Source: Rhodovarius crocodyli (lineage in GTDB: Bacteria; Pseudomonadota; Alphaproteobacteria; Acetobacterales; Acetobacteraceae). Taken from it: a stretch of DNA of 64,000 nucleotides. Location of the stretch: assembly GCF_004005855.1 (NCBI RefSeq), contig NZ_SACL01000009.1, positions 1 through 64,000 of the forward strand, read 5' to 3'. The notes beneath the pieces were generated by a model. That model was not told where the DNA came from. It made no database searches and saw nothing but the letters and a program-made list of their open reading frames with translations. Both the position numbers and the translations under genes were made by a program. This document shows, piece after piece, positions 1 to 64,000 of this stretch (its first letter is position 1; each line of letters starts with the position of its first letter).

Positions 1-78
1 ACCGCGGACATGGTGCGCCAGGCCCGAACGGCAGGCGTGCCCGTGCGTGAGATCGGAGTCGCCCATGACCCAGAGTAA
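1..78 (+). CDS. C-terminal end of an unknown protein, cut by window start
   Basis: An open frame enters from the left edge and stops with TAA at 76-78, giving 25 residues that end in VREIGVAHDPE. It overlaps the ATG of the next gene by 14 bp in another frame, as is common in compact phage-like operons. Too little is visible to name it. It belongs to the element whose integrase lies just downstream. Confidence 0.35.
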   Translation, partial: TADMVRQARTAGVPVREIGVAHDPE

Positions 79-253
79 CGCCGCCGCCGAGCGCAGCGCG
101 CATGTCGTGCGGGAGCGGGAGCGCGGCGAGGACGAGCCAGACCCGCACGGCCCCGACGGCAGCCACCCCATCGTCCAGCTTCCAGACGGACGCTGGATGT
201 GCCGCGCCGTGTGGAGGCTGATGCAGAAGATCGAAGGAGGCGCCGATGGGTGA
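65..253 (+). CDS. small hypothetical protein upstream of HTH gene
   Basis: Encodes 62 residues from the ATG at 65; an in-frame GTG at 47 is a possible earlier start. The protein is highly charged (Arg/Glu-rich first half) and ends in a short stretch PIVQLPDGRWMCRAVWRLM. I do not recognise a family. It overlaps the next start by 8 bp and is followed by an HTH protein and an integrase, so it sits in an integration/excision operon. No function is assigned. Confidence 0.45.
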   Translation: MTQSNAAAERSAHVVRERERGEDEPDPHGPDGSHPIVQLPDGRWMCRAVWRLMQKIEGGADG

Positions 254-602
254 TGCGCTGCTGACGCTGGCCGACATGCTGGCCCGGCTGCATTGTGGCC
301 GCACATGGCTCCTGGGCCACCTCAAGGACCACCCGCACTATGCGGGCGGACCTACCCATAGGCGTGCTGGGCGCCGTATCGTGGCCTCAGAGGCCGATTT
401 TGCACGGCTGGTGGAGAGCCTGGAATGCCCCTTAAGGTCGTCGCGCGGGCCGGCACCGCCACCCTCTATGTCCGTGGCACTGTCCGAGGACAGAGCGTTT
501 TCGAAAGCACGGGCACTTCTGACCCCGAAAAAGCCGAAGCCTACCGGTCGAAACGGGAAGCGGAACTCTGGGACCGTAGTGTCTATGGCGCCAAGGCCGT
601 AG
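246..602 (+). CDS. small HTH DNA-binding protein, probably excisionase-like
   Basis: The first ~65 residues (LTLADMLARLHCGRTWLLGH followed by HRRAGRRIVASEADF) have the layout of MerR/excisionase-type winged helix proteins: a helix-turn-helix and then a basic wing. Such proteins commonly sit in front of tyrosine integrases and set the direction of recombination. The open frame runs 118 residues and overlaps the integrase gene by 178 bp. The last ~50 residues are Pro/Lys-rich and may be a by-product of the overlap. An excisionase role is inferred from position and fold, not shown. Confidence 0.5.
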   Translation: MGDALLTLADMLARLHCGRTWLLGHLKDHPHYAGGPTHRRAGRRIVASEADFARLVESLECPLRSSRGPAPPPSMSVALSEDRAFSKARALLTPKKPKPTGRNGKRNSGTVVSMAPRP

Positions 603-1498
603 TCGGGTTCGCGCACGCCGTTGCTTCCTACCTGGAAGAACGCGAGCGCCGCCCCGCCGACAAGGCTCTCATATCCAAGCTGCTGGATCACTACGGGACG
701 ATCCAGCTCGGCAAGATCACCCAGGAGACGCTGCCCGCCGCCTATCGTGCGTGCCTGAAGAAGGGCACCGAGGCAGCGCCGGCAACGAAGCTCCGCAACG
801 TGCTGGTCCCGCTGCGGGCCATCCTTGAGCATGCCGCCATCATGGGCTGGTGCGCGCGCCCGGCGTTCAAGGCGCCCGAGGTGCCCAAGCAGGTCACGCC
901 CTACCTACGCCCGGCCGAAGCCACGGCCCTGGTCCAGGCCGCCGCACCGCACCTGCGGCCGCTGCTGGTGTTCCTGATCGGCACCGGGGTTCGGCTGTCC
1001 GAGGCTCTGGAACTGGATTGGAGCAAGGTGGACCTGCGAGGGGGAAGGGCGACTGTATGGCAGAAGCAGCAGGACGAGCGCGATGTGGAATTGCCCCCCG
1101 CCGTGCTGGCCGCGCTCTCCGCGCTCCCGCTGCGCAAGGGGCCGGTGTTCAGGCCGCCGGCGCGGGCCGGTCGCAAGATCGACAGCTACAGGGACAACGA
1201 TAGGGAAGGGGGCGGCCAGATCAAGAGCGGATGGGCCGGCGCGCGGAAGCGGGCAGGGCTGTCGCCAGAGATCACGCCGCACGATTGCCGCCACACCTGG
1301 GCGACGTGGCATTACTGCATCCACAAGGATCTTCAGCGGCTGCGGGATGAGGGCGGCTGGGGCTCGGTGAAGATGGTGGAGCGGTATGCCAAGCGGATGC
1401 CGGACGCCTACCGGGAGGAAGCCACAGCGTGGCTGGACGGCCGTGCAAAATCCGTGCAGTCTGCGAAGCGCCAGAGGCGAAAGGCGCAGAATGCTTGA
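425..1498 (+). CDS. tyrosine-type site-specific integrase (element A)
   Basis: A 357-residue phage-type integrase. The N-terminus (YVRGTVRGQSVFESTGT) is the usual arm-binding/AP2-like start, then a core-binding domain (~60-150) and the catalytic domain. Catalytic residues are visible: Arg190 in GTGVRLSEAL, His286-x-x-Arg289 in HDCRHTWATW, Trp312 at the His/Trp position and Tyr321 in MVERYAKRM, so it looks active. The ATG at 425 gives the full N-terminus despite overlapping the HTH gene. The gene ends 20 bp before a tRNA-Thr 3' half, the expected place for an integrase beside its attachment site. Confidence 0.9.
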   Translation: MPLKVVARAGTATLYVRGTVRGQSVFESTGTSDPEKAEAYRSKREAELWDRSVYGAKAVVGFAHAVASYLEERERRPADKALISKLLDHYGTIQLGKITQETLPAAYRACLKKGTEAAPATKLRNVLVPLRAILEHAAIMGWCARPAFKAPEVPKQVTPYLRPAEATALVQAAAPHLRPLLVFLIGTGVRLSEALELDWSKVDLRGGRATVWQKQQDERDVELPPAVLAALSALPLRKGPVFRPPARAGRKIDSYRDNDREGGGQIKSGWAGARKRAGLSPEITPHDCRHTWATWHYCIHKDLQRLRDEGGWGSVKMVERYAKRMPDAYREEATAWLDGRAKSVQSAKRQRRKAQNA

Positions 1499-1517
1499 CG
1501 TTGCGGCCGATTGTCCG

Positions 1518-1567
1518 CGCCCTTGGTAAGGGAGAGGTCGAGAGTTCAATCCTCTCTGGCAGCACCA
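1518..1567 (+). repeat. tRNA-Thr(GGT) 3' half, an attachment site remnant
   Basis: Reads as a tRNA from the anticodon arm to CCA: anticodon loop TTGGTAA at 1523-1529 (anticodon GGT), 3' stem GGGAG, variable loop AGGTC, T-stem GAGAG, T-loop TTCAATC, T-stem CTCTC, acceptor strand TGGCAGC, discriminator A, CCA at 1565-1567. No D-arm or 5' acceptor strand precedes it, and the anticodon stem has one G-A mismatch. It is therefore not a functional tRNA but the duplicated 3' half left by integration of element A. Confidence 0.75.
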
Positions 1568-1569
1568 TC
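1541..1569 (+). repeat. left 29-bp direct repeat of element B (att core)
   Basis: This stretch, starting AGAGTTCAATCC and ending GCAGCACCATC, recurs exactly at 14480-14508. It covers most of the TPsiC arm, the acceptor strand and CCA of the tRNA-Thr remnant. Outside these 29 bp the two copies diverge at once on both sides, so the repeat marks the recombined core and the ends of element B. Confidence 0.85.
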
Positions 1570-1625
1570 CGATCTCATTGATCGAGCAGGGTTTTCCGCA
1601 AAATCAGGTACTTGCCGCGTCTCTT

Positions 1626-1646
1626 GTGCTACAAAGAGGTGCTACA
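1626..1646 (+). promoter_or_regulatory. paired GTGCTACA arm-type sites, left end
   Basis: Two direct copies of GTGCTACA (1626-1633 and 1639-1646) separated by 5 bp, just inside the left end of element B and directly before the integrase start. A near-identical pair lies inside the right end at 14399-14419. Placement at both ends fits arm-type binding sites of the element's tyrosine integrase. Confidence 0.55.
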
Positions 1647-1660
1647 GCGTGGCCCTGAGC

Positions 1661-3178
1661 ATGATCCGCCCGACCAAACATCCCCGCACCGGCATCTATC
1701 ATGTGCGCAAAGCCGTACCTGCGGCGCTCCGCGGCGTCGTTGGGAAGCGCGAGTGGATCGAGAACCTCGGGACCAAGGACCCTGACGAGGCAAAGCGGCT
1801 CGCGCCTGCTGCTGTGACCCGGATCGAGGCGATGCATCGTGTCGCGCTGTCGGCAATCGGAACGCCCCGCCGCCTCACTCAGAAAGAACTGATGGCCTAT
1901 GCTGGGGAATGGTATCGGGAGTTCATGGGCGCCTGGGAAGATGACCCCGGCGACGTGGAGGGCTGGGAGCGCTGGCAGGATATCCTGAGCGACAACCTAG
2001 ACGAGGAGGATGACGGATCGCGGTCCTACCTCTATCGCCAGCCCGACATGGATGAGGCCGCCTCGTATCTGCGAGGGCGGGGCGTATCCCCAGACCGAGA
2101 GACAATCCGGACATTCTCCAGGGTCCTGAATTCGGTGAAGCACCGGGCGGCCCGCAAACTGGCCGAACGAGCGGGCGGTGACTACTCGCCTGATCCCAAT
2201 CTCATCACCTTCCCGGCATTACGCTCCACCCCGCCTGCGGAGCCGACAACCCCGACGCTCACATGGGCAGCGCTGCTAGCTCTATGGGCAGCGGAAAGGC
2301 GTCCTGCTGCGGCCACCCAAAAGAAATACGGCGCGGTATCCCGTACCATCGTCCGTGTTCTGGGCTTCGATGACGTGCGGCGAGTTAGCCCGCAGGACGT
2401 AGTGACGTTCAAGCAGGCTCGATTGGCCGAGGGTACCTCTGTCAAAACCCTGAGTGACGACATCTTGGCGGCGGGCGCAGTGTCCGCTTGGGCAGTCAAG
2501 AACCGCATCCTGACAGACAACCCATTCAAGGGCCTTGCCCCGGCCCAGGTGAAGCGCGGCGAGGCATCCCGCCAGGGATACTCGGATGAGGAGGCGAGGC
2601 GTATCCTTGCGGCCTCGCGGGTAGAGACGAACCCGTTGCTGCGGTGGACGCCGTGGCTCATGGCCTTCACGGGAGCGCGGATTAGCGAGCTCGTGGAAAT
2701 GAAGCGCGGGCACGTGAAGCAGGAGGCTGGCGTGGCCATCCTGGACATCCGACCCACAAAGGACCGCGAAGGGAAGAATGCGACCTTTCAGCGCATGTTA
2801 CCCCTGCATCCGGCGGTGCTCTCCGAGGGCTTCCTCAGCTACGTCGCTGGACTTCCAAGCGACCCGAACGGCCCACTGTTCCCCTCCCTCCAGGTGAAGC
2901 GCGGAACGCTGGCCGCGAAGGCAGCAACCGACATCGGCCGGTGGATACGCAAGACGGTTGGCATCACAGATGCGGCGAAGGCGCCGAACCATTCGTGGCG
3001 GCACCGGATGGAGGACGAACTCCGCAAGGTCCGAGCCCTGCCAGAGGTGCAGGACGCCATCACCGGAAGGCACAACCCGAGGAACGCCGGGGCGGGCTAT
3101 GGCAGGGGGTTTAGGGGAATGCCTGACGAGGTGCTTAAGGACCTCGCGAGGGTGCCTTCGCCGCTCCCTCCCAAATAA
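1661..3178 (+). CDS. tyrosine-type integrase (element B), DUF6538-like N-terminus
   Basis: A 505-residue integrase starting at MIRPTKHPRTGIYHVRKAVP. This opening (a short beta-strand block with YHVRKAVP and later KDPDEAKRLA) resembles the DUF6538-type N-terminus of integrases from proteobacterial islands. The frame is open back to 1511 through the tRNA repeat, but that part is not protein-like; GTG at 1649 is an alternative start. Catalytic set: Arg340 (TGARISEL), His444-x-x-Arg447 (HSWRHR), His471 (GRHNPR) and Tyr480 (AGYGRG). It lies next to the left direct repeat and is the likely enzyme for integration of this element. Confidence 0.88.
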   Translation: MIRPTKHPRTGIYHVRKAVPAALRGVVGKREWIENLGTKDPDEAKRLAPAAVTRIEAMHRVALSAIGTPRRLTQKELMAYAGEWYREFMGAWEDDPGDVEGWERWQDILSDNLDEEDDGSRSYLYRQPDMDEAASYLRGRGVSPDRETIRTFSRVLNSVKHRAARKLAERAGGDYSPDPNLITFPALRSTPPAEPTTPTLTWAALLALWAAERRPAAATQKKYGAVSRTIVRVLGFDDVRRVSPQDVVTFKQARLAEGTSVKTLSDDILAAGAVSAWAVKNRILTDNPFKGLAPAQVKRGEASRQGYSDEEARRILAASRVETNPLLRWTPWLMAFTGARISELVEMKRGHVKQEAGVAILDIRPTKDREGKNATFQRMLPLHPAVLSEGFLSYVAGLPSDPNGPLFPSLQVKRGTLAAKAATDIGRWIRKTVGITDAAKAPNHSWRHRMEDELRKVRALPEVQDAITGRHNPRNAGAGYGRGFRGMPDEVLKDLARVPSPLPPK

Positions 3179-3210
3179 GTTGCGCCATCGAACAGACACC
3201 GCACCTCAGA

Positions 3211-3224
3211 TGCAGCTCACTGCA
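3211..3224. promoter_or_regulatory. TGCAG-N4-CTGCA palindrome, copy 1
   Basis: TGCAGCTCACTGCA: 5-bp inverted arms around 4 bp, followed by CACTTATCCCC-like sequence shared with copy 2. One of four such palindromes in the element; the binding protein is unknown. Confidence 0.4.
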
Positions 3225-3535
3225 CTTATCCCCTTCATTCATCCCTAAGGGAGATGTGCGTGTGAAGCCTCCTGCACCTCGCGCTTGTCGTTCCTGTCCA
3301 TCTCCGACCCTATCTCGCACCCTTCCAGGGGTGCGAGGCGGGACCTGGGAGGGAGGCGCAGCAGAGTGCGTTGGAGTTGCGGTAGCGGAGAAGGCTGAAC
3401 CCTCTGGGATGGCCGATGTCGATTAGGACCCCCTACTGAAGGCCCGAACCGCAGTGCTCGGCTTCGCTGAAGTGGTTGCCCGATCAGGGTGGCCCTTCCC
3501 TAAAGAACCTCTGTGATGTCGCCCTTCAGAACAGG

Positions 3536-3549
3536 TGCAGTTCACTGCA
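3536..3549. promoter_or_regulatory. TGCAG-N4-CTGCA palindrome, copy 2
   Basis: TGCAGTTCACTGCA with a G before the left arm, about 70 bp upstream of the polymerase-like gene. Its downstream flank (CTTATCCCCC) matches copy 1, so the repeated unit is larger than the palindrome itself. Confidence 0.4.
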
Positions 3550-3617
3550 CTTATCCCCCTTATCCAATCATTCCTGAGGAGATGGGTGGGGGAAGCCCTG
3601 CCTAAACGAGCCTCTAT

Positions 3618-5075
3618 GTGAACCCAGAGACCACCGATACCCATAACTGGAAACGGTTTCCTACCGGCCCGCCGGTACCAACACGTGATCCTGACCCTTC
3701 GGGCTTTGCCATACCCGAACCGGCGCTTTCGTCCGCCACCCTGGAGGCCAGCCGGGGTATCCATTGGCGACTTGCCCCGCACAGCCAGGCCGCCAGAGCA
3801 TTCACCTTAGATGTGGAGCGTCTTGCGCTTGCGTCCGAGGAGCGCGGACGAGCACGCGGTGCCTTGGATGCTGAAGCGTTCCGCGTTGCTCTCGCTGCCA
3901 TTGTGGGCTCCGCCCTTGAGGCATGGAGCCGAAACCCTCCATGGCCCGTCTCGCACTCGCTCAGTGCCTCTGCATTCACCTTGCTCCCCGTGGGTGCGCG
4001 TACTGCCCGTGCGGCATTCCAGGCCCTCGTGGCGGCCAACCTTCTCCACCTCGCGCCTGGCATTCGTGCCCAGCGGAGGAACGGCGCTTGGTCTGGCATG
4101 GTGTCGCGGTGGTGGCCCACGCTGCAACTAATCCGGCTCGCCGTCCGTCATGGCCTCACCCCTGCCACCCTCCTCTCAGGCGATGCATTCCGCTCCTCCG
4201 AACCCGTAAGCGCCCCCGCTACGGCCGCCCGGTCGGACATCGAATGCAAGCCGGTCGGATGGCGCGACGGGAACAATCGGACCTGGCGAGAGGAACCCTT
4301 CACCCTGCTATCTGCCGACACGCTGGAAGCCGCCCGCGCTTCGGTTCGTGAGCTTCAATCCAGGGTCGCGCAGTCCACTATCACCGGCTGCCCGCCCCCC
4401 ACCTTCCACCGCATCCTCTACGGCTGCGAGGCGGGGCACGGACGGTACTACGTGCATGCCCCCGGCGGTGTGTCCTATCAGCAGATGCCGAAGGCTCAGC
4501 GGCTCGCCCGGATAGCCATCAATGGCGAGGCGGTGGCGGAGGTGGATGTTCGCGCCTCTCAGCTATCCATCATGCATGGGCTTCTCGGCATCCCGTTGCC
4601 TGATGGCGACCCCTACGCCGTTACCGGCATCCCTCGGATGGCCGTGAAGGCATTCATCACAGAGACCCTAGGTGTCGGGCAGGCAAAACAGCGGTGGAGT
4701 GCGGCCACTGCCGCGCGTGCAAAGGCGGAGTGTTGGCCGCCCATCCATATCGTCAGCGCAGCGGTACGCCTCCGCTACCCGTTCCTTCGTTCTCCCGCAC
4801 TGGTGGTGTCTCCTAGCTTCCTACCCCATGTCCCCCCTGAGGTGGCCCTTTGCCACTACCTTTGCGGCATTGAGGCGGAGGCCATGACCACCGCCATGCG
4901 TCTCCTATGGCGGGACCATAAAGCCCTCGCCCTGCCTATCCACGACAGCCTGATGGTGCCGTGCTGGGCCGTCGATGCCGCGCAGGACGCCATAGATACT
5001 GCCTTCCTGACGTTCGCAAACGTCTCCCCCACCATCACCGCAGACCTCCCGCCCGCATTCGCAGCGGCGGCCTAA
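3618..5075 (+). CDS. divergent single-subunit family A-like polymerase
   Basis: A 485-residue protein from a GTG start. The C-terminal 200 residues carry the three palm/finger motifs of family A polymerases (Pol I, T7 RNA polymerase). Motif A is EVDVRASQLSIMHGLLG with Asp310 (compare DYSQIELRIMAHLSG). Motif B is RMAVKAFITETLGVG with Arg340 and Lys344. Motif C is LPIHDSLMVP with His442-Asp443-Ser444 (compare HDE of Pol I, HDS of T7 RNAP). There is no 3'-5' exonuclease motif. The first ~230 residues are unrecognised and could be a priming or DNA-binding part. It is followed 104 bp later by an RNase H homologue, which suggests a replication or repair unit of the element. Whether it makes DNA or RNA cannot be told from sequence. 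Confidence 0.6.
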   Translation: MNPETTDTHNWKRFPTGPPVPTRDPDPSGFAIPEPALSSATLEASRGIHWRLAPHSQAARAFTLDVERLALASEERGRARGALDAEAFRVALAAIVGSALEAWSRNPPWPVSHSLSASAFTLLPVGARTARAAFQALVAANLLHLAPGIRAQRRNGAWSGMVSRWWPTLQLIRLAVRHGLTPATLLSGDAFRSSEPVSAPATAARSDIECKPVGWRDGNNRTWREEPFTLLSADTLEAARASVRELQSRVAQSTITGCPPPTFHRILYGCEAGHGRYYVHAPGGVSYQQMPKAQRLARIAINGEAVAEVDVRASQLSIMHGLLGIPLPDGDPYAVTGIPRMAVKAFITETLGVGQAKQRWSAATAARAKAECWPPIHIVSAAVRLRYPFLRSPALVVSPSFLPHVPPEVALCHYLCGIEAEAMTTAMRLLWRDHKALALPIHDSLMVPCWAVDAAQDAIDTAFLTFANVSPTITADLPPAFAAAA

Positions 5076-5179
5076 GGTCAGCGCCACAAACTCTCAAAAC
5101 GACACCCTCCAGGCCGCCTCTAGGTCGCCCTCCCATCAGCGGACGGTGGCCCCTTTGGCATGCCCATAAGGACAACCCC

Positions 5180-5743
5180 ATGACCCTCAGTTCTCCCGAT
5201 GCGGCCAAGCCGCCGATGCCGGATAATGCCCCGCCGTCATCATCCCTCGTCACGCCCGCCGGACCCATCTCTGTTTGGATTGGTGGCGCATGCCAGCCCA
5301 ATCCCGGTTGCGGTGCGTGGGCCGCTGTGACCCGCGATCCCGATGGCGATGTCACCGAGCTTTCAGGCCATCATATTCAGACCACGAACAACCGGATGGA
5401 GCTCTACGCCGCAATCCGTGCGCTGGAAGCACTCTCGCAACTGAGCGATGTCACGGTCCATAGCGACAGCGAATACGTCTCCACTGGTGCTCGGCTGTGG
5501 CTGCGTAAGTGGAAGGCATGCCGGTGGCGGAACGCCAAAGGCAAAGCGGTCCTCAATCGCGACCTGTGGCAGCGCCTTTCGTTCGCCATCGACCAGCACA
5601 TTGTGACGTGGTGCCACGCTCCTCGCGGCGAGCATGATCCGATGGGTGAGCGAGTGTCCCGCCTGGTGTTCAAGGGGGTGCGGCGAGCGGATGCCATCAG
5701 GCGCCAGCGATCTTACCTCCTTCAGGATGAGGTGGAGTTTTGA
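5180..5743 (+). CDS. RNase HI-like protein with degenerate catalytic site
   Basis: Encodes 187 residues from the ATG at 5180, with AAGGA at 5168-5172. Residues ~30-170 align without large gaps to E. coli RNase HI: PNPGCGAW, TTNNRMELYAAIRALEAL, HSDSEYV, NRDLWQRL and a His (146) in the GHAG region. Of the four catalytic acids, Glu74 (E48) and Asp96 (D70) are kept, but the first Asp (D10) is Gly35 in WIGGACQ and the last (D134) is Ser160 in GERVSRL. It is therefore probably a binding protein or an altered enzyme rather than a standard RNase H. A 25-residue Pro/Ser-rich extension precedes the fold. It shares an operon with the polymerase-like gene. Confidence 0.8.
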   Translation: MTLSSPDAAKPPMPDNAPPSSSLVTPAGPISVWIGGACQPNPGCGAWAAVTRDPDGDVTELSGHHIQTTNNRMELYAAIRALEALSQLSDVTVHSDSEYVSTGARLWLRKWKACRWRNAKGKAVLNRDLWQRLSFAIDQHIVTWCHAPRGEHDPMGERVSRLVFKGVRRADAIRRQRSYLLQDEVEF

Positions 5744-6001
5744 GCGGTTCCATCTTTGAACGGGAGCGCCTGCGCCCCGCCACGACCCCTACCCAAGTCG
5801 TCGCGGTCTCCCCACACGGGTGCCTCGTGAGGTGTGGGACCAGCTGGGCAATGCCGTGCAGGGTCAAGCCAAGGAGGAATAGGTTCCTCTACTCTAGAGA
5901 ACGACGGTTGGAGCGCTGCGCCTAGCAACTCCTCAAGGCTTCCTAACGAGGGCTTTTAGGAGGAGTGGGTGGCAGGGGACCGAGTGACGAAGTGTCTTGA
6001 G

Positions 6002-6041
6002 GAACCCAGAGGCCGTCGCTACCCGTAACTGGAAACGGTCT
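6002..6041 (+). repeat. degenerate copy of the polymerase gene start
   Basis: About 34 of 40 bases match 3620-3659, including GAACCCAGAG and TAACTGGAAACGGT. The short frame from 5997 (to 6185) reads NPEAVATRNWKRS against NPETTDTHNWKRF at the polymerase N-terminus, then departs. It looks like a duplicated and decayed 5' fragment, so the element has undergone internal recombination around the polymerase/RNase H module. Confidence 0.55.
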
Positions 6042-6180
6042 TTGACCCCCTTCCGCCTGCCCGCGCCCTGCCTAGCTGGAACACCGCATGCCTCCGAGAT
6101 TTTGGCGAAAAAATCTGAGAGGGCACCCCCGGGACGGCCGATCCCACTTTCCCCCCGTGGGGGTGGCCTCGCGCCCCCGC

Positions 6181-6252
6181 GTTAGCCTTGATCGGGCGCG
6201 GGTGCGGGCGGGTTAGCTTTGATCGCGAGCATGCCCGGGCGGGTTAGCGTGG
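6181..6252 (+). repeat. 31-bp iteron-like tandem repeat, 2.3 copies
   Basis: GTTAGCCTTGATCG at 6181, GTTAGCTTTGATCG at 6212 and GTTAGCGTGG at 6243 start exactly 31 bp apart. The first two units also share their GGCGG ends (the first 6181-6211, the second 6212-6242); the third is partial. Direct repeats with a three-helical-turn spacing are typical of iterons bound by a replication or partition protein. The binding protein is unknown. Confidence 0.55.
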
Positions 6253-6381
6253 CACCTCCAGATAATGCGACCCGGGGCAGGCAGGCCATAGTGGTGCAGT
6301 CCCGGTAGGGTGTCGGGTTCCCCCCCCCGCTGCCACCGCGCCGTTGGGCCGCTCGGGGCAATGGCGCTGAGTGGGTGTCGG

Positions 6382-6395
6382 TGCAGCCGACTGCA
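6382..6395. promoter_or_regulatory. TGCAG-N4-CTGCA palindrome, copy 3
   Basis: GGTGCAGCCGACTGCACC (6380-6397) is the exact reverse complement of the 18-mer at 8364-8381. With copies 1 and 2 it makes a dispersed palindrome family inside element B. Confidence 0.4.
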
Positions 6396-6531
6396 CCCTC
6401 CCGCTGCCTTCGGTTCGGTGATGCGGGCCGGGAACTTAAGGCGATGATGCCGCCCTACCATGGGGGGGTGTATTCCGGGCGGCCTAACCGCTCCTGCCCG
6501 CACGCCTGCCAACAAGATCACTAGGGCTTGG

Positions 6532-6630
6532 TCTTGTGATCCGGTTCCTGCATGGCTGCCATGTGGATCACACACGTTGCCATTTGGTTTTTGATCAGAT
6601 CATGATCGGGCATCCACCCTTGTGATCGGG
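6532..6630. promoter_or_regulatory. GATC-rich inverted repeats, candidate res site/operator of the resolvase
   Basis: The 100 bp before the recombinase start contain TGTGATCC (6535) facing GGATCACA (6566), then TTTGATCAGATCATGATCGG and TTGTGATCGGG close to the start codon. Serine resolvases bind inverted-repeat subsites directly upstream of their own gene, which serve both as crossover site and as operator. The arrangement fits, but subsite boundaries cannot be set by eye. Confidence 0.4.
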
Positions 6631-6637
6631 AACCCCC

Positions 6638-7294
6638 ATGCTCATCGGATACGCCAGGACATCCACCGCCGATCAGGAAGCCGGGCTTGAGGCCCAGCAG
6701 CGCGACCTGACCACGGCCGGGTGCGAGCGCATCTTCGCGGAACGCATCTCATCCCTGGCCGCCGAACGCCCCCAGCTATCGGAAGCCCTGCGGTTCGTCC
6801 GCTCCGGTGACACGCTGGTGGTCGCCAAGCCTGACCGCCTGGCCCGCAGCACGGCCAACCTTCTCGCCATTGTGGACGAGCTACAGGGGCGGGGCGTGTC
6901 GCTGCTGGTGTTGTCCATGGGCGGCCAGCCCCTCGATACGCGCGGCGCCACCGGCAAGCTGATGCTGACCGTTCTCGGGGCCGTTGCCGAGTTTGAACGG
7001 GAACTGATGCTGGAACGCCAGCGCGAGGGGATCGCGAAGGCGAAGGATGAGGGGAAGTATCGTGGCAGGGCGCCCACGGCCCGTGCAAAGGGCGTGGAGG
7101 TGCTGCGGCTGCATGGGCAGGGGGTGGCCGGGGCTGAGATCGCCCGCCGCCTAAGCATCGGTGTAGCGTCGGTGTTCCGCATCCTGCGCGAGGCCCGTGA
7201 GGGAACCGCAGAGGCGGGCAGCGAAGCCCCATCCACGGCCCGCCAGGAGTCCACTGGAGGCGCCCGTAAGCGGGGTGGTAGGGTAGCCGCCTGA
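6638..7294 (+). CDS. serine recombinase (resolvase/invertase family)
   Basis: A 218-residue small serine recombinase. YARTSTADQ carries the nucleophile Ser9; KPDRLARS carries Arg67 and Arg70 of the active site; GKLMLTVLGAVAEFEREL is the start of the long dimer helix; a Hin-type HTH follows at ~155-185 (AEIARRLSIGVASVFRILRE). The 30-residue C-terminal tail is Ser/Gly/Arg-rich. Length and layout match Tn3/Gin-type resolvases. No transposase is nearby, so it more likely resolves multimers of the element or inverts a segment. Confidence 0.9.
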   Translation: MLIGYARTSTADQEAGLEAQQRDLTTAGCERIFAERISSLAAERPQLSEALRFVRSGDTLVVAKPDRLARSTANLLAIVDELQGRGVSLLVLSMGGQPLDTRGATGKLMLTVLGAVAEFERELMLERQREGIAKAKDEGKYRGRAPTARAKGVEVLRLHGQGVAGAEIARRLSIGVASVFRILREAREGTAEAGSEAPSTARQESTGGARKRGGRVAA

Positions 7295-7415
7295 TGGCCA
7301 CTAATCGCCCCCAGCGGACTCCTGCGGGCCGTACTGGCATGGTGCCGTTGTGGCCTGTCAGGACCGTCACCAAGGCACTCTCACCCGGGCATCCGGACCC
7401 ACCAGCCGGGAGGCT

Positions 7416-7655
7416 ATGGCCACCCTTCTGGCGCCCCTGCCGCGCCCGTTGCGAGGGCTTCTCCTGCCCGTGCTGCTGCCTTGCTGGCTCCTCGCGTCGG
7501 TCGTGGCGGCCTTGGTCGGGGGCTTCCTCTTGAAGCCGCTGGAGACCACCGCCGGGCTGGCCGCATGGGGGGCCTTTGCGTGGCTGTTGCTGGCGTTCTT
7601 GGGGGGGGTGAGCGCCGCCCGATGTTTTCCTGATGGCATATTGTTTTCGCTTTAG
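7416..7655 (+). CDS. small two-helix membrane protein
   Basis: Encodes 79 residues from the ATG at 7416; the frame is open from a GTG at 7350. Two hydrophobic segments are clear: LLLPVLLPCWLLASVVAALVGG and LAAWGAFAWLLLAFLGGVSA, joined by a short loop, so a hairpin inner-membrane protein is likely. A competing frame in a different phase starts at 7294, overlapping the resolvase stop as TGATG, but its Trp/Cys/Arg-rich composition suggests a shadow. GGGAGG lies only 2 bases from the ATG, so the start is uncertain. Function unknown. Confidence 0.45.
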   Translation: MATLLAPLPRPLRGLLLPVLLPCWLLASVVAALVGGFLLKPLETTAGLAAWGAFAWLLLAFLGGVSAARCFPDGILFSL

Positions 7656-7677
7656 GCCCCGCATCGCAGCAACGATG

Positions 7678-7770
7678 GTCCCGATATAGGAACCGTCTGT
7701 CCTCGGTCGAGCCGCAAATCACTGGAAATCAAGCGTGCTTTCGATAACGGAATAGTCCCGATTATAGGAC
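7678..7770. promoter_or_regulatory. two operator-like GTCCCGAT-TATAGGAC elements
   Basis: GTCCCGATATAGGAAC (7678-7693) and GTCCCGATTATAGGAC (7755-7770) are near-identical inverted repeats 77 bp apart in the AT-richer gap before the small-protein operon. The second has GTCC/GGAC arms around CGATTATA. They look like tandem binding sites of one regulator controlling the genes from 7863. Confidence 0.45.
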
Positions 7771-7862
7771 TGATTTTGCTTGTATTTTCAGGGTTTCGAA
7801 GCGTTCAAATCGCCGTGTAGTCCTCCTTTCGGGAAACATAACGTCCCCCTGAAAGGTGCCAC

Positions 7863-8096
7863 ATGTCTTTGCCGAACAATCCCCCAACGGTCCCTTACTT
7901 CCCCGGCCTGGAGCTCGCCATCACGCTCGGTGCGATTACCCTTAGGGCCGGTCGTGTTGACCTGTATCTGCGCCGTCGGTCGCCACATGACCCTCGCTGG
8001 TCCTTCCTCCGGGAGCCTAACGATATCGAGCTGTTCGCCTTCGGGCTGGCCCTCACGGTTTCCTGGGGGCCTCGGCGGTCCGGGGAAGCGCAGTGA
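7863..8096 (+). CDS. small hypothetical protein, first gene of coupled trio
   Basis: Encodes 77 residues from an ATG preceded by GAAAGGTGCC. No family recognised; mixed alpha/beta composition with a hydrophobic stretch IELFAFGLALTVSW. The stop overlaps the GTG start of the next gene by 4 bp, so the trio is translationally coupled. Its codon use is high-GC like the element's core, unlike the lower-GC defence-like operon. Confidence 0.6.
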   Translation: MSLPNNPPTVPYFPGLELAITLGAITLRAGRVDLYLRRRSPHDPRWSFLREPNDIELFAFGLALTVSWGPRRSGEAQ

Positions 8097-8338
8097 ACGG
8101 AGTGGTGAATGGTTCCCCTATCAGCGTGCGGACGCGGCGCCAGGTGCGAAGCGCGGTCGAGTTGCTGGCCCTCGCGGCTAGCTATCCCCTGTTCGCTAGA
8201 GAGGCTGAGCTCCAGCACCCGGGAGACACCCTTAGCGAACTAGCGGGGCGCCATGGGCTGTCCTGGGCGGAACTCCTGGCGGCCTCCGCTGTCAAGAAGC
8301 CGCGCGTCAGGGTGAAAGCGATGGTTGCTCCGGTGTGA
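8093..8338 (+). CDS. small hypothetical helical protein, second gene of trio
   Basis: Encodes 81 residues from a GTG that overlaps the preceding TGA as GTGA. Reads VRSAVELLALAASYPLFARE then TLSELAGRHGLSWAELLAAS, two helical blocks. The second resembles a small HTH (SELAGRHGLSWAEL). A DNA-binding role is possible but not established. The stop overlaps the next start as GTGA. Confidence 0.55.
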   Translation: MNGVVNGSPISVRTRRQVRSAVELLALAASYPLFAREAELQHPGDTLSELAGRHGLSWAELLAASAVKKPRVRVKAMVAPV

Positions 8339-8625
8339 GCAAGGCCCCCGACAAGTCGCCGAAGGTGCAGTCGGCTGCACCCGCAGGGCTGACCGTCACG
8401 GACCCTCGCACCCGTTGCTGGGTGCAGGGCCTTTGGCGCATCGTCACGCTAGCCTACACCGACCCTCGATATGAGAGCTATGCGGGGCCGCCCGTGGCCA
8501 CGGCGTGGATGCACTTAAGGCGGCTAGCGGCGGACCGGAAGGTGAGTGTTGAGGAACTGGTGGCGGCGTGTAAGCCGAAGCGAGCGCGGCGGCTAAGCGA
8601 GGCGTGGCGGCAGGGACCTAAGTGA
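8335..8625 (+). CDS. small hypothetical protein, third gene of trio
   Basis: Encodes 96 residues from a GTG overlapping the previous stop. Its middle part (CWVQGLWRIVTLAYTDPRYE, then VATAWMHLRRLAADRKVSVEELVAACK) parallels the second gene's layout of an HTH-like end (DRKVSVEELVAA vs RHGLSWAELLAA). The two may therefore be distant paralogues. It contains the fourth TGCAG-N4-CTGCA palindrome inside its coding sequence. The end overlaps the convergent gene by 8 bp. Confidence 0.55.
   Translation: MSKAPDKSPKVQSAAPAGLTVTDPRTRCWVQGLWRIVTLAYTDPRYESYAGPPVATAWMHLRRLAADRKVSVEELVAACKPKRARRLSEAWRQGPK
8366..8379. promoter_or_regulatory. TGCAG-N4-CTGCA palindrome, copy 4 (intragenic)
   Basis: GGTGCAGTCGGCTGCACC at 8364-8381 is the exact reverse complement of 6380-6397. 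It lies 31 bp into the third small gene, so regulation or protein binding there would act inside a coding region. Confidence 0.35.
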
Positions 8626-8839
8626 CCGGCGTACCATACTCGATCCCGTCGATCTCCCAGGTGTTCACTATGTAATCGAGAAAGGCTTCTGCGCCCTCGC
8701 GCTTTAGACGTGACCGGAGCGAGGCAATGACAGCGTCCTTTGTGATCGGTGCCCCATCTGCTGTGCGCGGCACCTCTGTGATCGCGGACATGGAGATCAT
8801 CGCAATAGCGGGCAATGGCGGTTCATTGTCGTTAGTCAT
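8618..8839 (-). CDS. small hypothetical protein
   Basis: Encodes 73 residues from the ATG at 8839, chosen because GAGG lies 6 bases upstream; the frame is open to 8863. Reads MTNDNEPPLPAIAMISMSAI then KDAVIASLRSRLKREGAEAFLDYIVNTWEIDG, an acidic protein with one long helix. No family recognised. Convergent with, and overlapping by 8 bp, the small-protein trio. Confidence 0.5.
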   Translation of the reverse strand: MTNDNEPPLPAIAMISMSAITEVPRTADGAPITKDAVIASLRSRLKREGAEAFLDYIVNTWEIDGIEYGTPVT

Positions 8840-9190
8840 GCTCAACCTCACTAATGCCTTCACCAGGTATTGCTGACGCTATGGTGCCAGCAACAGCCCC
8901 ACACAGGTCGCTCCGGGCCGCCGCAAGGGTGCCGCTGCGGTTCCCGTGGGCAGGCACCTACACCCGCAGGACTGACTTCCGCCAATTCAACCAGACGCCC
9001 CAAGAACTATGGGGTCTGCCTCAATATTAAAGTATCCGCACCACATAGCATGAACTGGCATGATGGATGCATGCAAGGGCAGCGGATGAGTTCTGATATG
9101 TGGCCCATCATCCACGGCCAATGACTTTTCCTGCATTATTGCAATTCCGACAAATGGTTTCCCGACCGTCATAGGTAGTCGATCCCCCAT
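8840..9190. other. 351-bp gap without a secure gene
   Basis: Frames on both strands overlap here and none is convincing. The best is a 67-residue leftward frame (8987-9190) whose ATG directly abuts the stop of the next upstream gene, which could make it a third gene of the nuclease operon; it has no recognisable family. No repeats or strong hairpins are seen. Confidence 0.35.
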
Positions 9191-9556
9191 TCAGTTTCCT
9201 ACGCGTCCCACTTGATCGTGCCTCGCCACAAACCTTGGGCTTCCTCGCTGGAGCACTGCGTGCTTGCTGGCGTTGCTTATCTCTCTGAGAAATTGAAAAT
9301 TGGTCTCGACCCTGCTCAGATGGCCTAGATACTCCGCAACCGAGATAGCCTCGCGATAGCTGCTGGTATTTGGATCGAATACGCTAGGTCGCTGTCCATT
9401 TAAGTGGTGGTGCCAAACATACTCCGCTGTATGAACGAGAAGCATCGAAGCACAGCGGCCTTTCCATACGCAGCTGTAGTCAGCAAGAAAGCTTCGGACT
9501 GCCGGGTCAACTTCTTCACGGAAGAATTTCTCCGCTTTGCTACTAGGAAGCTTCAT
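9191..9556 (-). CDS. hypothetical protein downstream of nuclease gene
   Basis: Encodes 121 residues, MKLPSSKAEKFFREEVDPAV onwards. The ATG overlaps the TAA of the nuclease gene as TAATG, so translation is coupled. It is helical, with YVWHHHLNG and FLREISNASKHAVL; the NasKH pattern recurs in small helical proteins of mobile elements and bears some likeness to HEPN-type helices. That likeness is weak and no catalytic R-x4-6-H is clear. Function unknown. Confidence 0.5.
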   Translation of the reverse strand: MKLPSSKAEKFFREEVDPAVRSFLADYSCVWKGRCASMLLVHTAEYVWHHHLNGQRPSVFDPNTSSYREAISVAEYLGHLSRVETNFQFLREISNASKHAVLQRGSPRFVARHDQVGRVGN

Positions 9557-9963
9557 TAATGACACCACCCGCCGCGCAGCCCGCTCCCGTCATAGGCCCG
9601 TGCCAGGCCCTCCCGGATCAGCACATGGGCCACGTCGCGCCCCTGCCTGTCCGTCACCGGCGCGAGAAAGCGCCCGTAGCGGTCCCGTCCATGGGCTGAT
9701 AGCCGGACCCCACCGGCCACAAGCTGGCCTAGACGGGCCTTTGCACGACGCGCTAACGCCTCTTCCCGTTGGCACTGGCCGTGCATCTCCGGGGCATCCA
9801 GGCCCATCACCCGCACCCGTTCCGAACCCATGCGTAATGTGTCGCCATCCACTACCGTGACACGCTCCGCTGCGGCCGGGGTGACCAAGGGGGGGGAGCC
9901 CGGGTAATCAAGGCCCTTAATACTGTTGCAGCAGCATACAGCGCGGTTGGAGCGTGCGCTCAT
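9556..9963 (-). CDS. staphylococcal-nuclease-fold (SNase/thermonuclease) protein
   Basis: Encodes 135 residues. The OB-fold nuclease pattern is clear: VVDGDTLRMGSERVRVMGLDAPEMHGQ, then GRDRYGRFLAPVTDRQGRDVAHVLIREGLARAYDG. The catalytic Arg of RVMGLDAPE, Asp of VDGDT and Arg of DRYGR are present, so Ca-dependent nuclease activity is plausible. No signal peptide is seen (Cys-rich N-terminus CCCNS), unlike many secreted homologues. A shorter start is possible. The first gene of a leftward pair. Confidence 0.8.
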   Translation of the reverse strand: MSARSNRAVCCCNSIKGLDYPGSPPLVTPAAAERVTVVDGDTLRMGSERVRVMGLDAPEMHGQCQREEALARRAKARLGQLVAGGVRLSAHGRDRYGRFLAPVTDRQGRDVAHVLIREGLARAYDGSGLRGGWCH

Positions 9964-10067
9964 ACCGTTGCATCAGCGGTTGGGGGGGGCAGCGATCTAC
10001 GCATATTATAGGCGAACCTCCTGATGCCGATACAATCTAGTATACGAAAGCCAGATCTGAACTTCAG

Positions 10068-10094
10068 AAAAATCGTGGATTGCACTGCAATCCA
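10068..10094 (-). terminator. rho-independent terminator of the three-gene operon
   Basis: On the minus strand, directly after the TAG of the DUF262 gene, the sequence forms arms TGGATTGCA and TGCAATCCA followed by CGATTTTT. The inner bases would open to form the loop. Hairpin plus T-tract at the operon end supports a single leftward transcript from 14155. Confidence 0.7.
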
Positions 10095-11786
10095 CTAGTT
10101 CTCATCAATATCGATTTCGTCCTCAGAGCGAAGAGTACTGTCTCCCATTGTGAGGGCAAACTGCTGTAGAAATGTGTTCTCATGGTCCATCAGTGCCGCC
10201 TCTCGTGCGGCTACAAATGCATCGACGTCTCGGGAGCGAAGGGCGGCGAGAGCAGCATCATCTATCCCATGTGACAGCAGCGCTGCCTTGTTACCGGCAC
10301 GGCCCGCAAGGAGGTCGCGAACAGCACTGCCGTGCGTTCTTGGAAGAAGAATCCGGTTAGCCGGGCTGCGAGCAGAGCGCGTTCCCGCAGGACGGAACAC
10401 GTAGGGTAGGTCACGGCGATCCGGGTCCGACATCAGCTCGGAGCCATTAATCGCATCATCCGTGATGGGATCGACCAGGGGCGTGCGAGCCATTTGCACA
10501 AGGAGCATTGCGCGAATGCGGGCGGATCGGCGATCAAAGGTTTTAGGAAATGGTCGGAGTGGCCGGTCAATAAAGAACGCCTCAAAAGAGGCGGTTGAAG
10601 GGCCGTGACCTTCAGATCGGGCATACATTTCCATATTAGCTACTGCACCCTCGACTTCTGACGAATTCGCTGACGCAAACCAACCTTCAAATGATGTTGC
10701 CCAAAACCATCTTCTCAGATTCTTATCTATATCATCCGGCAAATTCTGAGGTGTGTGATTGTTTTGCCGGAAAAATATCCCGAGCAGAAGGAGTTGAAGT
10801 GCATAAGGGAGAAGGCGGCCAGTACTGAAGCCGATTGATTCATTGAGAAATACGCAGGCCTGTTGAAGTGAGCGCGACACTGATTCGACGGATTCTTTTA
10901 GTTTTTCGCGTGTGACTCGCTCTCGTAGGTTGTCAAAGTTTGGCTTGACGAAGTTCCGTCCTGCCGCATGAAGCAAGCTCTGCAATACGATAGTTCGGCT
11001 CACATCGCCGAAGCCGTATGGCTCAAGATCGCCCAAGATGCGGTCTAACGCCTCTTCGAGATTGAAGTCTTCATGATATGTCAGTGCAACTGCCATTTGG
11101 TCGGCCGTCATAGCGCGACCGCTGCGATTGATACGCGAAAAGATGCCTACAGCATCGTCGACGCTGCCGTCGCGCATGATCGTAAGAGCGATCCGGTAAT
11201 CGCGAATGGCACGTTGGACACCATCAGCGCGGTCAAGCAAAAGCACCTTCTCTGGCGAGGAAAGGTTGCTCGCGTCCACCAAGCGGGCAAAACGGATGAA
11301 TTCGGACGTCTTCAAGACGATACGAAAAGGGAGTATTGTCGGGTTTTCGAAATCGTCAGGAAACCGCATTTGCCGCGTCTCCTGAGCAATAAGATCGTAT
11401 CCTAGCCACCAGTGCTGCTCTGCCGGCGTCGCGCTCCTCGGATCGGCGCTTTCTAATCGAAGCACACCATACAACGTGGCTAGACGTTGATGGCCATCGA
11501 GTACGAGGGATACGCTGTGGCCCCGCTTCGGTGCTGGCAGCGGACCAATTTTTGGCATCAGCCGGACATCAGTGTCCTTCGGCTCCCAGAAGAGCAGGGA
11601 GCCGATTGGGTATCCACTGAGAACGCTCTCGAAGAGCTCTCGCATCATCTGCGGCGTCCATACGTATGGACGCTGGAAACGCGGAATTTGGACCCGACCT
11701 TCGTCAACGTCCTTCAACAGGATATCGAGCGAAATGATATCAGGCCGCGCACTAGCCGCAGGCGCCTGGCCGCGAGGAGTCACCAT
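10095..11786 (-). CDS. DUF262 (GmrS/ParB-like) protein of defence-like operon
   Basis: A 563-residue protein with a DUF262 N-terminal domain: IPRFQRPYVWTPQMMRELFESVLSGYPIGS (34-63), and LVLDGHQRLATL (95-106) where most members have DGQQR. Next comes FSRINRSGRAMTADQMA, the usual F-x-R-(L/I)-N block. DUF262 proteins have a ParB-like NTPase/nuclease fold and include the GmrSD enzymes that attack modified phage DNA. A C-terminal block PANRILLPRTHGSAVRDLL resembles the degenerate end of that family; no HNH (DUF1524) His-Asn motif is evident. Last gene of the operon; its ATG is 3 bp from the preceding stop. Role in antiphage defence is inferred. Confidence 0.8.
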   Translation of the reverse strand: MVTPRGQAPAASARPDIISLDILLKDVDEGRVQIPRFQRPYVWTPQMMRELFESVLSGYPIGSLLFWEPKDTDVRLMPKIGPLPAPKRGHSVSLVLDGHQRLATLYGVLRLESADPRSATPAEQHWWLGYDLIAQETRQMRFPDDFENPTILPFRIVLKTSEFIRFARLVDASNLSSPEKVLLLDRADGVQRAIRDYRIALTIMRDGSVDDAVGIFSRINRSGRAMTADQMAVALTYHEDFNLEEALDRILGDLEPYGFGDVSRTIVLQSLLHAAGRNFVKPNFDNLRERVTREKLKESVESVSRSLQQACVFLNESIGFSTGRLLPYALQLLLLGIFFRQNNHTPQNLPDDIDKNLRRWFWATSFEGWFASANSSEVEGAVANMEMYARSEGHGPSTASFEAFFIDRPLRPFPKTFDRRSARIRAMLLVQMARTPLVDPITDDAINGSELMSDPDRRDLPYVFRPAGTRSARSPANRILLPRTHGSAVRDLLAGRAGNKAALLSHGIDDAALAALRSRDVDAFVAAREAALMDHENTFLQQFALTMGDSTLRSEDEIDIDEN

Positions 11787-11789
11787 GCG

Positions 11790-12848
11790 CTACAGATGCC
11801 GCAGTATATTTGTAAGCAACGTATTGATCTCCCGGCTAACGTCCTGAGGAAGTCGGGGTGCGTCGCTGGGTTCGCACCGGTAACGTGTTTCAGTGTAGAC
11901 TGTTGCGAGGCGCTCCCCAAGACCGCCGACCAGGGCGCCCCAATCAACTGGTGCGACAGACCCGTAAAGATCCCGCAGAAGCCGTGGTCGCTCAGGGTCA
12001 CTCACAAACTCAGAATGTGTTGGACGCGGGCCATTTTTGACTTTGGCTCGAAACCCGGTCTTGATCGGGAAAAAAAGTTGCTGATCGTGCAGCATTCTAA
12101 AGAATGCATCGGAAAAAGAGGAGAGCCCATCGGCTGCGAGCCGCTTCCTGAAATAACTTTCGGGGATGTAGTTCTCAATCGTTCGTCCTCGGAGGACGTG
12201 GACGAAGGCAACATGGCTTTCGGCGGCCGTGGCAATGTTTGCGTTCGGTGCGTGCCCCTCGTGGTCAGCGTCACTGTCCAGGACCGCCGCACTACGATGT
12301 TTAGCCAGCGAGATCGGTTGACCGGGCCGTGCCCAGACGCCAGCCGAAATAGCCTCTGCCGATTTTACTATTTGGCCTTTTCCTCCAGCGTGGTGAAAGA
12401 CGAATCGTCCGGCCCTATAAGCCTTGATTATCTCATCTCTTCCTAAAAATCGTGCCATCCACAATATGAAACCGCCATCAGTTTGTTGATCTTCGACGAT
12501 CAATTTGAATGGCTGCATTATCGTGGCCAAGCCAGCTATCGGATTAATTCTAATGGAACCGTCAGATTGTTCTTCGCCTTGATAAGGCCCATTGGCGTCG
12601 AAAATAAGGGTGGTGGCGTCGCTTGTTGTTCCTTTTGATTGAAATTTTACCATTCCAGTCAAGATGCCCCACGTTGTCGCCCTACTAGGCGGGGAGTTGG
12701 TGATCCACGCGCTCTGCCTTAAGCGAGAGAGGCTAGATATTTCAAGAATAATGCGACTTTCGGGCAGCAGCATTAGTTCAACGATAATATCCAATATTGG
12801 AAACCATCGTTGTTCGTTTATTATATTGCCATGTATTGATATTTGCAA
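11790..12848 (-). CDS. TOPRIM-like (OLD/DUF4435-type) protein of defence-like operon
   Basis: A 352-residue protein from a TTG at 12848 with AGAGGA just upstream. The core resembles TOPRIM nucleases that pair with ABC-type ATPases. FKLIVEDQQTDGGFI carries Glu119 and Asp124, FHHAGGKGQIV is a Gly-rich turn, AVLDSDADHEG carries Asp191 and Asp193, and RGRTIENYIPE contains the ENY block typical of these proteins. Function is probably nucleic-acid cleavage controlled by the partner ATPase. The first ~110 residues are unassigned. The gene lies 23 bp after the ATPase gene; lower-GC than its surroundings. Confidence 0.6.
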   Translation of the reverse strand: MQISIHGNIINEQRWFPILDIIVELMLLPESRIILEISSLSRLRQSAWITNSPPSRATTWGILTGMVKFQSKGTTSDATTLIFDANGPYQGEEQSDGSIRINPIAGLATIMQPFKLIVEDQQTDGGFILWMARFLGRDEIIKAYRAGRFVFHHAGGKGQIVKSAEAISAGVWARPGQPISLAKHRSAAVLDSDADHEGHAPNANIATAAESHVAFVHVLRGRTIENYIPESYFRKRLAADGLSSFSDAFFRMLHDQQLFFPIKTGFRAKVKNGPRPTHSEFVSDPERPRLLRDLYGSVAPVDWGALVGGLGERLATVYTETRYRCEPSDAPRLPQDVSREINTLLTNILRHL

Positions 12849-12871
12849 TGAATCCTCTGTCCATCAATTAA

Positions 12872-14155
12872 TCAATGTTGGTGTGATTTTTTGGAGGCTG
12901 CCGATCTCAAATGTATAATGTCATCAAGGGCTTCGTCAAATACTCCAATTGGCCAACTTGTAGTATTTCCTAGATGGTCAAGATCAATGGATCGTATCGG
13001 GTCCTCGGAATCTTCTGCTGACGAACGATGTCCGATAGAGTAAATTCTAACTAAATCAGGAGATAATATTCCTTCGGCTACCCGTCTTCTTAGCCGCGTT
13101 ATAATTTGTTCGCTGTGAGTCTCGATGATGTAAGGCGCGTCGGGAGCTTCCACTGCTCGCGAAATTAATAAATCCATCACCGCGCCGTGTGCGCCAGGGT
13201 GAAGGTGAAGTTCGGGCTGCTCGACGATGAGGATTGGGCTTGATAGTACTTTTTGCCTGTGAGCTAATGCTTGTACGACTATAGGCAGGACCTGAGCAAA
13301 TCCGGCTCCAGTCTCTTGTAGGTCAACGTCTAGGTTGCGACTCGCATCGTGAACTAGCAGGCGCGGAACGCCACCATCTGTGCGAAGCACGGTCGCGCTT
13401 CCGCCTAAAGAGGCGGAGAACCAATCGCTGACTGCCTTCCCAAGGAGACCTTCTCTCCTGAGCGCATCGTCTCCAAGCACCTCTAGCGCCCCTTCGCCGC
13501 GCGGTCCCAAATGCCTAACTCCCTGCCTTGGGGTACGACCGAAATTGCCAGTCTCGGACCGAAAAGGACCTAGATAGGAGGGCTTTCCAAATGCGCTTAT
13601 GAATTGTTCGCGAGCTACTTGAAGGATGCGAGAAATATCATCGTGTTCTGGTATTGAAAAAGGCAACAAGCCGTGCCAAATTATGCTTTCTGTATTAAAT
13701 TTTTTATCCCCAAATATTATATCATAGCTGCCTTTTGGATTTCCTATGTCCTCCGGAGATGTGAGTGAGATTAGGATTTTTTCTCCGGTACTTCTGAGGA
13801 GCTCAAATCTCTCTATTCCTAGAGAATAATTTTCCACAATATGCCGCATAGTGGTGGTGAAAGATAGTATTTCACCATCTTTATTAATTCCTTCTGCTCC
13901 AATATTGAAGCTTTGGGCAGATCTTAGGTGAACGAGATCCTCATATCGATTTCCATGATTTATTCCTCCGGCAGCCAAGTCTACAGGATTATATTCATTA
14001 CTTGTGAGTGCGCCTCCCAGAAGAACCGGCAAGCGTGTCAAAACGCTTTTCCCGCCGCCGTTTCGACCGATAATCACAGTCATGGGTTTCAACTCAAATC
14101 GCACCTCATCCTTGAAGGCGCGATAACGCGAAAATGAGATGGCTATAGGTTTCAC
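12872..14155 (-). CDS. AAA (AAA_15/21, DUF3696) ATPase of defence-like operon
   Basis: A 427-residue ABC/SMC-like ATPase from a GTG start. Walker A is IIGRNGGGKSVLTR (28-41), the signature-like segment LQETGAGFAQVLPI is at ~279-292, Walker B is ILIVEQPELHLHP (308-320) and IIETHSEQII is at 343-352. The C-terminal WPIGVFDEALDDIIHL matches the short DUF3696 end of these proteins. Members act in overcoming-lysogenization-defect and related antiphage systems, sensing damage or phage products and licensing a nuclease partner. First gene of the three-gene leftward operon; base composition is clearly lower in GC than the rest of the window, a sign of transfer. Confidence 0.82.
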   Translation of the reverse strand: MKPIAISFSRYRAFKDEVRFELKPMTVIIGRNGGGKSVLTRLPVLLGGALTSNEYNPVDLAAGGINHGNRYEDLVHLRSAQSFNIGAEGINKDGEILSFTTTMRHIVENYSLGIERFELLRSTGEKILISLTSPEDIGNPKGSYDIIFGDKKFNTESIIWHGLLPFSIPEHDDISRILQVAREQFISAFGKPSYLGPFRSETGNFGRTPRQGVRHLGPRGEGALEVLGDDALRREGLLGKAVSDWFSASLGGSATVLRTDGGVPRLLVHDASRNLDVDLQETGAGFAQVLPIVVQALAHRQKVLSSPILIVEQPELHLHPGAHGAVMDLLISRAVEAPDAPYIIETHSEQIITRLRRRVAEGILSPDLVRIYSIGHRSSAEDSEDPIRSIDLDHLGNTTSWPIGVFDEALDDIIHLRSAASKKSHQH

Positions 14156-14398
14156 CAGGCTATGCTAATCCGGATCTGATCTTTACCAAAGACGGAAATC
14201 GTGAGTCAGCTGCTGGATCGACGCATTTAGTGCGGTTTGCGTGCTCTACGGTTCCTAACGCCGGAGCCAGTTTCTCCCTCAGGTCAGTACATGGCACCCA
14301 CTGTTGGCGTGCATTATCCCCTGGACAGCCTCAGCGCGGCGGCGGAAGGAACACGACCATCCTGGCAGGCCTGCACCCGAAGCCGAAACCGTAGCTAG

Positions 14399-14419
14399 GC
14401 GCTACAAAGGAGTGCTACA
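14399..14419 (+). promoter_or_regulatory. paired GCGCTACA/GTGCTACA arm-type sites, right end
   Basis: GCGCTACA (14399-14406) and GTGCTACA (14412-14419) with 5 bp between, mirroring the left pair at 1626-1646 in spacing and orientation. Matching pairs inside both ends support binding by the element's own integrase. Confidence 0.5.
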
Positions 14420-14479
14420 AACACCCCATCGCAATCGCCCGGAGATCGGCCTTTTACCTAGGTTTCAGCGGCAACTGTC

Positions 14480-14508
14480 AGAGTTCAATCCTCTCTGGCA
14501 GCACCATC
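14480..14508 (+). repeat. right 29-bp direct repeat of element B (att core)
   Basis: Exact copy of 1541-1569 (TPsiC arm, acceptor strand, CCA, TC). Unlike the left copy, its upstream flank has no anticodon arm. It lies 24 bp from the end of the convergent phaZ gene and marks the element/chromosome junction. Confidence 0.85.
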
Positions 14509-14532
14509 TCCCTTCCCCGAAAAATCAGCCGC

Positions 14533-15753
14533 TTACCCCTGGTTCGTCTGGATCATCTCGCGCACGCGCGGATAGATCATCTGGGCGAAGCGCCGGCCGC
14601 TGAACACGCCGTAATGGCCCACACCGGTCTGCAGATGGTGGTGGCGCATCGTCACCGGCACGCTGCGGCACAGGTCCAGCGCGGCCATGGTCTGGCCGAT
14701 TCCGCAGATGTCGTCGCGCTCGCCCTCCACCGTCATGATGGCAGTGCGGCGGATGGCCTCTGGCCGGACCGGACGGCCGCGCCAGTTCAGCGTGCCGCGG
14801 GCCAGCGCATGGTCCTGGAACACGGTCTGCACCGTCTCCAGGAAGAACTCGGCCGGCAGGTCCATCACCGCCAGATACTCGTCGTAGAAGCGCCGATGCT
14901 GGTCCGCGCGGGCCGCGTCGCCATCGAACAATGACCAGAACTGCTCGTGATGCGCCTTCACGTGCCGGCCAAGATTCATGGTCATGAAGGCAGAGAGCTG
15001 CACGGCGCCCGGATAGACCTTCCGGCCGCCGCCGCGATAGCGGAACGGCACCTCGGAAATCAGGTTGTTGCGGAACCAGCCGATGTCCTTGCCCTCGGCC
15101 AGGCGGTTCACCTCGGTGGGGTTCTGCCGGGCATCGATGGGGCCTGCCATCAGCGTCAGGCTGCGCGGCGAACAGCGGTCACGGTCCTCGGCCATGATCG
15201 CCACCGCCGCCAGCGCGGCCACCACCGGCTGGCACACCGCCAGCATGTGGGCGCCCGGGCCGATGGCGCGCTGGAAGTTCATGATGTGCTCGACATACTC
15301 GTCCAGCCCGAACTTCCCGGCCGACAGCGGCACGTCGCGCGCGTTGTGCCAGTCCGTGATGTAGACGTCGTGATCCTGCAGCAGCACCTGCACCGTGCCG
15401 CGCAGAAGCGTGGCGAAATGCCCCGACATCGGCGCCACCACCAGCACCTTGGGCAGCGGATGGGCGATGTCCTTGCGGAAGCGCAGCAGCGTGGCGAAGG
15501 GGGTGGAGGTGACGACCTCCTCCTCAATCTCCAGCACCCGGTTCCCGGCGCGCACGGGCGTGATGCCATAGGCCGGGCGGGCATTGCTCAGCCCTGCATG
15601 GCCGAACACCTCCAACGCGGCCCGGAGCGCCCGCAGCCCGCCGAACAGCGGGTGCGGATAGCCCCAGGGCTCCAGCAGCCGGCCGAAGGCACGGGCCTGC
15701 ATCCGCCAGGGGGAAAGCAGGTCCTGCCCCGTCTGCAACACCGGATAGATCAT
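14533..15753 (-). CDS. phaZ: intracellular poly(3-hydroxybutyrate) depolymerase
   Basis: A 406-residue alpha/beta hydrolase of the PhaZ1-type intracellular PHB depolymerases. The nucleophile is a cysteine in LAVCQPVVAA (Cys174) rather than a GxSxG serine, as in Cupriavidus PhaZa1. The start MIYPVLQTGQDLLSPWRM and the C-terminal GVGHYGVFSGRRF with His380 are also characteristic. It releases 3-hydroxybutyrate from granules. The frame is open far upstream, but MIYPV at 15753 is the family's normal start. It works with the phaC cluster at 57-63 kb. The GST gene is divergent. Confidence 0.9.
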   Translation of the reverse strand: MIYPVLQTGQDLLSPWRMQARAFGRLLEPWGYPHPLFGGLRALRAALEVFGHAGLSNARPAYGITPVRAGNRVLEIEEEVVTSTPFATLLRFRKDIAHPLPKVLVVAPMSGHFATLLRGTVQVLLQDHDVYITDWHNARDVPLSAGKFGLDEYVEHIMNFQRAIGPGAHMLAVCQPVVAALAAVAIMAEDRDRCSPRSLTLMAGPIDARQNPTEVNRLAEGKDIGWFRNNLISEVPFRYRGGGRKVYPGAVQLSAFMTMNLGRHVKAHHEQFWSLFDGDAARADQHRRFYDEYLAVMDLPAEFFLETVQTVFQDHALARGTLNWRGRPVRPEAIRRTAIMTVEGERDDICGIGQTMAALDLCRSVPVTMRHHHLQTGVGHYGVFSGRRFAQMIYPRVREMIQTNQG

Positions 15754-15853
15754 TAGGCAACGCCCCGAAAACCTGCCCCATGTTGCCAGCGACGAGGCGT
15801 TTCGCAAAAGCGAATTGATTGTTAGCCTGGGTCCGCAGGAAATGGGGTGCCGC

Positions 15854-16591
15854 ATGTCTGGATCGAAAACCCGGAAGAAGCCCGCCGCGCCGCCGGCACC
15901 GGCGGCACCGGCACAGCCGCCCGCTGCCCCTCGGGCGGTGCTGAACATCAGCACCCGCAACTATTCCTCCTGGTCCATGCGGGGCTGGCTGCTGGCCCGG
16001 CTCGCCGGGCTCGACTTCAGCGTCCATATCGTTTCGCCCGAGGATCCGCAGGCGAGGGCGGAGCTGCTGAACAACTCCTCCTCCATCCTGCTGCCCTGCC
16101 TGGAGCATGAGGGCGCGCGGGTCTGGGATACGCTCGGCATCGCCGAGTACCTGAACGAGCAGTTCCCCGAGGCGCGGCTGTTTCCGGGCGACCGCGTGGC
16201 GCGCGCCCGTTGCCGGTCCATCTGCGGCGAGATGCACGCGGGCTTCCAGGCGCTGCGGGCCTCTCTGCCCATGAACCTGCGGGCGCATGTGCCCAATTTT
16301 CCCGTCTGGTCCGCCGCGCGGGCCGATATCGCCCGCATCCAGAACCTGTGGCGCGACTGCCTGGCCCAATGGGGCGGCCCCTGGCTGTTCGGGGCGGAAA
16401 AGACCGTCGCCGATGCGATGTTCGCCCCCGTCGTCACCCGCTTCCGCAGCTATGACGTGAAGCTGGACGAGGTGTGCGAGGCCTATGCCCGCACCGTCGA
16501 GTCCTGGCCCGACTTCCAGGAATGGGTGCAGGCCGCGCGCGCGGAGCCCGAGGCCCGCATCACCGAGCTGGAGTTCGACGCCGAGTTCTGA
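15854..16591 (+). CDS. glutathione S-transferase family protein
   Basis: Encodes 245 residues. After a ~28-residue Lys/Pro/Ala-rich extension comes the thioredoxin-like domain: ISTRNYSSWSMRGWLLARLAG, then SILLPCLEHEGARVWDTLGIAEYL, with the cis-Pro and the DT/ES glutathione-contact region. The helical C-terminal domain contains GPWLFGAEKTVADAMFAPVV. The NYSSWS start is typical of a proteobacterial GST subgroup of unknown substrate. Detoxification is the likely general role. Confidence 0.85.
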   Translation: MSGSKTRKKPAAPPAPAAPAQPPAAPRAVLNISTRNYSSWSMRGWLLARLAGLDFSVHIVSPEDPQARAELLNNSSSILLPCLEHEGARVWDTLGIAEYLNEQFPEARLFPGDRVARARCRSICGEMHAGFQALRASLPMNLRAHVPNFPVWSAARADIARIQNLWRDCLAQWGGPWLFGAEKTVADAMFAPVVTRFRSYDVKLDEVCEAYARTVESWPDFQEWVQAARAEPEARITELEFDAEF

Positions 16592-16649
16592 GCGCCAACC
16601 GCCGCCCGCCCCGCGCGTTATCTTCCTGCCCGCAGGACAGGAGATTGCG

Positions 16650-17099
16650 ATGATCCATGCCCGCCGCCAGATGATGCGCCTCGCCCTGCTGGGGTTGGCG
16701 GCGCCCGCCGTTGCGCGCGCCCAGCAGCACCCGCCCATCGACGAACTGCACGGCACCCTGACCAAGCGCAGCTTCCAGATGCTGGAGACGAGCGTGGTGC
16801 GCCACCTCGACAAGGTGCTGGCGCTGCGCGTCTCGGCAGCTCCTTCCTCGCCCGACAGCGGCTTCTTCTGCGGGGTGGAGAACGGGCTGTTCCTGGCCTA
16901 TCTGGCGCCGCGCCCGCGCACCCAGGTGAGCGCCACCGGCGGATTTGCCGAGAAGGACGGCATGGTCGAGATCAACGGCGTGTTCCGCGCGACCAATGCC
17001 GGCATGAACCAGGGCATCCTGGCCTATGCGCTGGAGCCGGTGCCCGAGGCGGAACGCCCGCCCCAAGGCACCGAGTTCCGCCGCGTCGAGCTGAGCTAG
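16650..17099 (+). CDS. secreted hypothetical protein
   Basis: Encodes 149 residues from the ATG at 16650 with AGGAG 8 bases upstream. An N-terminal signal peptide is evident (MIHARRQMMRLALLGLAAPAVARAQ, cleavage after ARA). The mature part is ~125 residues with no family I recognise; it contains two Cys-free beta-rich blocks around VENGLFLAYLAP and EKDGMVEINGVFRAT. Convergent with the DUF1028 gene and overlapping it by 4 bp. Confidence 0.65.
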   Translation: MIHARRQMMRLALLGLAAPAVARAQQHPPIDELHGTLTKRSFQMLETSVVRHLDKVLALRVSAAPSSPDSGFFCGVENGLFLAYLAPRPRTQVSATGGFAEKDGMVEINGVFRATNAGMNQGILAYALEPVPEAERPPQGTEFRRVELS

Positions 17100-17737
17100 A
17101 CCTTGCCCAGCGCGCGGTCGACATACATGTCGGCCAGGGGCGCGTATTCGCCCCACATCCGGCGCAGCGCCGCCGCCGGGTCGGGGTCGCTGTCGGCGCG
17201 CAGGTCGACATAGGGAAAGCTCTCCCGGTCCACCACCATCAGGGCTGCCGATACCAGCTCCCTGATCTCGCCTCCTGCCGCGGTGCCCGCGTCCAGCGCC
17301 GCCAGCAGGCGTTCCGGCAGGGGCGCGCCGGGCTCCGCCTCGAAGGCCGCGACCATCGCCGCCGGCACCTGGTCATTCTTCAGGATATTGCCGACCGCCA
17401 CGCTGTTCGGCCCCTGCGCGGCGCCGAGGATGGAGGTGATGCCCGCACCCGAGAAATGCGCGCTGGACCCGTCGCGCCCGAGGGCGGCCAATTGCCGGAT
17501 GCCATGATGCGGCGTGCTGGCAACCAGGGCCGCGATCGCCTCGGCCGGCGTGCAGCCATCTTCCATCAGCATCAGGCCGCGCGGCCCGAGGCGCGGGTCG
17601 GTCAGGTTCTGCGTCAGCACCACGCCCACGCCCGCCCGGGCGAACAGGCAGCGGCTGCCGACCGCCGGTGAGGAGGTGGTGATCACGCCCCCCATCATCC
17701 CGGTCCGGGCGCAACGCCCCGCGAGCGAATAGGTCAT
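17096..17737 (-). CDS. DUF1028 family protein
   Basis: A 213-residue DUF1028 protein: MTYSLAGRCARTGMMGGVITTSSPAVGSRC at the start, then GVVLTQNLTDPRLGPRGLMLM and the central NSVAVGNILKNDQVPAAM. The family has an Ntn-hydrolase-like fold; its substrate is not settled, and it often sits in catabolic operons with aldolases and amidases. Last gene of the nine-gene leftward block, overlapping the class II aldolase gene by 4 bp (ATGA). Confidence 0.88.
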   Translation of the reverse strand: MTYSLAGRCARTGMMGGVITTSSPAVGSRCLFARAGVGVVLTQNLTDPRLGPRGLMLMEDGCTPAEAIAALVASTPHHGIRQLAALGRDGSSAHFSGAGITSILGAAQGPNSVAVGNILKNDQVPAAMVAAFEAEPGAPLPERLLAALDAGTAAGGEIRELVSAALMVVDRESFPYVDLRADSDPDPAAALRRMWGEYAPLADMYVDRALGKV

Positions 17738-18528
17738 TCGGCGTAGCCGGGGTTCACGCGGTCCAGCAGGCGCAGCATCGCCGGCCAGGCGCGGATGCCG
17801 GTTTCCTTGGGCTTGCGCTGGCTGCTGTATTGGCTCGCGGTATGGATCTGCACCTCACGCGCGGGGGTGATGATCTTCCCGCCGGAGGCCATCACGTCCA
17901 TCTGCACGCGGGCCGCCTGTTCCAGGTAATAATACAGGTAGAAGGCGCCCGGCACGGTATAGCCGCCGGTCAGCAGCCCATGGTTGCGCAGCACCAGCGC
18001 GTTGTGATTGCCGAGATCGGCCACCAGCCGCTCACGCTCCGCCAGGTTCAGCGCGATGCCTTCGTAATCGTGGTAGCCGATGTGGTCCGCGAACTCGAGC
18101 GCGAACTGGTTGATCGGCAGCAGCCCTTCCGCGAGGCAGGACAGCGCAACACCCGCGCGGGTGTGGGTGTGGATCACGCAGTTCACGTCCGGCCGCGCGG
18201 CATGGATCGCGCTGTGGATCACGAAGCCCGCCGCGTTCACCGGCTTGCCGGATTCAAGCGACTTGCCCTCATGGTCGATCTTCACCAGCGAGGACGCCGT
18301 GATCTCGGAATACACCGCGCCGAACGGGTTGATCAGGAACTCGTTCGGGCTGCCCGGCACGCGCACCGTGGCGTGGCCGAAGATGGTGTCGTCCATCCCG
18401 AAATGGGCGATCAGGCGATAGCAGGCCGCGAGGTCCACCCGCGCCTGCCATTCGGTGTCGCAGACATAGGCCGGGGGGGCGCGATCCTGCACTTCGGTGT
18501 TGTGGCCGGAAGACGGCTTGTCGAGCAT
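17734..18528 (-). CDS. class II aldolase/adducin family protein
   Basis: A 264-residue zinc-dependent class II aldolase/adducin homologue. Fold markers are MDDTIFGHATVRVPG, CVIHTHTRAGVALSC (metal His pair) and NHNALVLRNHGLLTGG (third His). Start at 18528 is favoured by GAGGAG 6 bases upstream. In this operon it probably cleaves or decarboxylates a product formed by the flavin monooxygenases; the true substrate is not visible. Confidence 0.88.
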   Translation of the reverse strand: MLDKPSSGHNTEVQDRAPPAYVCDTEWQARVDLAACYRLIAHFGMDDTIFGHATVRVPGSPNEFLINPFGAVYSEITASSLVKIDHEGKSLESGKPVNAAGFVIHSAIHAARPDVNCVIHTHTRAGVALSCLAEGLLPINQFALEFADHIGYHDYEGIALNLAERERLVADLGNHNALVLRNHGLLTGGYTVPGAFYLYYYLEQAARVQMDVMASGGKIITPAREVQIHTASQYSSQRKPKETGIRAWPAMLRLLDRVNPGYAE

Positions 18529-18539
18529 CGGGGTTCTCC

Positions 18540-19841
18540 TCAACCGGGGTTGCGCAGGTTTTCGCGCAGCGTGCGCCCGGCATATTCGCGGCGGAACACG
18601 CCGCGCTTTTGCAGTTCGGGCACGACCATGCGGCCGAAATCCTCATAGGTCAGCGGGAAGACGGCGGGCGGCAGCACGAAGCCGTCGCAGGCGCCGGAGC
18701 GGAACCAGTCCTCCATGATGTCGGCGATCATGGCGGGGGTGCCCGCGATCAGCCCGCGCGGCTTGCGGGCGGCCTGGGCGTAGCTGATGCCCTCGGCCTT
18801 CATGCGCTGGGCCATGCGGTCGCGTGAACCCTGCACGCCGGCGCTGCCGGCACCCTGGTCGGCGGCCTCGGGGCTTTCGACATCGGAGAGATCCACGCCC
18901 AATAGTGCCGAGTTCGAGGCGAGAACGAGTTCCGGGTCCACGATGGATTCCAGGAACTCCTTCTTCTCGATGGCGATGGATTCCGTCTCACCCACCACCA
19001 CAGACAGCGAGGGCAGGATCACGCATTCCTCGGGCGCGCGGCCATGGGCGCGCAGGCGCTTCACCATGTCCTCGCGGAACTCCAGGCAGGCTTCCTTGGT
19101 CGCGGGGGAGCAGAACACCATCTCGGCCCATTTCGCCGCGAAATCCCGCCCGCGCGGCGAGGAGCCGGCCTGCAGGATCACCGGGCGCCCCTGCGGGCTG
19201 CGCGGCATGGACATCGGCCCGCGCGTGGAGACATAGGGCCCCTTGTAGTCGGCGTAGCGGATCTTCGAGGTATCGGCGTAGACCCCGCTTTCGCGGTCCA
19301 GCACCAGCGCGTCCTCATCCCAGCAATCCCACAGGGCGGCGCAGGCGGCCAGCACGTCCTCCGCCCGCTCATAGCGCATGTTCTTGTCGGGCATCGCGTC
19401 GAAGCCGTGGTTGCGCGCCTCGGCATTATGGCTGCCGGTGACCACGTTCCAGGCGACGCGCCCCTTGCTGAGGTGATCCAGCGAGGCAAGCCCGCGCGCC
19501 AGGTAATACGGGTTATGGAAGGTGGTCGCGAGCGTGGCGCCGAGGCCGAGGCGTGAAGTGACGCGCGCCATGATCGGCAGCACCGTCATGGGGTCGAGCA
19601 GGGAGACCTGCCCGCCGCGGCCCACATAATCGGCGAAGGTGTTGCGGTACACGTCGGGGATGCCGAGCCCGTCGGCGAAGAAGCCGGCGTCGAAGCGCGC
19701 GTCTTCCAGCAGCTTGGCCATGTATTCGAAGCGCGCGGGCTCGAACAGGTCATCCAGCGTGGCCGAAGGGTGGCGCCAGCCGCTGGCGAAGCTCGCGGTC
19801 GGGCCGGTCTTCAGATAGGCGACAAGGTGCATCTTGCTCAT
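18540..19841 (-). CDS. LLM-class flavin-dependent monooxygenase (NtaA/SnaA/DszA type)
   Basis: A 433-residue bacterial luciferase-like monooxygenase of the NtaA/SnaA/DszA branch: KMHLVAYLKTGPTASFASGWRHP, DAGFFADGLGI, RGLASLDHLSKGRVAWNVVTGSHNAEARNHG, and the C-terminal FGRMVVPELQKRGVFRREYAG. These FMNH2-dependent two-component enzymes oxidise aminopolycarboxylates, sulfur heterocycles or similar. The gene lies between the transporter permeases and the aldolase, so the transported compound is its likely substrate. No flavin reductase is seen in the block. Confidence 0.9.
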   Translation of the reverse strand: MSKMHLVAYLKTGPTASFASGWRHPSATLDDLFEPARFEYMAKLLEDARFDAGFFADGLGIPDVYRNTFADYVGRGGQVSLLDPMTVLPIMARVTSRLGLGATLATTFHNPYYLARGLASLDHLSKGRVAWNVVTGSHNAEARNHGFDAMPDKNMRYERAEDVLAACAALWDCWDEDALVLDRESGVYADTSKIRYADYKGPYVSTRGPMSMPRSPQGRPVILQAGSSPRGRDFAAKWAEMVFCSPATKEACLEFREDMVKRLRAHGRAPEECVILPSLSVVVGETESIAIEKKEFLESIVDPELVLASNSALLGVDLSDVESPEAADQGAGSAGVQGSRDRMAQRMKAEGISYAQAARKPRGLIAGTPAMIADIMEDWFRSGACDGFVLPPAVFPLTYEDFGRMVVPELQKRGVFRREYAGRTLRENLRNPG

Positions 19842-19853
19842 GGGGCGTATTCC

Positions 19854-20648
19854 TCAGCCATGGCGGATCAGTTTCTCGAGGCCGATCACCTTCTCGAGCA
19901 CCAGCACGAGAACCAGTGCGACCAGTGTCAGCACCGTGGCCATGGCCGCCACGGTCGGGTCATCGAAATCGCGGATGTGTTCATAGGCCGCGATGGGAAG
20001 CGTCTTGGTGCGGGTGTCGGCCAGGAAGACGGCGATGGAGAAGTTATCCGTGGCCTCGACGAAGGCGAAGATGGCCCCCGCCAGCAGGCCGGCCTTCAAC
20101 TGCGGCAGCGTGACATGCAGATAGGCGCGCAGCGGTGTCGCGCCCAGGTCGCGCGCCGCTTCCTCCGGCCGCCGGTCCAGCCCGGCGTAGCTGGCGTTCA
20201 GGGCGCGCAGCGAGAAGGGCAGGCAGAAGATCGACAGCGCGATCACCAGCCGCGTCAGCGCATCGCCGATGCCCAGCATGGTGAACAGCCCGAGGAAGGC
20301 GATGCCGGTGACGACACCGGGCACCACGACCGGCGCGGTCAGCGCCGCGCCCAGCCAAGCTTGCCCTTTTCCGCGCGCCATCAGATGCGCGGTCGGCAGG
20401 GCGACCAGCAGCGTGAAGGGCACGACGACCGCCGCGATCATCAGCGTGGCGCGCAGCGCCGGCTGGAACTGGTCGGAGGCGAAGAACTCCCGATACCAGC
20501 GCAGCGAATAGGCACGCACCGGCAGGCGGAACATGCTGGCGTCGTTGAAGCTGTAGAACACGACGAAGGCGACCGGGGCCAGTAGGAAGCCCATCACCAG
20601 CACCAGGTACAGCGCCCACAGGATGCGCCCGAGCGGACCGCGCCTCAT
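19854..20648 (-). CDS. ABC transporter permease, PotC-type
   Basis: Encodes 264 residues with about six membrane segments. The inner-membrane EAA loop reads EEAARDLGATPLRAYLHVTLPQL. The start at 20648 overlaps the preceding permease stop as ATGA; a longer frame exists but would run through the neighbouring gene. Similar to the second permease of spermidine/putrescine-type importers. Confidence 0.9.
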   Translation of the reverse strand: MRRGPLGRILWALYLVLVMGFLLAPVAFVVFYSFNDASMFRLPVRAYSLRWYREFFASDQFQPALRATLMIAAVVVPFTLLVALPTAHLMARGKGQAWLGAALTAPVVVPGVVTGIAFLGLFTMLGIGDALTRLVIALSIFCLPFSLRALNASYAGLDRRPEEAARDLGATPLRAYLHVTLPQLKAGLLAGAIFAFVEATDNFSIAVFLADTRTKTLPIAAYEHIRDFDDPTVAAMATVLTLVALVLVLVLEKVIGLEKLIRHG

Positions 20649-21501
20649 GCCCCGATCCCCCCGGTCGCGAAGCGGCGCAGCAGCGCCTTCTGCAACGCCA
20701 TCATCAGCATCAGCGCGCCGCAGGAACACACCAGGAAGCCCGCCGAGACGACCGCCGCGAAGGGGATGTCGAAGGCGACGAAGATCTGGTCGTAGATGTA
20801 GTTGGCCACCAGCCGCACGCGGCCCCCGCCCAGCATCAGCGGGAACAGGAAGGCGCTGAGCGCGAGTGCGAGCGACAGCGCCATGCCCTCCGCGATCGCG
20901 GGCAGCGACAGCGGCAGCGTGACCTTGGCGAAGGTGCGCACCGGGCCGCAGCCCAGGTCACGAGAGGCTTCCTCCAGCGCGCGCGGCACGTTGCGGATGC
21001 CGCCCACCACGGTCAGCACGAAGAAGGGCAGGATGAAATGCACCAGCGCGATGCCCACGCCCAATTGGCGATACAGGATGCGCAAGGGCGCCTCGATCAG
21101 CCCCATGTTCATCAGCATCGAGTTCAGCAACCCACGATTGCCCAGAATGACCATCCAGCCATAGGCGCGCGTCACGCTGCCCGACAGGAAGGTGGCGACC
21201 AGCACCGCGAGGAAGGCCACGCGCAGGAAGCGGCTCTCGGTCCGCGCGATGAAATAGGCGAGCGGGTAGCCGATGATGACCGTCGCCAGGGTGACGATGA
21301 TCGAGAAGATGAAGGTGTCCGCGAACACCGGCAGCTGCCCGGCACCCGAGAAGAACTTCAGGTAGTTCTCGGCACTCGCGGGGCCCGCCACGCTGGCGGT
21401 ACCGGGCACCTGCCGCAGCAGGCCGGTGGCGAAGAAGCTGCCATAGGCGCCGGCCAGCACGGCCAGCGCCAGCATCGCCGGCAGGGCGGTGAGGTTTCGC
21501 T

Positions 21502-21505
<4 letters not shown>
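20645..21505 (-). CDS. ABC transporter permease, PotB-type
   Basis: Encodes 286 residues with six predicted membrane segments. The EAA-like loop reads EEASRDLGCGPVRTFAKVTLPLS. The first helix follows MKRNLTALPAM. The ATG overlaps the TGA of the ATPase gene (ATGA), fixing the start. Forms the heterodimeric channel with the PotC-type permease; related to polyamine/iron/opine-type importers. Confidence 0.9.
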
Positions 21506-22568
<1,063 letters not shown>

Positions 22569-22572
<4 letters not shown>

Positions 22573-23588
22573 TTCGTGACCTCACGGTTGAAGCGCTCGT
22601 TCCAGGCCGCGATGTTGGCGTTGATCACGTCGTCATCGAAGCTCACGCGGTCCTGCGGGCGGGGCAGCACGGCGGCGATCTCGGGCAGGGTGGACGCCTG
22701 CGGGTGGACCGGGCCCATGCCCTGACCCTGGGCGATGAAATCCTGCATCTCCTTGGTCAGGCAGAAGTCGATGAACTTCGCGGCCGCTTCCTTCTTCGGC
22801 GTGTTCACCAGCATCAGCGCGTCATACATCATGGGCGAGGGCGGGGGGCTGATCATGCGGCCCGGCACGCCCGCATCCGACAGGCGCTTCAGGGCGGCCG
22901 GCGGCGCGACGAGGACCGAGAGCTCACCCTGCGCGAGGGCCTGGCGGGCGGTGGTGTCGGAGGAATACCAGGTCACGACATTGGGCTTCAGGCGCTTCAG
23001 CGCCTCGAAGCCGGGGTCGACATTGCTGATGCTGCCGCCGTTCAGCATGGCGGCCGTGATCAGCACCCGGCCCTGGTAGCTGTTCATCGTCGGCACGCCG
23101 AGCTTCTGCGCGAAGCGCGGCTGCCACAGATCCTGCCAGGACGTGATCGGTTCCCGCACCAGATCCGGGCGCCACACGATGCCCAGCTGGTAGAAATACA
23201 CCCCGATCCAGTGGCTCGCGCGCGCGCCGGGCTCGATGGCCGCAGCACTCGGCAGGCTGGCCATGGGCAGGGGCAGGAACAGCTGGCTATCGGTCTTGGC
23301 GCGTTCCGCCACCGAGGAGGTGGTGAACCACACGTCGATGGTGGGGGCGGCGCGCATGCTCTGCAGCCGCACCAGGCCCTCGCCCGAGGTCGCCTGCGTC
23401 ACGGCATTCACCTTGATGCCGGTCGCCTGCTCAAACCGCTGGCCGACCTGGCGCAGGGAGCCGGTCCAGGTGGTGCCCCACAGCTGGATCGTGATGTCGC
23501 GCACAGGGGCCTGCGCCAGCGCGGGCGCGGCAAGCATGGCCCCGGTGGCCCCCAACAGGCCACGGCGCCCCAAAAACATGTCAGCCAC
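22569..23588 (-). CDS. periplasmic solute-binding protein of PotD type
   Basis: Encodes 339 residues. A twin-Arg-like signal sequence starts FLGRRGLLGATGAMLAAPALAQA, with the mature protein from APVRDITIQLW. The solute-binding (SBP_bac, spermidine/putrescine-like) fold is supported by TTWTGSLRQVGQRFEQATGI and PMMYDALMLVNTPKKEAAAKFIDFCLTKE. GTG at 23588 is preferred over ATG at 23579 because AAGGAGAG lies 5 bases upstream. Ligand unknown; the operon's HpaB, LLM and aldolase enzymes suggest an aromatic or N-containing organic compound. Confidence 0.85.
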
Positions 23589-23649
23589 GAATCTCTCCTT
23601 CGGTGGTCGGTGAAACAGGGTTCGTGTGCGGTGTTTCCGTTTTTTCTTA

Positions 23650-24333
23650 TCAGCGCCGGGTCGTTGCCCGGGCGGTAGCAAGGGTGTTGGCGTAGGCCTG
23701 GCGAAGGTGGCGGCGCGCCACCTCCTCGGCCTGCTGCCCGTCGCCGCGCGAAATGGCGGCGGCGATATGGGTGTGGTCGGCGAGCGCCGCCTCGGTCTCC
23801 TCGGCGGTCATCATCCGCATCAGCCGCGGGCTGGCGAAGAACATGCGATAGCTCTCGGCCAGGGCGGTCAGGCGCGGGGAGTGGGCGGCGGTGAGCACGG
23901 CGTCATGGAAGGCCGCGTTCAGTTCGCTGCGGACCTCGTACTCGCCGCGGTCGCGGCGGTTGCTTTCCTCGGCCAGCGCGCAGATGCGGGCGCGCTGGGC
24001 CTCGGTGGCGCGGCCGGCCGCCAGCCGCGCGGCGGCACCTTCCAGCGCCTCACGCGTCAGCACCAGCTCCTCAAGGTCGGCCAGCGGGTCCACCACGAGG
24101 TAGCCGTTGCCCTCGGCCGGGCGCAGCAGGCCGCCGGCGGCGAGCCGCGTCAGCGCCTCACGCACGGGCGTGCGGCTGACGCCCATGCGCGCCACGATCT
24201 GCGCTTCGGAGAGCTTGGTGCCGTGGGCCAGCTCGCCCTCGACGATGCGGTGGCGCAGCTGCTCGAACACCAGCTCACCCGCGTTGCGGGCAGGCGGCAG
24301 GCGCCAGTCGTCGTCGAGCGCCTCGGGGCTCAT
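23650..24333 (-). CDS. GntR family regulator (FadR/FCD type)
   Basis: Encodes 227 residues. An N-terminal winged HTH (LRHRIVEGELAHGTKLSEAQ, ARMGVSRTPVREALTRLAAG) is followed by an all-helical FCD ligand domain with the metal-site residues Asp/His in ELNAAFHDAVL and DHTHIAAAISRGD. Translationally coupled to HpaB (TGATG). Being co-transcribed with the pathway, it probably autoregulates the block through the CGTATACGTATACG palindrome in front of HpaB. Confidence 0.9.
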   Translation of the reverse strand: MSPEALDDDWRLPPARNAGELVFEQLRHRIVEGELAHGTKLSEAQIVARMGVSRTPVREALTRLAAGGLLRPAEGNGYLVVDPLADLEELVLTREALEGAAARLAAGRATEAQRARICALAEESNRRDRGEYEVRSELNAAFHDAVLTAAHSPRLTALAESYRMFFASPRLMRMMTAEETEAALADHTHIAAAISRGDGQQAEEVARRHLRQAYANTLATARATTRR

Positions 24334-25781
24334 CAGGCGGCTTCCAGCCCGGCGACCGCGCGGGCGCGGGCGATGGCGCTCTCGCGGTCGAAGGTGGCGA
24401 ACAGCGCCGCCTCCTGCGCATGCACCGGGGTTTCGGCGAACATCTGGTAGGCCTGGGCGCGGCCGGCATAGGGCGAGGCCGTCAGGTCGTTCAGCAGCGC
24501 CAGCGTGCGCAGCCGCGTCTCGGCGGAGTGGTTGCCCACGCGGAAATACTTCTCGATGTCGGGCGCCGTCTCCGGGCTTTCCAGCATGGCGCGGTCGGGC
24601 AGCATCACGGGGGTGCCGCCGGCGATGTCGCGCAGCAGGTTCACCATGGGCGAGTAGTTCATCGAGCAGTAGACGCGGCCCGCATTCTGGATCGCCTGGT
24701 TCGGCATGATGAAGCCGGCCTCGGTGGTCTCGCAGGCGGCCTCGGCGCCCAGCAGATAGGCGTCGATGGTGGCCTTGAAGACCATCAGCTGGCTGATGCG
24801 GCTGCGCACGGGCGGCAGCTTGATGGTGCCGGCCTGCTCGGCGGCCAGCAGGGCGGCGCCCACCAGCAGATCGGCCTTGGCCTGGCAGCGCGCGAGGTAC
24901 GCCTGGGCGGACCAGCGGCTGAACTCGCTGCGCAGCAGGGCCGCGAGCTCGGGCTGGCGGCTGAACAGCACGTTTTCCCAGGGGATGAACACGTCATCCA
25001 TCACGATCAGCGTGTCGAGCTCATCGAAGCGGGCGCCCAGCGGCTGGTCGAAGGCATCGAACTCCGCCCCGTGGCGCGACAGCGGCGCGCGGCACAGGTG
25101 GCGCACGCCCGGCGCGTTCAGCGGCAGGATGCAGGAGATGGCGTAGTCGCGGTTCTCCTCCACCCAGGCGCCGACCGTGGGCTTGATGAAGGCGATGTGG
25201 CCATAGGGCGCGCCGGTTTCGAACTTGGCGCCGCGGATCACGATGCCGGCGTCGGTTTCCTTCACGACACGGGTGTTCATGTCCAGGTCGTGCTGCTCGT
25301 ACGGGTGCAGCGAGCGGTCGCCCTTGGGGTCCGTGTTGCCGGAGGTCAGGAACAGGTTCTCGCGCTGCAGCCGGTGCAGCCAGCTGGTCGCGGCCTGGGC
25401 ATAGCGGGGGTCGTACTTGTCCAGCAGCGGCTTGCGGTTGGCCAGCACGAACAGCGGCGTGACGGTCTCGTCGCCGAAGCGGTCCATCGTCGGGCAGATG
25501 TCGCCCAGGATGGCGGCGGTGATCAGGCGCCGCTTGGACAGTTCCTCACGCGTGGTGGGGATCTGGTAGATGCGCGCGCCGCGCCCGCCCTCGGGCAGCT
25601 CGAAGGTCATGAGGTCCGCGTAGAGCGGGTCATGGTGCATGTCGTAGATGCGGGCCACCGCGTCCACCATGCCCTTGAGCGCGGGGTGGGTCGTGACGTC
25701 CTCGACCTTCTCGCCGGAGATCCAGACCTGGCGTCCGTCGCGCAGGCTCTGTCGGTAGTCGTCTCCGGTCAGCAAAGGCAT
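24333..25781 (-). CDS. HpaB-type flavin-dependent aromatic hydroxylase
   Basis: A 482-residue member of the 4-hydroxyphenylacetate 3-monooxygenase oxygenase family (HpaB N- and C-domains). Start MPLLTGDDYRQSLRDGRQVWISGEKVEDVTTHP is the standard N-terminus; later FIKPTVGAWVEENRDYAISC, TLIVMDDVFIPWENVLF and VYCSMNYSPMVNLLRDIAGG. These use FADH2 from a separate reductase (HpaC) to hydroxylate phenols or related rings. No reductase gene is visible. The true substrate may be other than 4-HPA. First gene of the nine-gene block. Confidence 0.88.
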   Translation of the reverse strand: MPLLTGDDYRQSLRDGRQVWISGEKVEDVTTHPALKGMVDAVARIYDMHHDPLYADLMTFELPEGGRGARIYQIPTTREELSKRRLITAAILGDICPTMDRFGDETVTPLFVLANRKPLLDKYDPRYAQAATSWLHRLQRENLFLTSGNTDPKGDRSLHPYEQHDLDMNTRVVKETDAGIVIRGAKFETGAPYGHIAFIKPTVGAWVEENRDYAISCILPLNAPGVRHLCRAPLSRHGAEFDAFDQPLGARFDELDTLIVMDDVFIPWENVLFSRQPELAALLRSEFSRWSAQAYLARCQAKADLLVGAALLAAEQAGTIKLPPVRSRISQLMVFKATIDAYLLGAEAACETTEAGFIMPNQAIQNAGRVYCSMNYSPMVNLLRDIAGGTPVMLPDRAMLESPETAPDIEKYFRVGNHSAETRLRTLALLNDLTASPYAGRAQAYQMFAETPVHAQEAALFATFDRESAIARARAVAGLEAA

Positions 25782-25806
25782 CGAGGGGTGCTCCGTATTC
25801 GTCGAC

Positions 25807-25820
25807 GTATACGTATACGG
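25807..25820. promoter_or_regulatory. perfect 14-bp palindrome, likely GntR operator
   Basis: CGTATACGTATACG lies 26-39 bp upstream of the HpaB start. FCD-type GntR regulators often bind GTATAC-containing palindromes, and this block encodes such a regulator as its second gene. The position is suited to repression. Confidence 0.6.
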
Positions 25821-25853
25821 AGTCGTGCGGCATCGCAATATATTTGACACGAA

Positions 25854-26711
25854 TCAAACTCGGCGGCGGAGCCGGTCCGCGCTGGCCTCCAGCAGCTGCG
25901 ACAAGGCGGCGGCCGGACCGCGGCGCGCGCCCTGGACCACGAACTCCACGTCGCCGAGCTCCGGCAGGCCGGGGCCGTGCAGGGTGGCGAGCCCTTGCGG
26001 CACCAGGCTGGCGGCGTGGGGGGCGACCCCCAGCCCGGCCAGCGCCGCCGCATCCACGCCTGTCTGGCTGCCGCTGGTGCAGGCCAGGCGCCAGGCGCGG
26101 CCGGCGCGCTCCATCACCTCCAGCACGCGCAGGCGGGTGATGCTGGGCGGTGCGAGCAGGATCAGCGGCAGGGGCTCGGCGGGGTCGAAGCTGGTGCCGG
26201 GGCGGCCGATCCAGACCAGGGGCTCACGCCAGACCAGGCGCCCGCGCGGGTCACCCTCCGGCCGCTTGGCGAAGACGAGGTCGAGCGCGCCCTCGGCCAG
26301 GCGGTTATACAGTTCGCCGCTGACGCCGACCGTCAGTTCCAGTTCGACGCCCGGGTTGGCCTGGGTGAAGTCGCGCAGGATATCGGGCAGGCCCTGCAGC
26401 AGCACGTCCTCGGACGCGCCGAAGCGCAGCCGGCCGCGCAGCTTCGCCGCCGAGAAATGCCGGCGCGCGCGGGCCTCGATATCCAGCACGGAGCGCGCGA
26501 AGCCCAGCATGGCCTCGCCATCGGCGGTGAGTGCCACGCTATGGGTGTCGCGGATGAACAGCCGCCGGCCGCAGGCGGCCTCCAGCCGGCGGATATGGCC
26601 GCTGACGGTGGATTGCTGCAACGACAGGTGCCGCGCCGCGGCGGAGAAGCCGCCCCGGTCGGCCACGGACTGGAAGCTGCGGAGCAGGACGGGATCGAGC
26701 ACGGTTATCAT
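25854..26711 (-). CDS. LysR family transcriptional regulator
   Basis: Encodes 285 residues. Winged HTH: LLRSFQSVADRGGFSAAARHLSLQQSTVSGHIRRLE, followed by a periplasmic-binding-type effector domain from about residue 90 (GRLRFGASEDVLLQGLPDIL). It is divergent from the BASS transporter gene (68 bp between starts) and lies upstream of HpaB in the same direction. It could control either; the divergent symporter is the classical LysR target. Confidence 0.9.
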   Translation of the reverse strand: MITVLDPVLLRSFQSVADRGGFSAAARHLSLQQSTVSGHIRRLEAACGRRLFIRDTHSVALTADGEAMLGFARSVLDIEARARRHFSAAKLRGRLRFGASEDVLLQGLPDILRDFTQANPGVELELTVGVSGELYNRLAEGALDLVFAKRPEGDPRGRLVWREPLVWIGRPGTSFDPAEPLPLILLAPPSITRLRVLEVMERAGRAWRLACTSGSQTGVDAAALAGLGVAPHAASLVPQGLATLHGPGLPELGDVEFVVQGARRGPAAALSQLLEASADRLRRRV

Positions 26712-26779
26712 GAAAGACGATCACCATCAGCATGACAAGCGTGGTTCACAATGAGGGGTGTGCGGCGCAGTTTGCGCCC

Positions 26780-27763
26780 ATGAAATTCCGCCTGCCCATC
26801 GACGCCTTCGTCGCCACGCTGCTCGCCACCGTGGCGCTCGCTTCCTTCTTCCCCGCGCGCGGGCTGGGCGAGGAGGTGCTGGGCCATGCCACCACCATCG
26901 CGATCGCCTTCCTGTTCTTCCTGTATGGCGCGCGGCTGGCGCCGCAGGCGGCGGTGCAGGGGCTGGCGCAGTGGCGGCTGCACCTGGCGGTGATGTCCGT
27001 CACCTTCGTCGTGTTCCCCGTGCTGGGGCTGGCCGCCGGGCTGCTGCCGGATGCGGTACTCTCGCCGTCGCTGAAGGCCGGCGTGTTGTTCCTGTGCCTG
27101 CTGCCCTCCACCGTGCAGTCCTCCATCGCCTTCACCTCCATCGCGCGCGGCCATGTGGCGGCGGCGGTGTGCAGCGCCTCGGCCAGCAACCTGCTGGGCA
27201 TGGTGCTGACGCCACTCCTCGTGGCCGCGCTGATGTCGGGCGTGTCGGGCAGCGGCTTTTCCTTCGACGCGCTGCGCGGCATCGCGCTGCAGCTGTTCCT
27301 GCCCTTCGCGGCGGGGCAGGCCCTGCGCCCCTGGATCGGGGGGCTGATCGCCCGCAACAAGGCGATCCTGGGCCGCATGGACCGGCTCTCCATCCTGCTG
27401 GTCGTCTACGCGGCCTTCAGCGAGGGCGTGCGCGAGGGCATCTGGCACCAGCTGGCCCCGGTGCAGCTCGCCATGCTGGCGGTGCTGTGCATGGCGCTGC
27501 TGGCCGCCGCCCTGGGCATCAGCCTGCTGATCGCACGCCGCATGGGCCTGGCGCGGGAAGATGAGATCGTCCTGGTCTTCTGCGGCTCCAAGAAGTCGCT
27601 GGCGAGCGGCCTGCCCATGGCCAGCGTGCTGTTCGCCGGCGGCCAGGTGGGCCTGGTCGTGCTGCCGCTGATGCTGTTCCACCAGATCCAGCTGATGGTC
27701 TGCGCCTGGCTGGCGCGCCGTTATGCGGAAGGCCCGCAGCTGCACGCCATCGCCGCGGAGTAG
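26780..27763 (+). CDS. bile acid:sodium symporter (BASS) family protein, SBF-like
   Basis: Encodes 327 residues with about ten hydrophobic segments. Start at [26 protein letters not shown]; conserved [33 protein letters not shown] and [19 protein letters not shown] are typical of the YfeH/SBF-like branch (PF13593) of secondary importers for organic anions. ATG at 26780 is chosen because the first helix begins there. Divergent from a LysR gene that may regulate it. Confidence 0.88.
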
Positions 27764-27825
27764 TTGAAAACGGTTGTATCACCGCGCATATCGGCTCCCG
27801 CCTGTTGAGGACGAGGGAGCGGGTT

Positions 27826-29646
27826 GTGAGCGAAACCGTTGAACGTCATGAATTCGGGGCCGAGGTCGGCCGCCTGCTGGAACTGGTGGTGCATGCGCTC
27901 TACTCCGAGCGCGAGATCTTCCTGCGGGAGCTGGTGGCCAATGCCGCGGATGCCGTGGACCGCCGCCGCTTCGAGGCGCTGACCGACACCTCGCTCGCCG
28001 CCCCCGCCGAGGCCAGGCTGCGCATCACGCCCGACAAGGAAAAGGGCACGATCACCATCTCCGATGCCGGCATCGGCATGAGCAAGCAGGAGCTGGCGCA
28101 GCATCTGGGCACCATCGCGCGTTCCGGCACGCTGGCCTTCGCCAAGTCGCTGACCGAGGCGCCCGCGGACGACAAGCCCAGCCTGATCGGCCAGTTCGGC
28201 GTCGGCTTCTACTCCGCCTTCATGGTGGCGGACGAGGTGGACGTCACCTCCCGCCGCGCGGGTTCTGAGGAGGCCTGGAAATGGTCCTCGGACGGGAAGG
28301 GCGCCTACACCCTGGCCCCGGCCGAGCGCGCGGATGCCGGCACCGACATCGTGCTGTGGATGAAGGACGACGCCGAGGAGTTCCTGGACCCCTGGCGCCT
28401 GAAATCCATCATCCGCAAATGGGCCGACCACATCACCATCCCCATCGTGCTGGTGGAGAATGGCGAGGAGACCCCGGCGAACGAGGGCACCGCCCTGTGG
28501 CGCAAGCCCAAGTCGGAAGTCACGCCCGAGCAGTACACGGAATTCTACCGCCACGTGGCCCATGCCTTCGACGAGCCCTGGGCCACGCTGCACTGGCGCG
28601 CCGAGGGTGCCATGGAATTCTCGGCCCTGCTGTTCATCCCGGGCGAGAAGCCCTTCATGGCCGTCGAGGACACGCGCGAAAGTCGCGTGCGGCTGCATGT
28701 CCGCCGCATGTTCATCACCGACCAGGCCGAGATGCTGCCCAACTGGCTGCGCTTCGTGCAGGGCGTGGTGGATACCGAGGACCTGCCGCTCAACGTCTCG
28801 CGTGAGATGCTGCAATCCACCCCGGTGCTGGCCCGCATCCGCAAGGCCGTGACCAACCGGGTGATGAGCGAGCTGAAGTCCAAGGCCAAGGATGCCGAGG
28901 GCTATGCGAAGTTCTGGGAGAATTTCGGCGCGGCGCTGAAGGAAGGCGTCTATGACGACGCCGAGCAGCGCAGCGAGATCGCGCAGCTGCTGCGCTTCCG
29001 CTCCTCCTCGGTCGAGGGCTGGACGTCGCTCGCCGACTACGTCTCCCGCATGAAGGAGGGGCAGGAGGCGATCTACTTCCTGGCCGGCGACGATGCCGCG
29101 CGGCTCGCGAAATCGCCCCAGATCGAGGGCTTCCGCGCCCGCGGGGTGGAGGTGCTGCTGCTGGGCGAGCCGATCGACGCCTTCTGGCCCGAGCGGCTGG
29201 GCAATTTCGACGGCAAGCCGATCCGCAGCGTGACGCAGGGCGTGGCCGACCTCGCCAAGCTGGGCGAGGCGCCGGCCGAGGAAGGTGCCGATGTCGCCCA
29301 GTTGCTGGCCCGGCTGAAGGACGCGCTGAAGGAGGAGGTCTCCGAGGTGCGCGCGACGGACCGGCTGGTGGACAGCGCGGTGGTGCTCTCGGCGCCCGCC
29401 CATGGGCCGGACCTGCAGATGCAGCGCGTGATGCGCCGCGCCGGCCGCAGCATGGCGGGCGGGCTGCCGGTGCTGGAGATCAACCCGCGCCATGCGCTGA
29501 TCCGCAAGCTGGCGGCTGAGGCCGGCACCGATACGGCGCTGGAGGACAAGGCCGGGCTGCTGCTCGACCTGGCGCTGGTGCAGGATGGCGAGCCCCCGCG
29601 CGACCCGGCGGGCTTCGCGCAGAAGGTGGCGGCGATGCTCGCCTAG
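27826..29646 (+). CDS. htpG: molecular chaperone HtpG (Hsp90)
   Basis: A 606-residue bacterial Hsp90. GHKL ATPase motifs: [14 protein letters not shown] (ATP/Mg Asn; most homologues read NASDA), [11 protein letters not shown] and [18 protein letters not shown]. The middle domain contains RVFITDQAE-like [34 protein letters not shown], and the dimerisation domain ends ... AMLA. GTG at 27826 with GAGGGAG 6 bases upstream gives the usual start, [20 protein letters not shown]; a TTG further up is unlikely. Cytosolic stress chaperone, full length. Confidence 0.97.
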
Positions 29647-30044
29647 GCGAGTTGCGGCCGGTAGGTCCCGAGGCACCATATACTGCCCTCGGGGTCCCGG
29701 CAGATGAATTCGCGGCTGCCATAGTCGCGGTCCACCAGCGGTTCCAGGATCTCGGCGCCGGCCGCCTCCGCGCTGCGGAAGGCGGCGTCGATGTCCTCGA
29801 CCGCCAGATACAGCGACTTGCCCCCCTGGTTGCCGGGCTCACCCACCAGGCGGCCGTAGTCGTCCTTGCGCACCGCGCCCAGCATGATGACGGAGCCGCC
29901 GAGCGCCAGCTCCGCATGGGCGATCGCGCCGTCCTGCCGGTGTTCTGCCGTGACGACGAAGCCGAAAGCGGCCTTGAGGAAGGCCACGGCGGCGTCGGGG
30001 TCACGGCAGCGGAAGGTGGGGAAGATGCAGGGCGGCTGGGTCAT
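29643..30044 (-). CDS. VOC (glyoxalase-like) family protein
   Basis: Encodes 133 residues of the VOC superfamily, PhnB/YdeM-like type: [88 protein letters not shown]. One beta-alpha-beta-beta-beta pair per chain with metal ligands His and Glu possible. Substrate unknown. The ATG at 30044 is the family start; the frame is open further upstream. Overlaps the htpG stop by 4 bp, convergent. Confidence 0.88.
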
Positions 30045-30145
30045 GCGGCGTCTCCTTGCCGGGGCAACGTCCGGTGCAGCGGGTCGTTGCCATCGCATTG
30101 ATCCGTGGGCGATCATACCGGCCAGGCAAGGATGGACGCCCACGC

Positions 30146-30865
30146 ATGGAGAAGCAGGCCGAAGGCCGGGAAAAGCGGGTCGCGGTCATGGTGGACTGCG
30201 ACAATGTTCCCCCCGCCATTCTGGAGGATGCGCTGCGCATCGCCGCCCAGTTCGGGCGGATCGCGCTGCGGCGGGCCTATGGCACCGCCCCCAGCCTGGT
30301 CCAGGGCTGGCAGCAGATGCTGATGCTCCATGCCTTCACGCCCTGTCTGCAATTCGCCTACGCGGCGGGCAAGAACACCTCGGACATCGCGCTGGCCCTG
30401 GACGCGCTCGAGGCGCTCTGCGACGGCAAGGCGGAGGTGTTCTGCCTCATCACCAGCGATTCCGATTTCGCCACCCTGGCCCGCAAGCTGCGTGAGCGCG
30501 ACGGGCTGGTGTGCCTCATCGGCGAGGCCAAGGCGCCGCAGGCGCTGCGCAATGCCGGCGACGAGTTCTTCGAATGGGCCGCACCCAGGCCCGATGAGAG
30601 CGAGGCCGCGTCCTCGAAGGCAGTGGCCGGCCCCGCCGCGAAGCGCCGTCCGAAAGGCCTTCTCAACGCCGTGACCCTGCTGGCTGGCGACAGCGCCGAG
30701 GGTACGGTGACCCTGAGCGCCCTCGGGCAGTATCTCAAGCGCACCGACCCGGCCTTCTCCCCAAAGACCTACGGCCATTCGGGGCTGCTCGACATGGTGC
30801 GCAGCTATGACCGGATCGCTGTCCGGCGGGACAGCAACGGCGCCTGGCTGGTCGGCCTCGCCTAG
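30146..30865 (+). CDS. NYN domain protein with C-terminal LOTUS/OST-HTH domain
   Basis: Encodes 239 residues. The NYN (PIN-like) ribonuclease domain has acidic residues in VAVMVDCDNVPP, AGKNTSDIALALDALEAL and CLITSDSDFATLARKLRERDGLVCLIG. The C-terminal ~70 residues (LLNAVTLLAGDSAEGTVTLSALGQYLKRTDPAFSPKTYGHSGLLDMVRSYDRIAVRRD) are the OST-HTH/LOTUS RNA-binding type. LabA/DUF88-type protein, likely acting on RNA. It ends 4 bp into the convergent aldo/keto reductase gene. Confidence 0.9.
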   Translation: MEKQAEGREKRVAVMVDCDNVPPAILEDALRIAAQFGRIALRRAYGTAPSLVQGWQQMLMLHAFTPCLQFAYAAGKNTSDIALALDALEALCDGKAEVFCLITSDSDFATLARKLRERDGLVCLIGEAKAPQALRNAGDEFFEWAAPRPDESEAASSKAVAGPAAKRRPKGLLNAVTLLAGDSAEGTVTLSALGQYLKRTDPAFSPKTYGHSGLLDMVRSYDRIAVRRDSNGAWLVGLA

Positions 30866-31869
30866 CCGCCTCGGGCGACGCGCCCCTCCAGCGGGTATGC
30901 AGGGTCATTGTAGCCCGGCGTCGAGGGATGGCCCGCGGGCACCAGGCTGTCCACCAGCGCCTCGTCCTCCGCCGTGAAGGCGTAGTTCAGGGCGCCTACG
31001 TAATCCTCCCACTGTGCCTCGGTGCGGGGGCCGGCGATGGGGGCCGTGATCAGCTTGTTGTTCAGCACCCAGGCCACGGCGAACTGACCGGCCGTGACGC
31101 CCCGCGCCTCGGCATGGGCGCGCAGCTTCTGGGCGATCTCCAGGCTCTCGGGGCGCCATTCGGTCTCCATCATGCGGCGGTCGGCGCGGCCCGCGCGGCT
31201 TTCGGGGTCGGGGGCCGCCTGGCTGGCGTATTTGCCGGTCAGCACGCCGCGCGCGAGCGGCGAATAGGGCACCACCCCCAGCCCGAAATGCGCGCAGGCC
31301 GGCAGGTGCTCCACCTCCGGCATGCGGTTCAGCGCGTTGTAATAGGGCTGGCTGACGATCGGCCGGTCGATGCCGATCTCGTCGCAGAGGCGGCAGATCT
31401 CGGCCACGCGCCAGGCGCGGTAGTTGGACACGCCGAAATGCAGGATCTTGCCGTCGCGGATCAGCTGGGCGAGGGCCAGTACCGTCTCCTCCAGCGGCGT
31501 CGCGTGGTCTTCCTTGTGCAGGTAGAGGATGTCGATCTCGGTGCCGAGGCGCGTCAGGCAATCCTCGGTGGCCTGCAGCGTGTGGCGTCGGCTCAGCCCG
31601 CGGTCGTTCGGGCCCGGGCCCACCGGGTTCGCGATCTTGGTGGCCAGCACCCAGTGCCGGCGATGCGCCTTGATGGCGCGCCCGACCACGACCTCCGACT
31701 CGCCGCCGTTATAGGCGTTGGCGGTGTCGATGAAGTTGATGCCCTGGTCGCGGGCACGGTCGGTGATGCGGGCGGAAGTCGCCTCATCCGTCGCGCCGCC
31801 GAACATCATGGTGCCGAGGCACAGCGGCGACACCTTCAGGCCGCTGCGGCCGAGGGGGCGGTACTTCAT
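30862..31869 (-). CDS. aldo/keto reductase
   Basis: A 335-residue NADPH-dependent TIM-barrel aldo/keto reductase: MKYRPLGRSGLKVSPLCLGTMMFGG, NFIDTANAYNGGESEVVVGRAIK (catalytic Asp/Tyr), ILYLHKEDHATPLEE (Lys and His) and the C-terminal cofactor region ITAPIAGPRTEAQWEDYVGAL. Closest in layout to the YajO/IolS-like branch. Substrate not predictable. Confidence 0.92.
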   Translation of the reverse strand: MKYRPLGRSGLKVSPLCLGTMMFGGATDEATSARITDRARDQGINFIDTANAYNGGESEVVVGRAIKAHRRHWVLATKIANPVGPGPNDRGLSRRHTLQATEDCLTRLGTEIDILYLHKEDHATPLEETVLALAQLIRDGKILHFGVSNYRAWRVAEICRLCDEIGIDRPIVSQPYYNALNRMPEVEHLPACAHFGLGVVPYSPLARGVLTGKYASQAAPDPESRAGRADRRMMETEWRPESLEIAQKLRAHAEARGVTAGQFAVAWVLNNKLITAPIAGPRTEAQWEDYVGALNYAFTAEDEALVDSLVPAGHPSTPGYNDPAYPLEGRVARGG

Positions 31870-31878
31870 GGTCGTCTC

Positions 31879-31933
31879 CCGGGGATTTCTCCCCGGAAGG
31901 CTATGCGGTGATGCCCCCTCGTGAAAGGGGGCA
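31879..31933. terminator. two hairpins between aldo/keto reductase and ppa genes
   Basis: CCGGGGA-TTTC-TCCCCGG (31879-31896) lies in the aldo/keto reductase leader. TGCCCCC...GGGGGCA (31912-31933) lies 6 bp past the ppa stop and could end the ppa transcript, although no T-tract follows on the minus strand. Confidence 0.4.
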
Positions 31934-31938
31934 GCGCC

Positions 31939-32472
31939 TTACTTCGCGGCCTTGGCGCGCTCGATGGCGGCGGTGATCAGGGCCTTGGCCTCGTTCACGT
32001 CGCCCCAGCCCTTCACCTTCACCCACTTGCCGGGCTCAAGGTCCTTGTAGTGCTCGAAGAAGTGCTTGATCTGCGCGACGGTCGCTTCCGGCAGGTCCGT
32101 CAGCGTCTTCACGTTCAGGTACTTCTTGGTCAGCTTGTCGGACGGCACGGCGATGATCTTCTCGTCCTCGCCGCCGTCGTCCTCCATCTTCAGCACGCCG
32201 ATCGGGCGGCAGTTGATGACCGCGCCCGGCATGATCGGGCGGCTGTTGGCCACCAGCACGTCGATCGGGTCGCCGTCCTCGGACAGCGTGTGCGGCACGA
32301 AGCCGTAGTTGCCCGGGTAGCGCATGGGCGTGTGCAGGAAGCGGTCGACGAACAGGACACCCGCGTCCTTGTCCATCTCATACTTGATCGGCTCCCCGCC
32401 GATCGAGACCTCGATGACGACATTCACGTCGTCCGGGGCCTTCTTGCCGGTGGGGATCGCGTCGATGTTCAT
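31939..32472 (-). CDS. ppa: inorganic pyrophosphatase
   Basis: A 177-residue type I inorganic pyrophosphatase. Active-site residues: [57 protein letters not shown] contains the Lys, Arg, Tyr and DGDPxD aspartates; the later KKYLNV and [17 protein letters not shown] complete the fold. ATG at 32472 with AGGGAG upstream. Housekeeping enzyme that drives pyrophosphate-releasing reactions. Confidence 0.97.
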
Positions 32473-32552
32473 GCCAGGCTCCCTGGGCTTGGGTTTGCCG
32501 GGCTTAACCACGAAGCGGGCGCGGATTCAATCCGCACCCGCCTGAATCCGCA

Positions 32553-33227
32553 TCAATCCTTCTGGGGGCCGCCCTGCTGGACGCCCATGGTCAGGATGAG
32601 GGAGACGAGCTCCGCCTGCCGGCACAGGCCGGTCTTGGCGAACAGGGCGCGCAGCTGGGAGCGCACGGTGTGCACCGAAACGCCGCGCAGGGAGGCACAG
32701 TCGGCGGCCGCGAGGCCATCGGCCAGGTCGAGCGCCAGCGCCGCCTCGGCGGCCGTGAAGCCGAAGGCCTCACGCAGGAAGGCCTGGCTCGGCAGGCGCC
32801 GGCGGGAGGGGTCGAGGATGGTGACCATCGCGCCGATGCCCTCCATCGGCTGGAAGCACACCATATAGGGCGGCGGGCCCTCGCCGCGCATCAGCGGCAT
32901 CTCGGCCGGGCGGCCATGGGCGGCGGCCAGCAGAGAGGTGGCATAGCGGCTGCGCTGCGTGGGCTCGGCCGGCACGATGCCGAAGCTGCCATGCGGCGTG
33001 AAGGCGGAGGGGTCGACGCGCAGCAGGCGGTGCATGGCGCGGTTCAGGAAGCGGGCGGAGCCATCCGGCCCATGCAGGGCGATGGCGAGGCTCTGGCCAT
33101 CCAGCGCCGCGGCCAGCATGGCCATCTCGGCGTTGGGCTCGGCTGCGGGGGGCACCGGCATCGGTCGGCGCGACAGCAGCATCCCCAGCTCGGCGGGGGC
33201 GGTGATGTGGGGCGATTCGCTCGGCAT
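32553..33227 (-). CDS. LuxR-type HTH regulator with PAS-like sensor
   Basis: Encodes 224 residues. Residues ~45-145 resemble a PAS domain (SLAIALHGPDGSARFLNRAMHRLLRVDPSAF); the C-terminal ~60 residues are a LuxR/GerE HTH (FGFTAAEAALALDLADGLAAADCASLRGVSVHTVRSQLRALFAKTGLCRQAELVSLILTM). ATG at 33227 has GAGGAG 7 bases upstream. No cognate kinase or signal synthase is nearby, and the target is unknown. Confidence 0.85.
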   Translation of the reverse strand: MPSESPHITAPAELGMLLSRRPMPVPPAAEPNAEMAMLAAALDGQSLAIALHGPDGSARFLNRAMHRLLRVDPSAFTPHGSFGIVPAEPTQRSRYATSLLAAAHGRPAEMPLMRGEGPPPYMVCFQPMEGIGAMVTILDPSRRRLPSQAFLREAFGFTAAEAALALDLADGLAAADCASLRGVSVHTVRSQLRALFAKTGLCRQAELVSLILTMGVQQGGPQKD

Positions 33228-33296
33228 GGTGGTTTCTCCTCGGCTGATGAGGAGGTTTTGCCGCACCGAGCGTCAGTGCCTTGTCAGGCGAGCGTT

Positions 33297-33324
33297 AAAC
33301 GCCCCGTTAGACGGGGCGTTTTTT
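33297..33324. terminator. intrinsic terminator downstream of bfr
   Basis: AAACGCCCCGT-TAG-ACGGGGCGTTT with a run of six T on the plus strand and A-tract on the other side, so it can function in both directions. It lies directly after the bfr stop at 33329 and probably ends the leftward iron-storage transcript. Confidence 0.75.
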
Positions 33325-33328
33325 CGCG

Positions 33329-33820
33329 TTAATCGGCACCGCCTTCGCCGGCCGCGTCGCTGTTCAGCGTGATGTACTTGGGCAGGCCGATCTGACGGAT
33401 CAGGTCGAACTGGGTATCCAGGAAGTCGGAATGGCCTTCCTCATCCGACAGGATGCGGAACAGCAAGTCGCGGCTGACGAAATCACGCACCTGCTCGCAA
33501 TAGGCGATGCCCTCACGAAGATCAGCGATCGCCTTCTCTTCGATCTTCTGGTCGCATTCCAGCACTTCCTGGACGCTCTGGCCGATCAGGATGTGGTTCA
33601 GGCGCTGCACATTGGGCAGGCCGCCGAGGAAGAGGATGCGCTTGATGAGGTCGTCAGCGTGCTTCATCTCTTCGATGGATTCGCTGTACTCATGCTTGGC
33701 CAGCTTCGTCACGCCCCAGTCATCCAACATGCGGGCGTGAAGGAAATATTGATTGATGGCCGTCAACTCATTCGTGAGTTGAGTATTGAGATGTTCGATG
33801 ACCTTGGGGTCGCCCTTCAT
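33329..33820 (-). CDS. bfr: bacterioferritin
   Basis: A 163-residue haem-containing ferritin: MKGDPKVIEHLNTQLTNELTAINQYFLHARMLDDWG, KHEYSESIEEMKHADDLIKRILFLGG (ferroxidase Glu/His and haem Met52-type residue), LRILSDEEGHSDFLDTQFDLI-like end. ATG at 33820 with AGGAG 6 bases upstream. Stores iron; the partner ferredoxin Bfd is encoded just upstream in the same direction. Confidence 0.96.
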   Translation of the reverse strand: MKGDPKVIEHLNTQLTNELTAINQYFLHARMLDDWGVTKLAKHEYSESIEEMKHADDLIKRILFLGGLPNVQRLNHILIGQSVQEVLECDQKIEEKAIADLREGIAYCEQVRDFVSRDLLFRILSDEEGHSDFLDTQFDLIRQIGLPKYITLNSDAAGEGGAD

Positions 33821-33874
33821 CGCTCGCGCTCCTGTCTCTGTGCGCGATGTCATGGGCTATTGCGCGCTCTCAAG

Positions 33875-34054
33875 TCAAGCGCGCGGTTTTTCCTGCTCAG
33901 GACTGCGAATGATGTTGAGAATGGTTTGCGTGCAGCAGCCGCATTGGGCGGAGCAGCCGCATTGCGTGTAGACCTCTCCGGGGCGCGCGGCCCCGGCGGC
34001 CAGGGCGGCGCGGATCGCCGCCTCGCTCAGCGCGTTGCAGGAGCAGACGATCAT
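33875..34054 (-). CDS. bfd: bacterioferritin-associated ferredoxin
   Basis: Encodes 59 residues: MIVCSCNALSEAAIRAAL, then GEVYTQCGCSAQCGCC. The four [2Fe-2S] cysteines follow the Bfd pattern C-x-C ... C-x2-C (Cys4, Cys6 and two of the later Cys); extra cysteines make a CGC-x3-CGCC cluster. It donates electrons to bacterioferritin to release stored iron. Its ATG overlaps the stop of the iron-binding protein gene (ATGA), so it is translationally coupled to iron uptake and followed 55 bp later by bfr. Confidence 0.9.
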   Translation of the reverse strand: MIVCSCNALSEAAIRAALAAGAARPGEVYTQCGCSAQCGCCTQTILNIIRSPEQEKPRA

Positions 34055-35064
34055 CGCCAGCCGGCCCTCTGCATCAGGCGCAGGGCCTCGGGCACTTGGC
34101 TTGCCAGCGCACGCGGGTCCACCGGGTCCTGCTTGAAGCTGCCGAGCCCCGCGAGGAACGGGTGCACCGGCGCGCCGGTCACGGCCGGGAACTCCATGTT
34201 GCCCATGGCGAACTGGCCCTGGGCCTCGGGGGTCGAGAGGAATTCCAGGAAGGCGCGGGCGGCTTCCTTGTTGGGGGCGGTCTTGACCAGACCCGCGCCC
34301 GACACGTTCACATGCGTGCCGCGATCGCCCTGGTTGGGGAACAGCACGCCGGTGCGCGCGGCCAGATCACGGTCCTCGGCGCGTTCGGAGATCGCCATCA
34401 GCCCCAGATAGTAGGAGTTGGAGACGGCGATGCGGCCCTGGCCGGCCAGAACGGCGCGGATCTGGTCGCGGTCGCCGCCGGCGGGCGGGCGGGCCAGGTT
34501 GGCGGCAACGCCCTTGGCCCAGTTCTCGGTGGCGGCGACACCGTCGGCCGCGATGATCGAGGCCGCGAGGTTCACGTTGTAGACGTGGTTGGAGCTGCGC
34601 GCGCAGATCATGTTGGCGAATTCGGGCTTCGCCATGTCCTCGTAGCGCGCCAGGCCCGCGGGCAGGCCGCGCGCCTTGTCGTACATCAGCACCCGGGCGC
34701 GGGTGGTGAAGCCGAACCAGTGGCCGTCAGGGTCGCGCAGATGCGCGGGGATGCGGCTTTCGAGTGTCGCGTTGCGGATCGGCTCGAAGATGCCGAGCTC
34801 GGTCGCGCGGACCAGCCGGGCGATGTCGACCGTGACGAGCACATCGGCGGGGCTGTTGGCGCCCTCGGCGCGCAGGCGCTCCATCAGCTGGTCGATATTG
34901 GCCTCGACCACGCGGACGCGGATGTTGGTCTGGCGGGTGAACGCCTCCCACAACGCCTTGTCGCTGTCGTAGTGGCGGGCGGAATACAGGTTGATCGTGC
35001 GTTCCTGCGCGATGGCAGGTGTTGCGAGCAGCGTGGGCAGAGCGAGAATCTGTCGGCGCAGCAT
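34051..35064 (-). CDS. iron(III) ABC transporter substrate-binding protein (FbpA/FutA-like)
   Basis: Encodes 337 residues with signal peptide MLRRQILALPTLLATPAIAQE. The mature protein ERTINLYSARHYDSDKALWEAFTRQTNIRVRVVE is the classical FbpA/FutA start; the Tyr-rich iron site appears as SNSYYLGLM later. Normally delivers Fe3+ to a permease/ATPase pair, but neither is encoded in this window. It overlaps bfd and is preceded by a 37-bp perfect inverted repeat, so regulation by iron is likely. Confidence 0.9.
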   Translation of the reverse strand: MLRRQILALPTLLATPAIAQERTINLYSARHYDSDKALWEAFTRQTNIRVRVVEANIDQLMERLRAEGANSPADVLVTVDIARLVRATELGIFEPIRNATLESRIPAHLRDPDGHWFGFTTRARVLMYDKARGLPAGLARYEDMAKPEFANMICARSSNHVYNVNLAASIIAADGVAATENWAKGVAANLARPPAGGDRDQIRAVLAGQGRIAVSNSYYLGLMAISERAEDRDLAARTGVLFPNQGDRGTHVNVSGAGLVKTAPNKEAARAFLEFLSTPEAQGQFAMGNMEFPAVTGAPVHPFLAGLGSFKQDPVDPRALASQVPEALRLMQRAGWR

Positions 35065-35100
35065 GGCGGTTCCCCGGTGGAGACCGCCATGTAGCGGGAG

Positions 35101-35137
35101 TGCGAGGCATTCGCAAGTGGGTTGCGAATGCCTCGCA
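35101..35137. promoter_or_regulatory. perfect 16-bp inverted repeat upstream of the iron operon
   Basis: Arms TGCGAGGCATTCGCAA and TTGCGAATGCCTCGCA flank GTGGG, 37 bp before the start of the iron-binding protein and 9 bp past the stop of the HpcH aldolase gene. The ATTCGCAA/TTGCGAAT half-sites resemble alphaproteobacterial Fur-type boxes. Alternatively the hairpin ends the aldolase transcript; no T-tract follows. Confidence 0.55.
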
Positions 35138-35145
35138 TCCGAATG

Positions 35146-35931
35146 TCACGGTTGCAATGAAGCCAGATACTTCGCCCGCATGCCGGCACCCGTCATCAGG
35201 AAGGAATGGTCGTTCCCCGACAGGATGAACCGCGCGCCGAGAGCGATGTATTTCGGCGCCCAGGTCTCGTCATAGACGCCGCCCATGCCCAGCACCTTGC
35301 CGTGCTTGTGGCAGGCGGCCCCCACGCGGGCATAGGCCGCCTGCACATCCGGGTGGCCGATCTGGCCAGGGATGCCCATGGTGGCCGTGAGGTCGGAGGT
35401 GCCGAACATCAGCACATCGAGCCCCGGCACGGCCGCGATCTCCTCGGCGTTCTCCACCGCCTCGGGGGTCTCGATCATGGCGGCGATCAGGACCGTCTCA
35501 TTCACTTCCTTCTGGGCGGCCGCGACGTCGGGCGCCTTCAGCCCGTACAGGAAGGGCGGGCCGCCCCAGCTGCGCATGCCCACGGGCGGAAAGCGGAAGG
35601 CCTTCACGATCTCACGCGCTTCCTCGGCGGTGTCGATATGCGGCACCACGACGCCGAGGGCGCCGTTGTCCAGCGCGCGCGTGCCCTCGAACAGCGCGTC
35701 CTTGCAGCAGCGCACGATGGGCGCGACACCCTGGCCGAGCGCGGCGATGGCGATGTTCGAAGCGTCATCGACCGACATGGCGCCGTGCTCCATGTCGATG
35801 AACAGCCAGTCGAAGCCGTTGGCGGCCGCGATCATGCCGGCCGAGGGGCCGCGCAGGTGGTGCACGCCGAAGCCGAGGGCGAGCTTGCCCGCGCGGATAT
35901 TGGCCAGCGCGCGATTGGGGGTGATGGGCAT
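35146..35931 (-). CDS. HpcH/HpaI-type class II pyruvate aldolase
   Basis: A 261-residue HpcH/HpaI aldolase family member: GFDWLFIDMEHGAMSVDDASN, VGMRSWGGPPFLYG, IAAMIETPEAVENAEEIAAVPGLDVLMFGTSDLTATMG (metal-binding Glu and Asp), FILSGNDHSFLMTGAGMRAKYL. TIM-barrel enzymes that cleave 4-hydroxy-2-oxo acids to pyruvate and an aldehyde. ATG at 35931 has AGGAGG upstream. Stands alone, so the substrate is unknown. Confidence 0.92.
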   Translation of the reverse strand: MPITPNRALANIRAGKLALGFGVHHLRGPSAGMIAAANGFDWLFIDMEHGAMSVDDASNIAIAALGQGVAPIVRCCKDALFEGTRALDNGALGVVVPHIDTAEEAREIVKAFRFPPVGMRSWGGPPFLYGLKAPDVAAAQKEVNETVLIAAMIETPEAVENAEEIAAVPGLDVLMFGTSDLTATMGIPGQIGHPDVQAAYARVGAACHKHGKVLGMGGVYDETWAPKYIALGARFILSGNDHSFLMTGAGMRAKYLASLQP

Positions 35932-35980
35932 GGTGGTTCCTCCTGCCCGCAGTCTTGCCGCAGCAGCGCCCAGGGGCAAG

Positions 35981-37573
35981 TCAGCCCGGGATCATCGCCA
36001 GCAGGGTTTCCAGCCGATCGGCCTCCTCGGCGGGCTTGTCGCGGCGGATGCGCGCGATGCGCGGAAAGCGCAGCGCGACGCCCGATTTGTGGCGCCCCGA
36101 TTTCTGGGCGGCATCGAACTCCACCTCCAGCACCAGGCCGCGCTCCACCTCCCGCACCGGGCCGAAGCGGTTGGTGGTGTGGTCGCGGATCCATTTGTCC
36201 AGGAACAGCAGCTCCTGGTCCGTGTAGCCGGAATAGGCCTTGCCGATCGGCACCAGCTCCGGCGCGCCGTCCGGCCCGTCCCGCCACAGGCCGAAGGTGT
36301 AGTCGGAATAGAAGGAGCTGCGCTTGCCGTGGCCGCGCTGGGCATACATCAGCACCGCATCCACATTCTGGGTGCCGCGCTTCCACTTCCACCACGGCCC
36401 CTTGATGCGCCCGGCCGTATAGGGGCTGTCGAGGCGCTTCAGCATCAGCCCCTCCATGCTGGCCGCGCGCGCCCCCGCGCGCATCTCGGCCAGCTCCTCC
36501 CAGGCGGTGAAGGGGATCAGGGGCGAGAGGTCCATGCGGGCGGGCTGCTCGCGCGCCACCCAGGCTTCCAGCCGGGCGCGGCGCTCGGTGAAGGGCAGGG
36601 CGCGCAGATCTTCCGTGCCATCGAACAGCAGGTCATAGAGGCGCACGAAGGCCGGATAGTCCCGCTGCATCCTGGGGCCCGGCGCCTTGCGGTTCAGCCG
36701 CTGCTGCAGGTCGGAGAAAGGCGCCACCTGGCCATCGCGCATGACCAGCAGCTCACCATCCAGCACGGCGTGGAAGTCCATGGCGGCCAGGATCTCGGGG
36801 AAGCTGGCCGAGGCATCCTCGCCGCCGCGCGACCACAGCCGGGCACCGCCGGGGCCTGCCACCAGCTGCACGCGGATGCCGTCCCATTTCCATTCGGCTG
36901 CCCAATCGCCGGGATTGAGAGCAGACAGCGCCTCGTCTTCCAGCGGGTGGGCCAGCATCAGCGGGCGGAACACCGGGGTGGCGCCCGGGTCGGGGCGGGG
37001 GGCCTTTTCCTCCAGCCAGCGGAAGATCGGCAGATAGGGCGGTGCCACGCCGTGCCAGATCTCCTCGATCTCCTCCACCGGCTGGCCGGACCATTCCGCC
37101 AGCGCCACGCGGGCGAGCCGCGCCGAGGCACCGACCCGCAGGCCGCCCGTGATCAGCTTGATCAGCGCGAGGCGCGCGCTGGCTTCGAGCGTGTCCAGCC
37201 AGCCCGCTATCAGCTGCGGCAGCTCGTCCTTGGGCGTGCTCTCCAGCGCCTCCACCACCTCGGCCAGGTCGGGGGGCGGCATGTTCACGCCCGGCGGCAC
37301 CGGCCAGATCAGCGCGATGGTCTCCGCCAGGTCGCCCACATAGTCGTAGCTGAGGGCGAACAGCGCGGGGTCGGTGCGAGCCATCGCCAGGTCCCGCACC
37401 AGGGCGGGCTTGGCGGCGCGCAGCTTCAGCTCGCCTGCCAGCGCCGCCAGGCCGATGCCCCGGTCAGGGTCGGGCGCGGTCGCGAACCATTGCCGCAGCA
37501 AGGCCAGCTTGCCGAGGCGGGAGGGGGTGAAGGCCAGACGCTCCAGCAGCTCGGCGAAGGCGGGAACACTCAT
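35981..37573 (-). CDS. cisplatin damage response-type ATP-dependent DNA ligase
   Basis: A 530-residue ATP-dependent DNA ligase. The nucleotidyltransferase motif I is AEWKWDGIRVQLV with the adenylated Lys; motif III/IIIa LDGELLVMRDG; motif IV MEGLMLKRLDSPY; motif V GPWWKWKRGTQNVDAVLMYAQRGHGKRS, followed by an OB fold and a C-terminal GVALRFPRIARIRRDKPAEEADRLETL. The N-terminal domain (MSVPAFAELLERLAFTPSRLGKLALLRQWF) is the family's. The frame is open far upstream, but ATG at 37573 is the correct start. Usual genomic partners (DEXH helicase, exonuclease) are absent here. Confidence 0.92.
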   Translation of the reverse strand: MSVPAFAELLERLAFTPSRLGKLALLRQWFATAPDPDRGIGLAALAGELKLRAAKPALVRDLAMARTDPALFALSYDYVGDLAETIALIWPVPPGVNMPPPDLAEVVEALESTPKDELPQLIAGWLDTLEASARLALIKLITGGLRVGASARLARVALAEWSGQPVEEIEEIWHGVAPPYLPIFRWLEEKAPRPDPGATPVFRPLMLAHPLEDEALSALNPGDWAAEWKWDGIRVQLVAGPGGARLWSRGGEDASASFPEILAAMDFHAVLDGELLVMRDGQVAPFSDLQQRLNRKAPGPRMQRDYPAFVRLYDLLFDGTEDLRALPFTERRARLEAWVAREQPARMDLSPLIPFTAWEELAEMRAGARAASMEGLMLKRLDSPYTAGRIKGPWWKWKRGTQNVDAVLMYAQRGHGKRSSFYSDYTFGLWRDGPDGAPELVPIGKAYSGYTDQELLFLDKWIRDHTTNRFGPVREVERGLVLEVEFDAAQKSGRHKSGVALRFPRIARIRRDKPAEEADRLETLLAMIPG

Positions 37574-37642
37574 GCCATCAAGATAGGGACGCTTCGGCCC
37601 GCGGCGAAGTATGCGCGGCGCGGCCGTGCTAGATTGGCTGCC

Positions 37643-38329
37643 ATGGCCACCACCGCCCGCCTCGCCGAGATCGCAGCCCTGTTGGGTGAACCCGCCCGCG
37701 CCGCGATGATGCAGGCGCTGATGGACGGCCGTGCGCTGACGGCGGGTGAGCTGGCCGCCGCCGCCGGCATCACGCCCCAGACCGCCAGCGCCCATCTGGC
37801 CCGGCTGACCGAGGCCGGGCTGCTGGCCATGGAGCGCCAGGGGCGGCACCGCTATCACCGGCTGGCCGGGGCGGAGGTGGCGCAGCTGCTGGAATCCCTG
37901 ATGGCGCTGGCCGCCGGGCCGCGCCCGGTGCGCACCGGTCCGCGCACCGGCCCGCGTGACGACCAGATGCGCCGGGCCCGCACCTGCTACGACCATCTGG
38001 CCGGGCGCATGGGCGTGGCGCTGGCCGATGCGCTGGTGGCGCGCGGGCATCTGGAACTGGACCATGACGCGGGCCGGCTGACGGAGGCCGGGGCCGCGCA
38101 TCTGGCCGCCCTGGGCATTCAGCCCGCGGGCGGCGGGCGCCTGATGTGCCGCCCCTGCCTGGACTGGAGCGAGCGCCGCCCGCATCTGGCGGGCAGGCTG
38201 GGGGCCGCGCTGTGCCGGCACTGCCTGGACCAGGGCTGGCTGCGCCGCATTCCCGGCACCCGCGCCGTGGCCGCGACGCCCGAGGGCGCGCGCAGGATGC
38301 GTGACGCCTTCGGCCTGGATTGGGCATGA
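37643..38329 (+). CDS. ArsR family winged-helix regulator, long form
   Basis: Encodes 228 residues. The first ~90 are a winged HTH of ArsR/SmtB type: MATTARLAEIAALLGEPARAAMMQALMDGRALTAGELAAAAGITPQTASAHLARLTEAGLLAMERQGRHRYHRLAG. The extra C-terminal ~120 residues contain CRPCLDWSERRPHLAGRLGAALCRHCLDQGW with four Cys and His residues, so metal binding is possible. Divergent from the ligase gene with 69 bp between starts; downstream is a monooxygenase-fold protein probably in the same unit. Confidence 0.88.
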   Translation: MATTARLAEIAALLGEPARAAMMQALMDGRALTAGELAAAAGITPQTASAHLARLTEAGLLAMERQGRHRYHRLAGAEVAQLLESLMALAAGPRPVRTGPRTGPRDDQMRRARTCYDHLAGRMGVALADALVARGHLELDHDAGRLTEAGAAHLAALGIQPAGGGRLMCRPCLDWSERRPHLAGRLGAALCRHCLDQGWLRRIPGTRAVAATPEGARRMRDAFGLDWA

Positions 38330-38354
38330 TCCCGCCCGACTGGGAGGAAGAACC

Positions 38355-38717
38355 GTGATCGCCATCATCTTCGAGGTCCAACCCGCGCCCGGGCGCGAGA
38401 AGGATTATTTCGCCATCGCGGCCTCCCTGCGGGAGGAACTGGCGACCATCGACGGCTTCATCACCGTCGAGCGGTTCAGCAGCCTGACGACGCCCGGCAA
38501 ATACCTCTCCCTCTCCTTCTTCCGCGACGAGGCGGCGGTGCAGGAATGGCGCAACCGCCAGGCCCATCGCATCGCGCAGGAGGCCGGGCGCGGCGGCATC
38601 TTCGCGGGCTACAGGCTGCGGGTGGCGCAGGTGCTGCGGGACTACGGCATGGATGACCGCGCCGAGGCGCCGCCCGACAGCCGGGCCGCGCATGTGAGCG
38701 GGCCTCATCCAGCTTGA
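38355..38717 (+). CDS. antibiotic biosynthesis monooxygenase (ABM) domain protein
   Basis: Encodes 120 residues from a GTG with GGAGGAAG upstream. Ferredoxin-like ABM domain: VIAIIFEVQPAPGREKDYFAIAASLREELATIDGFITVERFSSLTTPGKYLSLSFFRDEAAVQEWRN. Heme-degrading or cofactor-free monooxygenase activity is possible for this fold; many members are of unknown role. Follows the ArsR gene by 25 bp, so it is likely regulated by it. Confidence 0.85.
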   Translation: MIAIIFEVQPAPGREKDYFAIAASLREELATIDGFITVERFSSLTTPGKYLSLSFFRDEAAVQEWRNRQAHRIAQEAGRGGIFAGYRLRVAQVLRDYGMDDRAEAPPDSRAAHVSGPHPA

Positions 38718-38820
38718 CCATATTCCACGGAACATTCTGAATGAATGTGCGAAACCACCCTTTCGCGCTGCGGTATCGTGACCATGTGGAACGCCAAGTC
38801 ATCGCACGGGGGCCATCCTC

Positions 38821-40143
38821 ATGGCACAACGCCACATGCATCTGGGTGCCTTCATGCGCCCGGTCACGATCCACACCGGTTCCTGGCGCTGGCCGGGCGC
38901 CTGGGCCGACGCCAACTTCAACTTCCCGCGCCTGAAGACCCTGGTGCAGCGGCTGGAGGCTGCGAAGTTCGACGCCTTCTTCATGGCCGACCACCTGGCG
39001 CTGCTGAACATGCCCATCGAGGCCCTGCGCCGCAGCCATACCGTCACGAGCTTCGACCCGCTGACGCTGCTGCCCGCCCTGGCCGCCGTGACGGAGCGCA
39101 TCGGGCTGATCGCCACGGCGTCCACCACCTATAACGATGCCTATCACGTCGCCCGGAAATTCGCCTCGCTGGACCATATCTCGGGCGGGCGCGCGGGCTG
39201 GAACCTGGTGACGACCGCCAACCCCGACGCCGCGCTGAACTTCGGCCATGACGCCCATATGGCCCATGGCGAGCGCTACAAGCGCGCGAAGGAGTTCTAC
39301 GATGTCGTGACCGGCCTGTGGGACAGCTTCGCCGACGACGCCTTCATCCGCGACCAGGAGAGCGGGATCTTCTGGGACCCCGCGCGCATGCATGTGCTGG
39401 ACCACCAGGGCGAGGAGCTTTCGGTGCGCGGGCCGCTGAACGTGGCGCGCCCCGTGCAGGGCTGGCCCGTGATCGTGCAGGCGGGGGCCTCGGAGGCCGG
39501 GCGGCAGCTGGGCGCGGAGACGGCGGAGATGATCTTCGCCGCCGGCGGCCGCATCGAGGACAGCCGCGCCTTCTATGCCGATGTGAAGGGCAGGGCGGCG
39601 GCCCTTGGCCGCAACCCGGACCACATCAAGATCCTGCCCGGCGCCCTGGTGGTGGTGGGCGACACGCTGGGGGAAGCCCGCGCCAAGCGCGCGAAGCTGG
39701 ACAGCCTGGTGCATTATGAGAGCGCGATCGGCTCCCTCAGCAGCGTGCTGGGGGTGGATGCCCGTGCCTTCGACCCCGACGCGCCGCTGCCCGAGATCCC
39801 CGAGACCGAGAACAGCAAGAGCGGGCGCGAGCGCGCGATCCGCCTGGCGGAGCGCGAGGGGCTGACGGTGCGCCAGCTGGCCCAGCGCCTGGGCGGCTAT
39901 GCCGGCAACGCCTTTGTCGGCACCCCCGCCACCATCGCCGACGAGATGCAGGATTGGCTGGAGAGCCGGGCCTGCGACGGCTTCAACATCATGTTCCCGA
40001 ACGTGCCCGACGGGCTGGATGAGTTCTGCGGGCGGGTCGTGCCGGAGCTGCAGGCGCGCGGCCTGTTCCGGCGCGAGTATGAGGGCACGACGCTGCGTGA
40101 GCACCTGGGCCTGCCCAGGCCGGAGAACCGCTTCTTCGCGTGA
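38821..40143 (+). CDS. LLM-class flavin-dependent monooxygenase (NtaA/DmoA type)
   Basis: A 440-residue luciferase-like enzyme: MAQRHMHLGAFMRPVTIHTGSWRWPGAWADANFNF, FDAFFMADHLALLNMP, RKFASLDHISGGRAGWNLVTTANPDAALNFG, CGRVVPELQARGLFRREYEGTTLREHLGLP. FMNH2-dependent; the branch acts on sulfur and nitrogen compounds such as dimethyl sulfide or nitrilotriacetate. A homologue of the enzyme at 18540-19841 but clearly distinct. Followed by a LysR regulator. Confidence 0.9.
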   Translation: MAQRHMHLGAFMRPVTIHTGSWRWPGAWADANFNFPRLKTLVQRLEAAKFDAFFMADHLALLNMPIEALRRSHTVTSFDPLTLLPALAAVTERIGLIATASTTYNDAYHVARKFASLDHISGGRAGWNLVTTANPDAALNFGHDAHMAHGERYKRAKEFYDVVTGLWDSFADDAFIRDQESGIFWDPARMHVLDHQGEELSVRGPLNVARPVQGWPVIVQAGASEAGRQLGAETAEMIFAAGGRIEDSRAFYADVKGRAAALGRNPDHIKILPGALVVVGDTLGEARAKRAKLDSLVHYESAIGSLSSVLGVDARAFDPDAPLPEIPETENSKSGRERAIRLAEREGLTVRQLAQRLGGYAGNAFVGTPATIADEMQDWLESRACDGFNIMFPNVPDGLDEFCGRVVPELQARGLFRREYEGTTLREHLGLPRPENRFFA

Positions 40144-40214
40144 ATCGAGGCGGTTGACCGGCGTGGAAGCGCTCCGTTACAGCCGAAGGACGATCATCAG
40201 CCTTCGCGAGCCGC

Positions 40215-41108
40215 ATGGACCGCTTCCACGAATTCCTGGTGTTCCGCCGCACGGTGGAGACCTCCAACGTCACCCGCGCGGCGGAGCTGCTGCATGTCAG
40301 CCAGCCCGCCGTCTCCCGCACGCTGGCCAATCTGGAGGCGCGGCTGGGCGTGGCGCTGCTGCGCCGGGGCAAGCGCGGCATCACGGTGACCGAGGCCGGG
40401 CAGGCGCTGTATGGCCAGATCGTGGGCCTGCTGGACGGGCTGGATGAGATGGAGACGGGCGTGTCGGCGCGGCGCGGCCAGCTCTCGGGCAGTATCCGGC
40501 TGACCAGCAGCCCGATCATCTTCAACGAGCTGGTGGTGCCGCTGCTGGCGCGTTTCAGCGAGAGCCACCCGGAGGTGGCGGTCGAATGCCTGCTGGGCAG
40601 CGAGAACTACGACCTGCCGGCCGCCAATATCGACCTGGCGGTGCGCGGCGGCAGGCCCGGCGGGCAGGAGCTGGTGGCGCGCAAGATCGGGGTGGCGCCG
40701 ATCGCGCTCTATGCCTCCGATGCCTATCTGGCGCGCCAGGGCGTGCCGCAGGCGCTGGAGGAGCTGGAAGGCCACAGGCTGGTGGGCAGCCTGTTCGAGC
40801 GCGACCGCGGCTTCTGGCAGCTGGAATCCGAGACGCGGGAGGGGGTGGCCCTCAGCCTGCCTGTCACGGTGCACCACCGCGCGGATGACCTGCTGGGCTC
40901 CATGGCATTGATGCAGGCGGGGCAGGGCATCGGCCTGGCACCCAAATACGGTGCCGCGAAACAGGGGCTGCGCCGGGTGCTGCCGGAATGGCGCGCGGAG
41001 GGCCCGCCGATCTTCGTGGTGTGGCCCGCCACGCGCCACATGCCCGCGCGTGTCAGGGCGCTGGCGGACCTGCTGATCGCGGAGCTGCCGCGCCTGGTGC
41101 GGGGCTAA
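40215..41108 (+). CDS. LysR family transcriptional regulator
   Basis: Encodes 297 residues: VFRRTVETSNVTRAAELLHVSQPAVSRTLANLEARLGVALLRRGKRG is the HTH with VSQPAVSRT; the effector domain starts near SGSIRLTSSPIIFNEL. Starts 71 bp after the LLM gene in the same direction and is convergent with the amidohydrolase gene (4-bp overlap). Likely controls one of these neighbours. Confidence 0.92.
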   Translation: MDRFHEFLVFRRTVETSNVTRAAELLHVSQPAVSRTLANLEARLGVALLRRGKRGITVTEAGQALYGQIVGLLDGLDEMETGVSARRGQLSGSIRLTSSPIIFNELVVPLLARFSESHPEVAVECLLGSENYDLPAANIDLAVRGGRPGGQELVARKIGVAPIALYASDAYLARQGVPQALEELEGHRLVGSLFERDRGFWQLESETREGVALSLPVTVHHRADDLLGSMALMQAGQGIGLAPKYGAAKQGLRRVLPEWRAEGPPIFVVWPATRHMPARVRALADLLIAELPRLVRG

Positions 41109-41989
41109 TCGAAGCCGTAGAGCCGGGCCGGATTGTCCACCAGCACGCGCCGGCGCAGCGCGTCGTCCGGCAGCCAGCCCGTCAACAGGTCGGTCAGCGC
41201 GGCGTCGGAGGGCGTCTCGGCCCCGTCGTGGTAGCCCACATGCGGCCAGTCCGTGCCCCAGACCACGCGGTCCGGGTTCGCGGCGATCAGGGCCTTGGCC
41301 ATGGCATCCGCGCCGCGCAGCTCACCGCCCGTGGTCAGCCGGTCCGCACCCGAGAGCTTGCACCAGTATCGCCCGCCGCGCAGCTTGTCGCACAGCAGAC
41401 GGAAGGCCGGATGATCCAGCGGCGTGCCCGCCGGCAGCCGCCCCATATGATCCACCACGATGTCGAGCGGCGTGGCCTCCAGCTCCGGCGCCAGCGCCTC
41501 CAGGCTCAGCGCGCTGAGCCAGGCCTGCAGATGCCAGCCGCGCTCGGCGATGCGATGGCCGAGCGCGCGCAGCGTCTCGAGCCCCGTTCCGTTCGCATAG
41601 GCGGCGCCGCCGCCATGGCCGGTCAGGTTGAGGCGGATGCCACGCACGCCGGCCGCGTGCAGGCGGTCGATCTCGGCATCCGTGGTATCCGGCCCCAGCA
41701 CCGCCACGCCGCGCAGCCGGTCGGGATAGGCCTCCAGCGCATCGACCAGCGAGCTGTTGTCCGTGCCCAGCACCGAGGCCGTGACCACCACCCCGCGCGA
41801 CAGGCCCAGGCAGTCCAGATGCGCGATGAAATCCTGCCTCGTCGCGGGCGGCGGGGTGTAGCTGCGATCCGCCGCCAGCGGGAAGCGATCATAGGGGCCG
41901 AAAGTGTGGGCGTGGCAGTCCGTGGCGCCCGGCGGCGGCTTGAAGGCCGAGGGACGCAGGGGCTGCGGGCCGGCGCAGGGGCGGGTCAT
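41105..41989 (-). CDS. amidohydrolase family protein (2-pyrone-4,6-dicarboxylate hydrolase-like)
   Basis: A 294-residue TIM-barrel metal hydrolase: ATDCHAHTFGPYDRFPLAADRSYTPPPATRQDFIAHLD (HxH metal motif), LDIVVDHMGRLPAGTPLDHPAF, VVWGTDWPHVGYH (metal Asp) and RVLVDNPARLYGFD. Layout matches LigI/PDC hydrolases and related lactonases. Overlaps the enoyl-CoA hydratase gene by 4 bp (ATGA), so the two act in one pathway. Confidence 0.88.
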   Translation of the reverse strand: MTRPCAGPQPLRPSAFKPPPGATDCHAHTFGPYDRFPLAADRSYTPPPATRQDFIAHLDCLGLSRGVVVTASVLGTDNSSLVDALEAYPDRLRGVAVLGPDTTDAEIDRLHAAGVRGIRLNLTGHGGGAAYANGTGLETLRALGHRIAERGWHLQAWLSALSLEALAPELEATPLDIVVDHMGRLPAGTPLDHPAFRLLCDKLRGGRYWCKLSGADRLTTGGELRGADAMAKALIAANPDRVVWGTDWPHVGYHDGAETPSDAALTDLLTGWLPDDALRRRVLVDNPARLYGFD

Positions 41990-42729
41990 CGGCCGACGAA
42001 ATTGCCGGGGCGGCGCTCGGCGCTGGCCTTCACGCCTTCGCGGAAATCCTCGGTGTCGCGCAGCTTCAGCTGTTCGGCGCGCTCATGGTCCATCGCCTTG
42101 TGCACGCGCTCCGTCAGGCCGCGGCGCATGGTGGCGCGGGTGGCGGCAAGGCCCAGCGGCGCGCATTCCGCGATCTCGGCGGCGAGCGCGATGGCGGCGC
42201 TGCGCACTTCCTCCTGCGGCACCAGCTTCTGCGCGAGGCCCATGGCGACCGCTTCCTCGCCGGTGAAGCGGCGGCCGGTGTAGAACATCAGCTGCGCATT
42301 CGCCTTGCCCACCGCATCGGGCAGGGTCTCGGTCAGGCCGAAGCCCGGGTGGTAGCCGATGCGGGCGAAATTGGCCGAGAAGCGCGCCTCGGCGCAGGTC
42401 ACGCGGAAATCGGCGGCCATCGCCACGCCCAGTCCGCCACCGATGGCCGCCCCATGCACCGCGGCCACGATGGGCTTGCCGGCCGCGAAGATGCGCAGGC
42501 CGTGGTCATAGATGCTGGGGCCGCGCGAAGGGCCGTTGGAGAAGTTGGCGCCGGCGCAGAAGGCCTTGCCCTTGGCGCCCAGCACCACCGCGCGCAGGCC
42601 GGCGTCGCGGTCGAATTCCTCCAGCGTGTCCGCGATGTCGCGGATCAGGTCGTAGTCGAAGAAGTTCAGCGGCGGACGGTTGATCTCGATGATGCCGACC
42701 ATGCCCTCGCGGGAGATTTCGATGTCCAT
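41986..42729 (-). CDS. enoyl-CoA hydratase/isomerase family protein
   Basis: A 247-residue crotonase-fold protein: VGIIEINRPPLNFFDYDLIRDIADTL, AVVLGAKGKAFCAGANFSNG (oxyanion hole), VAAVHGAAIGGGLGVAMAADFRV (second oxyanion Gly), GYHPGFGLTETLPDAVG. One catalytic Glu position may be present near the latter. Acts on an acyl-CoA ester; with the amidohydrolase and CaiB genes it suggests ring or branched-acid degradation via CoA thioesters. Confidence 0.92.
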   Translation of the reverse strand: MDIEISREGMVGIIEINRPPLNFFDYDLIRDIADTLEEFDRDAGLRAVVLGAKGKAFCAGANFSNGPSRGPSIYDHGLRIFAAGKPIVAAVHGAAIGGGLGVAMAADFRVTCAEARFSANFARIGYHPGFGLTETLPDAVGKANAQLMFYTGRRFTGEEAVAMGLAQKLVPQEEVRSAAIALAAEIAECAPLGLAATRATMRRGLTERVHKAMDHERAEQLKLRDTEDFREGVKASAERRPGNFVGR

Positions 42730-42758
42730 TGTGACGTTTCCCTAGGAAGTGCGGGTCA

Positions 42759-42879
42759 GGGGCCTCGCCCCCGACACCCCCGACCAGAGGGCTCTGCCCT
42801 CCGGACACCCGCCAAAGGCCGAAAGGCCTTTGGAAACCAATGATTGGCGTTCGACCTTGTAAGTTCGGGGCAAAGCCCC
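42759..42879. repeat. cluster of four short hairpins between hydratase and CaiB genes
   Basis: Four hairpins in 121 bp: GGGGC-CTC-GCCCC (42759-42771), GAGGGC-TCT-GCCCTC (42787-42801), CCAAAGGCC-GAAA-GGCCTTTGG (42812-42833) and GGGGC-AAA-GCCCC (42867-42879). Such REP-like intergenic units are familiar in acetic-acid-bacteria relatives. They may end or stabilise the transcript between the two genes. Confidence 0.7.
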
Positions 42880-42885
42880 TGAGCC

Positions 42886-44097
42886 TCACGCCCTCCCGAT
42901 CACGCCCTGCTTGTCGAGCGCCTCGATCTCGTCCTCGGACATCCCCAGCATGCCGGCCAGCACCTCGCCCGTATGCGCGCCCAGATCCGCCGAGGGCACC
43001 GCCCGCGCGCGCTCCGCGCCGTGAAAGATGATGGGGTTGTTGGAGACGACGACGCGGCCGAATTCCGGGTGGTCGATCCATTCCAGGATGCCGCGCTCAT
43101 GCATGTGCGGGTCGTTGGCGACCTCCACCAGATCCCGCACCGGGGCGGAGGGCACCTTGTGCTTCCGCAGGATTTCCATCGCCTCGTCGCGGCCGAGCTT
43201 GCTGGACCAGTCGGTGATCAGCTGGTCGGTCTGTTCCAGGTTGCGGACGCGCGCGGCCTTGCTGTTGAAGTCCGGGTTGGTCAGCAGATCCTGCCGGCCC
43301 ATGGCGTCCAGCAGCTTGTTCCAGTGGCCTTCCTTGATCGCGATGATCGAGATGTAGCCGTCCCTGGTGGGGTAGACGTTGTAGGGCGCCGTGGCCAATC
43401 CGCCATGGCGGTTGCCGGTGCGCGGCGGCACCTGGTTGTTCTCGTAGAGGAAGGAGAGGTTGGAGGCGAAGGCGGGGAATACCGTCTCCTGCATCGAGAC
43501 CTCGACGAGGCGGCCGACACCGGTGAACTGGCGCTCATACAGCACCGTCATCACGCCGGCATACAGGTGGATGCCGCTGAGGAAATCCACCAGGGCGGGG
43601 CCGGCCTTGACCGGCGGGCCGTCGGGGAAGCCCGTGACGCTCATCAGCCCCGAGGCCGCCTGGACCGTCACGTCCATGGCCAGATTGTCGCGGTCCGGGC
43701 CCGACAGGCCGTAGCCTGAGCCGGAGGCGTAGACGAGGCGCGGGTTGATCTGGCGCAGCGCCTCATAGCCGATGCCCAGCTTGTCCATCACGCCGGGCGC
43801 GAAATTCTCCAGCAGCACATCGGCGTTCTTCACCAGGCCGCGCACGATTTCCTTGCCGGCCTCGGACTTGATGTCGAGCGCGATGCACTTCTTGTGCCCG
43901 TTCAGCATGGCGAAGGGCGCGGCGGCGACGGGGCTGATGACGCGGCGCTGGCGCACCGGCTCGCCGCCCAGCGGCTCGATCTTGATGACCGTCGCACCGG
44001 CCATGGCCATCAGATAGGTGGCGTAGGGGCCCTGATAGACCTGGCCGAAATCAATGACCGTCACGCCGTCCAGCGGTCGGTTCCTGCGCGTTTCCAT
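42886..44097 (-). CDS. CaiB/BaiF CoA-transferase family protein
   Basis: A 403-residue type III CoA-transferase: LDGVTVIDFGQVYQGPYATYLMAMAGATVIKIEPLGGEPVR, DIKSEAGKEIVRGLVKNADVLLENFAPGVMDKLGIGYE (with Asp nucleophile in NLAMDVTVQAASGLMSVTG), and the C-terminal PAPVRDL-like VPSAPVRDLVEVANDPHM. Activates an organic acid by CoA transfer. Expressed leftward in the same direction as the hydratase and the amidohydrolase; the IclR gene lies upstream. Confidence 0.93.
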   Translation of the reverse strand: METRRNRPLDGVTVIDFGQVYQGPYATYLMAMAGATVIKIEPLGGEPVRQRRVISPVAAAPFAMLNGHKKCIALDIKSEAGKEIVRGLVKNADVLLENFAPGVMDKLGIGYEALRQINPRLVYASGSGYGLSGPDRDNLAMDVTVQAASGLMSVTGFPDGPPVKAGPALVDFLSGIHLYAGVMTVLYERQFTGVGRLVEVSMQETVFPAFASNLSFLYENNQVPPRTGNRHGGLATAPYNVYPTRDGYISIIAIKEGHWNKLLDAMGRQDLLTNPDFNSKAARVRNLEQTDQLITDWSSKLGRDEAMEILRKHKVPSAPVRDLVEVANDPHMHERGILEWIDHPEFGRVVVSNNPIIFHGAERARAVPSADLGAHTGEVLAGMLGMSEDEIEALDKQGVIGRA

Positions 44098-44160
44098 CGT
44101 CCCTGGTCGTCCTGTTCTTGCGGGCAGGATGCGACAGGGGCCGGAGACGCGCCAGCATCT

Positions 44161-44194
44161 TTCATGGATGAGATATGTTTTTCACATCCATGAA
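44161..44194. promoter_or_regulatory. inverted repeat with ATGTGAAAAA box, candidate IclR site
   Basis: TTCATGGATG (44161-44170) and CATCCATGAA (44185-44194) are perfect 10-bp arms. The minus-strand sequence between them contains ATGTGAAAAA, which also occurs in front of iclR at 44986-44995. It lies between the iclR stop and the CaiB start, so it can be an operator of CaiB or a hairpin terminating iclR. Confidence 0.5.
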
Positions 44195-44983
44195 TTAATA
44201 GAGCTCGTTCAGATGCACCTCTCCCATCTCATGCGGGAAGAATTTCTCCAGGCCATGGCGCAGCATCTGCACGATGGCGTCCTTGTTCTCGGTCAGCCGC
44301 GTGACCGGGCCGCTGACGCCGATGGCGAGCAGCCGGCCATGCCTCCGCTCCGGGATCAGGATGCCGATGACGCCCGCGCCCTCGCGCACCGTGTGCTGCG
44401 AAATGACGTATCCGGCCTCACGGATCTTGCCGATGATGGCCATCAGGCTGGCCAGCTCGGCCCTTTCCGCGGCTGTCGTGGCCTCTGAATTGATGCGCCG
44501 CACAAGTTCCGCGATGTCCTCGTCGCTGCGCGCGCTCAGGATCAGCCAGCCCAGGCCGGAGCGTGCCAATGGCCGGATGCTGCCCGGCCTGATGTTGACG
44601 CCGACCGCACGCGGAGAAGGCACGGTGTGGATGTATTGCAGGTACAGGTCGCTTTGGGTGCCGACGCTGACCGTCTCTCCGGTATTGGCGACGACATAGT
44701 CGACGAAGGCCATGATATTGGAGCCGAACATCGAATTCTTGACCCATCCGCCGAGCCCGTGCACGCGCATGGTCGGCATGTAGGTGCGTGTGTAGCGGTC
44801 GTAGTCGAGGTAGCCGAGCTGAACCATGCTCTTCAGCACCGCGGCGCCGGAGGAAGGCGGATAGCCGAATTTCCCCGCGATCTCCTTCAGGGTCAGGGGG
44901 CGTTCCACCGCGTCGAAATACTCCAGCACCTCGAACACGCGGCGGGCTGTCTTGATGGTCTCTGTGCTCATGGGTGTGTTCAT
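44195..44983 (-). CDS. IclR family transcriptional regulator
   Basis: Encodes 262 residues: KTARRVFEVLEYFDAVERPLTLKEIAGKFGYPPSSGAAVLKSMVQLGYLDYDRYTRTYMPT (HTH), then the GAF-like effector domain with FVDYVVANTGETVSVGTQSDLYLQYIHTVPSPRAV and VREGAGVIGILIPERRHGRLLAIGVSGPVTR. Start at 44983 (a second ATG at 44971 is possible). Divergent from an enoyl-CoA hydratase and followed by CaiB; the shared ATGTGAAAAA boxes suggest it regulates both. Confidence 0.9.
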   Translation of the reverse strand: MNTPMSTETIKTARRVFEVLEYFDAVERPLTLKEIAGKFGYPPSSGAAVLKSMVQLGYLDYDRYTRTYMPTMRVHGLGGWVKNSMFGSNIMAFVDYVVANTGETVSVGTQSDLYLQYIHTVPSPRAVGVNIRPGSIRPLARSGLGWLILSARSDEDIAELVRRINSEATTAAERAELASLMAIIGKIREAGYVISQHTVREGAGVIGILIPERRHGRLLAIGVSGPVTRLTENKDAIVQMLRHGLEKFFPHEMGEVHLNELY

Positions 44984-45009
44984 ACATGTGAAAAAGATTC
45001 TACATGCAA
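44979..45009. promoter_or_regulatory. divergent iclR/hydratase promoter box
   Basis: TTCATACATG ... CTACATGCAA around TGAAAAAGATT resembles the 44161-44194 element (TTCATGGATG ... CATCCATGAA with ATGTGAAAAA). It overlaps the iclR start and lies 72-102 bp upstream of the hydratase start, a good autoregulatory site. Confidence 0.45.
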
Positions 45010-45080
45010 GAAATATCTATGCAGCCTCCAGGCCGGGTGTAACCCTGGCGGCCGAGGAAACGCTGCAAGGAAAACGCCCC

Positions 45081-45890
45081 ATGGGCGACAACGCTGTCAT
45101 GGCGTCAGGCGACATGCTGTTCGCCGTTCAGGACCACGTCTGCACCATCACCTTCAACCGGCCGGACCGGATGAACGCGTGGACCACCACGATGGAGCAG
45201 GAACTGCGCGAGATGCTGGCGCGGGCTTCCGACGACCCGGAGGTGCGCGTCATCGTGCTGACCGGTGCCGGGCGCGGCTTCTGCGCCGGGGCGGACATGA
45301 GCCGCCTGACCAAATCGGCCAACGCCCGGCCCGAGGTGGTCGAGCGCGAGATCAAGGGCGACCTCGAACAGCGCTACAGCTACATCATGGCCGTGCCCAA
45401 GCCCGTGATCGCGGGCATCAACGGCGCGGTGGCGGGGGTGGGCCTGTGCCTGACCCTGTTCTGTGACCTGCGCTACATGGCCGCGGGTGCCAAGATGACG
45501 ACCTCCTTCGCGCGGCGCGGGCTGATCGCGGAACACGGCAGCGCCTGGATGCTGCCGCGCCTGATCGGGCCGATGAACGCCGCCGACATCCTGCTCTCGG
45601 GCCGCACCGTGCTGGCCGAGGAGGCGGAGCGGATGGGTCTCGTGCGCGTGCTGCCCGCCGAGGATTTCCACGCCCAGATCCAGGCCCGCGCGGCGGAACT
45701 CGCGGCGCTGTGCTCGCCGCGCTCCCAGCGCGTCATCAAGCGCCAGCTGAACGCCGCCATCACTTCCGGCCTGGCGGAAGCCACGCGCCTGTCGGAGGAC
45801 GAGGCGCTGCTGTGCCGCGGCACCGAGGACTACAAGGAAGGCGTCGCCCATTTCGTCGAGAAGCGCGCCCCGCGCTTCACCGGCCGTTGA
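45081..45890 (+). CDS. enoyl-CoA hydratase/isomerase family protein
   Basis: A 269-residue crotonase-fold protein from the ATG at 45081 with AAGGA upstream: DHVCTITFNRPDRMNAWTTTMEQELREML, VIVLTGAGRGFCAGADMSRL, IAGINGAVAGVGLCLTLFCDLRYMA, SFARRGLIAEHGSAWMLPRLIG. The RGLIAEHGSAWMLPR segment supplies the catalytic acid. Divergent from iclR. Followed by two Bug-type receptors, so it may handle the acid they bring in. Confidence 0.93.
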   Translation: MGDNAVMASGDMLFAVQDHVCTITFNRPDRMNAWTTTMEQELREMLARASDDPEVRVIVLTGAGRGFCAGADMSRLTKSANARPEVVEREIKGDLEQRYSYIMAVPKPVIAGINGAVAGVGLCLTLFCDLRYMAAGAKMTTSFARRGLIAEHGSAWMLPRLIGPMNAADILLSGRTVLAEEAERMGLVRVLPAEDFHAQIQARAAELAALCSPRSQRVIKRQLNAAITSGLAEATRLSEDEALLCRGTEDYKEGVAHFVEKRAPRFTGR

Positions 45891-45901
45891 GGAAGAGCGA
45901 C

Positions 45902-46855
45902 ATGAAAGCCACCAGACGCGCCCTGATGCTGGCACCCCTGGCCACGCCGGCTTTGGCGCAGCAGCCTTTCCCCAACCGCCCCCTGCGCATCATCGTGCCC
46001 TTCGGCCCGGGCGGGTCGGGCGACATCTCGGCCCGCCTCTGCGCGCAGTATATCGAGGCCCAGACCGGGCAGCCCTGCGCGGTGGAGAACCGGCCCGGCG
46101 CCAATGGCGTGATCGGCACCATGGCGATCAAGACCGCGCCCGCCGATGGCTACAGCCTGCTGCTCTGCACGACCAGCACCCATGCGGCCAACCCCAGCCT
46201 GATGCGCAACCTGCCCTATGACCCGGGCGCGGATTTCGACGTGGTGGGCATGTTCGGCTCCGCCGGCAGCTACTTCCTGGTGCGGCCCGAAACGCCCTGG
46301 CGCAGCATTCCGGAGCTGGTCACGGCCGCCAAGGCGCGGCCCGGCGGCTACAGCTTCGGCTATTTCAACACCGCCTCCCGCCTGCCGGCCGAGATCCTGA
46401 ACAAGGTGGCCGACATCCAGCTGCTGGGCGTGCCGTACCGTGCCGTGGGCACGGCCATGACGGATCTGCTGGCCGGCCGCATCGACCTGGTGGTGCAGGA
46501 GACTTCAGCCGCCGACAGCTATCTGCGCAACAACCAGGTGCGCGCGCTGGCCATCACCCGCGCCCAGCGCTGGGACAAGCACCCGGACCTTCCCTCGGTC
46601 GCGGAGTTCTACCCCGATGTCGCGCTGCCCGGGCTGCTGGGCATCGCGGTGCCCAAGGGAACACCCGCGCCCGTGATGCAGCGGTTGAACGAGCTGTGCG
46701 TCGGCGCGCTGAACTCCAGCCCCATGCGGGAAAGGCTGGAGGAATTCGGCCACACCATCGGCCGCTGGAACCTGGAGGAATGCGCGACCTATGTGCGCGA
46801 CCTCCGCGAACGCTTCGCCCGCTATGTGGCGATGGCCGGCATCGAACCGGAGTGA
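45902..46855 (+). CDS. Bug (TctC-type) tripartite tricarboxylate receptor 1
   Basis: A 317-residue secreted receptor: signal MKATRRALMLAPLATPALAQ, then FPNRPLRIIVPFGPGGSGDISARLC, VENRPGANGVIGTMAIKTAPADGYSLLLCTTSTHAANPSLM, and a central LAGRIDLVVQE. Bug proteins capture small carboxylates in the periplasm for TctAB or other uptake; no TctA/TctB gene is visible. Directly follows the hydratase gene (11 bp) and precedes a second, divergent receptor. Confidence 0.93.
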   Translation: MKATRRALMLAPLATPALAQQPFPNRPLRIIVPFGPGGSGDISARLCAQYIEAQTGQPCAVENRPGANGVIGTMAIKTAPADGYSLLLCTTSTHAANPSLMRNLPYDPGADFDVVGMFGSAGSYFLVRPETPWRSIPELVTAAKARPGGYSFGYFNTASRLPAEILNKVADIQLLGVPYRAVGTAMTDLLAGRIDLVVQETSAADSYLRNNQVRALAITRAQRWDKHPDLPSVAEFYPDVALPGLLGIAVPKGTPAPVMQRLNELCVGALNSSPMRERLEEFGHTIGRWNLEECATYVRDLRERFARYVAMAGIEPE

Positions 46856-46863
46856 GGATCACC

Positions 46864-47847
46864 ATGCATCGCCGCCATGCCCTGTCCCTGCCTTTCCTCG
46901 CGCTCGCCGCCCCTGTGGCCGCGCCCGCCCGTGCCGCCGAATGGCCCGAGCGCGCGATCCGTGTGGTGGTCCCCTATGCCCCGGGTGGCAATGCCGACAT
47001 CGTGGGGCGTCTGCTGTGCCAGCACCTGTCGGATCGGCTCGGCCAGCAGGCGGTGGTGGAAAACCGCAGCGGCGCGGCCGGCAATCTGGGGGCGGCCGCC
47101 GTCGCGAAGGCGCGGCCCGACGGCTACACGCTGCTGGTCGCACCCAACGGGCCGCTCGCGCTCAATTCCCTGGTCATGGCGCGCATGCCCTATGACCCGG
47201 CGACCGAGCTGCTGCCGATCGGCATGATCTCCCGCGTGGCCATGTGCGTGGTCGTCTCGGCCCAGCTGCCCATCCGCAATGTGCAGGAGCTGATCGCCTA
47301 TGACCGCGCGCATCCGGGCGAACTGACGGCGGGATCCGCGGGAACCGGTTCCTCGAACCACATCGCGCTCGAGATGTTCAACGCGAAGGCCGGCACCCGG
47401 CTGACGCATGTGCCCTATCGCGGCTCCGCCCCCGCCATCACGGACCTGCTGGGCGGGCGGCTGCCGGTCTACTTCGACCAGCTGACCACCGCCATCCCGC
47501 TGCTGCGGGAGGGGCAGGCGCGCATCCTGGCCGTGACCACCAAGGAACGCTCGCCGCTGTTGCCCGCCGTTCCGACGCTGGCCGAGTCCGGCCTCGATGA
47601 CTACGAGATCTTCACCTACCTCGCGCTGGTCGCACCCACCGGCACGCCGGCCGAGGTGGTCGGGCGGCTTGCGCGGGAATTGTCCGCGGTGCTGGACCTG
47701 CCGGCCATGAAGGCCAAGATCGAGGAGATGGGCGGGGAGACCGCCGATGCCACGCTGCGCACGCCGGGCGGCTGTGCCGCCTTCCTGCGTGCGGACCGTG
47801 AGCGGGCGAACGCCATCGCCGCGCGGGCCGGCCTTCGGCCCGAGTAA
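46864..47847 (+). CDS. Bug (TctC-type) tripartite tricarboxylate receptor 2
   Basis: A 327-residue Bug receptor: signal MHRRHALSLPFLALAAPVAAPARA, mature EWPERAIRVVVPYAPGGNADIVGRLLC, VVENRSGAAGNLGAAAVAKARPDGYTLLVAPNGPLALN, HVPYRGSAPAITDLLGGRLPVYFDQL, VPTLAESGLDDYE. The VPYRGSAPAITDLLGG block is classical. Only moderately similar to receptor 1, so a different ligand is likely. No permease follows; a hairpin and a new operon come next. Confidence 0.93.
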   Translation: MHRRHALSLPFLALAAPVAAPARAAEWPERAIRVVVPYAPGGNADIVGRLLCQHLSDRLGQQAVVENRSGAAGNLGAAAVAKARPDGYTLLVAPNGPLALNSLVMARMPYDPATELLPIGMISRVAMCVVVSAQLPIRNVQELIAYDRAHPGELTAGSAGTGSSNHIALEMFNAKAGTRLTHVPYRGSAPAITDLLGGRLPVYFDQLTTAIPLLREGQARILAVTTKERSPLLPAVPTLAESGLDDYEIFTYLALVAPTGTPAEVVGRLARELSAVLDLPAMKAKIEEMGGETADATLRTPGGCAAFLRADRERANAIAARAGLRPE

Positions 47848-47889
47848 TTCGCGGCCGCGCGCCGCCCCCTTTTTCCATTCCCGATGAAA

Positions 47890-47973
47890 GCTGTGCATGA
47901 AAGCCATCATGCACAGCCCAGGCTTGTGCGCGGGCTGTCAGAATCCTGCTTGCCGTTTGTGACCATTTGGTCA
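47890..47973. promoter_or_regulatory. two inverted repeats ahead of the peptide transporter operon
   Basis: GCTGTGCATGA (47890-47900) and TCATGCACAGC (47907-47917) are perfect 11-bp arms around 6 bp; TGACCA-TT-TGGTCA (47960-47973) is a perfect shorter palindrome. The first could end the receptor transcript; the second, 85 bp before the next start, looks like an operator. Confidence 0.5.
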
Positions 47974-48057
47974 ACAGTTTGCCCAGAGGCCGGTGCGAGG
48001 CCTTCCGCATCGGGGCGGAAGGCAGCTGCATTGCGCCCGGCCGGAAGGGGCACGCGC

Positions 48058-49665
48058 ATGTTTCGTCGTCAGTTGATGGGATCGGTTCCGGCCATCGGCG
48101 GTCTCGCCTCGGGCCTTGTCGCGCCGGCCGCGGTGCGCGCGCAGCAGGGGCGGGGCAACACGCTGGTCGTCGTCACGACGCCCGAGCCCACGGTGCTGAC
48201 CAACGCCATCAACTCGGCCCCCTCGGTCGCCGAGCTCGGCACCAAGATCTATGACGGGCTGCTGGAATACGACATGGGCATGCAGCCCATCCCGTCGCTG
48301 GCGGAAAGCTGGGAGGTCTCGGCCGACGGCAAGTCCGTCACCTTCAAGCTGCGCCAGGGCGTGACCTGGCATGACGGCCAGCCCTTCACCAGTGCCGACG
48401 TCGCCTTCTCCCTGCTCGAGGTCATCAAGAAGTTCCACCCGCGCGGCCCGGGCAACCTCGGCCCGCTGGAGGCGGTGGACACGCCGGACGCGCACACCGC
48501 CATCCTGCGCCTGGCCCACCCCTATCCGCCGATGATGAAGGGGCTTTCCAGCATGGAATGCCCGATCGTCGCCAAGCACCTGTATGAAGGCACGGATATC
48601 CGCAACAACCCGGCGAACAACCGGCCTGTCGGCACCGGCCCGTTCAGGTTCGCCGAGTGGAACCGCGGTTCCTCCATCGTGCTGGAGAAGAACCCGAACT
48701 ACTGGCGTCCGGGCCGGCCCCACCTGGACCGGCTGATCTTCCGTTTCATCAATGACCCCGCGACGCGCGCGGCCGCGCTGGAGAGCGGGGAGGTGGATGT
48801 CGCCTTCTTCGGCACCATCAACCCGGCCGAGATGCGCCGCCTCGCGGGGCTGCCCAGCATCGAGATCGCGCGCGGCGGCTATGAGGCGCTGGCGCCGGTG
48901 ATGCTGCTGGAGCTGAACACCCGCAAGGCGCCGCTGGACGACAAGCGCGTGCGCCAGGCGCTGGCCTATGCCATCGACCGCAAGTTCATCGTGGACAACA
49001 TCTGGTACGGCTTCGGCAAGCCGGCGGTGGGGCCGATCTCCTCGGTCTACGCGCCCTCGGGCCTCTATACCGACGATGTGCTGCGCTATGACGTGCCGGA
49101 CCGCGTGGCGCGCGCCAATGCGCTGCTGGACCAGGCGGGGCTGCGCCGGGGTGCCGGCGGCATCCGCTTCGAGATCACGCAGGATGTCGGCCCCTATGGC
49201 GACGATTACCGCCGCATGGGTGAGTACATGCGCCAGGCCTACAACCGCATCGGCGTGCGGCTGAACCTGCGCACGGTGGACCAGGCGACCTATGTGCGCC
49301 GGGTCTATGGCGAGTACGACTTCGACATGACCTCGGGCTGGTATGTCGGCATGGGCGACCCCACGCTCGGCGTGCAGCGCCAGTATGTGACCAGCAACAT
49401 CCGCCAGGGCATCCCGTTCAACAACGTGGCCCGCTATTCCGACCCGGAGAACGACCGCCTCTGGGCCGAGGCCGCGACCGAGACCGACCCCGCCAAGCGC
49501 GGGCAGATATTCCAGGCCATCCAGCGCAAGCTGGTGGAGGACAGCCCCATCATCTGGATCATGGAGATGGAGCTGGTCGCGCTGCAGAACAAGCGCGTGA
49601 AGAACCTGATCACCACGGCACTCGGCGTGCGCGGCGGTCTGTACGAAACCAAGCTGGAAGGCTGA
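48058..49665 (+). CDS. ABC transporter substrate-binding protein, dipeptide/nickel (DppA) type
   Basis: A 535-residue SBP_bac_5 protein with Tat/Sec signal MFRRQLMGSVPAIGGLASGLVAPAAVRAQ. Characteristic: LAESWEVSADGKSVTFKLRQGVTWHDGQPFTSADVAFSLLEV, VGTGPFRFAEWNRGSSIVLEKNPNYW, LDDKRVRQALAYAIDRKFIV. ATG at 48058 has GGAAGGGG upstream. First gene of a complete operon with two permeases and two ATPases. Ligand could be a peptide, sugar or opine-like compound. Confidence 0.92.
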   Translation: MFRRQLMGSVPAIGGLASGLVAPAAVRAQQGRGNTLVVVTTPEPTVLTNAINSAPSVAELGTKIYDGLLEYDMGMQPIPSLAESWEVSADGKSVTFKLRQGVTWHDGQPFTSADVAFSLLEVIKKFHPRGPGNLGPLEAVDTPDAHTAILRLAHPYPPMMKGLSSMECPIVAKHLYEGTDIRNNPANNRPVGTGPFRFAEWNRGSSIVLEKNPNYWRPGRPHLDRLIFRFINDPATRAAALESGEVDVAFFGTINPAEMRRLAGLPSIEIARGGYEALAPVMLLELNTRKAPLDDKRVRQALAYAIDRKFIVDNIWYGFGKPAVGPISSVYAPSGLYTDDVLRYDVPDRVARANALLDQAGLRRGAGGIRFEITQDVGPYGDDYRRMGEYMRQAYNRIGVRLNLRTVDQATYVRRVYGEYDFDMTSGWYVGMGDPTLGVQRQYVTSNIRQGIPFNNVARYSDPENDRLWAEAATETDPAKRGQIFQAIQRKLVEDSPIIWIMEMELVALQNKRVKNLITTALGVRGGLYETKLEG

Positions 49666-49672
49666 ACGCCGG

Positions 49673-50650
49673 ATGGGCGGACGCGGCCGTTTTCTCGGGC
49701 GGCGGGCCTTGCAGGGCCTGCCGACCATCTTCCTGATCGTGACCTTCAACTTCTTCCTGCTGCACCTGGCCCCGGGCGACCCGGCCAGCGTGATGGCGGG
49801 TGAGGCGGGCGCCGCGACACCCGAATACATGGCGCAGCTGCGCGCCCAGTTCGGCCTGGATCAGCCCCTGCTGGTGCAGTACCTGCGCTATGTCTGGAAC
49901 GTGGCCACGCTCGATTTCGGCTATTCCTTCCGATACCAGGAAAGCAACCTGTCGCTCATCATGGGGCGGATGGCCGCGACCCTGCTGCTGGCGGGTTCCT
50001 CCATCCTCATCTCGGTGGGGCTCGGCACGCTGCTGGGGCTGATCGCGGCCATGCGGCGCAACCGGATCGAGGCGGCGCTTATCCTGCTCGTTACCGTGCT
50101 GGCCTATGCCTCGCCCATCTTCTGGCTGGGGCTGATGTTCATCGTGGTGTTCGCCATCCAGTTGGGCTGGGTGCCGACCAGCGGCATGGTCACGGCGGGC
50201 GGGCCGGGGGCTGGCCTCGGGCATTGGCTGGATGTGGCGCATCACCTGGTGCTGCCGGCGGTCACGCTCTCCCTGTTCTACATGGCGCTCTACACCCGGC
50301 TGATGCGGGCCTCGGTGCTTGAGAACCTGCGCATGAACTACGTCACCACCGCGCGGGCCAAGGGTGTGGCGCCCAGGCGCCTCGTGCTGCGGCATGTGCT
50401 GCGCAACGCCGTGCTGCCCATCGTCACCATGGCGGGGGTGCAGGTGGGCGGCGCGCTGGGCGGCTCCGTGGTGGTGGAGGCCGTGTTCGGCTGGCCCGGC
50501 CTGGGCCAGCTCGCCTTCGAGGCGCTGTTCGCCCGTGACCTGAACCTGCTGCTCGGCATCCTCACCCTGAGTTCGGTGGTGGTGGTGCTGGCCAATCTTC
50601 TGGTGGATCTCGTGCATTCGATCATCGATCCGCGCGTGGCGCTGTCCTGA
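49673..50650 (+). CDS. ABC transporter permease, DppB type
   Basis: Encodes 325 residues with six predicted membrane helices: RRALQGLPTIFLIVTFNFFLLHLAPGDPASVMAGEAGAATPEYMAQLRAQFGLDQPLLVQYLRYV is the family's N-terminus; the EAA loop is YVTTARAKGVAPRRLVLRHVLRNAVLPIVTM. Starts 8 bp after the binding protein and ends overlapping the DppC gene (TGATG). Confidence 0.93.
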   Translation: MGGRGRFLGRRALQGLPTIFLIVTFNFFLLHLAPGDPASVMAGEAGAATPEYMAQLRAQFGLDQPLLVQYLRYVWNVATLDFGYSFRYQESNLSLIMGRMAATLLLAGSSILISVGLGTLLGLIAAMRRNRIEAALILLVTVLAYASPIFWLGLMFIVVFAIQLGWVPTSGMVTAGGPGAGLGHWLDVAHHLVLPAVTLSLFYMALYTRLMRASVLENLRMNYVTTARAKGVAPRRLVLRHVLRNAVLPIVTMAGVQVGGALGGSVVVEAVFGWPGLGQLAFEALFARDLNLLLGILTLSSVVVVLANLLVDLVHSIIDPRVALS

Positions 50651-51479
50651 TGCCGCCGGCCCTCAGGCGCTTCCTGCGCCAGCCCGCGGCGGTGGCGGGT
50701 GCGGTGCTGCTGCTGGCGGTCATCGGGCTGGCGGCAGGCGCCGACATCCTGTTCCCCGAGGACCCGTTCGAGATGGTGGGCCGGCCCTATCTGCCGCCCA
50801 TGACGGACGGCTTCCTGCTGGGCACCGACACGCTGGGGCGCGACCTTGCGGCGGGCATCGTGCATGGCGCGCGGGTGTCGCTGCTCATCGGCACCCTGGC
50901 GGCGCTGGTGGTGACCGCCATCGGCCTGATCGTGGGCGGCATCGCGGGCTATGTCGGCGGGCGCGTCGACACCGCGCTGATGCGCTTCACGGAGCTGTTC
51001 CAGACCATCCCCTCCTTCCTGTTCGCCATCGTGCTGGTGGCCATCATGGAGCCCTCGCTGGAGGCGCTGCTGATCGCGATCGTCACCGTCTCCTGGGCGC
51101 CTCTCGCACGGCTGGTGCGGGCGGAGGTCGCGGGGCTGCGCAGCCGCGACTACGTGCAGTCCGCCATCGCCACCGGCATGGGCGATATCGAGGTGCTGGT
51201 GCGCCAGATCCTGCCCAACGCGCTGCCCGCCATCCTGGTCGCGGCCTCGGTCATGGTCGCCACCGCCATCCTGTTCGAGGGCGGCCTGTCCTTCCTGGGC
51301 CTGGGCGACCCGAATGTCATGAGCTGGGGCCTGATGATCGGCGCCGGGCGCGCGGCCATCCGCACCGCCTGGTGGATGTGCGGCATCCCGGGCATCGCCA
51401 TCCTGCTGACGGTGCTGTCCATCAACCTGGTGGGCGATGGCTTGAACGAGGCGCTGAACCCCCGTGCCGGAGGCCGTTC

Positions 51480-51483
<4 letters not shown>
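50650..51483 (+). CDS. ABC transporter permease, DppC type
   Basis: Encodes 277 residues: GTDTLGRDLAAGIVHGARVSLLIGTLAALVVTAIGLIVGGIAGYVGGRVDTALMRFTELFQTIPSFLFAIVLVA and the EAA loop DYVQSAIATGMGDIEVLVRQILPNALPAILV are typical. The last helix ends SINLVGDGLNEALNPRAGGRS. Overlaps its neighbours at both ends, so the five genes form one operon. Confidence 0.93.
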
Positions 51484-52468
<985 letters not shown>

Positions 52469-52472
<4 letters not shown>

Positions 52473-53410
52473 ACGCGCTGCTGAGCGTGCGCGGGTTGGT
52501 GAAGCGCCACCACACATCCTCGGGCACCGTGCATGCGGTGGACGGGGTGGATTTCGAGATCGCCCCCGGCGAGGTGCTGGGGCTGGTGGGCGAAAGCGGC
52601 TGCGGCAAGTCCACGCTGGGCCGGGCGCTGAACGGGCTGGACCCCGCGCAGGCGGGTTCCATCACCTTCGGCGGCGCGGAGCTGGTGGGGCTCGGCCGCC
52701 GCGCCTGGCGCCCGCACCGGCGCGAGATGCAGATGGTGTTCCAGGACCCTTTCGGCTCCCTGAACCCGCGCAGCACGGTGGGCACGATATTGCAGGACCC
52801 GCTGCGGGTGCATGGCGTGGGCACACGCGCGGAACGCCGCGCCACCGCCGCCGCCCTGCTGGAGCGCGTGGGCCTGCGCGCCGCCGATGTGGACCGCTAT
52901 CCGCATGAGTTCAGCGGCGGCCAGCGCCAGCGCATCAGCATCGCGCGCGCCATCGCGCTGCGCCCGAAGCTCGTCATCTGCGACGAGGCGGTCTCGGCGC
53001 TCGATGTCTCGATCCAGGCGCAGATCGTGAACCTGCTGCGTTCCCTGCAGCGGGAATACGGGCTGTCCTACCTGTTCATCTCCCATGACCTGGCGGTGGT
53101 GGGGTATCTCTCGGACCGGATCGCGGTGATGTATCTGGGCCGGATCGTGGAGATCGGGACCAAGGCGTCGCTGCTGGCCGGCCCCAGGCACCCCTATACC
53201 CGCGTGCTGTTCTCCGCCCTGCCGGGGCGGGGCGGCGGCAAGGCGCAACGCCAGTCCCTGACCGGCGAGCCGCCGAGCCCGTTGAACCCGCCCGCCGGCT
53301 GCCGTTTCCACCCGCGCTGCCCCCTGGCCGTCGAGCGTTGCCGCACCGAGGTGCCGGCGATGCGCGAGCTGGCCGACGGCCACGCCGCCGCCTGCCACCT
53401 GGCCGATTGA
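52469..53410 (+). CDS. ABC transporter ATP-binding protein, DppF type
   Basis: Encodes 313 residues: LVGESGCGKSTLGRALNGLD (Walker A), MVFQDPFGSLNPRSTVGTI, FSGGQRQRISIARAIALRPKLVICDEAVSALDVSIQAQIVNLL, C-terminal GCRFHPRCPLAVERCRTEVP. Partner of the DppD-type ATPase in the heterodimeric engine. Overlaps it by 4 bp. Ends 6 bp before the molybdopterin enzyme gene. Confidence 0.94.
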
Positions 53411-53416
53411 GCAACC

Positions 53417-55816
53417 ATGCCCGACAGCACTGAACATTTCGGCTCCACCAGCGTCGGCCGGTCCGTCCGCCGTCGAGAGGACCAGCGCCTGCTGCGCGGC
53501 CAGGGGCGCTATGTGGCCGACCTCGTCGTGCCCGATGCGCTGGAGGCCGCCTTCCTGCGCTCGCCGCATGCGCATGCACGCATCCTGGCCATCGACACCA
53601 CGGCCGCGCGCGCCATGCCGGGGGTGGTGGCCATCCTGACGGGTGCCGACCAGCGCGCCGACAAGGTCGGCAGCCTGCCCTGCGGCTGGGTGGTGCGCGA
53701 CCGCCACGGCAACGCGAATGCGGAGCCGCCGCATTATCCGCTGGCGGTCGACAAGGCGCGCCATGTGGGTGAGCCGGTGGCCGTCGTCCTCGCCGGAACG
53801 AAGGCCGAGGCCCGCGATGCCGCCGAGGCCATCCTGGTGGAGTACGAGGTGCTGGACGCCGCGAGCGACCTGGCCACGGCCCTTTCGCCCGAGGCCCCGC
53901 GCGTGTGGGACCATCTGCCGGGCAACCTGTGCTGCGACTGGGAAACCGGCGATGCGGCGGCGGTGGAGGCGGCCTTCGCCCGTGCCGCCCATCGCGTGCG
54001 GCTGGAACTGGTGAACAACCGCCTGGTGCCCGCCCCCATGGAGCCGCGCGCCGCGGTGGCCGTGCCCGATACCGCCATGGGCACCATGACGCTGTGGACC
54101 ACCAGCCAGAACCCGCACACGGTGCGCGGCACGCTGTGCGGCATCCTGGACATTCCCGAGACCGACCTGCGCGTCATCTCCCCCGATGTGGGCGGCGGCT
54201 TCGGCACCAAGATTTTCCTCTACCCGGAGGAGACGACGCTGACCTGGGCCGCGCGGCGCATCGGCCGCGCCATCCGCTGGATCAGCGACCGCACGGAGGC
54301 CTTCCTGACCGATGTGCAGGGCAGGGACCATCTGACCGAGGCGGAGCTGGCGCTGGATGAGGACGGCATCTTCATCGGGCTGCGGGTCGTGACGCTCGCC
54401 AATGTCGGCGCCTATCTGACCGGCGGTGCGACGGCCATCCCGACCTACTACTACGCGCCGCTGCTGCCGGGCGTGTACCGGACCCCCGCGATCTGGGCCA
54501 ATGTGAAGATCACCTTCACCAACACGGTCAGCGTCGATGCCTATCGCGGCGCCGGCCGGCCCGAGGCCAGCTATGTGCTGGAACGCCTGGTGGATGAGGC
54601 CGCGAAGGTCACGGGCATCGACCGCGTGATGCTGCGCCGGCGCAACTTCATCCAGGCCGACCAGTTCCCCTACGCCACGCCGCTCGGCCTCGAATATGAT
54701 TCCGGCGACCATGAGGCCACGCTGCGCCTCGCGATGCAGGCCGCCGGGATGGAGGGATTCGAGGCCCGGCGCGAGGCTGCGCGCGCGCGCGGCCGGCTGC
54801 GCGGCCTCGGCGTCTCCACCTATGTCGAGATCGCGGGCGGCACGCCCTCCAAGGTGGTGGGGCAGCTGGGCGGGCGCGGCGGTCGCTCGGAATCCGCCCA
54901 GCTGCGGGTGCACCCGAGCGGCGCCGTGACGGTGTTCAGCGGTGCCCACAGCCATGGCCAGGGCCATGAGACGACCTTCGCCCAGATCGTGGCCGACAGG
55001 CTCGGCGTGCCGTTCGAGAAAGTGCGGCTGGTGCAGGGCGATACCGACCAGGTGCCCTTCGGGCGCGGCACGGCAGCCTCGCGCTCCCTGGTGGTCGCGG
55101 GGTCTGCCATCGTGGCCGCGATGGAGAAGATCATCCTGAAGGGCAGGCGGATCGCGGCGCACCGGCTGGAGGCCGCGCTGGATGACGTCGTGTTCGAGCC
55201 CGGCCTGTTCCGCGTCGCGGGCACGGACCGCTCCATCACCTTCGCCCAGATCGCCCGCGCGGCCTACACGCCGCACGACTACCCGATCGAGGAGATCGAG
55301 CCCGGCCTGGACGAGACCGCCTTCTACGATCCCAAGAACTGGACCTTCCCCGGCGGCTGCCACATCTGCGAGCTGGAGGTGGACCCCGACACGGGCGAGG
55401 TGTTCCTGGAGAAGATCGTGGCGGTGGACGACCTCGGCGCCATCATCAACCCGATGATCGTGCATGGGCAGATCCATGGCGGGCTGGCCCAGGGCGCGGG
55501 CCAGGCGCTGTACGAGGATTGCCGCTTCGACCAGGCAGGCCAGATGCTGACCGCGAGCTTCCAGGACTACGCGCTGCCGCGTGCCTCGGACCTGCCGAGC
55601 TACACCGTGCTGACCCACGGCACCCCCTGCGAGCACAACCCGCTGAAGGCCAAGGGCTGTGCCGAGGTGGGCTCGGTCGGCCTGCCGCCCGCCATCGTGA
55701 ATGCGCTGCTGGATGCGCTGGCCGAATGCGGCGTGCGTGACATCGCCATGCCCGCTACGCCGCTGTCGATCTGGCAGGCCATCCAGGCGGCGCGGAGCAA
55801 TTCTGCCAGCGCATAG
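53417..55816 (+). CDS. xanthine dehydrogenase-family molybdopterin-binding large subunit
   Basis: A 799-residue large subunit of the xanthine oxidase/CoxL family: SVGRSVRRREDQRLLRGQGRYVADLVVPDALEAAFLRSPHAHARI, DVGGGFGTKIFLYPEETTLTWAARRIGRAIRW (molybdopterin site), AYRGAGRPEASYVLERLVDEAA, and KGCAEVGSVGLPPAIVNALLDAL with the active-site Glu750. It carries molybdopterin cytosine dinucleotide and hydroxylates an aldehyde or N-heterocycle. Its FAD and [2Fe-2S] partner subunits are not encoded next to it. Six bp after the ABC operon, so the transported compound may be its substrate. Confidence 0.92.
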   Translation: MPDSTEHFGSTSVGRSVRRREDQRLLRGQGRYVADLVVPDALEAAFLRSPHAHARILAIDTTAARAMPGVVAILTGADQRADKVGSLPCGWVVRDRHGNANAEPPHYPLAVDKARHVGEPVAVVLAGTKAEARDAAEAILVEYEVLDAASDLATALSPEAPRVWDHLPGNLCCDWETGDAAAVEAAFARAAHRVRLELVNNRLVPAPMEPRAAVAVPDTAMGTMTLWTTSQNPHTVRGTLCGILDIPETDLRVISPDVGGGFGTKIFLYPEETTLTWAARRIGRAIRWISDRTEAFLTDVQGRDHLTEAELALDEDGIFIGLRVVTLANVGAYLTGGATAIPTYYYAPLLPGVYRTPAIWANVKITFTNTVSVDAYRGAGRPEASYVLERLVDEAAKVTGIDRVMLRRRNFIQADQFPYATPLGLEYDSGDHEATLRLAMQAAGMEGFEARREAARARGRLRGLGVSTYVEIAGGTPSKVVGQLGGRGGRSESAQLRVHPSGAVTVFSGAHSHGQGHETTFAQIVADRLGVPFEKVRLVQGDTDQVPFGRGTAASRSLVVAGSAIVAAMEKIILKGRRIAAHRLEAALDDVVFEPGLFRVAGTDRSITFAQIARAAYTPHDYPIEEIEPGLDETAFYDPKNWTFPGGCHICELEVDPDTGEVFLEKIVAVDDLGAIINPMIVHGQIHGGLAQGAGQALYEDCRFDQAGQMLTASFQDYALPRASDLPSYTVLTHGTPCEHNPLKAKGCAEVGSVGLPPAIVNALLDALAECGVRDIAMPATPLSIWQAIQAARSNSASA

Positions 55817-55859
55817 GTTCCGCTGGGCCAGTCATGATTCGCATGGCAATAAGGGCCGC

Positions 55860-56480
55860 ATGCCCGGGACTGCCGACCTGACCGCCGAGATCGCCCCGCG
55901 CCGCCCGCGCGTGCCGGCGGCCGAGCGCGAGCGGATGATCCTGGACGCTGCCGTCACCTTCTTCGCCGAGCAGGGCCCCGAGGGCCAGACGCGCCTGCTG
56001 GCGCGCGCCATCGGCATTCCCCATTCGGTGCTGTACCGGCACTTCCCCAGCAAGGAGGACCTCTTCGCCGCGGTGTGCGAGGAGATGTTCCGCCGCCGCT
56101 GGCAGCCGGAATGGGAAGCGTTGCCGCGCGCGCCCGGTGTGTCGCTGGAGGAGCGGCTGCTGCGGTTCTATCGCCAGGCGGGGCAGGTGATCCTCGCGCC
56201 GGAATTCCTGCGGCTGGCGCTGTTCGTGGGTCTGGCGGACCACCCGTCGGGCGCGGTTCTGCGGGCGCTGATGCGGCAGCATGTGGTGGCCCCGCTGGCG
56301 GCGGCGCTCGGCACGGGCCCGGCCGCCGAGGAAGCCGCCTGGAACCTGCATGGGCGCGTGTTCTACGCCGGCATGCGCATGGCCGTCTGGCGCGGCGGGG
56401 CGCCGCGTGACCCGGCCCAGGCAGTCGAGGCCGCGATCCGTGGCCATGTCGCCGGCGCGCTGGCCGCGTTGCCCGCATGA
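55860..56480 (+). CDS. TetR/AcrR family regulator (first of pair)
   Basis: Encodes 206 residues. HTH: ERERMILDAAVTFFAEQGPEGQTRLLARAIGIPHSVLYRHFPSKEDLFAAVCEEMF, with an unusual GIPHSVLYRHF recognition helix. The C-terminal helical ligand domain follows. Starts 43 bp after the molybdenum enzyme gene in the same direction. Its stop overlaps the second TetR start by 4 bp. Confidence 0.9.
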   Translation: MPGTADLTAEIAPRRPRVPAAERERMILDAAVTFFAEQGPEGQTRLLARAIGIPHSVLYRHFPSKEDLFAAVCEEMFRRRWQPEWEALPRAPGVSLEERLLRFYRQAGQVILAPEFLRLALFVGLADHPSGAVLRALMRQHVVAPLAAALGTGPAAEEAAWNLHGRVFYAGMRMAVWRGGAPRDPAQAVEAAIRGHVAGALAALPA

Positions 56481-57085
56481 GCGCGCCGAGGCGCCTGCCG
56501 CCCGCCGAGCGCGAGGCGCATATCGTGGAAGGCGCCATCGCCTATTTCTCGCGCCACGGCATGGACGCGCAGATGCGCGAGCTGGCGGCGCATCTCGGCA
56601 TCTCCCACCCGCTGCTCTACCGCTATTTCCCGACCAAGGAGGCGCTGATCGAGCGCGTCTACGAGGAGTTCTACGCCACGCGCTGGCGCGGCAGCTGGGA
56701 CGCGGTGCTGCGCGACGAAAGCCTGCCCCTGGCCGAGCGCCTGGCGCGCTTCTACGACGATTATCTGGTCGCGCTGGATGACGGGCCCTGGCTGCGCATC
56801 TTCGCTTTCGCGGGGCTGCGGGGCGAGGAAGCCAGCCGCCGCTACATGGCCTCTGTCAGGCAGCGGATCGTGGCACCGATCGCGGCCGCGCTCGACCGGG
56901 AACGCGGGCGCGCGGCGCCACCGGGCTGGAGCGACGAGCTCGCCTGGTCGCTGCATGGCGAACTCTGCTTCGGCTCCATCGCGCGGCACCTGTATGGGCT
57001 GGACCGCGCCTGCCCGACGGGCTCCGGGATCCGCGAGCATATCGGGCATTGGTTGCGGGGCGCCGCCTCAGCCCCGCGCGAGTGA
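56477..57085 (+). CDS. TetR/AcrR family regulator (second of pair)
   Basis: Encodes 202 residues: AEREAHIVEGAIAYFSRHGMDAQMRELAAHLGISHPLLYRYFPTKEALIERVYEEFYATRWRGSW. Similar in size and layout to the preceding TetR (both have YRxFPxKExLxxxVxEExxxxRW) and likely an ancient tandem duplicate. Translational coupling by ATGA keeps them at equal dosage, compatible with a heterodimer. Ends 18 bp into the convergent ackA gene. Confidence 0.9.
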   Translation: MSAPRRLPPAEREAHIVEGAIAYFSRHGMDAQMRELAAHLGISHPLLYRYFPTKEALIERVYEEFYATRWRGSWDAVLRDESLPLAERLARFYDDYLVALDDGPWLRIFAFAGLRGEEASRRYMASVRQRIVAPIAAALDRERGRAAPPGWSDELAWSLHGELCFGSIARHLYGLDRACPTGSGIREHIGHWLRGAASAPRE

Positions 57086-58243
57086 GAAGGCCTCCGAGGC
57101 GATCACCTCCTCCTCATCGGTCGGGATGACCAGCGCGCCCACCGTGCTGCCGGGCGCGGCGAAGGAGGGCGCGTTGCGCGCATTGGCCTCGGCGTCGATC
57201 CTGAGGCCGAGCCAGGCCAGCCGCTCGCAGATGCCCGCGCGCACCACGGGCTGATGCTCCCCGATGCCGGCGGTGAAGACGATGGCGTCGAGCCCGCCCA
57301 GCGTGGCCGCCAGCCGCGCCACCTCTCCGGCGGTGCGGAAGGTGAACAGCTCGATGGCCTCGCGCGCCTCGGGCCGGTCGCTTTCCAGCAGGACGCGGCT
57401 GTCCGCGCTGATGCCCGAGACACCGAGAAGCCCGCTGCGGTTGTACAGGGTGCGCTCCAGCTCCTTCACGCTCATGCCGGCGGCCAGCAGGTGCAGCAGC
57501 ACGCCAGGGTCCAGCGCGCCGCAGCGCGTGGCCATCGGGATGCCGTCCAGCGTGGAGAAACCCATGCTGCTGTCCCGGCTGACGCCGCCGGCCAGCGCGC
57601 ACAGGCTGGCGCCGCTGCCCAGATGCGCGATCACGACCCGCCCGGCGGCCAGCCCCGGCGCGCGCCGTGCCAGCTCGGCGGCCACGTATTTGTAGGACAG
57701 GCCATGGAAGCCGTAGCGCTTCACGCCCTGCTCATGCAGCGCGCGCGGAATGGCGAAGCGGCGCACGACCTCCGCATTGCCGCGATGGAAGGCGGTGTCG
57801 AAGGACGCGAATTGCGGCATGCCGGGCCGCAGCGCGTGCAGCGCGCGGATCAGGCTCAGCGCCTTGGGCTGGTGCAGCGGCGCCAGGGCGGTCAGTTTAT
57901 CTATCGCCTCCAGCACCGCGTCGTCGATGCGGGCGGGGCCCGCGAAGACATCGCCGCCATGCACCACCCGGTGGCCGATGGCCACCACGCTCTCGGGGTC
58001 GAAATGGCCGCTGAGATGGGCGAAGGTCTCGGCCAGCGCCGCCTGCATGTCGGCCGCGGCCTCGGGCGCCAGCTCGATGTCGATGCTGCCCGGCCCTTCC
58101 TGCATCGTCAGCCGGGGCGGGTGGCTGCGCTGGTCGATCACGCCGCGCGCGACGCGGCGCGGCCCGCCCGGCGTCATCTCGAACAGGCCGATCTTCACGG
58201 TGGATGAGCCGGCGTTGAAGGTGACGAGCAGCTCCTCGCTCAT
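57068..58243 (-). CDS. ackA: acetate kinase
   Basis: A 391-residue acetate/propionate kinase: VTFNAGSSTVKIGLFE, IGHRVVHGGDVFAGPARID, FASFDTAFHRGNAEVVRRFAIPRALHEQGVKRYGFHGLSYKYVA, VVIAHLGSGASLCALAGGVSRDSSMGFSTLDGIPMATRCGALDPGVLLHLL. Converts acetyl phosphate and ADP to acetate and ATP. Start at 58243 overlaps the Pta fusion gene stop by 4 bp (ATGA). Part of the phaC cluster. Confidence 0.94.
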   Translation of the reverse strand: MSEELLVTFNAGSSTVKIGLFEMTPGGPRRVARGVIDQRSHPPRLTMQEGPGSIDIELAPEAAADMQAALAETFAHLSGHFDPESVVAIGHRVVHGGDVFAGPARIDDAVLEAIDKLTALAPLHQPKALSLIRALHALRPGMPQFASFDTAFHRGNAEVVRRFAIPRALHEQGVKRYGFHGLSYKYVAAELARRAPGLAAGRVVIAHLGSGASLCALAGGVSRDSSMGFSTLDGIPMATRCGALDPGVLLHLLAAGMSVKELERTLYNRSGLLGVSGISADSRVLLESDRPEAREAIELFTFRTAGEVARLAATLGGLDAIVFTAGIGEHQPVVRAGICERLAWLGLRIDAEANARNAPSFAAPGSTVGALVIPTDEEEVIASEAFSLARG

Positions 58244-59622
58244 GGTGCGGCCACCAGCCGGGCCAGCGCCGCGGAGGCGATGCGCGCCGTCAGCGGGTCC
58301 GCGCGGCTGGTCAGCACGATGGGGATGCGCGCGCCCAGCACGATGCCCGCCGCCGTCGCCCCGCCCAGATAGATCAGCTGCTTGGCCAGCATGTTCCCGG
58401 CCTCCAGATCGGGCACCAGCAGGATGTCGGCCTGGCCCGCGACGGGTGAGGCGATGCCCTTGGTGCGCGCGGCTTCCAGGCTGATCGCGTTGTCGAAGGC
58501 GAGCGGCCCGTCGACCTTGGCACCCGTGATCTGCCCGCGCTGCGCCATGGTCGAAAGGGCCGCGGCATCCAGCGTCGCCTGCATCTTGGAACTCACGGTC
58601 TCCACCGCCGCCAGCACCGCCACCAGCGGCTCCGGCCGGCCGAGCCGGCACAGCAGGTCGATCGCGTTCTGGCAGATGTCGCGCTTCTGCTCCAGGTTCG
58701 GCTGGATGTTCACGGCGGCGTCCGTAACGACCAGCGGCTTCGGATAGGTCGGCACATCCATCACATAGGCATGGCTGAGCCGGCGCGCGGTGCGCAGCCC
58801 GCCGTCCTTGGCCAGCACGGCCTCCAGCAGCTCATCGGTATGCAGGCTGCCCTTCACCAGCGTCGCCACCTCTCCGGCGGCGGCCAGCGCCACGGCGCGC
58901 TCGGCGGCGGCATGGCTGTGGGGCACGTCCTCGATGCGGATGCCCTCCAGCGAGACCCGGGCTTCCTCGGCGGCCGCGCGGATGCGGGCCACGGGCCCCA
59001 CCAGCACGGGCTCCAGCAGCCCTGCCTCGCGTACCTCCACCGCGCCCAGGATGGCGGCGGCGGAGCATGGATGCACGATGGCCGCCGGCGCCGGGGGCAG
59101 GGCGGCCGCCTGCTTCAGCAGCGCGTCGTAATGGCCGTGGCGGCGCAGCAGCACGTCGGGCAGGGGGGCACGCGGCCATTCCATCGGCCGGTCGGGGGCG
59201 ATCACGGTGGCGACACCGGACAGCACCGTCTCGCCGCGCTGGTTGGTGCAGGTGGTGTCCAGCAGCACGATCTTCTTCTCGGGCCGCTTCTCGCGCACGG
59301 TCACGGTGGCTGTCACGGTGTCGCCGGGGGCCACGGGCTTCAGGAACTTCAGCTCCTGCCCCAGATAGATGGTGCCCGGGCCGGGCATGGCCGTACCCAG
59401 CACCGCCGAGATCAGCGCGCCGGTCCACATGCCATGCGCCACCACATGGCCGAAGCGGCTCGCGGCGGCGAACCCCGCATCGACATGGGCCGGGTTCACG
59501 TCGCCGGAGACGGCGGCGAACAGCTCGATATCGTCGCGGCCCACGCTGCGCACGAGCGAGGCGGCGTCCCCCGGCTGCAGGTCGTCGAAGGGGCGGTTGC
59601 GCAGGAACTGGTCGTGCATCAT
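58240..59622 (-). CDS. bifunctional MaoC-like enoyl-CoA hydratase / phosphate acyltransferase
   Basis: A 460-residue fusion. The first ~145 residues are a MaoC hot-dog domain: RPFDDLQPGDAASLVRSVGRDDIELFAAVSGDVNPAHVDAGFAAASRFGHVVAHGMWTGALISAVLG. The rest is a phosphate acetyl/butyryltransferase: VEVREAGLLEPVLVGPVARIRAAA, TLVKGSLHTDELLEAVL, SHAYVMDVPTYPKPLVVTDAAVNIQPNLEQK, AKVDGPLAFDNAIS. GAGG precedes the ATGATG at 59622/59619, so either ATG may be used. Lies 4 bp after phaC; the MaoC half can supply (R)-3-hydroxyacyl-CoA to PhaC. Confidence 0.93.
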   Translation of the reverse strand: MMHDQFLRNRPFDDLQPGDAASLVRSVGRDDIELFAAVSGDVNPAHVDAGFAAASRFGHVVAHGMWTGALISAVLGTAMPGPGTIYLGQELKFLKPVAPGDTVTATVTVREKRPEKKIVLLDTTCTNQRGETVLSGVATVIAPDRPMEWPRAPLPDVLLRRHGHYDALLKQAAALPPAPAAIVHPCSAAAILGAVEVREAGLLEPVLVGPVARIRAAAEEARVSLEGIRIEDVPHSHAAAERAVALAAAGEVATLVKGSLHTDELLEAVLAKDGGLRTARRLSHAYVMDVPTYPKPLVVTDAAVNIQPNLEQKRDICQNAIDLLCRLGRPEPLVAVLAAVETVSSKMQATLDAAALSTMAQRGQITGAKVDGPLAFDNAISLEAARTKGIASPVAGQADILLVPDLEAGNMLAKQLIYLGGATAAGIVLGARIPIVLTSRADPLTARIASAALARLVAAP

Positions 59623-59626
59623 GGCC

Positions 59627-61402
59627 TCAGCGCTGAAAGACATAGGTGCCCGGCGCGTCCTCGGCCGGGGCGTGGATGGTGCCGGGCACGCCCATGGGCG
59701 GCGGCGCCACAAGCTCCGGCGAGGAGCGGGCGGCGAGCCATCCGGCCCATTCCTCCCACCAGGAGCCCTGCTTCGGGATGGCGGCCTGGCTCCAGGCGTC
59801 GGCGTCCAGGCATTTGCCGTGCTGGGGCTTGGTGGCCACGCGGAAACGCCGTCCGGCGCGGCCGGGCTCGCTGACGATGCCCGCGTTATGGCCGCCGCTG
59901 GTCAGCACGAAGGTCACGTCCGTGTCGGTCAGGAAGTGCAGCTTGTAGACCGAGCGCCAGGGCGCGACGTGGTCGCGCTCCGTGCCCACCGCGAACAGCG
60001 GCAGGCGGATGTTCTGCAGCGCGGCGGGCCGGCCGTTCACCAGGAAGCGCCCGGCCGCCAGCTCATTGTCCAGGTACAGGCGCTGCAGATACTCGGCATG
60101 CATCCGATAGGGCATGCGCGTGGAATCCGCGTTCCAGGCCATCAGGTCGATCATGGGCGTGCGCTCGCCCATCAGATAGTCATGCACCAGCCGCGACCAG
60201 ACCAGGTCGTTGGAGCGCAGCAGCTGGAAGGCGCCGGCCATCTGCCCGGAGGAGAGATAGCCCCGGTTCCACATCATGCTGTCCAGGAAGTGCAGCTGGC
60301 TGTGGTCGATGAACAGCGCGAGCTCGCCGGGCTCCGAGAAATCCGTCTGCGCGGCGAACAGGGTCAGCGAGGCCAGCCGGTCGTCATCGGCCTGCGCCAT
60401 GGCCGCGGCCGCGATCGAGAGCAGCGTGCCGCCCAGGCAATAGCCGGTGCCATGCACCTTGCGCCCCGGCATGATAGCGCCGATGGCCTCCAGCGCGGCC
60501 ATCACCCCCATCTCCCGGTAGTCGTCCATCGTCAGCTCGCGGTCCGCGGCCGAGGGATTGCGCCAGGAGATGCAGAAGACCGTGTGCCCGCGAGAGACGA
60601 GGTAGCGCACCAGCGAGTTACCGGGCGACAGGTCCAGGATGTAGTACTTCATGATCCAGGCGGGCACGATCAGCACCGGTTCCGCCAGCACCTGCCCGGT
60701 CGCCGGGGCGTATTGCAGCAGCTCGATCAGGTGGTTGCGGAACACGACCTTGCCGGGTGTGACGGCCACCTGCCGGCCGGGGGTGAAATCCTCCACCCCC
60801 ACGGGCGGCTGGTTGTGCGCCTGGCGCGAGACATCCTCCATCCAGTTGCGCGCGCCCTGCAGCAGGTTGGCGCCGCCCGAATGGAAGGTGCGCTCCAGGA
60901 TTTGCGGGTTGGCGAAGGGGATGTTGGAGGGCGAGAAGATGTCCAGCCACTGGCGCGCCGCGAAGGCCACGACATCCTGGTGGTGCGGGGTCATGCCCGG
61001 CACGTCATGGGTCGCGTTGTGCCACCATTGCTGGTTCAGCAGGAAGGCCTGGGTCAGGAAGGCGAAGGGCTGGCGGCGCCAGGCCTCGTCGCGGAAGCGG
61101 TTGTCGCCGGGCAGGGGCTCGATGCAGGGCGGCGCCTCGGGCGACATGGCGGAGGAAGCGAGCCAGGCGAGCAGCCGCCCCCATTTCCGCATGCCCTTGT
61201 CCGCCAGCTCCATCCGCTTGCCGGGGGCGGAGGCGAGATGGATGCTCCAGTCCATCATCGACAGCGCCAGTGAGGCCGGCGACAGCCCGCCCGTGAGGCG
61301 CGCGGTCAAGGCCTCGCGCATGCGGTCGATGGCGTGGAAGGCCTCGCTGTCATAGCCTTCCCGGAGCGGGTCAGGGCCGCCCCACGCTGCGTCGTTCGTC
61401 AA
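59627..61402 (-). CDS. phaC: class I poly(R)-hydroxyalkanoic acid synthase
   Basis: A 591-residue PHA synthase from a TTG at 61402 with GAGG 8 bases upstream. The lipase-like box is GTGYCLGGTLLS with Cys322; Asp477 (GTERDHVAPW) and His505 (TSGGHNAGIV) complete the triad. PAWIMKYYILDLSPGNSLVRYLVSRGHTVFCISWRNP is highly conserved in the family. No PhaE/PhaR partner is seen and the length fits class I. Polymerises 3-hydroxyacyl-CoA into granules. Confidence 0.95.
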   Translation of the reverse strand: MTNDAAWGGPDPLREGYDSEAFHAIDRMREALTARLTGGLSPASLALSMMDWSIHLASAPGKRMELADKGMRKWGRLLAWLASSAMSPEAPPCIEPLPGDNRFRDEAWRRQPFAFLTQAFLLNQQWWHNATHDVPGMTPHHQDVVAFAARQWLDIFSPSNIPFANPQILERTFHSGGANLLQGARNWMEDVSRQAHNQPPVGVEDFTPGRQVAVTPGKVVFRNHLIELLQYAPATGQVLAEPVLIVPAWIMKYYILDLSPGNSLVRYLVSRGHTVFCISWRNPSAADRELTMDDYREMGVMAALEAIGAIMPGRKVHGTGYCLGGTLLSIAAAAMAQADDDRLASLTLFAAQTDFSEPGELALFIDHSQLHFLDSMMWNRGYLSSGQMAGAFQLLRSNDLVWSRLVHDYLMGERTPMIDLMAWNADSTRMPYRMHAEYLQRLYLDNELAAGRFLVNGRPAALQNIRLPLFAVGTERDHVAPWRSVYKLHFLTDTDVTFVLTSGGHNAGIVSEPGRAGRRFRVATKPQHGKCLDADAWSQAAIPKQGSWWEEWAGWLAARSSPELVAPPPMGVPGTIHAPAEDAPGTYVFQR

Positions 61403-61485
61403 TGCATCGTCCTCGATAGCCGTGCCCTTTTAGGGGCAGGGCATGTCAACCGTTGTTGAGCTGCATCAAGATGCGGCGCTCACGT

Positions 61486-62265
61486 TCAGGCGACGGTGTG
61501 GAAGCCGTTGTCCGCGAAGACGACGGAGCCCGAGAGCGGTGCGGCGGCCGGGCTCGCCAGGAAGGCGGCGATGCCGCCGACATCCTCGATGCCGACCAGG
61601 CGGCCGGCCGGCGTGCGCTCGCGCACCTTGTCCAGCAGCGCGTCGAAGCGGTCGATGCCGGAGGCGGCACGCGTCCTGATGGGGCCGGCCGAGATCGCAT
61701 AGGCGCGCAGGCCGCGTGCCGCGCCGTCGGCCGCGATGGTGCGCACGCTGGCCTCCAGCGCCGCCTTCACCGGGCCCATCAGGTTGTAGTTCTCCACCAC
61801 GCGGTCCGCGCCGTAGAAGCTGACCGTCATCAGCGAGCCGCCCTGCGTCATCAGCGGCGCCGCCAGCCGCGCCATGCGGATGAAGGAGTGGCAGGACACG
61901 TCCATGGCCAGCGCGAAGCCCTCGGCGGAGCAGTCGAGCAGGCTGGCGTGCAGGTCCTCACGCGGGGCGAAGGCGATGGAATGCAGCAGGAAGTCGAGCC
62001 GGCCCCAGTCCTGCGCCAGCGTGTCGAACACGGCCTCAAGCTGGCCCGGGATGCGCACGTCGCAGGGCAGCAGATGGGCCGCGCCCAGTGTGTCAGCCAC
62101 CGGCTGGACGAAGGGCTTCGCCTTCTCGTTCAGATAGGTCAGCGCCAGCTCCGCGCCCGCCCGGCGGAAGGCGGCGGCGCAGCCGGCGGCGATGCTGGCG
62201 TCATTGGCGATGCCGACCACCAGGCCGCGCTTGCCGGCCAGGTCGACGATCGGGGACATGCTCAT
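61486..62265 (-). CDS. fabI: enoyl-ACP reductase, FabI type
   Basis: A 259-residue SDR-fold FabI homologue: LAGKRGLVVGIANDASIAAGCAAAFRRAGAELALTY, LDFLLHSIAFAPREDLHASLLDCS, SFYGADRVVENYNLMGPVKAALEASVR (Tyr-x6-Lys catalytic pair), AISAGPIRTRAASGI. ATG at 62265 with GGAG upstream. Such clusters with phaC, pta and ackA are known in alphaproteobacteria; here the enzyme may draw fatty-acid intermediates into or away from PHA. Divergent from the phasin gene. Confidence 0.92.
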   Translation of the reverse strand: MSMSPIVDLAGKRGLVVGIANDASIAAGCAAAFRRAGAELALTYLNEKAKPFVQPVADTLGAAHLLPCDVRIPGQLEAVFDTLAQDWGRLDFLLHSIAFAPREDLHASLLDCSAEGFALAMDVSCHSFIRMARLAAPLMTQGGSLMTVSFYGADRVVENYNLMGPVKAALEASVRTIAADGAARGLRAYAISAGPIRTRAASGIDRFDALLDKVRERTPAGRLVGIEDVGGIAAFLASPAAAPLSGSVVFADNGFHTVA

Positions 62266-62411
62266 TCGGGATCTCCGCTGCGGGCGGCCCCAGGGCAATG
62301 GGGGCTGGCCCAAACGTGACGTCTTCCCCGGGCGGGGATGCGGTTCGCTGGGGATGGGGGCGGGGTGCCCCGCTGATCATATGCCGAATCTAGTAGTTCG
62401 ATAGCGGAATG

Positions 62412-62450
62412 GTCAACGTCTGTTGACTCATGTCAATGCAATCGTCATTG
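62412..62450. promoter_or_regulatory. inverted repeats between fabI and phasin genes
   Basis: GTCAAC-GTCT-GTTGAC (62412-62427) and CAATG-CAATCGT-CATTG (62434-62450) lie side by side about 55-90 bp before the phasin ATG, in the divergent promoter gap. They look like binding sites for a PhaR-like or other regulator of PHA genes. Confidence 0.4.
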
Positions 62451-62503
62451 AATCGACGGAGTAACGACACGCCAACCACAACCCGTTCCCACAGGAGCCT
62501 GCG

Positions 62504-62815
62504 ATGACGGAGAAGAAGACCGTGGCCGCACCGCCGGGCGTCGGCGTCGCGACCGATATGCTGAAGTCGATGTCCGAGGCGCCCGCCGCCCTCTACACGC
62601 AGTTCTACCAGCAGAGCCTGGGCACCTGGGCGCGCGCGCTGCAGAGCCAGGCCGATTTCGCGGCGAAGCTCGCCGCGTGCTCCGGCCCGGCCGAGGTGCT
62701 GTGCTGCCAGTTCGACTACCTGCGCAGCGCCTCCAGCGCCTGCACCGAGGAAGCGGGGCGCGCCTTCCGCACCTTCCAGTCGGCGGTCTCGCCCGATACC
62801 GGCGCCGCGCGCTGA
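62504..62815 (+). CDS. phasin family protein
   Basis: Encodes 103 residues: a ~15-residue flexible start, then amphipathic helices LKSMSEAPAALYTQFYQQSLGTWARALQSQADFAAKLAACSGPAEVLCCQFDYLRSASSACTEEAGRAFRTFQSAV. Phasins coat PHA granules and control their size. AGGAG lies 8 bases before the ATG. Divergent from fabI in the phaC cluster, which supports the assignment. Confidence 0.88.
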   Translation: MTEKKTVAAPPGVGVATDMLKSMSEAPAALYTQFYQQSLGTWARALQSQADFAAKLAACSGPAEVLCCQFDYLRSASSACTEEAGRAFRTFQSAVSPDTGAAR

Positions 62816-62828
62816 AGGGACTTCCAGG

Positions 62829-63899
62829 GTGACATCACTGCGCAGGCGCGGCGCCATGCTGGCGGCCGTGGGCATCGCTGCGGGCGGCGGCTATGCCGGG
62901 TGGCGGTGGCTGTCTCCGCCGGGCCTGCCGCCGGGCATCGCCAGCGGCAATGGCCGGATCGAGGCGGTGGAGATCGACATCTCCACCAAGATCGCGGGCC
63001 GCATCCGCGAGATACTGGTGAATGAGGGCGAGTTCGTGCAGGCGGGCCAGCTGCTGGCGCGCATGGACACGGGGCCGCTCGCCGCGCAGCGGCGTGAGGC
63101 CGAGGCCCAGATGCGCCGCGCCCAGATCGCGATCGGCACGGCCGAGAGCCTGGTGACGCAGCGCCAGGCCGAGCGCACGGCCGCCGCCGCCGTGGTGGAG
63201 CAGCGCGAGGCCGAACGCACGGCCGCCCATGCGCGGCTGGCGCGCACGGAGCAGCTGGCGCGCACCAGCAACGCCCCGTTGCAGCTGCTGGACGACGACC
63301 GCGCCCGCTCCCTCGGCTCCGATGCCGCGCTGGGTGCCGCTCGCGCCAATCTCGCGGCCTCCGATGCCGCGATCGGCACGGCGCGCTCCCAGGTGGTCGA
63401 CGCGCAATCGGCGGTCGAGGCCGCGCGCGCCACCATCGAGCGCATCGATGTCGACATCGCGGACAGCGACCTGAAGGCCCCGCGCGACGGGCGCGTGCAG
63501 TACCGCGTGGCCCAGCCCGGTGAGGTGCTGGCCGCCGGCGGCCGGGTGCTGAACATGGTGGACCTGGCCGATGTCACCATGAACTTCTTCCTGCCCGCCG
63601 AGCAGGCCGGGCGGCTAGCCTATGGCGCGGAGGTGCGCCTGGTGCTGGATGCCGCGCCGCAATTCATCATCCCGGCCACCGTCTCCTTCGTGGCGGATGT
63701 GGCGCAGTTCACGCCCCGCAGCGTGGAGACGGCGCAGGAACGCCAGAAGCTGATGTTCCGCATCAAGGCGCGCATCGCGCCCGAGCTGCTGCGCCGCTAC
63801 ATCACCCAGGTGAAGGCAGGCGTGCCGGGTGTCGCCTATGTGCGGCTGGCCCCCGATGCGGAATGGCCCGCGACCATGACCGGAACGCTGGTGCGGTGA
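62829..63899 (+). CDS. HlyD-type membrane fusion protein
   Basis: A 356-residue periplasmic adaptor: one N-terminal membrane segment (RRRGAMLAAVGIAAGGGYAGWRWL), a lipoyl-like half (NGRIEAVEIDISTKIAGRIREILVNEGEFVQAGQLLARMDT), a long coiled coil (~85-210) rich in Ala/Arg/Glu, the second lipoyl half (DSDLKAPRDGRVQYRVAQPGEVLAAGGRVLNMVDLADVTMNFFLPAEQAGRLAYG). GTG start. Couples an ABC pump to the outer membrane; the ATPase gene follows with a GTGA overlap. YhiI/YbhG-like. Confidence 0.9.
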   Translation: MTSLRRRGAMLAAVGIAAGGGYAGWRWLSPPGLPPGIASGNGRIEAVEIDISTKIAGRIREILVNEGEFVQAGQLLARMDTGPLAAQRREAEAQMRRAQIAIGTAESLVTQRQAERTAAAAVVEQREAERTAAHARLARTEQLARTSNAPLQLLDDDRARSLGSDAALGAARANLAASDAAIGTARSQVVDAQSAVEAARATIERIDVDIADSDLKAPRDGRVQYRVAQPGEVLAAGGRVLNMVDLADVTMNFFLPAEQAGRLAYGAEVRLVLDAAPQFIIPATVSFVADVAQFTPRSVETAQERQKLMFRIKARIAPELLRRYITQVKAGVPGVAYVRLAPDAEWPATMTGTLVR

Positions 63900-64000
63900 C
63901 CACCGCACCCGATGCCGGGCCCGTTGCGCGCCTGTCGGGTGTCGCGCTCAGCTATGGCGCGACCAGGGCGCTGGACGGCGTGACGCTGGACATCCCCGCG
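63896..64000 (+). CDS. ABC transporter ATP-binding protein, N-terminus only (cut by window end)
   Basis: Only 35 residues are visible: a GTG at 63896 overlapping the HlyD stop, then VARLSGVALSYGATRALDGVTLDIPA, the usual first strand block of an ABC ATPase (YbhF/RbbA-like exporters). Walker A would lie just past the window end. With HlyD it forms an export operon. Confidence 0.8.
   Translation, partial: MTTAPDAGPVARLSGVALSYGATRALDGVTLDIPA

Follow-up and report, generated by a model that had tools for sequence, protein, structure and literature searches.

A divergent family-A polymerase-like protein in the shared core of small integrative elements at tRNA genes

The window (the whole 64,000-nucleotide stretch that was analysed, positions 1 to 64,000 of contig NZ_SACL01000009.1 of Rhodovarius crocodyli) carries a 12.9-kb element (1541-14508) whose two borders are 29-nt repeats matching the 3' end of tRNA-Thr. 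The left att repeat (AGAGTTCAATCCTCTCTGGCAGCACCATC, 1541-1569, + strand) is the 3' end of tRNA-Thr(GGT) with CCA and has an exact copy at 14480-14508 (+), the right att repeat. In shuffles 0 matches to the 26-nt core are expected, and another place in the genome holds an intact tRNA-Thr(ggt) whose 3' half matches. With its flanking direct repeats of the tRNA 3' end and its integrase, the locus is an integrative element at a tRNA gene. The tyrosine integrase (1661-3178, +; the mechanical ORF begins at 1511) matches DUF6538 (4.2e-13), Phage_integrase (0.0018, under its cut-off) and the phrog_1 integrase (7.2e-23). It is followed by the gene of a 485-residue divergent family-A polymerase-like protein of the phrog_4756 / divPolA2 type (3618-5075, +, GTG start), an RNase HI-like gene (5180-5743, +) and a small serine resolvase/invertase (6638-7294, +; PF00239, 5e-42). 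The cargo lies on the opposite strand: an SNase-like nuclease (9556-9963, -; PF00565, 6.5e-12) and, as candidate defence genes, PDC-M55C (GmrSD_N/DUF262; 10095-11786, -; PADLOC 2.9e-126), PDC-M55B (11790-12848, -; PADLOC 4.3e-31) and the AAA ATPase PDC-M55A (12872-14155, -; PADLOC 7.9e-84). No helicase was found among the scanned ORFs of the element. A long ORF (14533-15960, -), a putative PHA depolymerase, adjoins the right att repeat.

The initial annotation had assigned motifs A, B and C of a polymerase palm to the 485-residue ORF, and all three are found at the residues named. Motif A reads EVDVRASQLSIMHGLLG around D310 (4545-4547, +), motif B is R340-x3-K344 (K344 at 4647-4649, +) and motif C is IHDS with D443 (4944-4946, +). 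They were followed through an alignment of 131 rows, made up of 127 of the 139 non-redundant loci (those whose ORF reaches 370 aa or more) and four phage proteins. D310 and K344 are kept in 131/131 rows, R340 in 130/131 and D443 in 129/131, a degree of conservation that is not chance; homologues thus keep the three residues on which the annotation had rested its reading. D443 is absent only from L166 and L168, both of which are ORFs cut off. R276 is kept in 131/131 rows and H442 in 128/131, with F in place of H442 in L057, the closest relative of the window. Motif C is mostly HD[AS] across the alignment (A 62, S 41, E 1 of 131 rows); that of Pol I is HDE.

The AF2 model contains the right-hand palm that had been predicted (pLDDT about 95). 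With this palm as the Foldseek query, the best 50 PDB matches are all family-A DNA polymerases (top E 6.6e-5, probability 1.00, TM only about 0.3). In the same model the protein has no exonuclease domain, and an N-terminal globular domain stands in place of a thumb of known type. This domain (aa 36-200, 3723-4217, +; pLDDT 82.6) looks winged-helix in the model: most of its best 50 PDB matches are winged-helix regulators by title, none of them significant (best E 0.19). Sequence searches gave far less. Searches of Pfam, NCBIfam and PDB sequences with the window polymerase gave no match; with 0 Pfam families at E 10, PF00476, the Pol I family named in the initial annotation, went unmatched. A profile search of PDB sequences returned only non-significant matches, to antifreeze proteins and an antibody chain. 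Queried directly, the window protein had no match among phage records, one among plasmids and no locus in IMG/VR. The family was reached through the phrog_4756 profile, which matches the window protein at E 6.4e-12; the profile also matches, at 2.4e-5, a protein that its motifs identify as a Pol I. The hhalign comparison of the window family with Pol I is weak (P 0.03-0.05) and in correct register. The window protein shares with Pol I the motif A aspartate, R-x3-K, the HD of motif C and a GR motif (G275-R276) resembling the Pol I TGRL, but it lacks the exonuclease domains and a recognisable thumb. The conserved catalytic residues and the palm fold together predict that the family has kept an active polymerase.

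The palm protein is a member of phrog_4756, a divergent family of family-A polymerases that lack the exonuclease; the phage branch of this family was described in 2024 under the name divPolA2 (PMC11348598). Other members of the family gave tblastn matches in Barba, ICP1 and Aeromonas phages, and a quick tree with SH-aLRT support only and many long branches places bacterial and phage members in one family. We infer from its description that barbavirus gp041 is the published divPolA2. The likeness to the divPolA2 of barbaviruses and their relatives thus comprises the phrog_4756 match, tblastn and the tree, as well as a predicted active palm, no thumb of known type, no exonuclease and an N-terminal globular domain (PMC11348598). 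As that paper describes them, phage genomes hold up to three copies of the gene, in variable places. Phage Barba31A encodes, besides its family relative, its own DNA polymerase and primase, so that phages would hardly need the divergent polymerase as a replicase. Among sampled genomes the family occurs in 24/398 of the phylum (about 6%; own genome included, one Pol I match set aside) and in 19/299 of the taxonomic family (own genome included). The suggestion that no named system has this make-up was half right. The phage branch is divPolA2 (PMC11348598) and an A-family primase, CcPol-MP, is known, whereas our literature search returned no description of bacterial tRNA-integrating elements carrying the divergent polymerase. 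The divPolA2 paper, in the parts that bear on this, treats phage genomes; new here is that the bacterial branch marks compact elements inserted at tRNA genes, with integrase, resolvase and defence cargo.

The residues with which Pol I excludes ribonucleotides are not kept. Glutamate is found in 0/131 rows at the equivalent of the Pol I steric gate, E710, and F in 1/131 at the F762 equivalent. In our Pol I reference set the pattern D-[YWF]-SQIE is present in 18/22 rows and unmatched in 4; the F at position 762 of Pol I is taken from PMC7581432, and the regular expression used here for F762 matched 0/22 Pol I rows. Overall, G or A occupies the E710 position in 46/131 rows. In the 19 rows of the window's clade the residues are H (9), Q (5, window included), Y (2), L (2) and F (1), all bulky, so that the use of RNA by the polymerase of this clade is doubtful. 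Absence of the glutamate, together with a motif C that is mostly HD[AS] and not HDE, would suit a single-subunit RNA polymerase whose task is to transcribe the element or to reprogram host transcription, with the palindromes described below as promoters or operators; T7-type RNA polymerases likewise have no glutamate at the steric gate, and the motif C of T7 RNAP is HDS. Dali similarity to the RNA polymerases of mitochondria and of N4 is reported by the divPolA2 authors, who also name this option (PMC11348598). We nevertheless consider it unlikely. Comparison with a two-sequence T7/SP6 RNAP profile found nothing, no RNA polymerase is among the best 50 PDB fold matches of the palm and no promoter-recognition or promoter-binding domain was recognised in a protein that is much shorter than T7 RNAP (485 versus 883 aa); the multiple, variably placed phage copies also speak against it.

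The surroundings of the gene were compared in relatives. Flanking repeats are present in 34 of 89 testable loci; 26 of these are tRNA-derived and delimit elements of 6-15 kb. An integrase lies inside all 26 and a resolvase inside 22, and tyrosine integrase (91/139) and small serine resolvase (76/139) are also the commonest neighbours among the 139 loci, counts that are minimums, some loci being cut by contig ends. A Zn-finger protein stands beside the polymerase in 45/139 loci, the window not among them. In L065 and L068, 2 of the 26 delimited elements, the polymerase gene is fragmented; it is therefore not kept in every copy. Cargo was tallied with Pfam and PADLOC over 111 of 115 ORFs inside delimited elements, the 25 most frequent families being listed and L065:9554-10078, L068:9328-10974, L068:11574-12494 and the antisense window ORF 6645-7664 left out. 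This tally replaced a random one (99 ORFs scanned of 101 drawn from 485 neighbour ORFs, without L145:2-6490 and the window's RNase H; likewise 25 families listed), which had mixed in chromosome genes. Restriction-modification is the commonest cargo; apart from restriction-linked helicase domains, no helicase, primase or relaxase family is among the 25 most frequent of the 89 Pfam families in these 111 ORFs. Nor was a recurrent helicase, primase or relaxase recognised among neighbour clusters present in at least 4/139 loci, of which 10 proteins were run through Pfam and the others judged by eye, so the polymerase is the only recurrent replication-like gene seen. Polymerase and integrase are the shared core of small tRNA-inserted elements that often carry anti-phage systems. 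The first annotation, of an exonuclease-less palm protein of family-A type encoded by a mobile element, is supported, the palm fold and the conserved residues being as it required. In strain HTCC2083, two near-identical copies (5.2 kb, 99.87%) might have indicated transposition; this was rejected, the shared stretch ending in a 1.4-kb repeat that is maybe an IS and that blurs the borders.

These neighbourhoods bear on two further readings. The protein could be an accessory repair or bypass DNA polymerase that aids element or host after DNA damage or phage attack: it is without proofreading, it travels with defence genes, and phages, which have a replicase of their own, keep it in changing genomic surroundings. 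We think this quite unlikely, as in bacteria it does not behave like cargo, accompanying integrase and resolvase while the cargo changes, and as no SOS, RecA or clamp gene was recognised by eye among recurrent neighbours. Some reverse transcriptases are parts of anti-phage systems, and the polymerase might similarly be a defence or anti-defence component in elements rich in defence genes, all three PDC-M55 genes being present in the window. This is improbable, for no PADLOC model matches the polymerase at E 0.01 and it occurs with many different cargo systems, not one.

An RNase HI-fold ORF does follow the polymerase gene (PF00075, E 9.3e-24), its likely start being the in-frame ATG at 5180, not 4961. 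The catalytic acids of RNase HI are D10, E48, D70 and D134 (E. coli numbering). Aligned with its relatives, the window protein keeps the equivalents of E48 and D70, but D10 is replaced by G and D134 by S, and with these two lost the copy is probably inactive. The initial annotation had seen in the pair a self-contained polymerase/RNase H replication or priming unit, and there the survey of homologues went against it. RNase H lies near the polymerase in only 7/139 loci, with none seen in the other 132. It is adjacent in the window and its sister L057 (SH-aLRT 99) and, separately, in L183, L130 and L124; L087 and L116 are more distant cases, so that RNase H is scattered over several lineages of the polymerase tree. 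All four acids are kept in L057, L183, L130 and L116, whereas the RNase H of L124 (C-terminal part) and of L087 (much of it) departs from the family. All seven matches lie within 3 kb of the polymerase, where only 36% of the examined flank lies (P about 8e-4; the offsets were known when the 3-kb limit was set). This clustering is in favour of a functional unit; given the distribution and the altered copies, we hold such a unit to be very unlikely. To judge from the distribution, elements that have no RNase H replicate no less well than those that do. What survives of the earlier interpretation is the exonuclease-less palm protein on a mobile element, not the pair as its defining feature.

The iteron-like repeats noticed earlier are real and consist of the palindrome GTGCAG-N4-CTGCAC. 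Three exact copies (3535-3550, some 70 nt before the start codon of the polymerase gene; 6381-6396; 8365-8380) and one with one mismatch (3210-3225) lie in the element; another match with one mismatch, at 3262, has a less regular form. Nowhere else in the 5.27-Mb assembly does an exact copy occur. Multiple copies are found in only 3/139 loci, and the palindrome is therefore not a family-wide origin. A family-wide iteron array upstream of the gene was likewise rejected, direct repeats being present in only 6/135 loci (shuffled control 1). A role of the palindromes as resolvase sites is not supported: resolvases nearer to that of the window (L066 70%, L061 68%) belong to loci without the repeated palindrome, which the farther L138 (61%) and L135 (42%) do have.

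We propose, with about even confidence, that the window protein is the replication-initiating or priming polymerase of the 12.9-kb integrative element itself. In its favour are the conserved catalytic residues and palm fold, the polymerase-integrase(-resolvase) core that recurs at many tRNA genes in relatives, the lack of another recognised replication-like gene among the recurrent neighbours and listed cargo families, the confinement of the exact palindromes to the element, and the presence of RNase H in several lineages, always within 3 kb. The integrase would excise the element as a circle, and the winged-helix domain would bring the polymerase to element DNA, perhaps at the palindromes. 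There the palm would begin or extend a primer, possibly of RNA because both ribonucleotide-excluding residues of Pol I are gone. The host replicase would do the remaining copying and the resolvase would separate multimers; RNase H may be an optional helper removing RNA, decayed in the window copy. A broader form of this proposal we offer tentatively, as possible yet rather less than probable: that a widespread class of compact proteobacterial defence islands starts its own replication with a divergent family-A polymerase making an RNA or mixed primer. Having lost both residues, this enzyme would be a primase or RNA polymerase descended from the Pol I line independently of T7 RNAP and of CcPol, and RNase H would have joined it as a helper more than once.

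Defence islands and satellites at tRNA genes are known to combine an integrase, tRNA att sites and exchangeable defence cargo in about 10 kb; the elements described here differ in that no packaging genes, primase-helicase or relaxase were recognised and that a polymerase-like gene is the core marker. A precedent for priming exists on SCCmec, where primase activity has been proven for an A-family polymerase together with its partner MP (PMC7581432). The CcPol-MP / PolA-SSB primases of SCC elements and the TV-Pol group (PMC7581432, PMC10061031) resemble the present case in a small A-family polymerase, integrative elements and site-specific recombinases, and a replication role has been shown or proposed for them. 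CCPol, a dNTP-preferring primase from Bacillota, retains both the E710 and F762 equivalents and has an OB-fold partner and a helicase (PMC7581432). In the present family, by contrast, E710 is lost in 131/131 rows and F762 in 130/131, and no SSB-like or helicase partner was recognised by sequence in the element or in recurrent neighbour clusters. In the main text of PMC10061031 the words Proteobacteria, Pseudomonadota, integrase and winged have 0 occurrences.

The elements offer a route to testing the function of an unassigned polymerase family that occurs both in phages (ICP1, barbaviruses) and in some 6% of the genomes sampled. They also make the polymerase a marker for the small islands at tRNA genes through which restriction-modification and other anti-phage systems spread. 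Should the enzyme prime, a DNA polymerase fold would have given rise to priming activity once more; should it make RNA, the Pol I line would show one more passage from DNA to RNA polymerase.

The ORF at 3618-5075 encodes a 485 aa protein that has no match in Pfam, NCBIfam or PDB sequences and is matched by PHROG 4756 (annotated 'unknown function'; E 6.4e-12), the profile of a divergent, exonuclease-less family-A polymerase family. Relatives were collected at 146 loci, or 139 after removal of 7 duplicates; omitting 12 of these with an ORF of < 370 aa and adding 4 phage proteins gave an alignment of 131 rows. D310 (motif A), K344 (motif B) and R276 are invariant across the alignment. R340 (motif B) is found in 130/131 rows and the motif C residues H442 and D443 in 128/131 and 129/131 respectively; both D443 exceptions are cut-off ORFs, and H442 is replaced by F in L057, whose protein is sister to that of the window. 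The AF2 model, built from 79 sequences, has a mean pLDDT of 80.7, rising to about 95 in the palm, and the 50 PDB matches listed for it are exclusively family-A DNA polymerases (the best has E 6.6e-5 and probability 1.00, though a TM of no more than about 0.3). In the viral library, the model is best matched by 11 phage proteins, each 400-450 aa long. The family-A-like palm motifs proposed in the initial annotation are thus real. The N-terminal domain, modelled alone (pLDDT 82.6), matches structures that are mostly winged-helix regulators by title, none of them significantly (best E 0.19).

Among 398 genomes of the phylum searched with the PHROG 4756 profile, 25 were positive (the window's own genome, 22 more from its class and 2 others), compared with 0/14 control genomes; one of the 25 (2.4e-5) proved to be a genuine DNA polymerase I and not a family member. 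With the window protein as query, 19 of 299 genomes of the host's family were positive, own genome included. Scanning a wider-branch alignment against one genome per species (84,980) gave 385 stretches encoding relatives, and the best 80 of the 385, which were kept, come from Alpha-, Beta- and Gammaproteobacteria, Desulfovibrio-type bacteria and Nitrospira, with a handful of single records labelled otherwise. IMG/VR contributed 20 further relatives. Two different family members used as queries matched 286 and 167 phage records, among them ICP1 gp100 as well as barbaviruses of Rheinheimera and phages of Aeromonas. Search and tree both place Vibrio phage ICP1 gp100 (L201 8086-9753), annotated as hypothetical, in the family. 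The gene is present in two or three copies in several phages of Vibrio and Aeromonas, and the divPolA2 paper likewise notes multiple copies in phages (PMC11348598). The HTCC2083 genome has two 5.2-kb copies with the polymerase gene (L156, L157), 99.87% identical and far apart, whose shared stretch ends in a 1.4-kb repeat, possibly an IS.

The window polymerase lies in a 12.9-kb element bounded by a 29-nt direct repeat of the tRNA-Thr(GGT) 3' end (1541-1569 and 14480-14508); a long ORF that reads like a chromosomal gene lies beyond the right repeat, at 14533. The element also carries genes for a DUF6538 integrase, an RNase H-like protein, a serine resolvase and an SNase, together with small ORFs and, at its right end, the full three-gene set of PDC-M55, a candidate defence system in PADLOC (10095-14155, -). 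A second tyrosine integrase (425-1498, +; Phage_integrase 1.6e-18) stops shortly before the left att repeat and probably comes from another element in tandem at the same tRNA-Thr site; by eye, a short stretch of this second integrase also appears beside the intact tRNA-Thr on contig C45. Downstream of the RNase H-like gene, at 6002-6039, the first ~38 nt of the polymerase gene (3620-3657) recur with 87% identity, as either a remnant or a regulatory repeat.

The relatives' loci show the same plan. An exact repeat of at least 18 nt spanning the polymerase is present at 34 of the 89 testable loci (those from outside IMG/VR with 3 kb or more of sequence on each side); 25 of these repeats coincide in part with a called tRNA gene (Thr, Leu, Ala, Ser, Gln, Glu, Asn, Cys or Pro), the window element is the 26th and 8 are without a tRNA. 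The 26 tRNA-delimited elements measure 6.0-15.0 kb (median 11.6) and contain an integrase (26/26), a resolvase (22/26), a Zn-finger neighbour (12/26), a type I methylase (6/26) and RNase H (3/26); two of them (L065, L068) have a fragmented polymerase gene. Over all 139 loci the neighbour counts are minimums, since some loci are cut by contig ends: integrase 91, resolvase 76, Zn-finger protein 45, hsdM 21, hsdS 16, hsdR 14, dcm 9, vsr 8 and RNase H 7. The Cys/His-rich protein (about 210-270 aa) encoded immediately before or after the polymerase in 45/139 loci, such as L108 (11424-12131) and L124 (9306-9965) and their relatives, matches no Pfam family over its cut-off and is possibly a template-binding partner. 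Type I restriction families top the tallies of 111 cargo ORFs from the delimited elements (best 25 of 89 Pfam and of 203 PADLOC families). A defence role for the polymerase itself is an unlikely rival reading, with this cargo and PDC-M55 in its favour.

The initial annotation paired the polymerase with RNase H. The adjacency stands: all seven RNase H matches are 3 kb or less from the polymerase, a distance that covers just 36% of the examined flank (P about 8e-4, with the limit chosen after the offsets were seen). Six of these loci are in the tree, in separate parts, the window and L057 forming one sister pair, and the link thus seems to exceed chance. As a fixed pair it does not hold: 132/139 loci, some cut by contig ends, show no RNase H near the polymerase, and in the window copy G and S replace two of the four catalytic acids, all of which four other copies keep. 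Judged by sequence, RNase H is an optional companion that has decayed in the window.

E710 and F762 keep ribonucleotides out of Pol I, according to PMC7581432. The E710-equivalent is E in 0/131 rows (G or A in 46, H in 29, other residues in the rest) and the F762-equivalent is F in 1/131; in the window's 19-row clade the former is H in 9, Q in 5 including the window, Y in 2, L in 2 and F in 1. From these residues, loss of Pol I's own ribonucleotide gate is clear, and free ribonucleotide use is not. The phage branch of the family corresponds to the published divPolA2, for which its authors propose either a DNA polymerase acting in repair or an RNA polymerase (PMC11348598). Both are rivals for the window protein. 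An element RNA polymerase would fit the lost gate; profile comparison with T7/SP6 RNA polymerase was empty, and that with Pol I was weak (P 0.03-0.05), yet in the right register. The host genome also encodes an ordinary Pol I.

We favour instead an element-encoded initiating or priming polymerase, because it is the only recurrent replication-like gene recognized, its catalytic site is strictly kept, a likely DNA-binding domain is present and, by analogy, the distant CcPol-MP of SCCmec (an A-family polymerase with its partner MP) is described as a proven primase (PMC7581432). Such a role would involve excision and replication of the element, site binding and de novo synthesis by the polymerase, of either RNA or DNA. 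The palindrome GTGCAG-N4-CTGCAC has three exact copies in the genome assembly, all within the element (3535, 6381 and 8365), which also holds a one-mismatch copy (3210); two Rhodovibrio elements on another tree branch (L135, L138) have four looser copies each, one inside the polymerase gene.

In the accessible parts of the SCC papers, CcPol-MP differs from the window family in its helicase, its partner, the phylum of its hosts and residues E710/F762 (PMC7581432, PMC10061031). A 2026 survey of bacterial polymerases distinguishes PolA1, PolA2, PolA3 and PolA1-like groups and, in its accessible text, describes nothing like the window polymerase (PMC12926913); our literature searches found no description of the bacterial tRNA-integrating elements. 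With the phage branch already published as divPolA2, what is newly recognized here is therefore that a known polymerase family has a branch on bacterial mobile elements.
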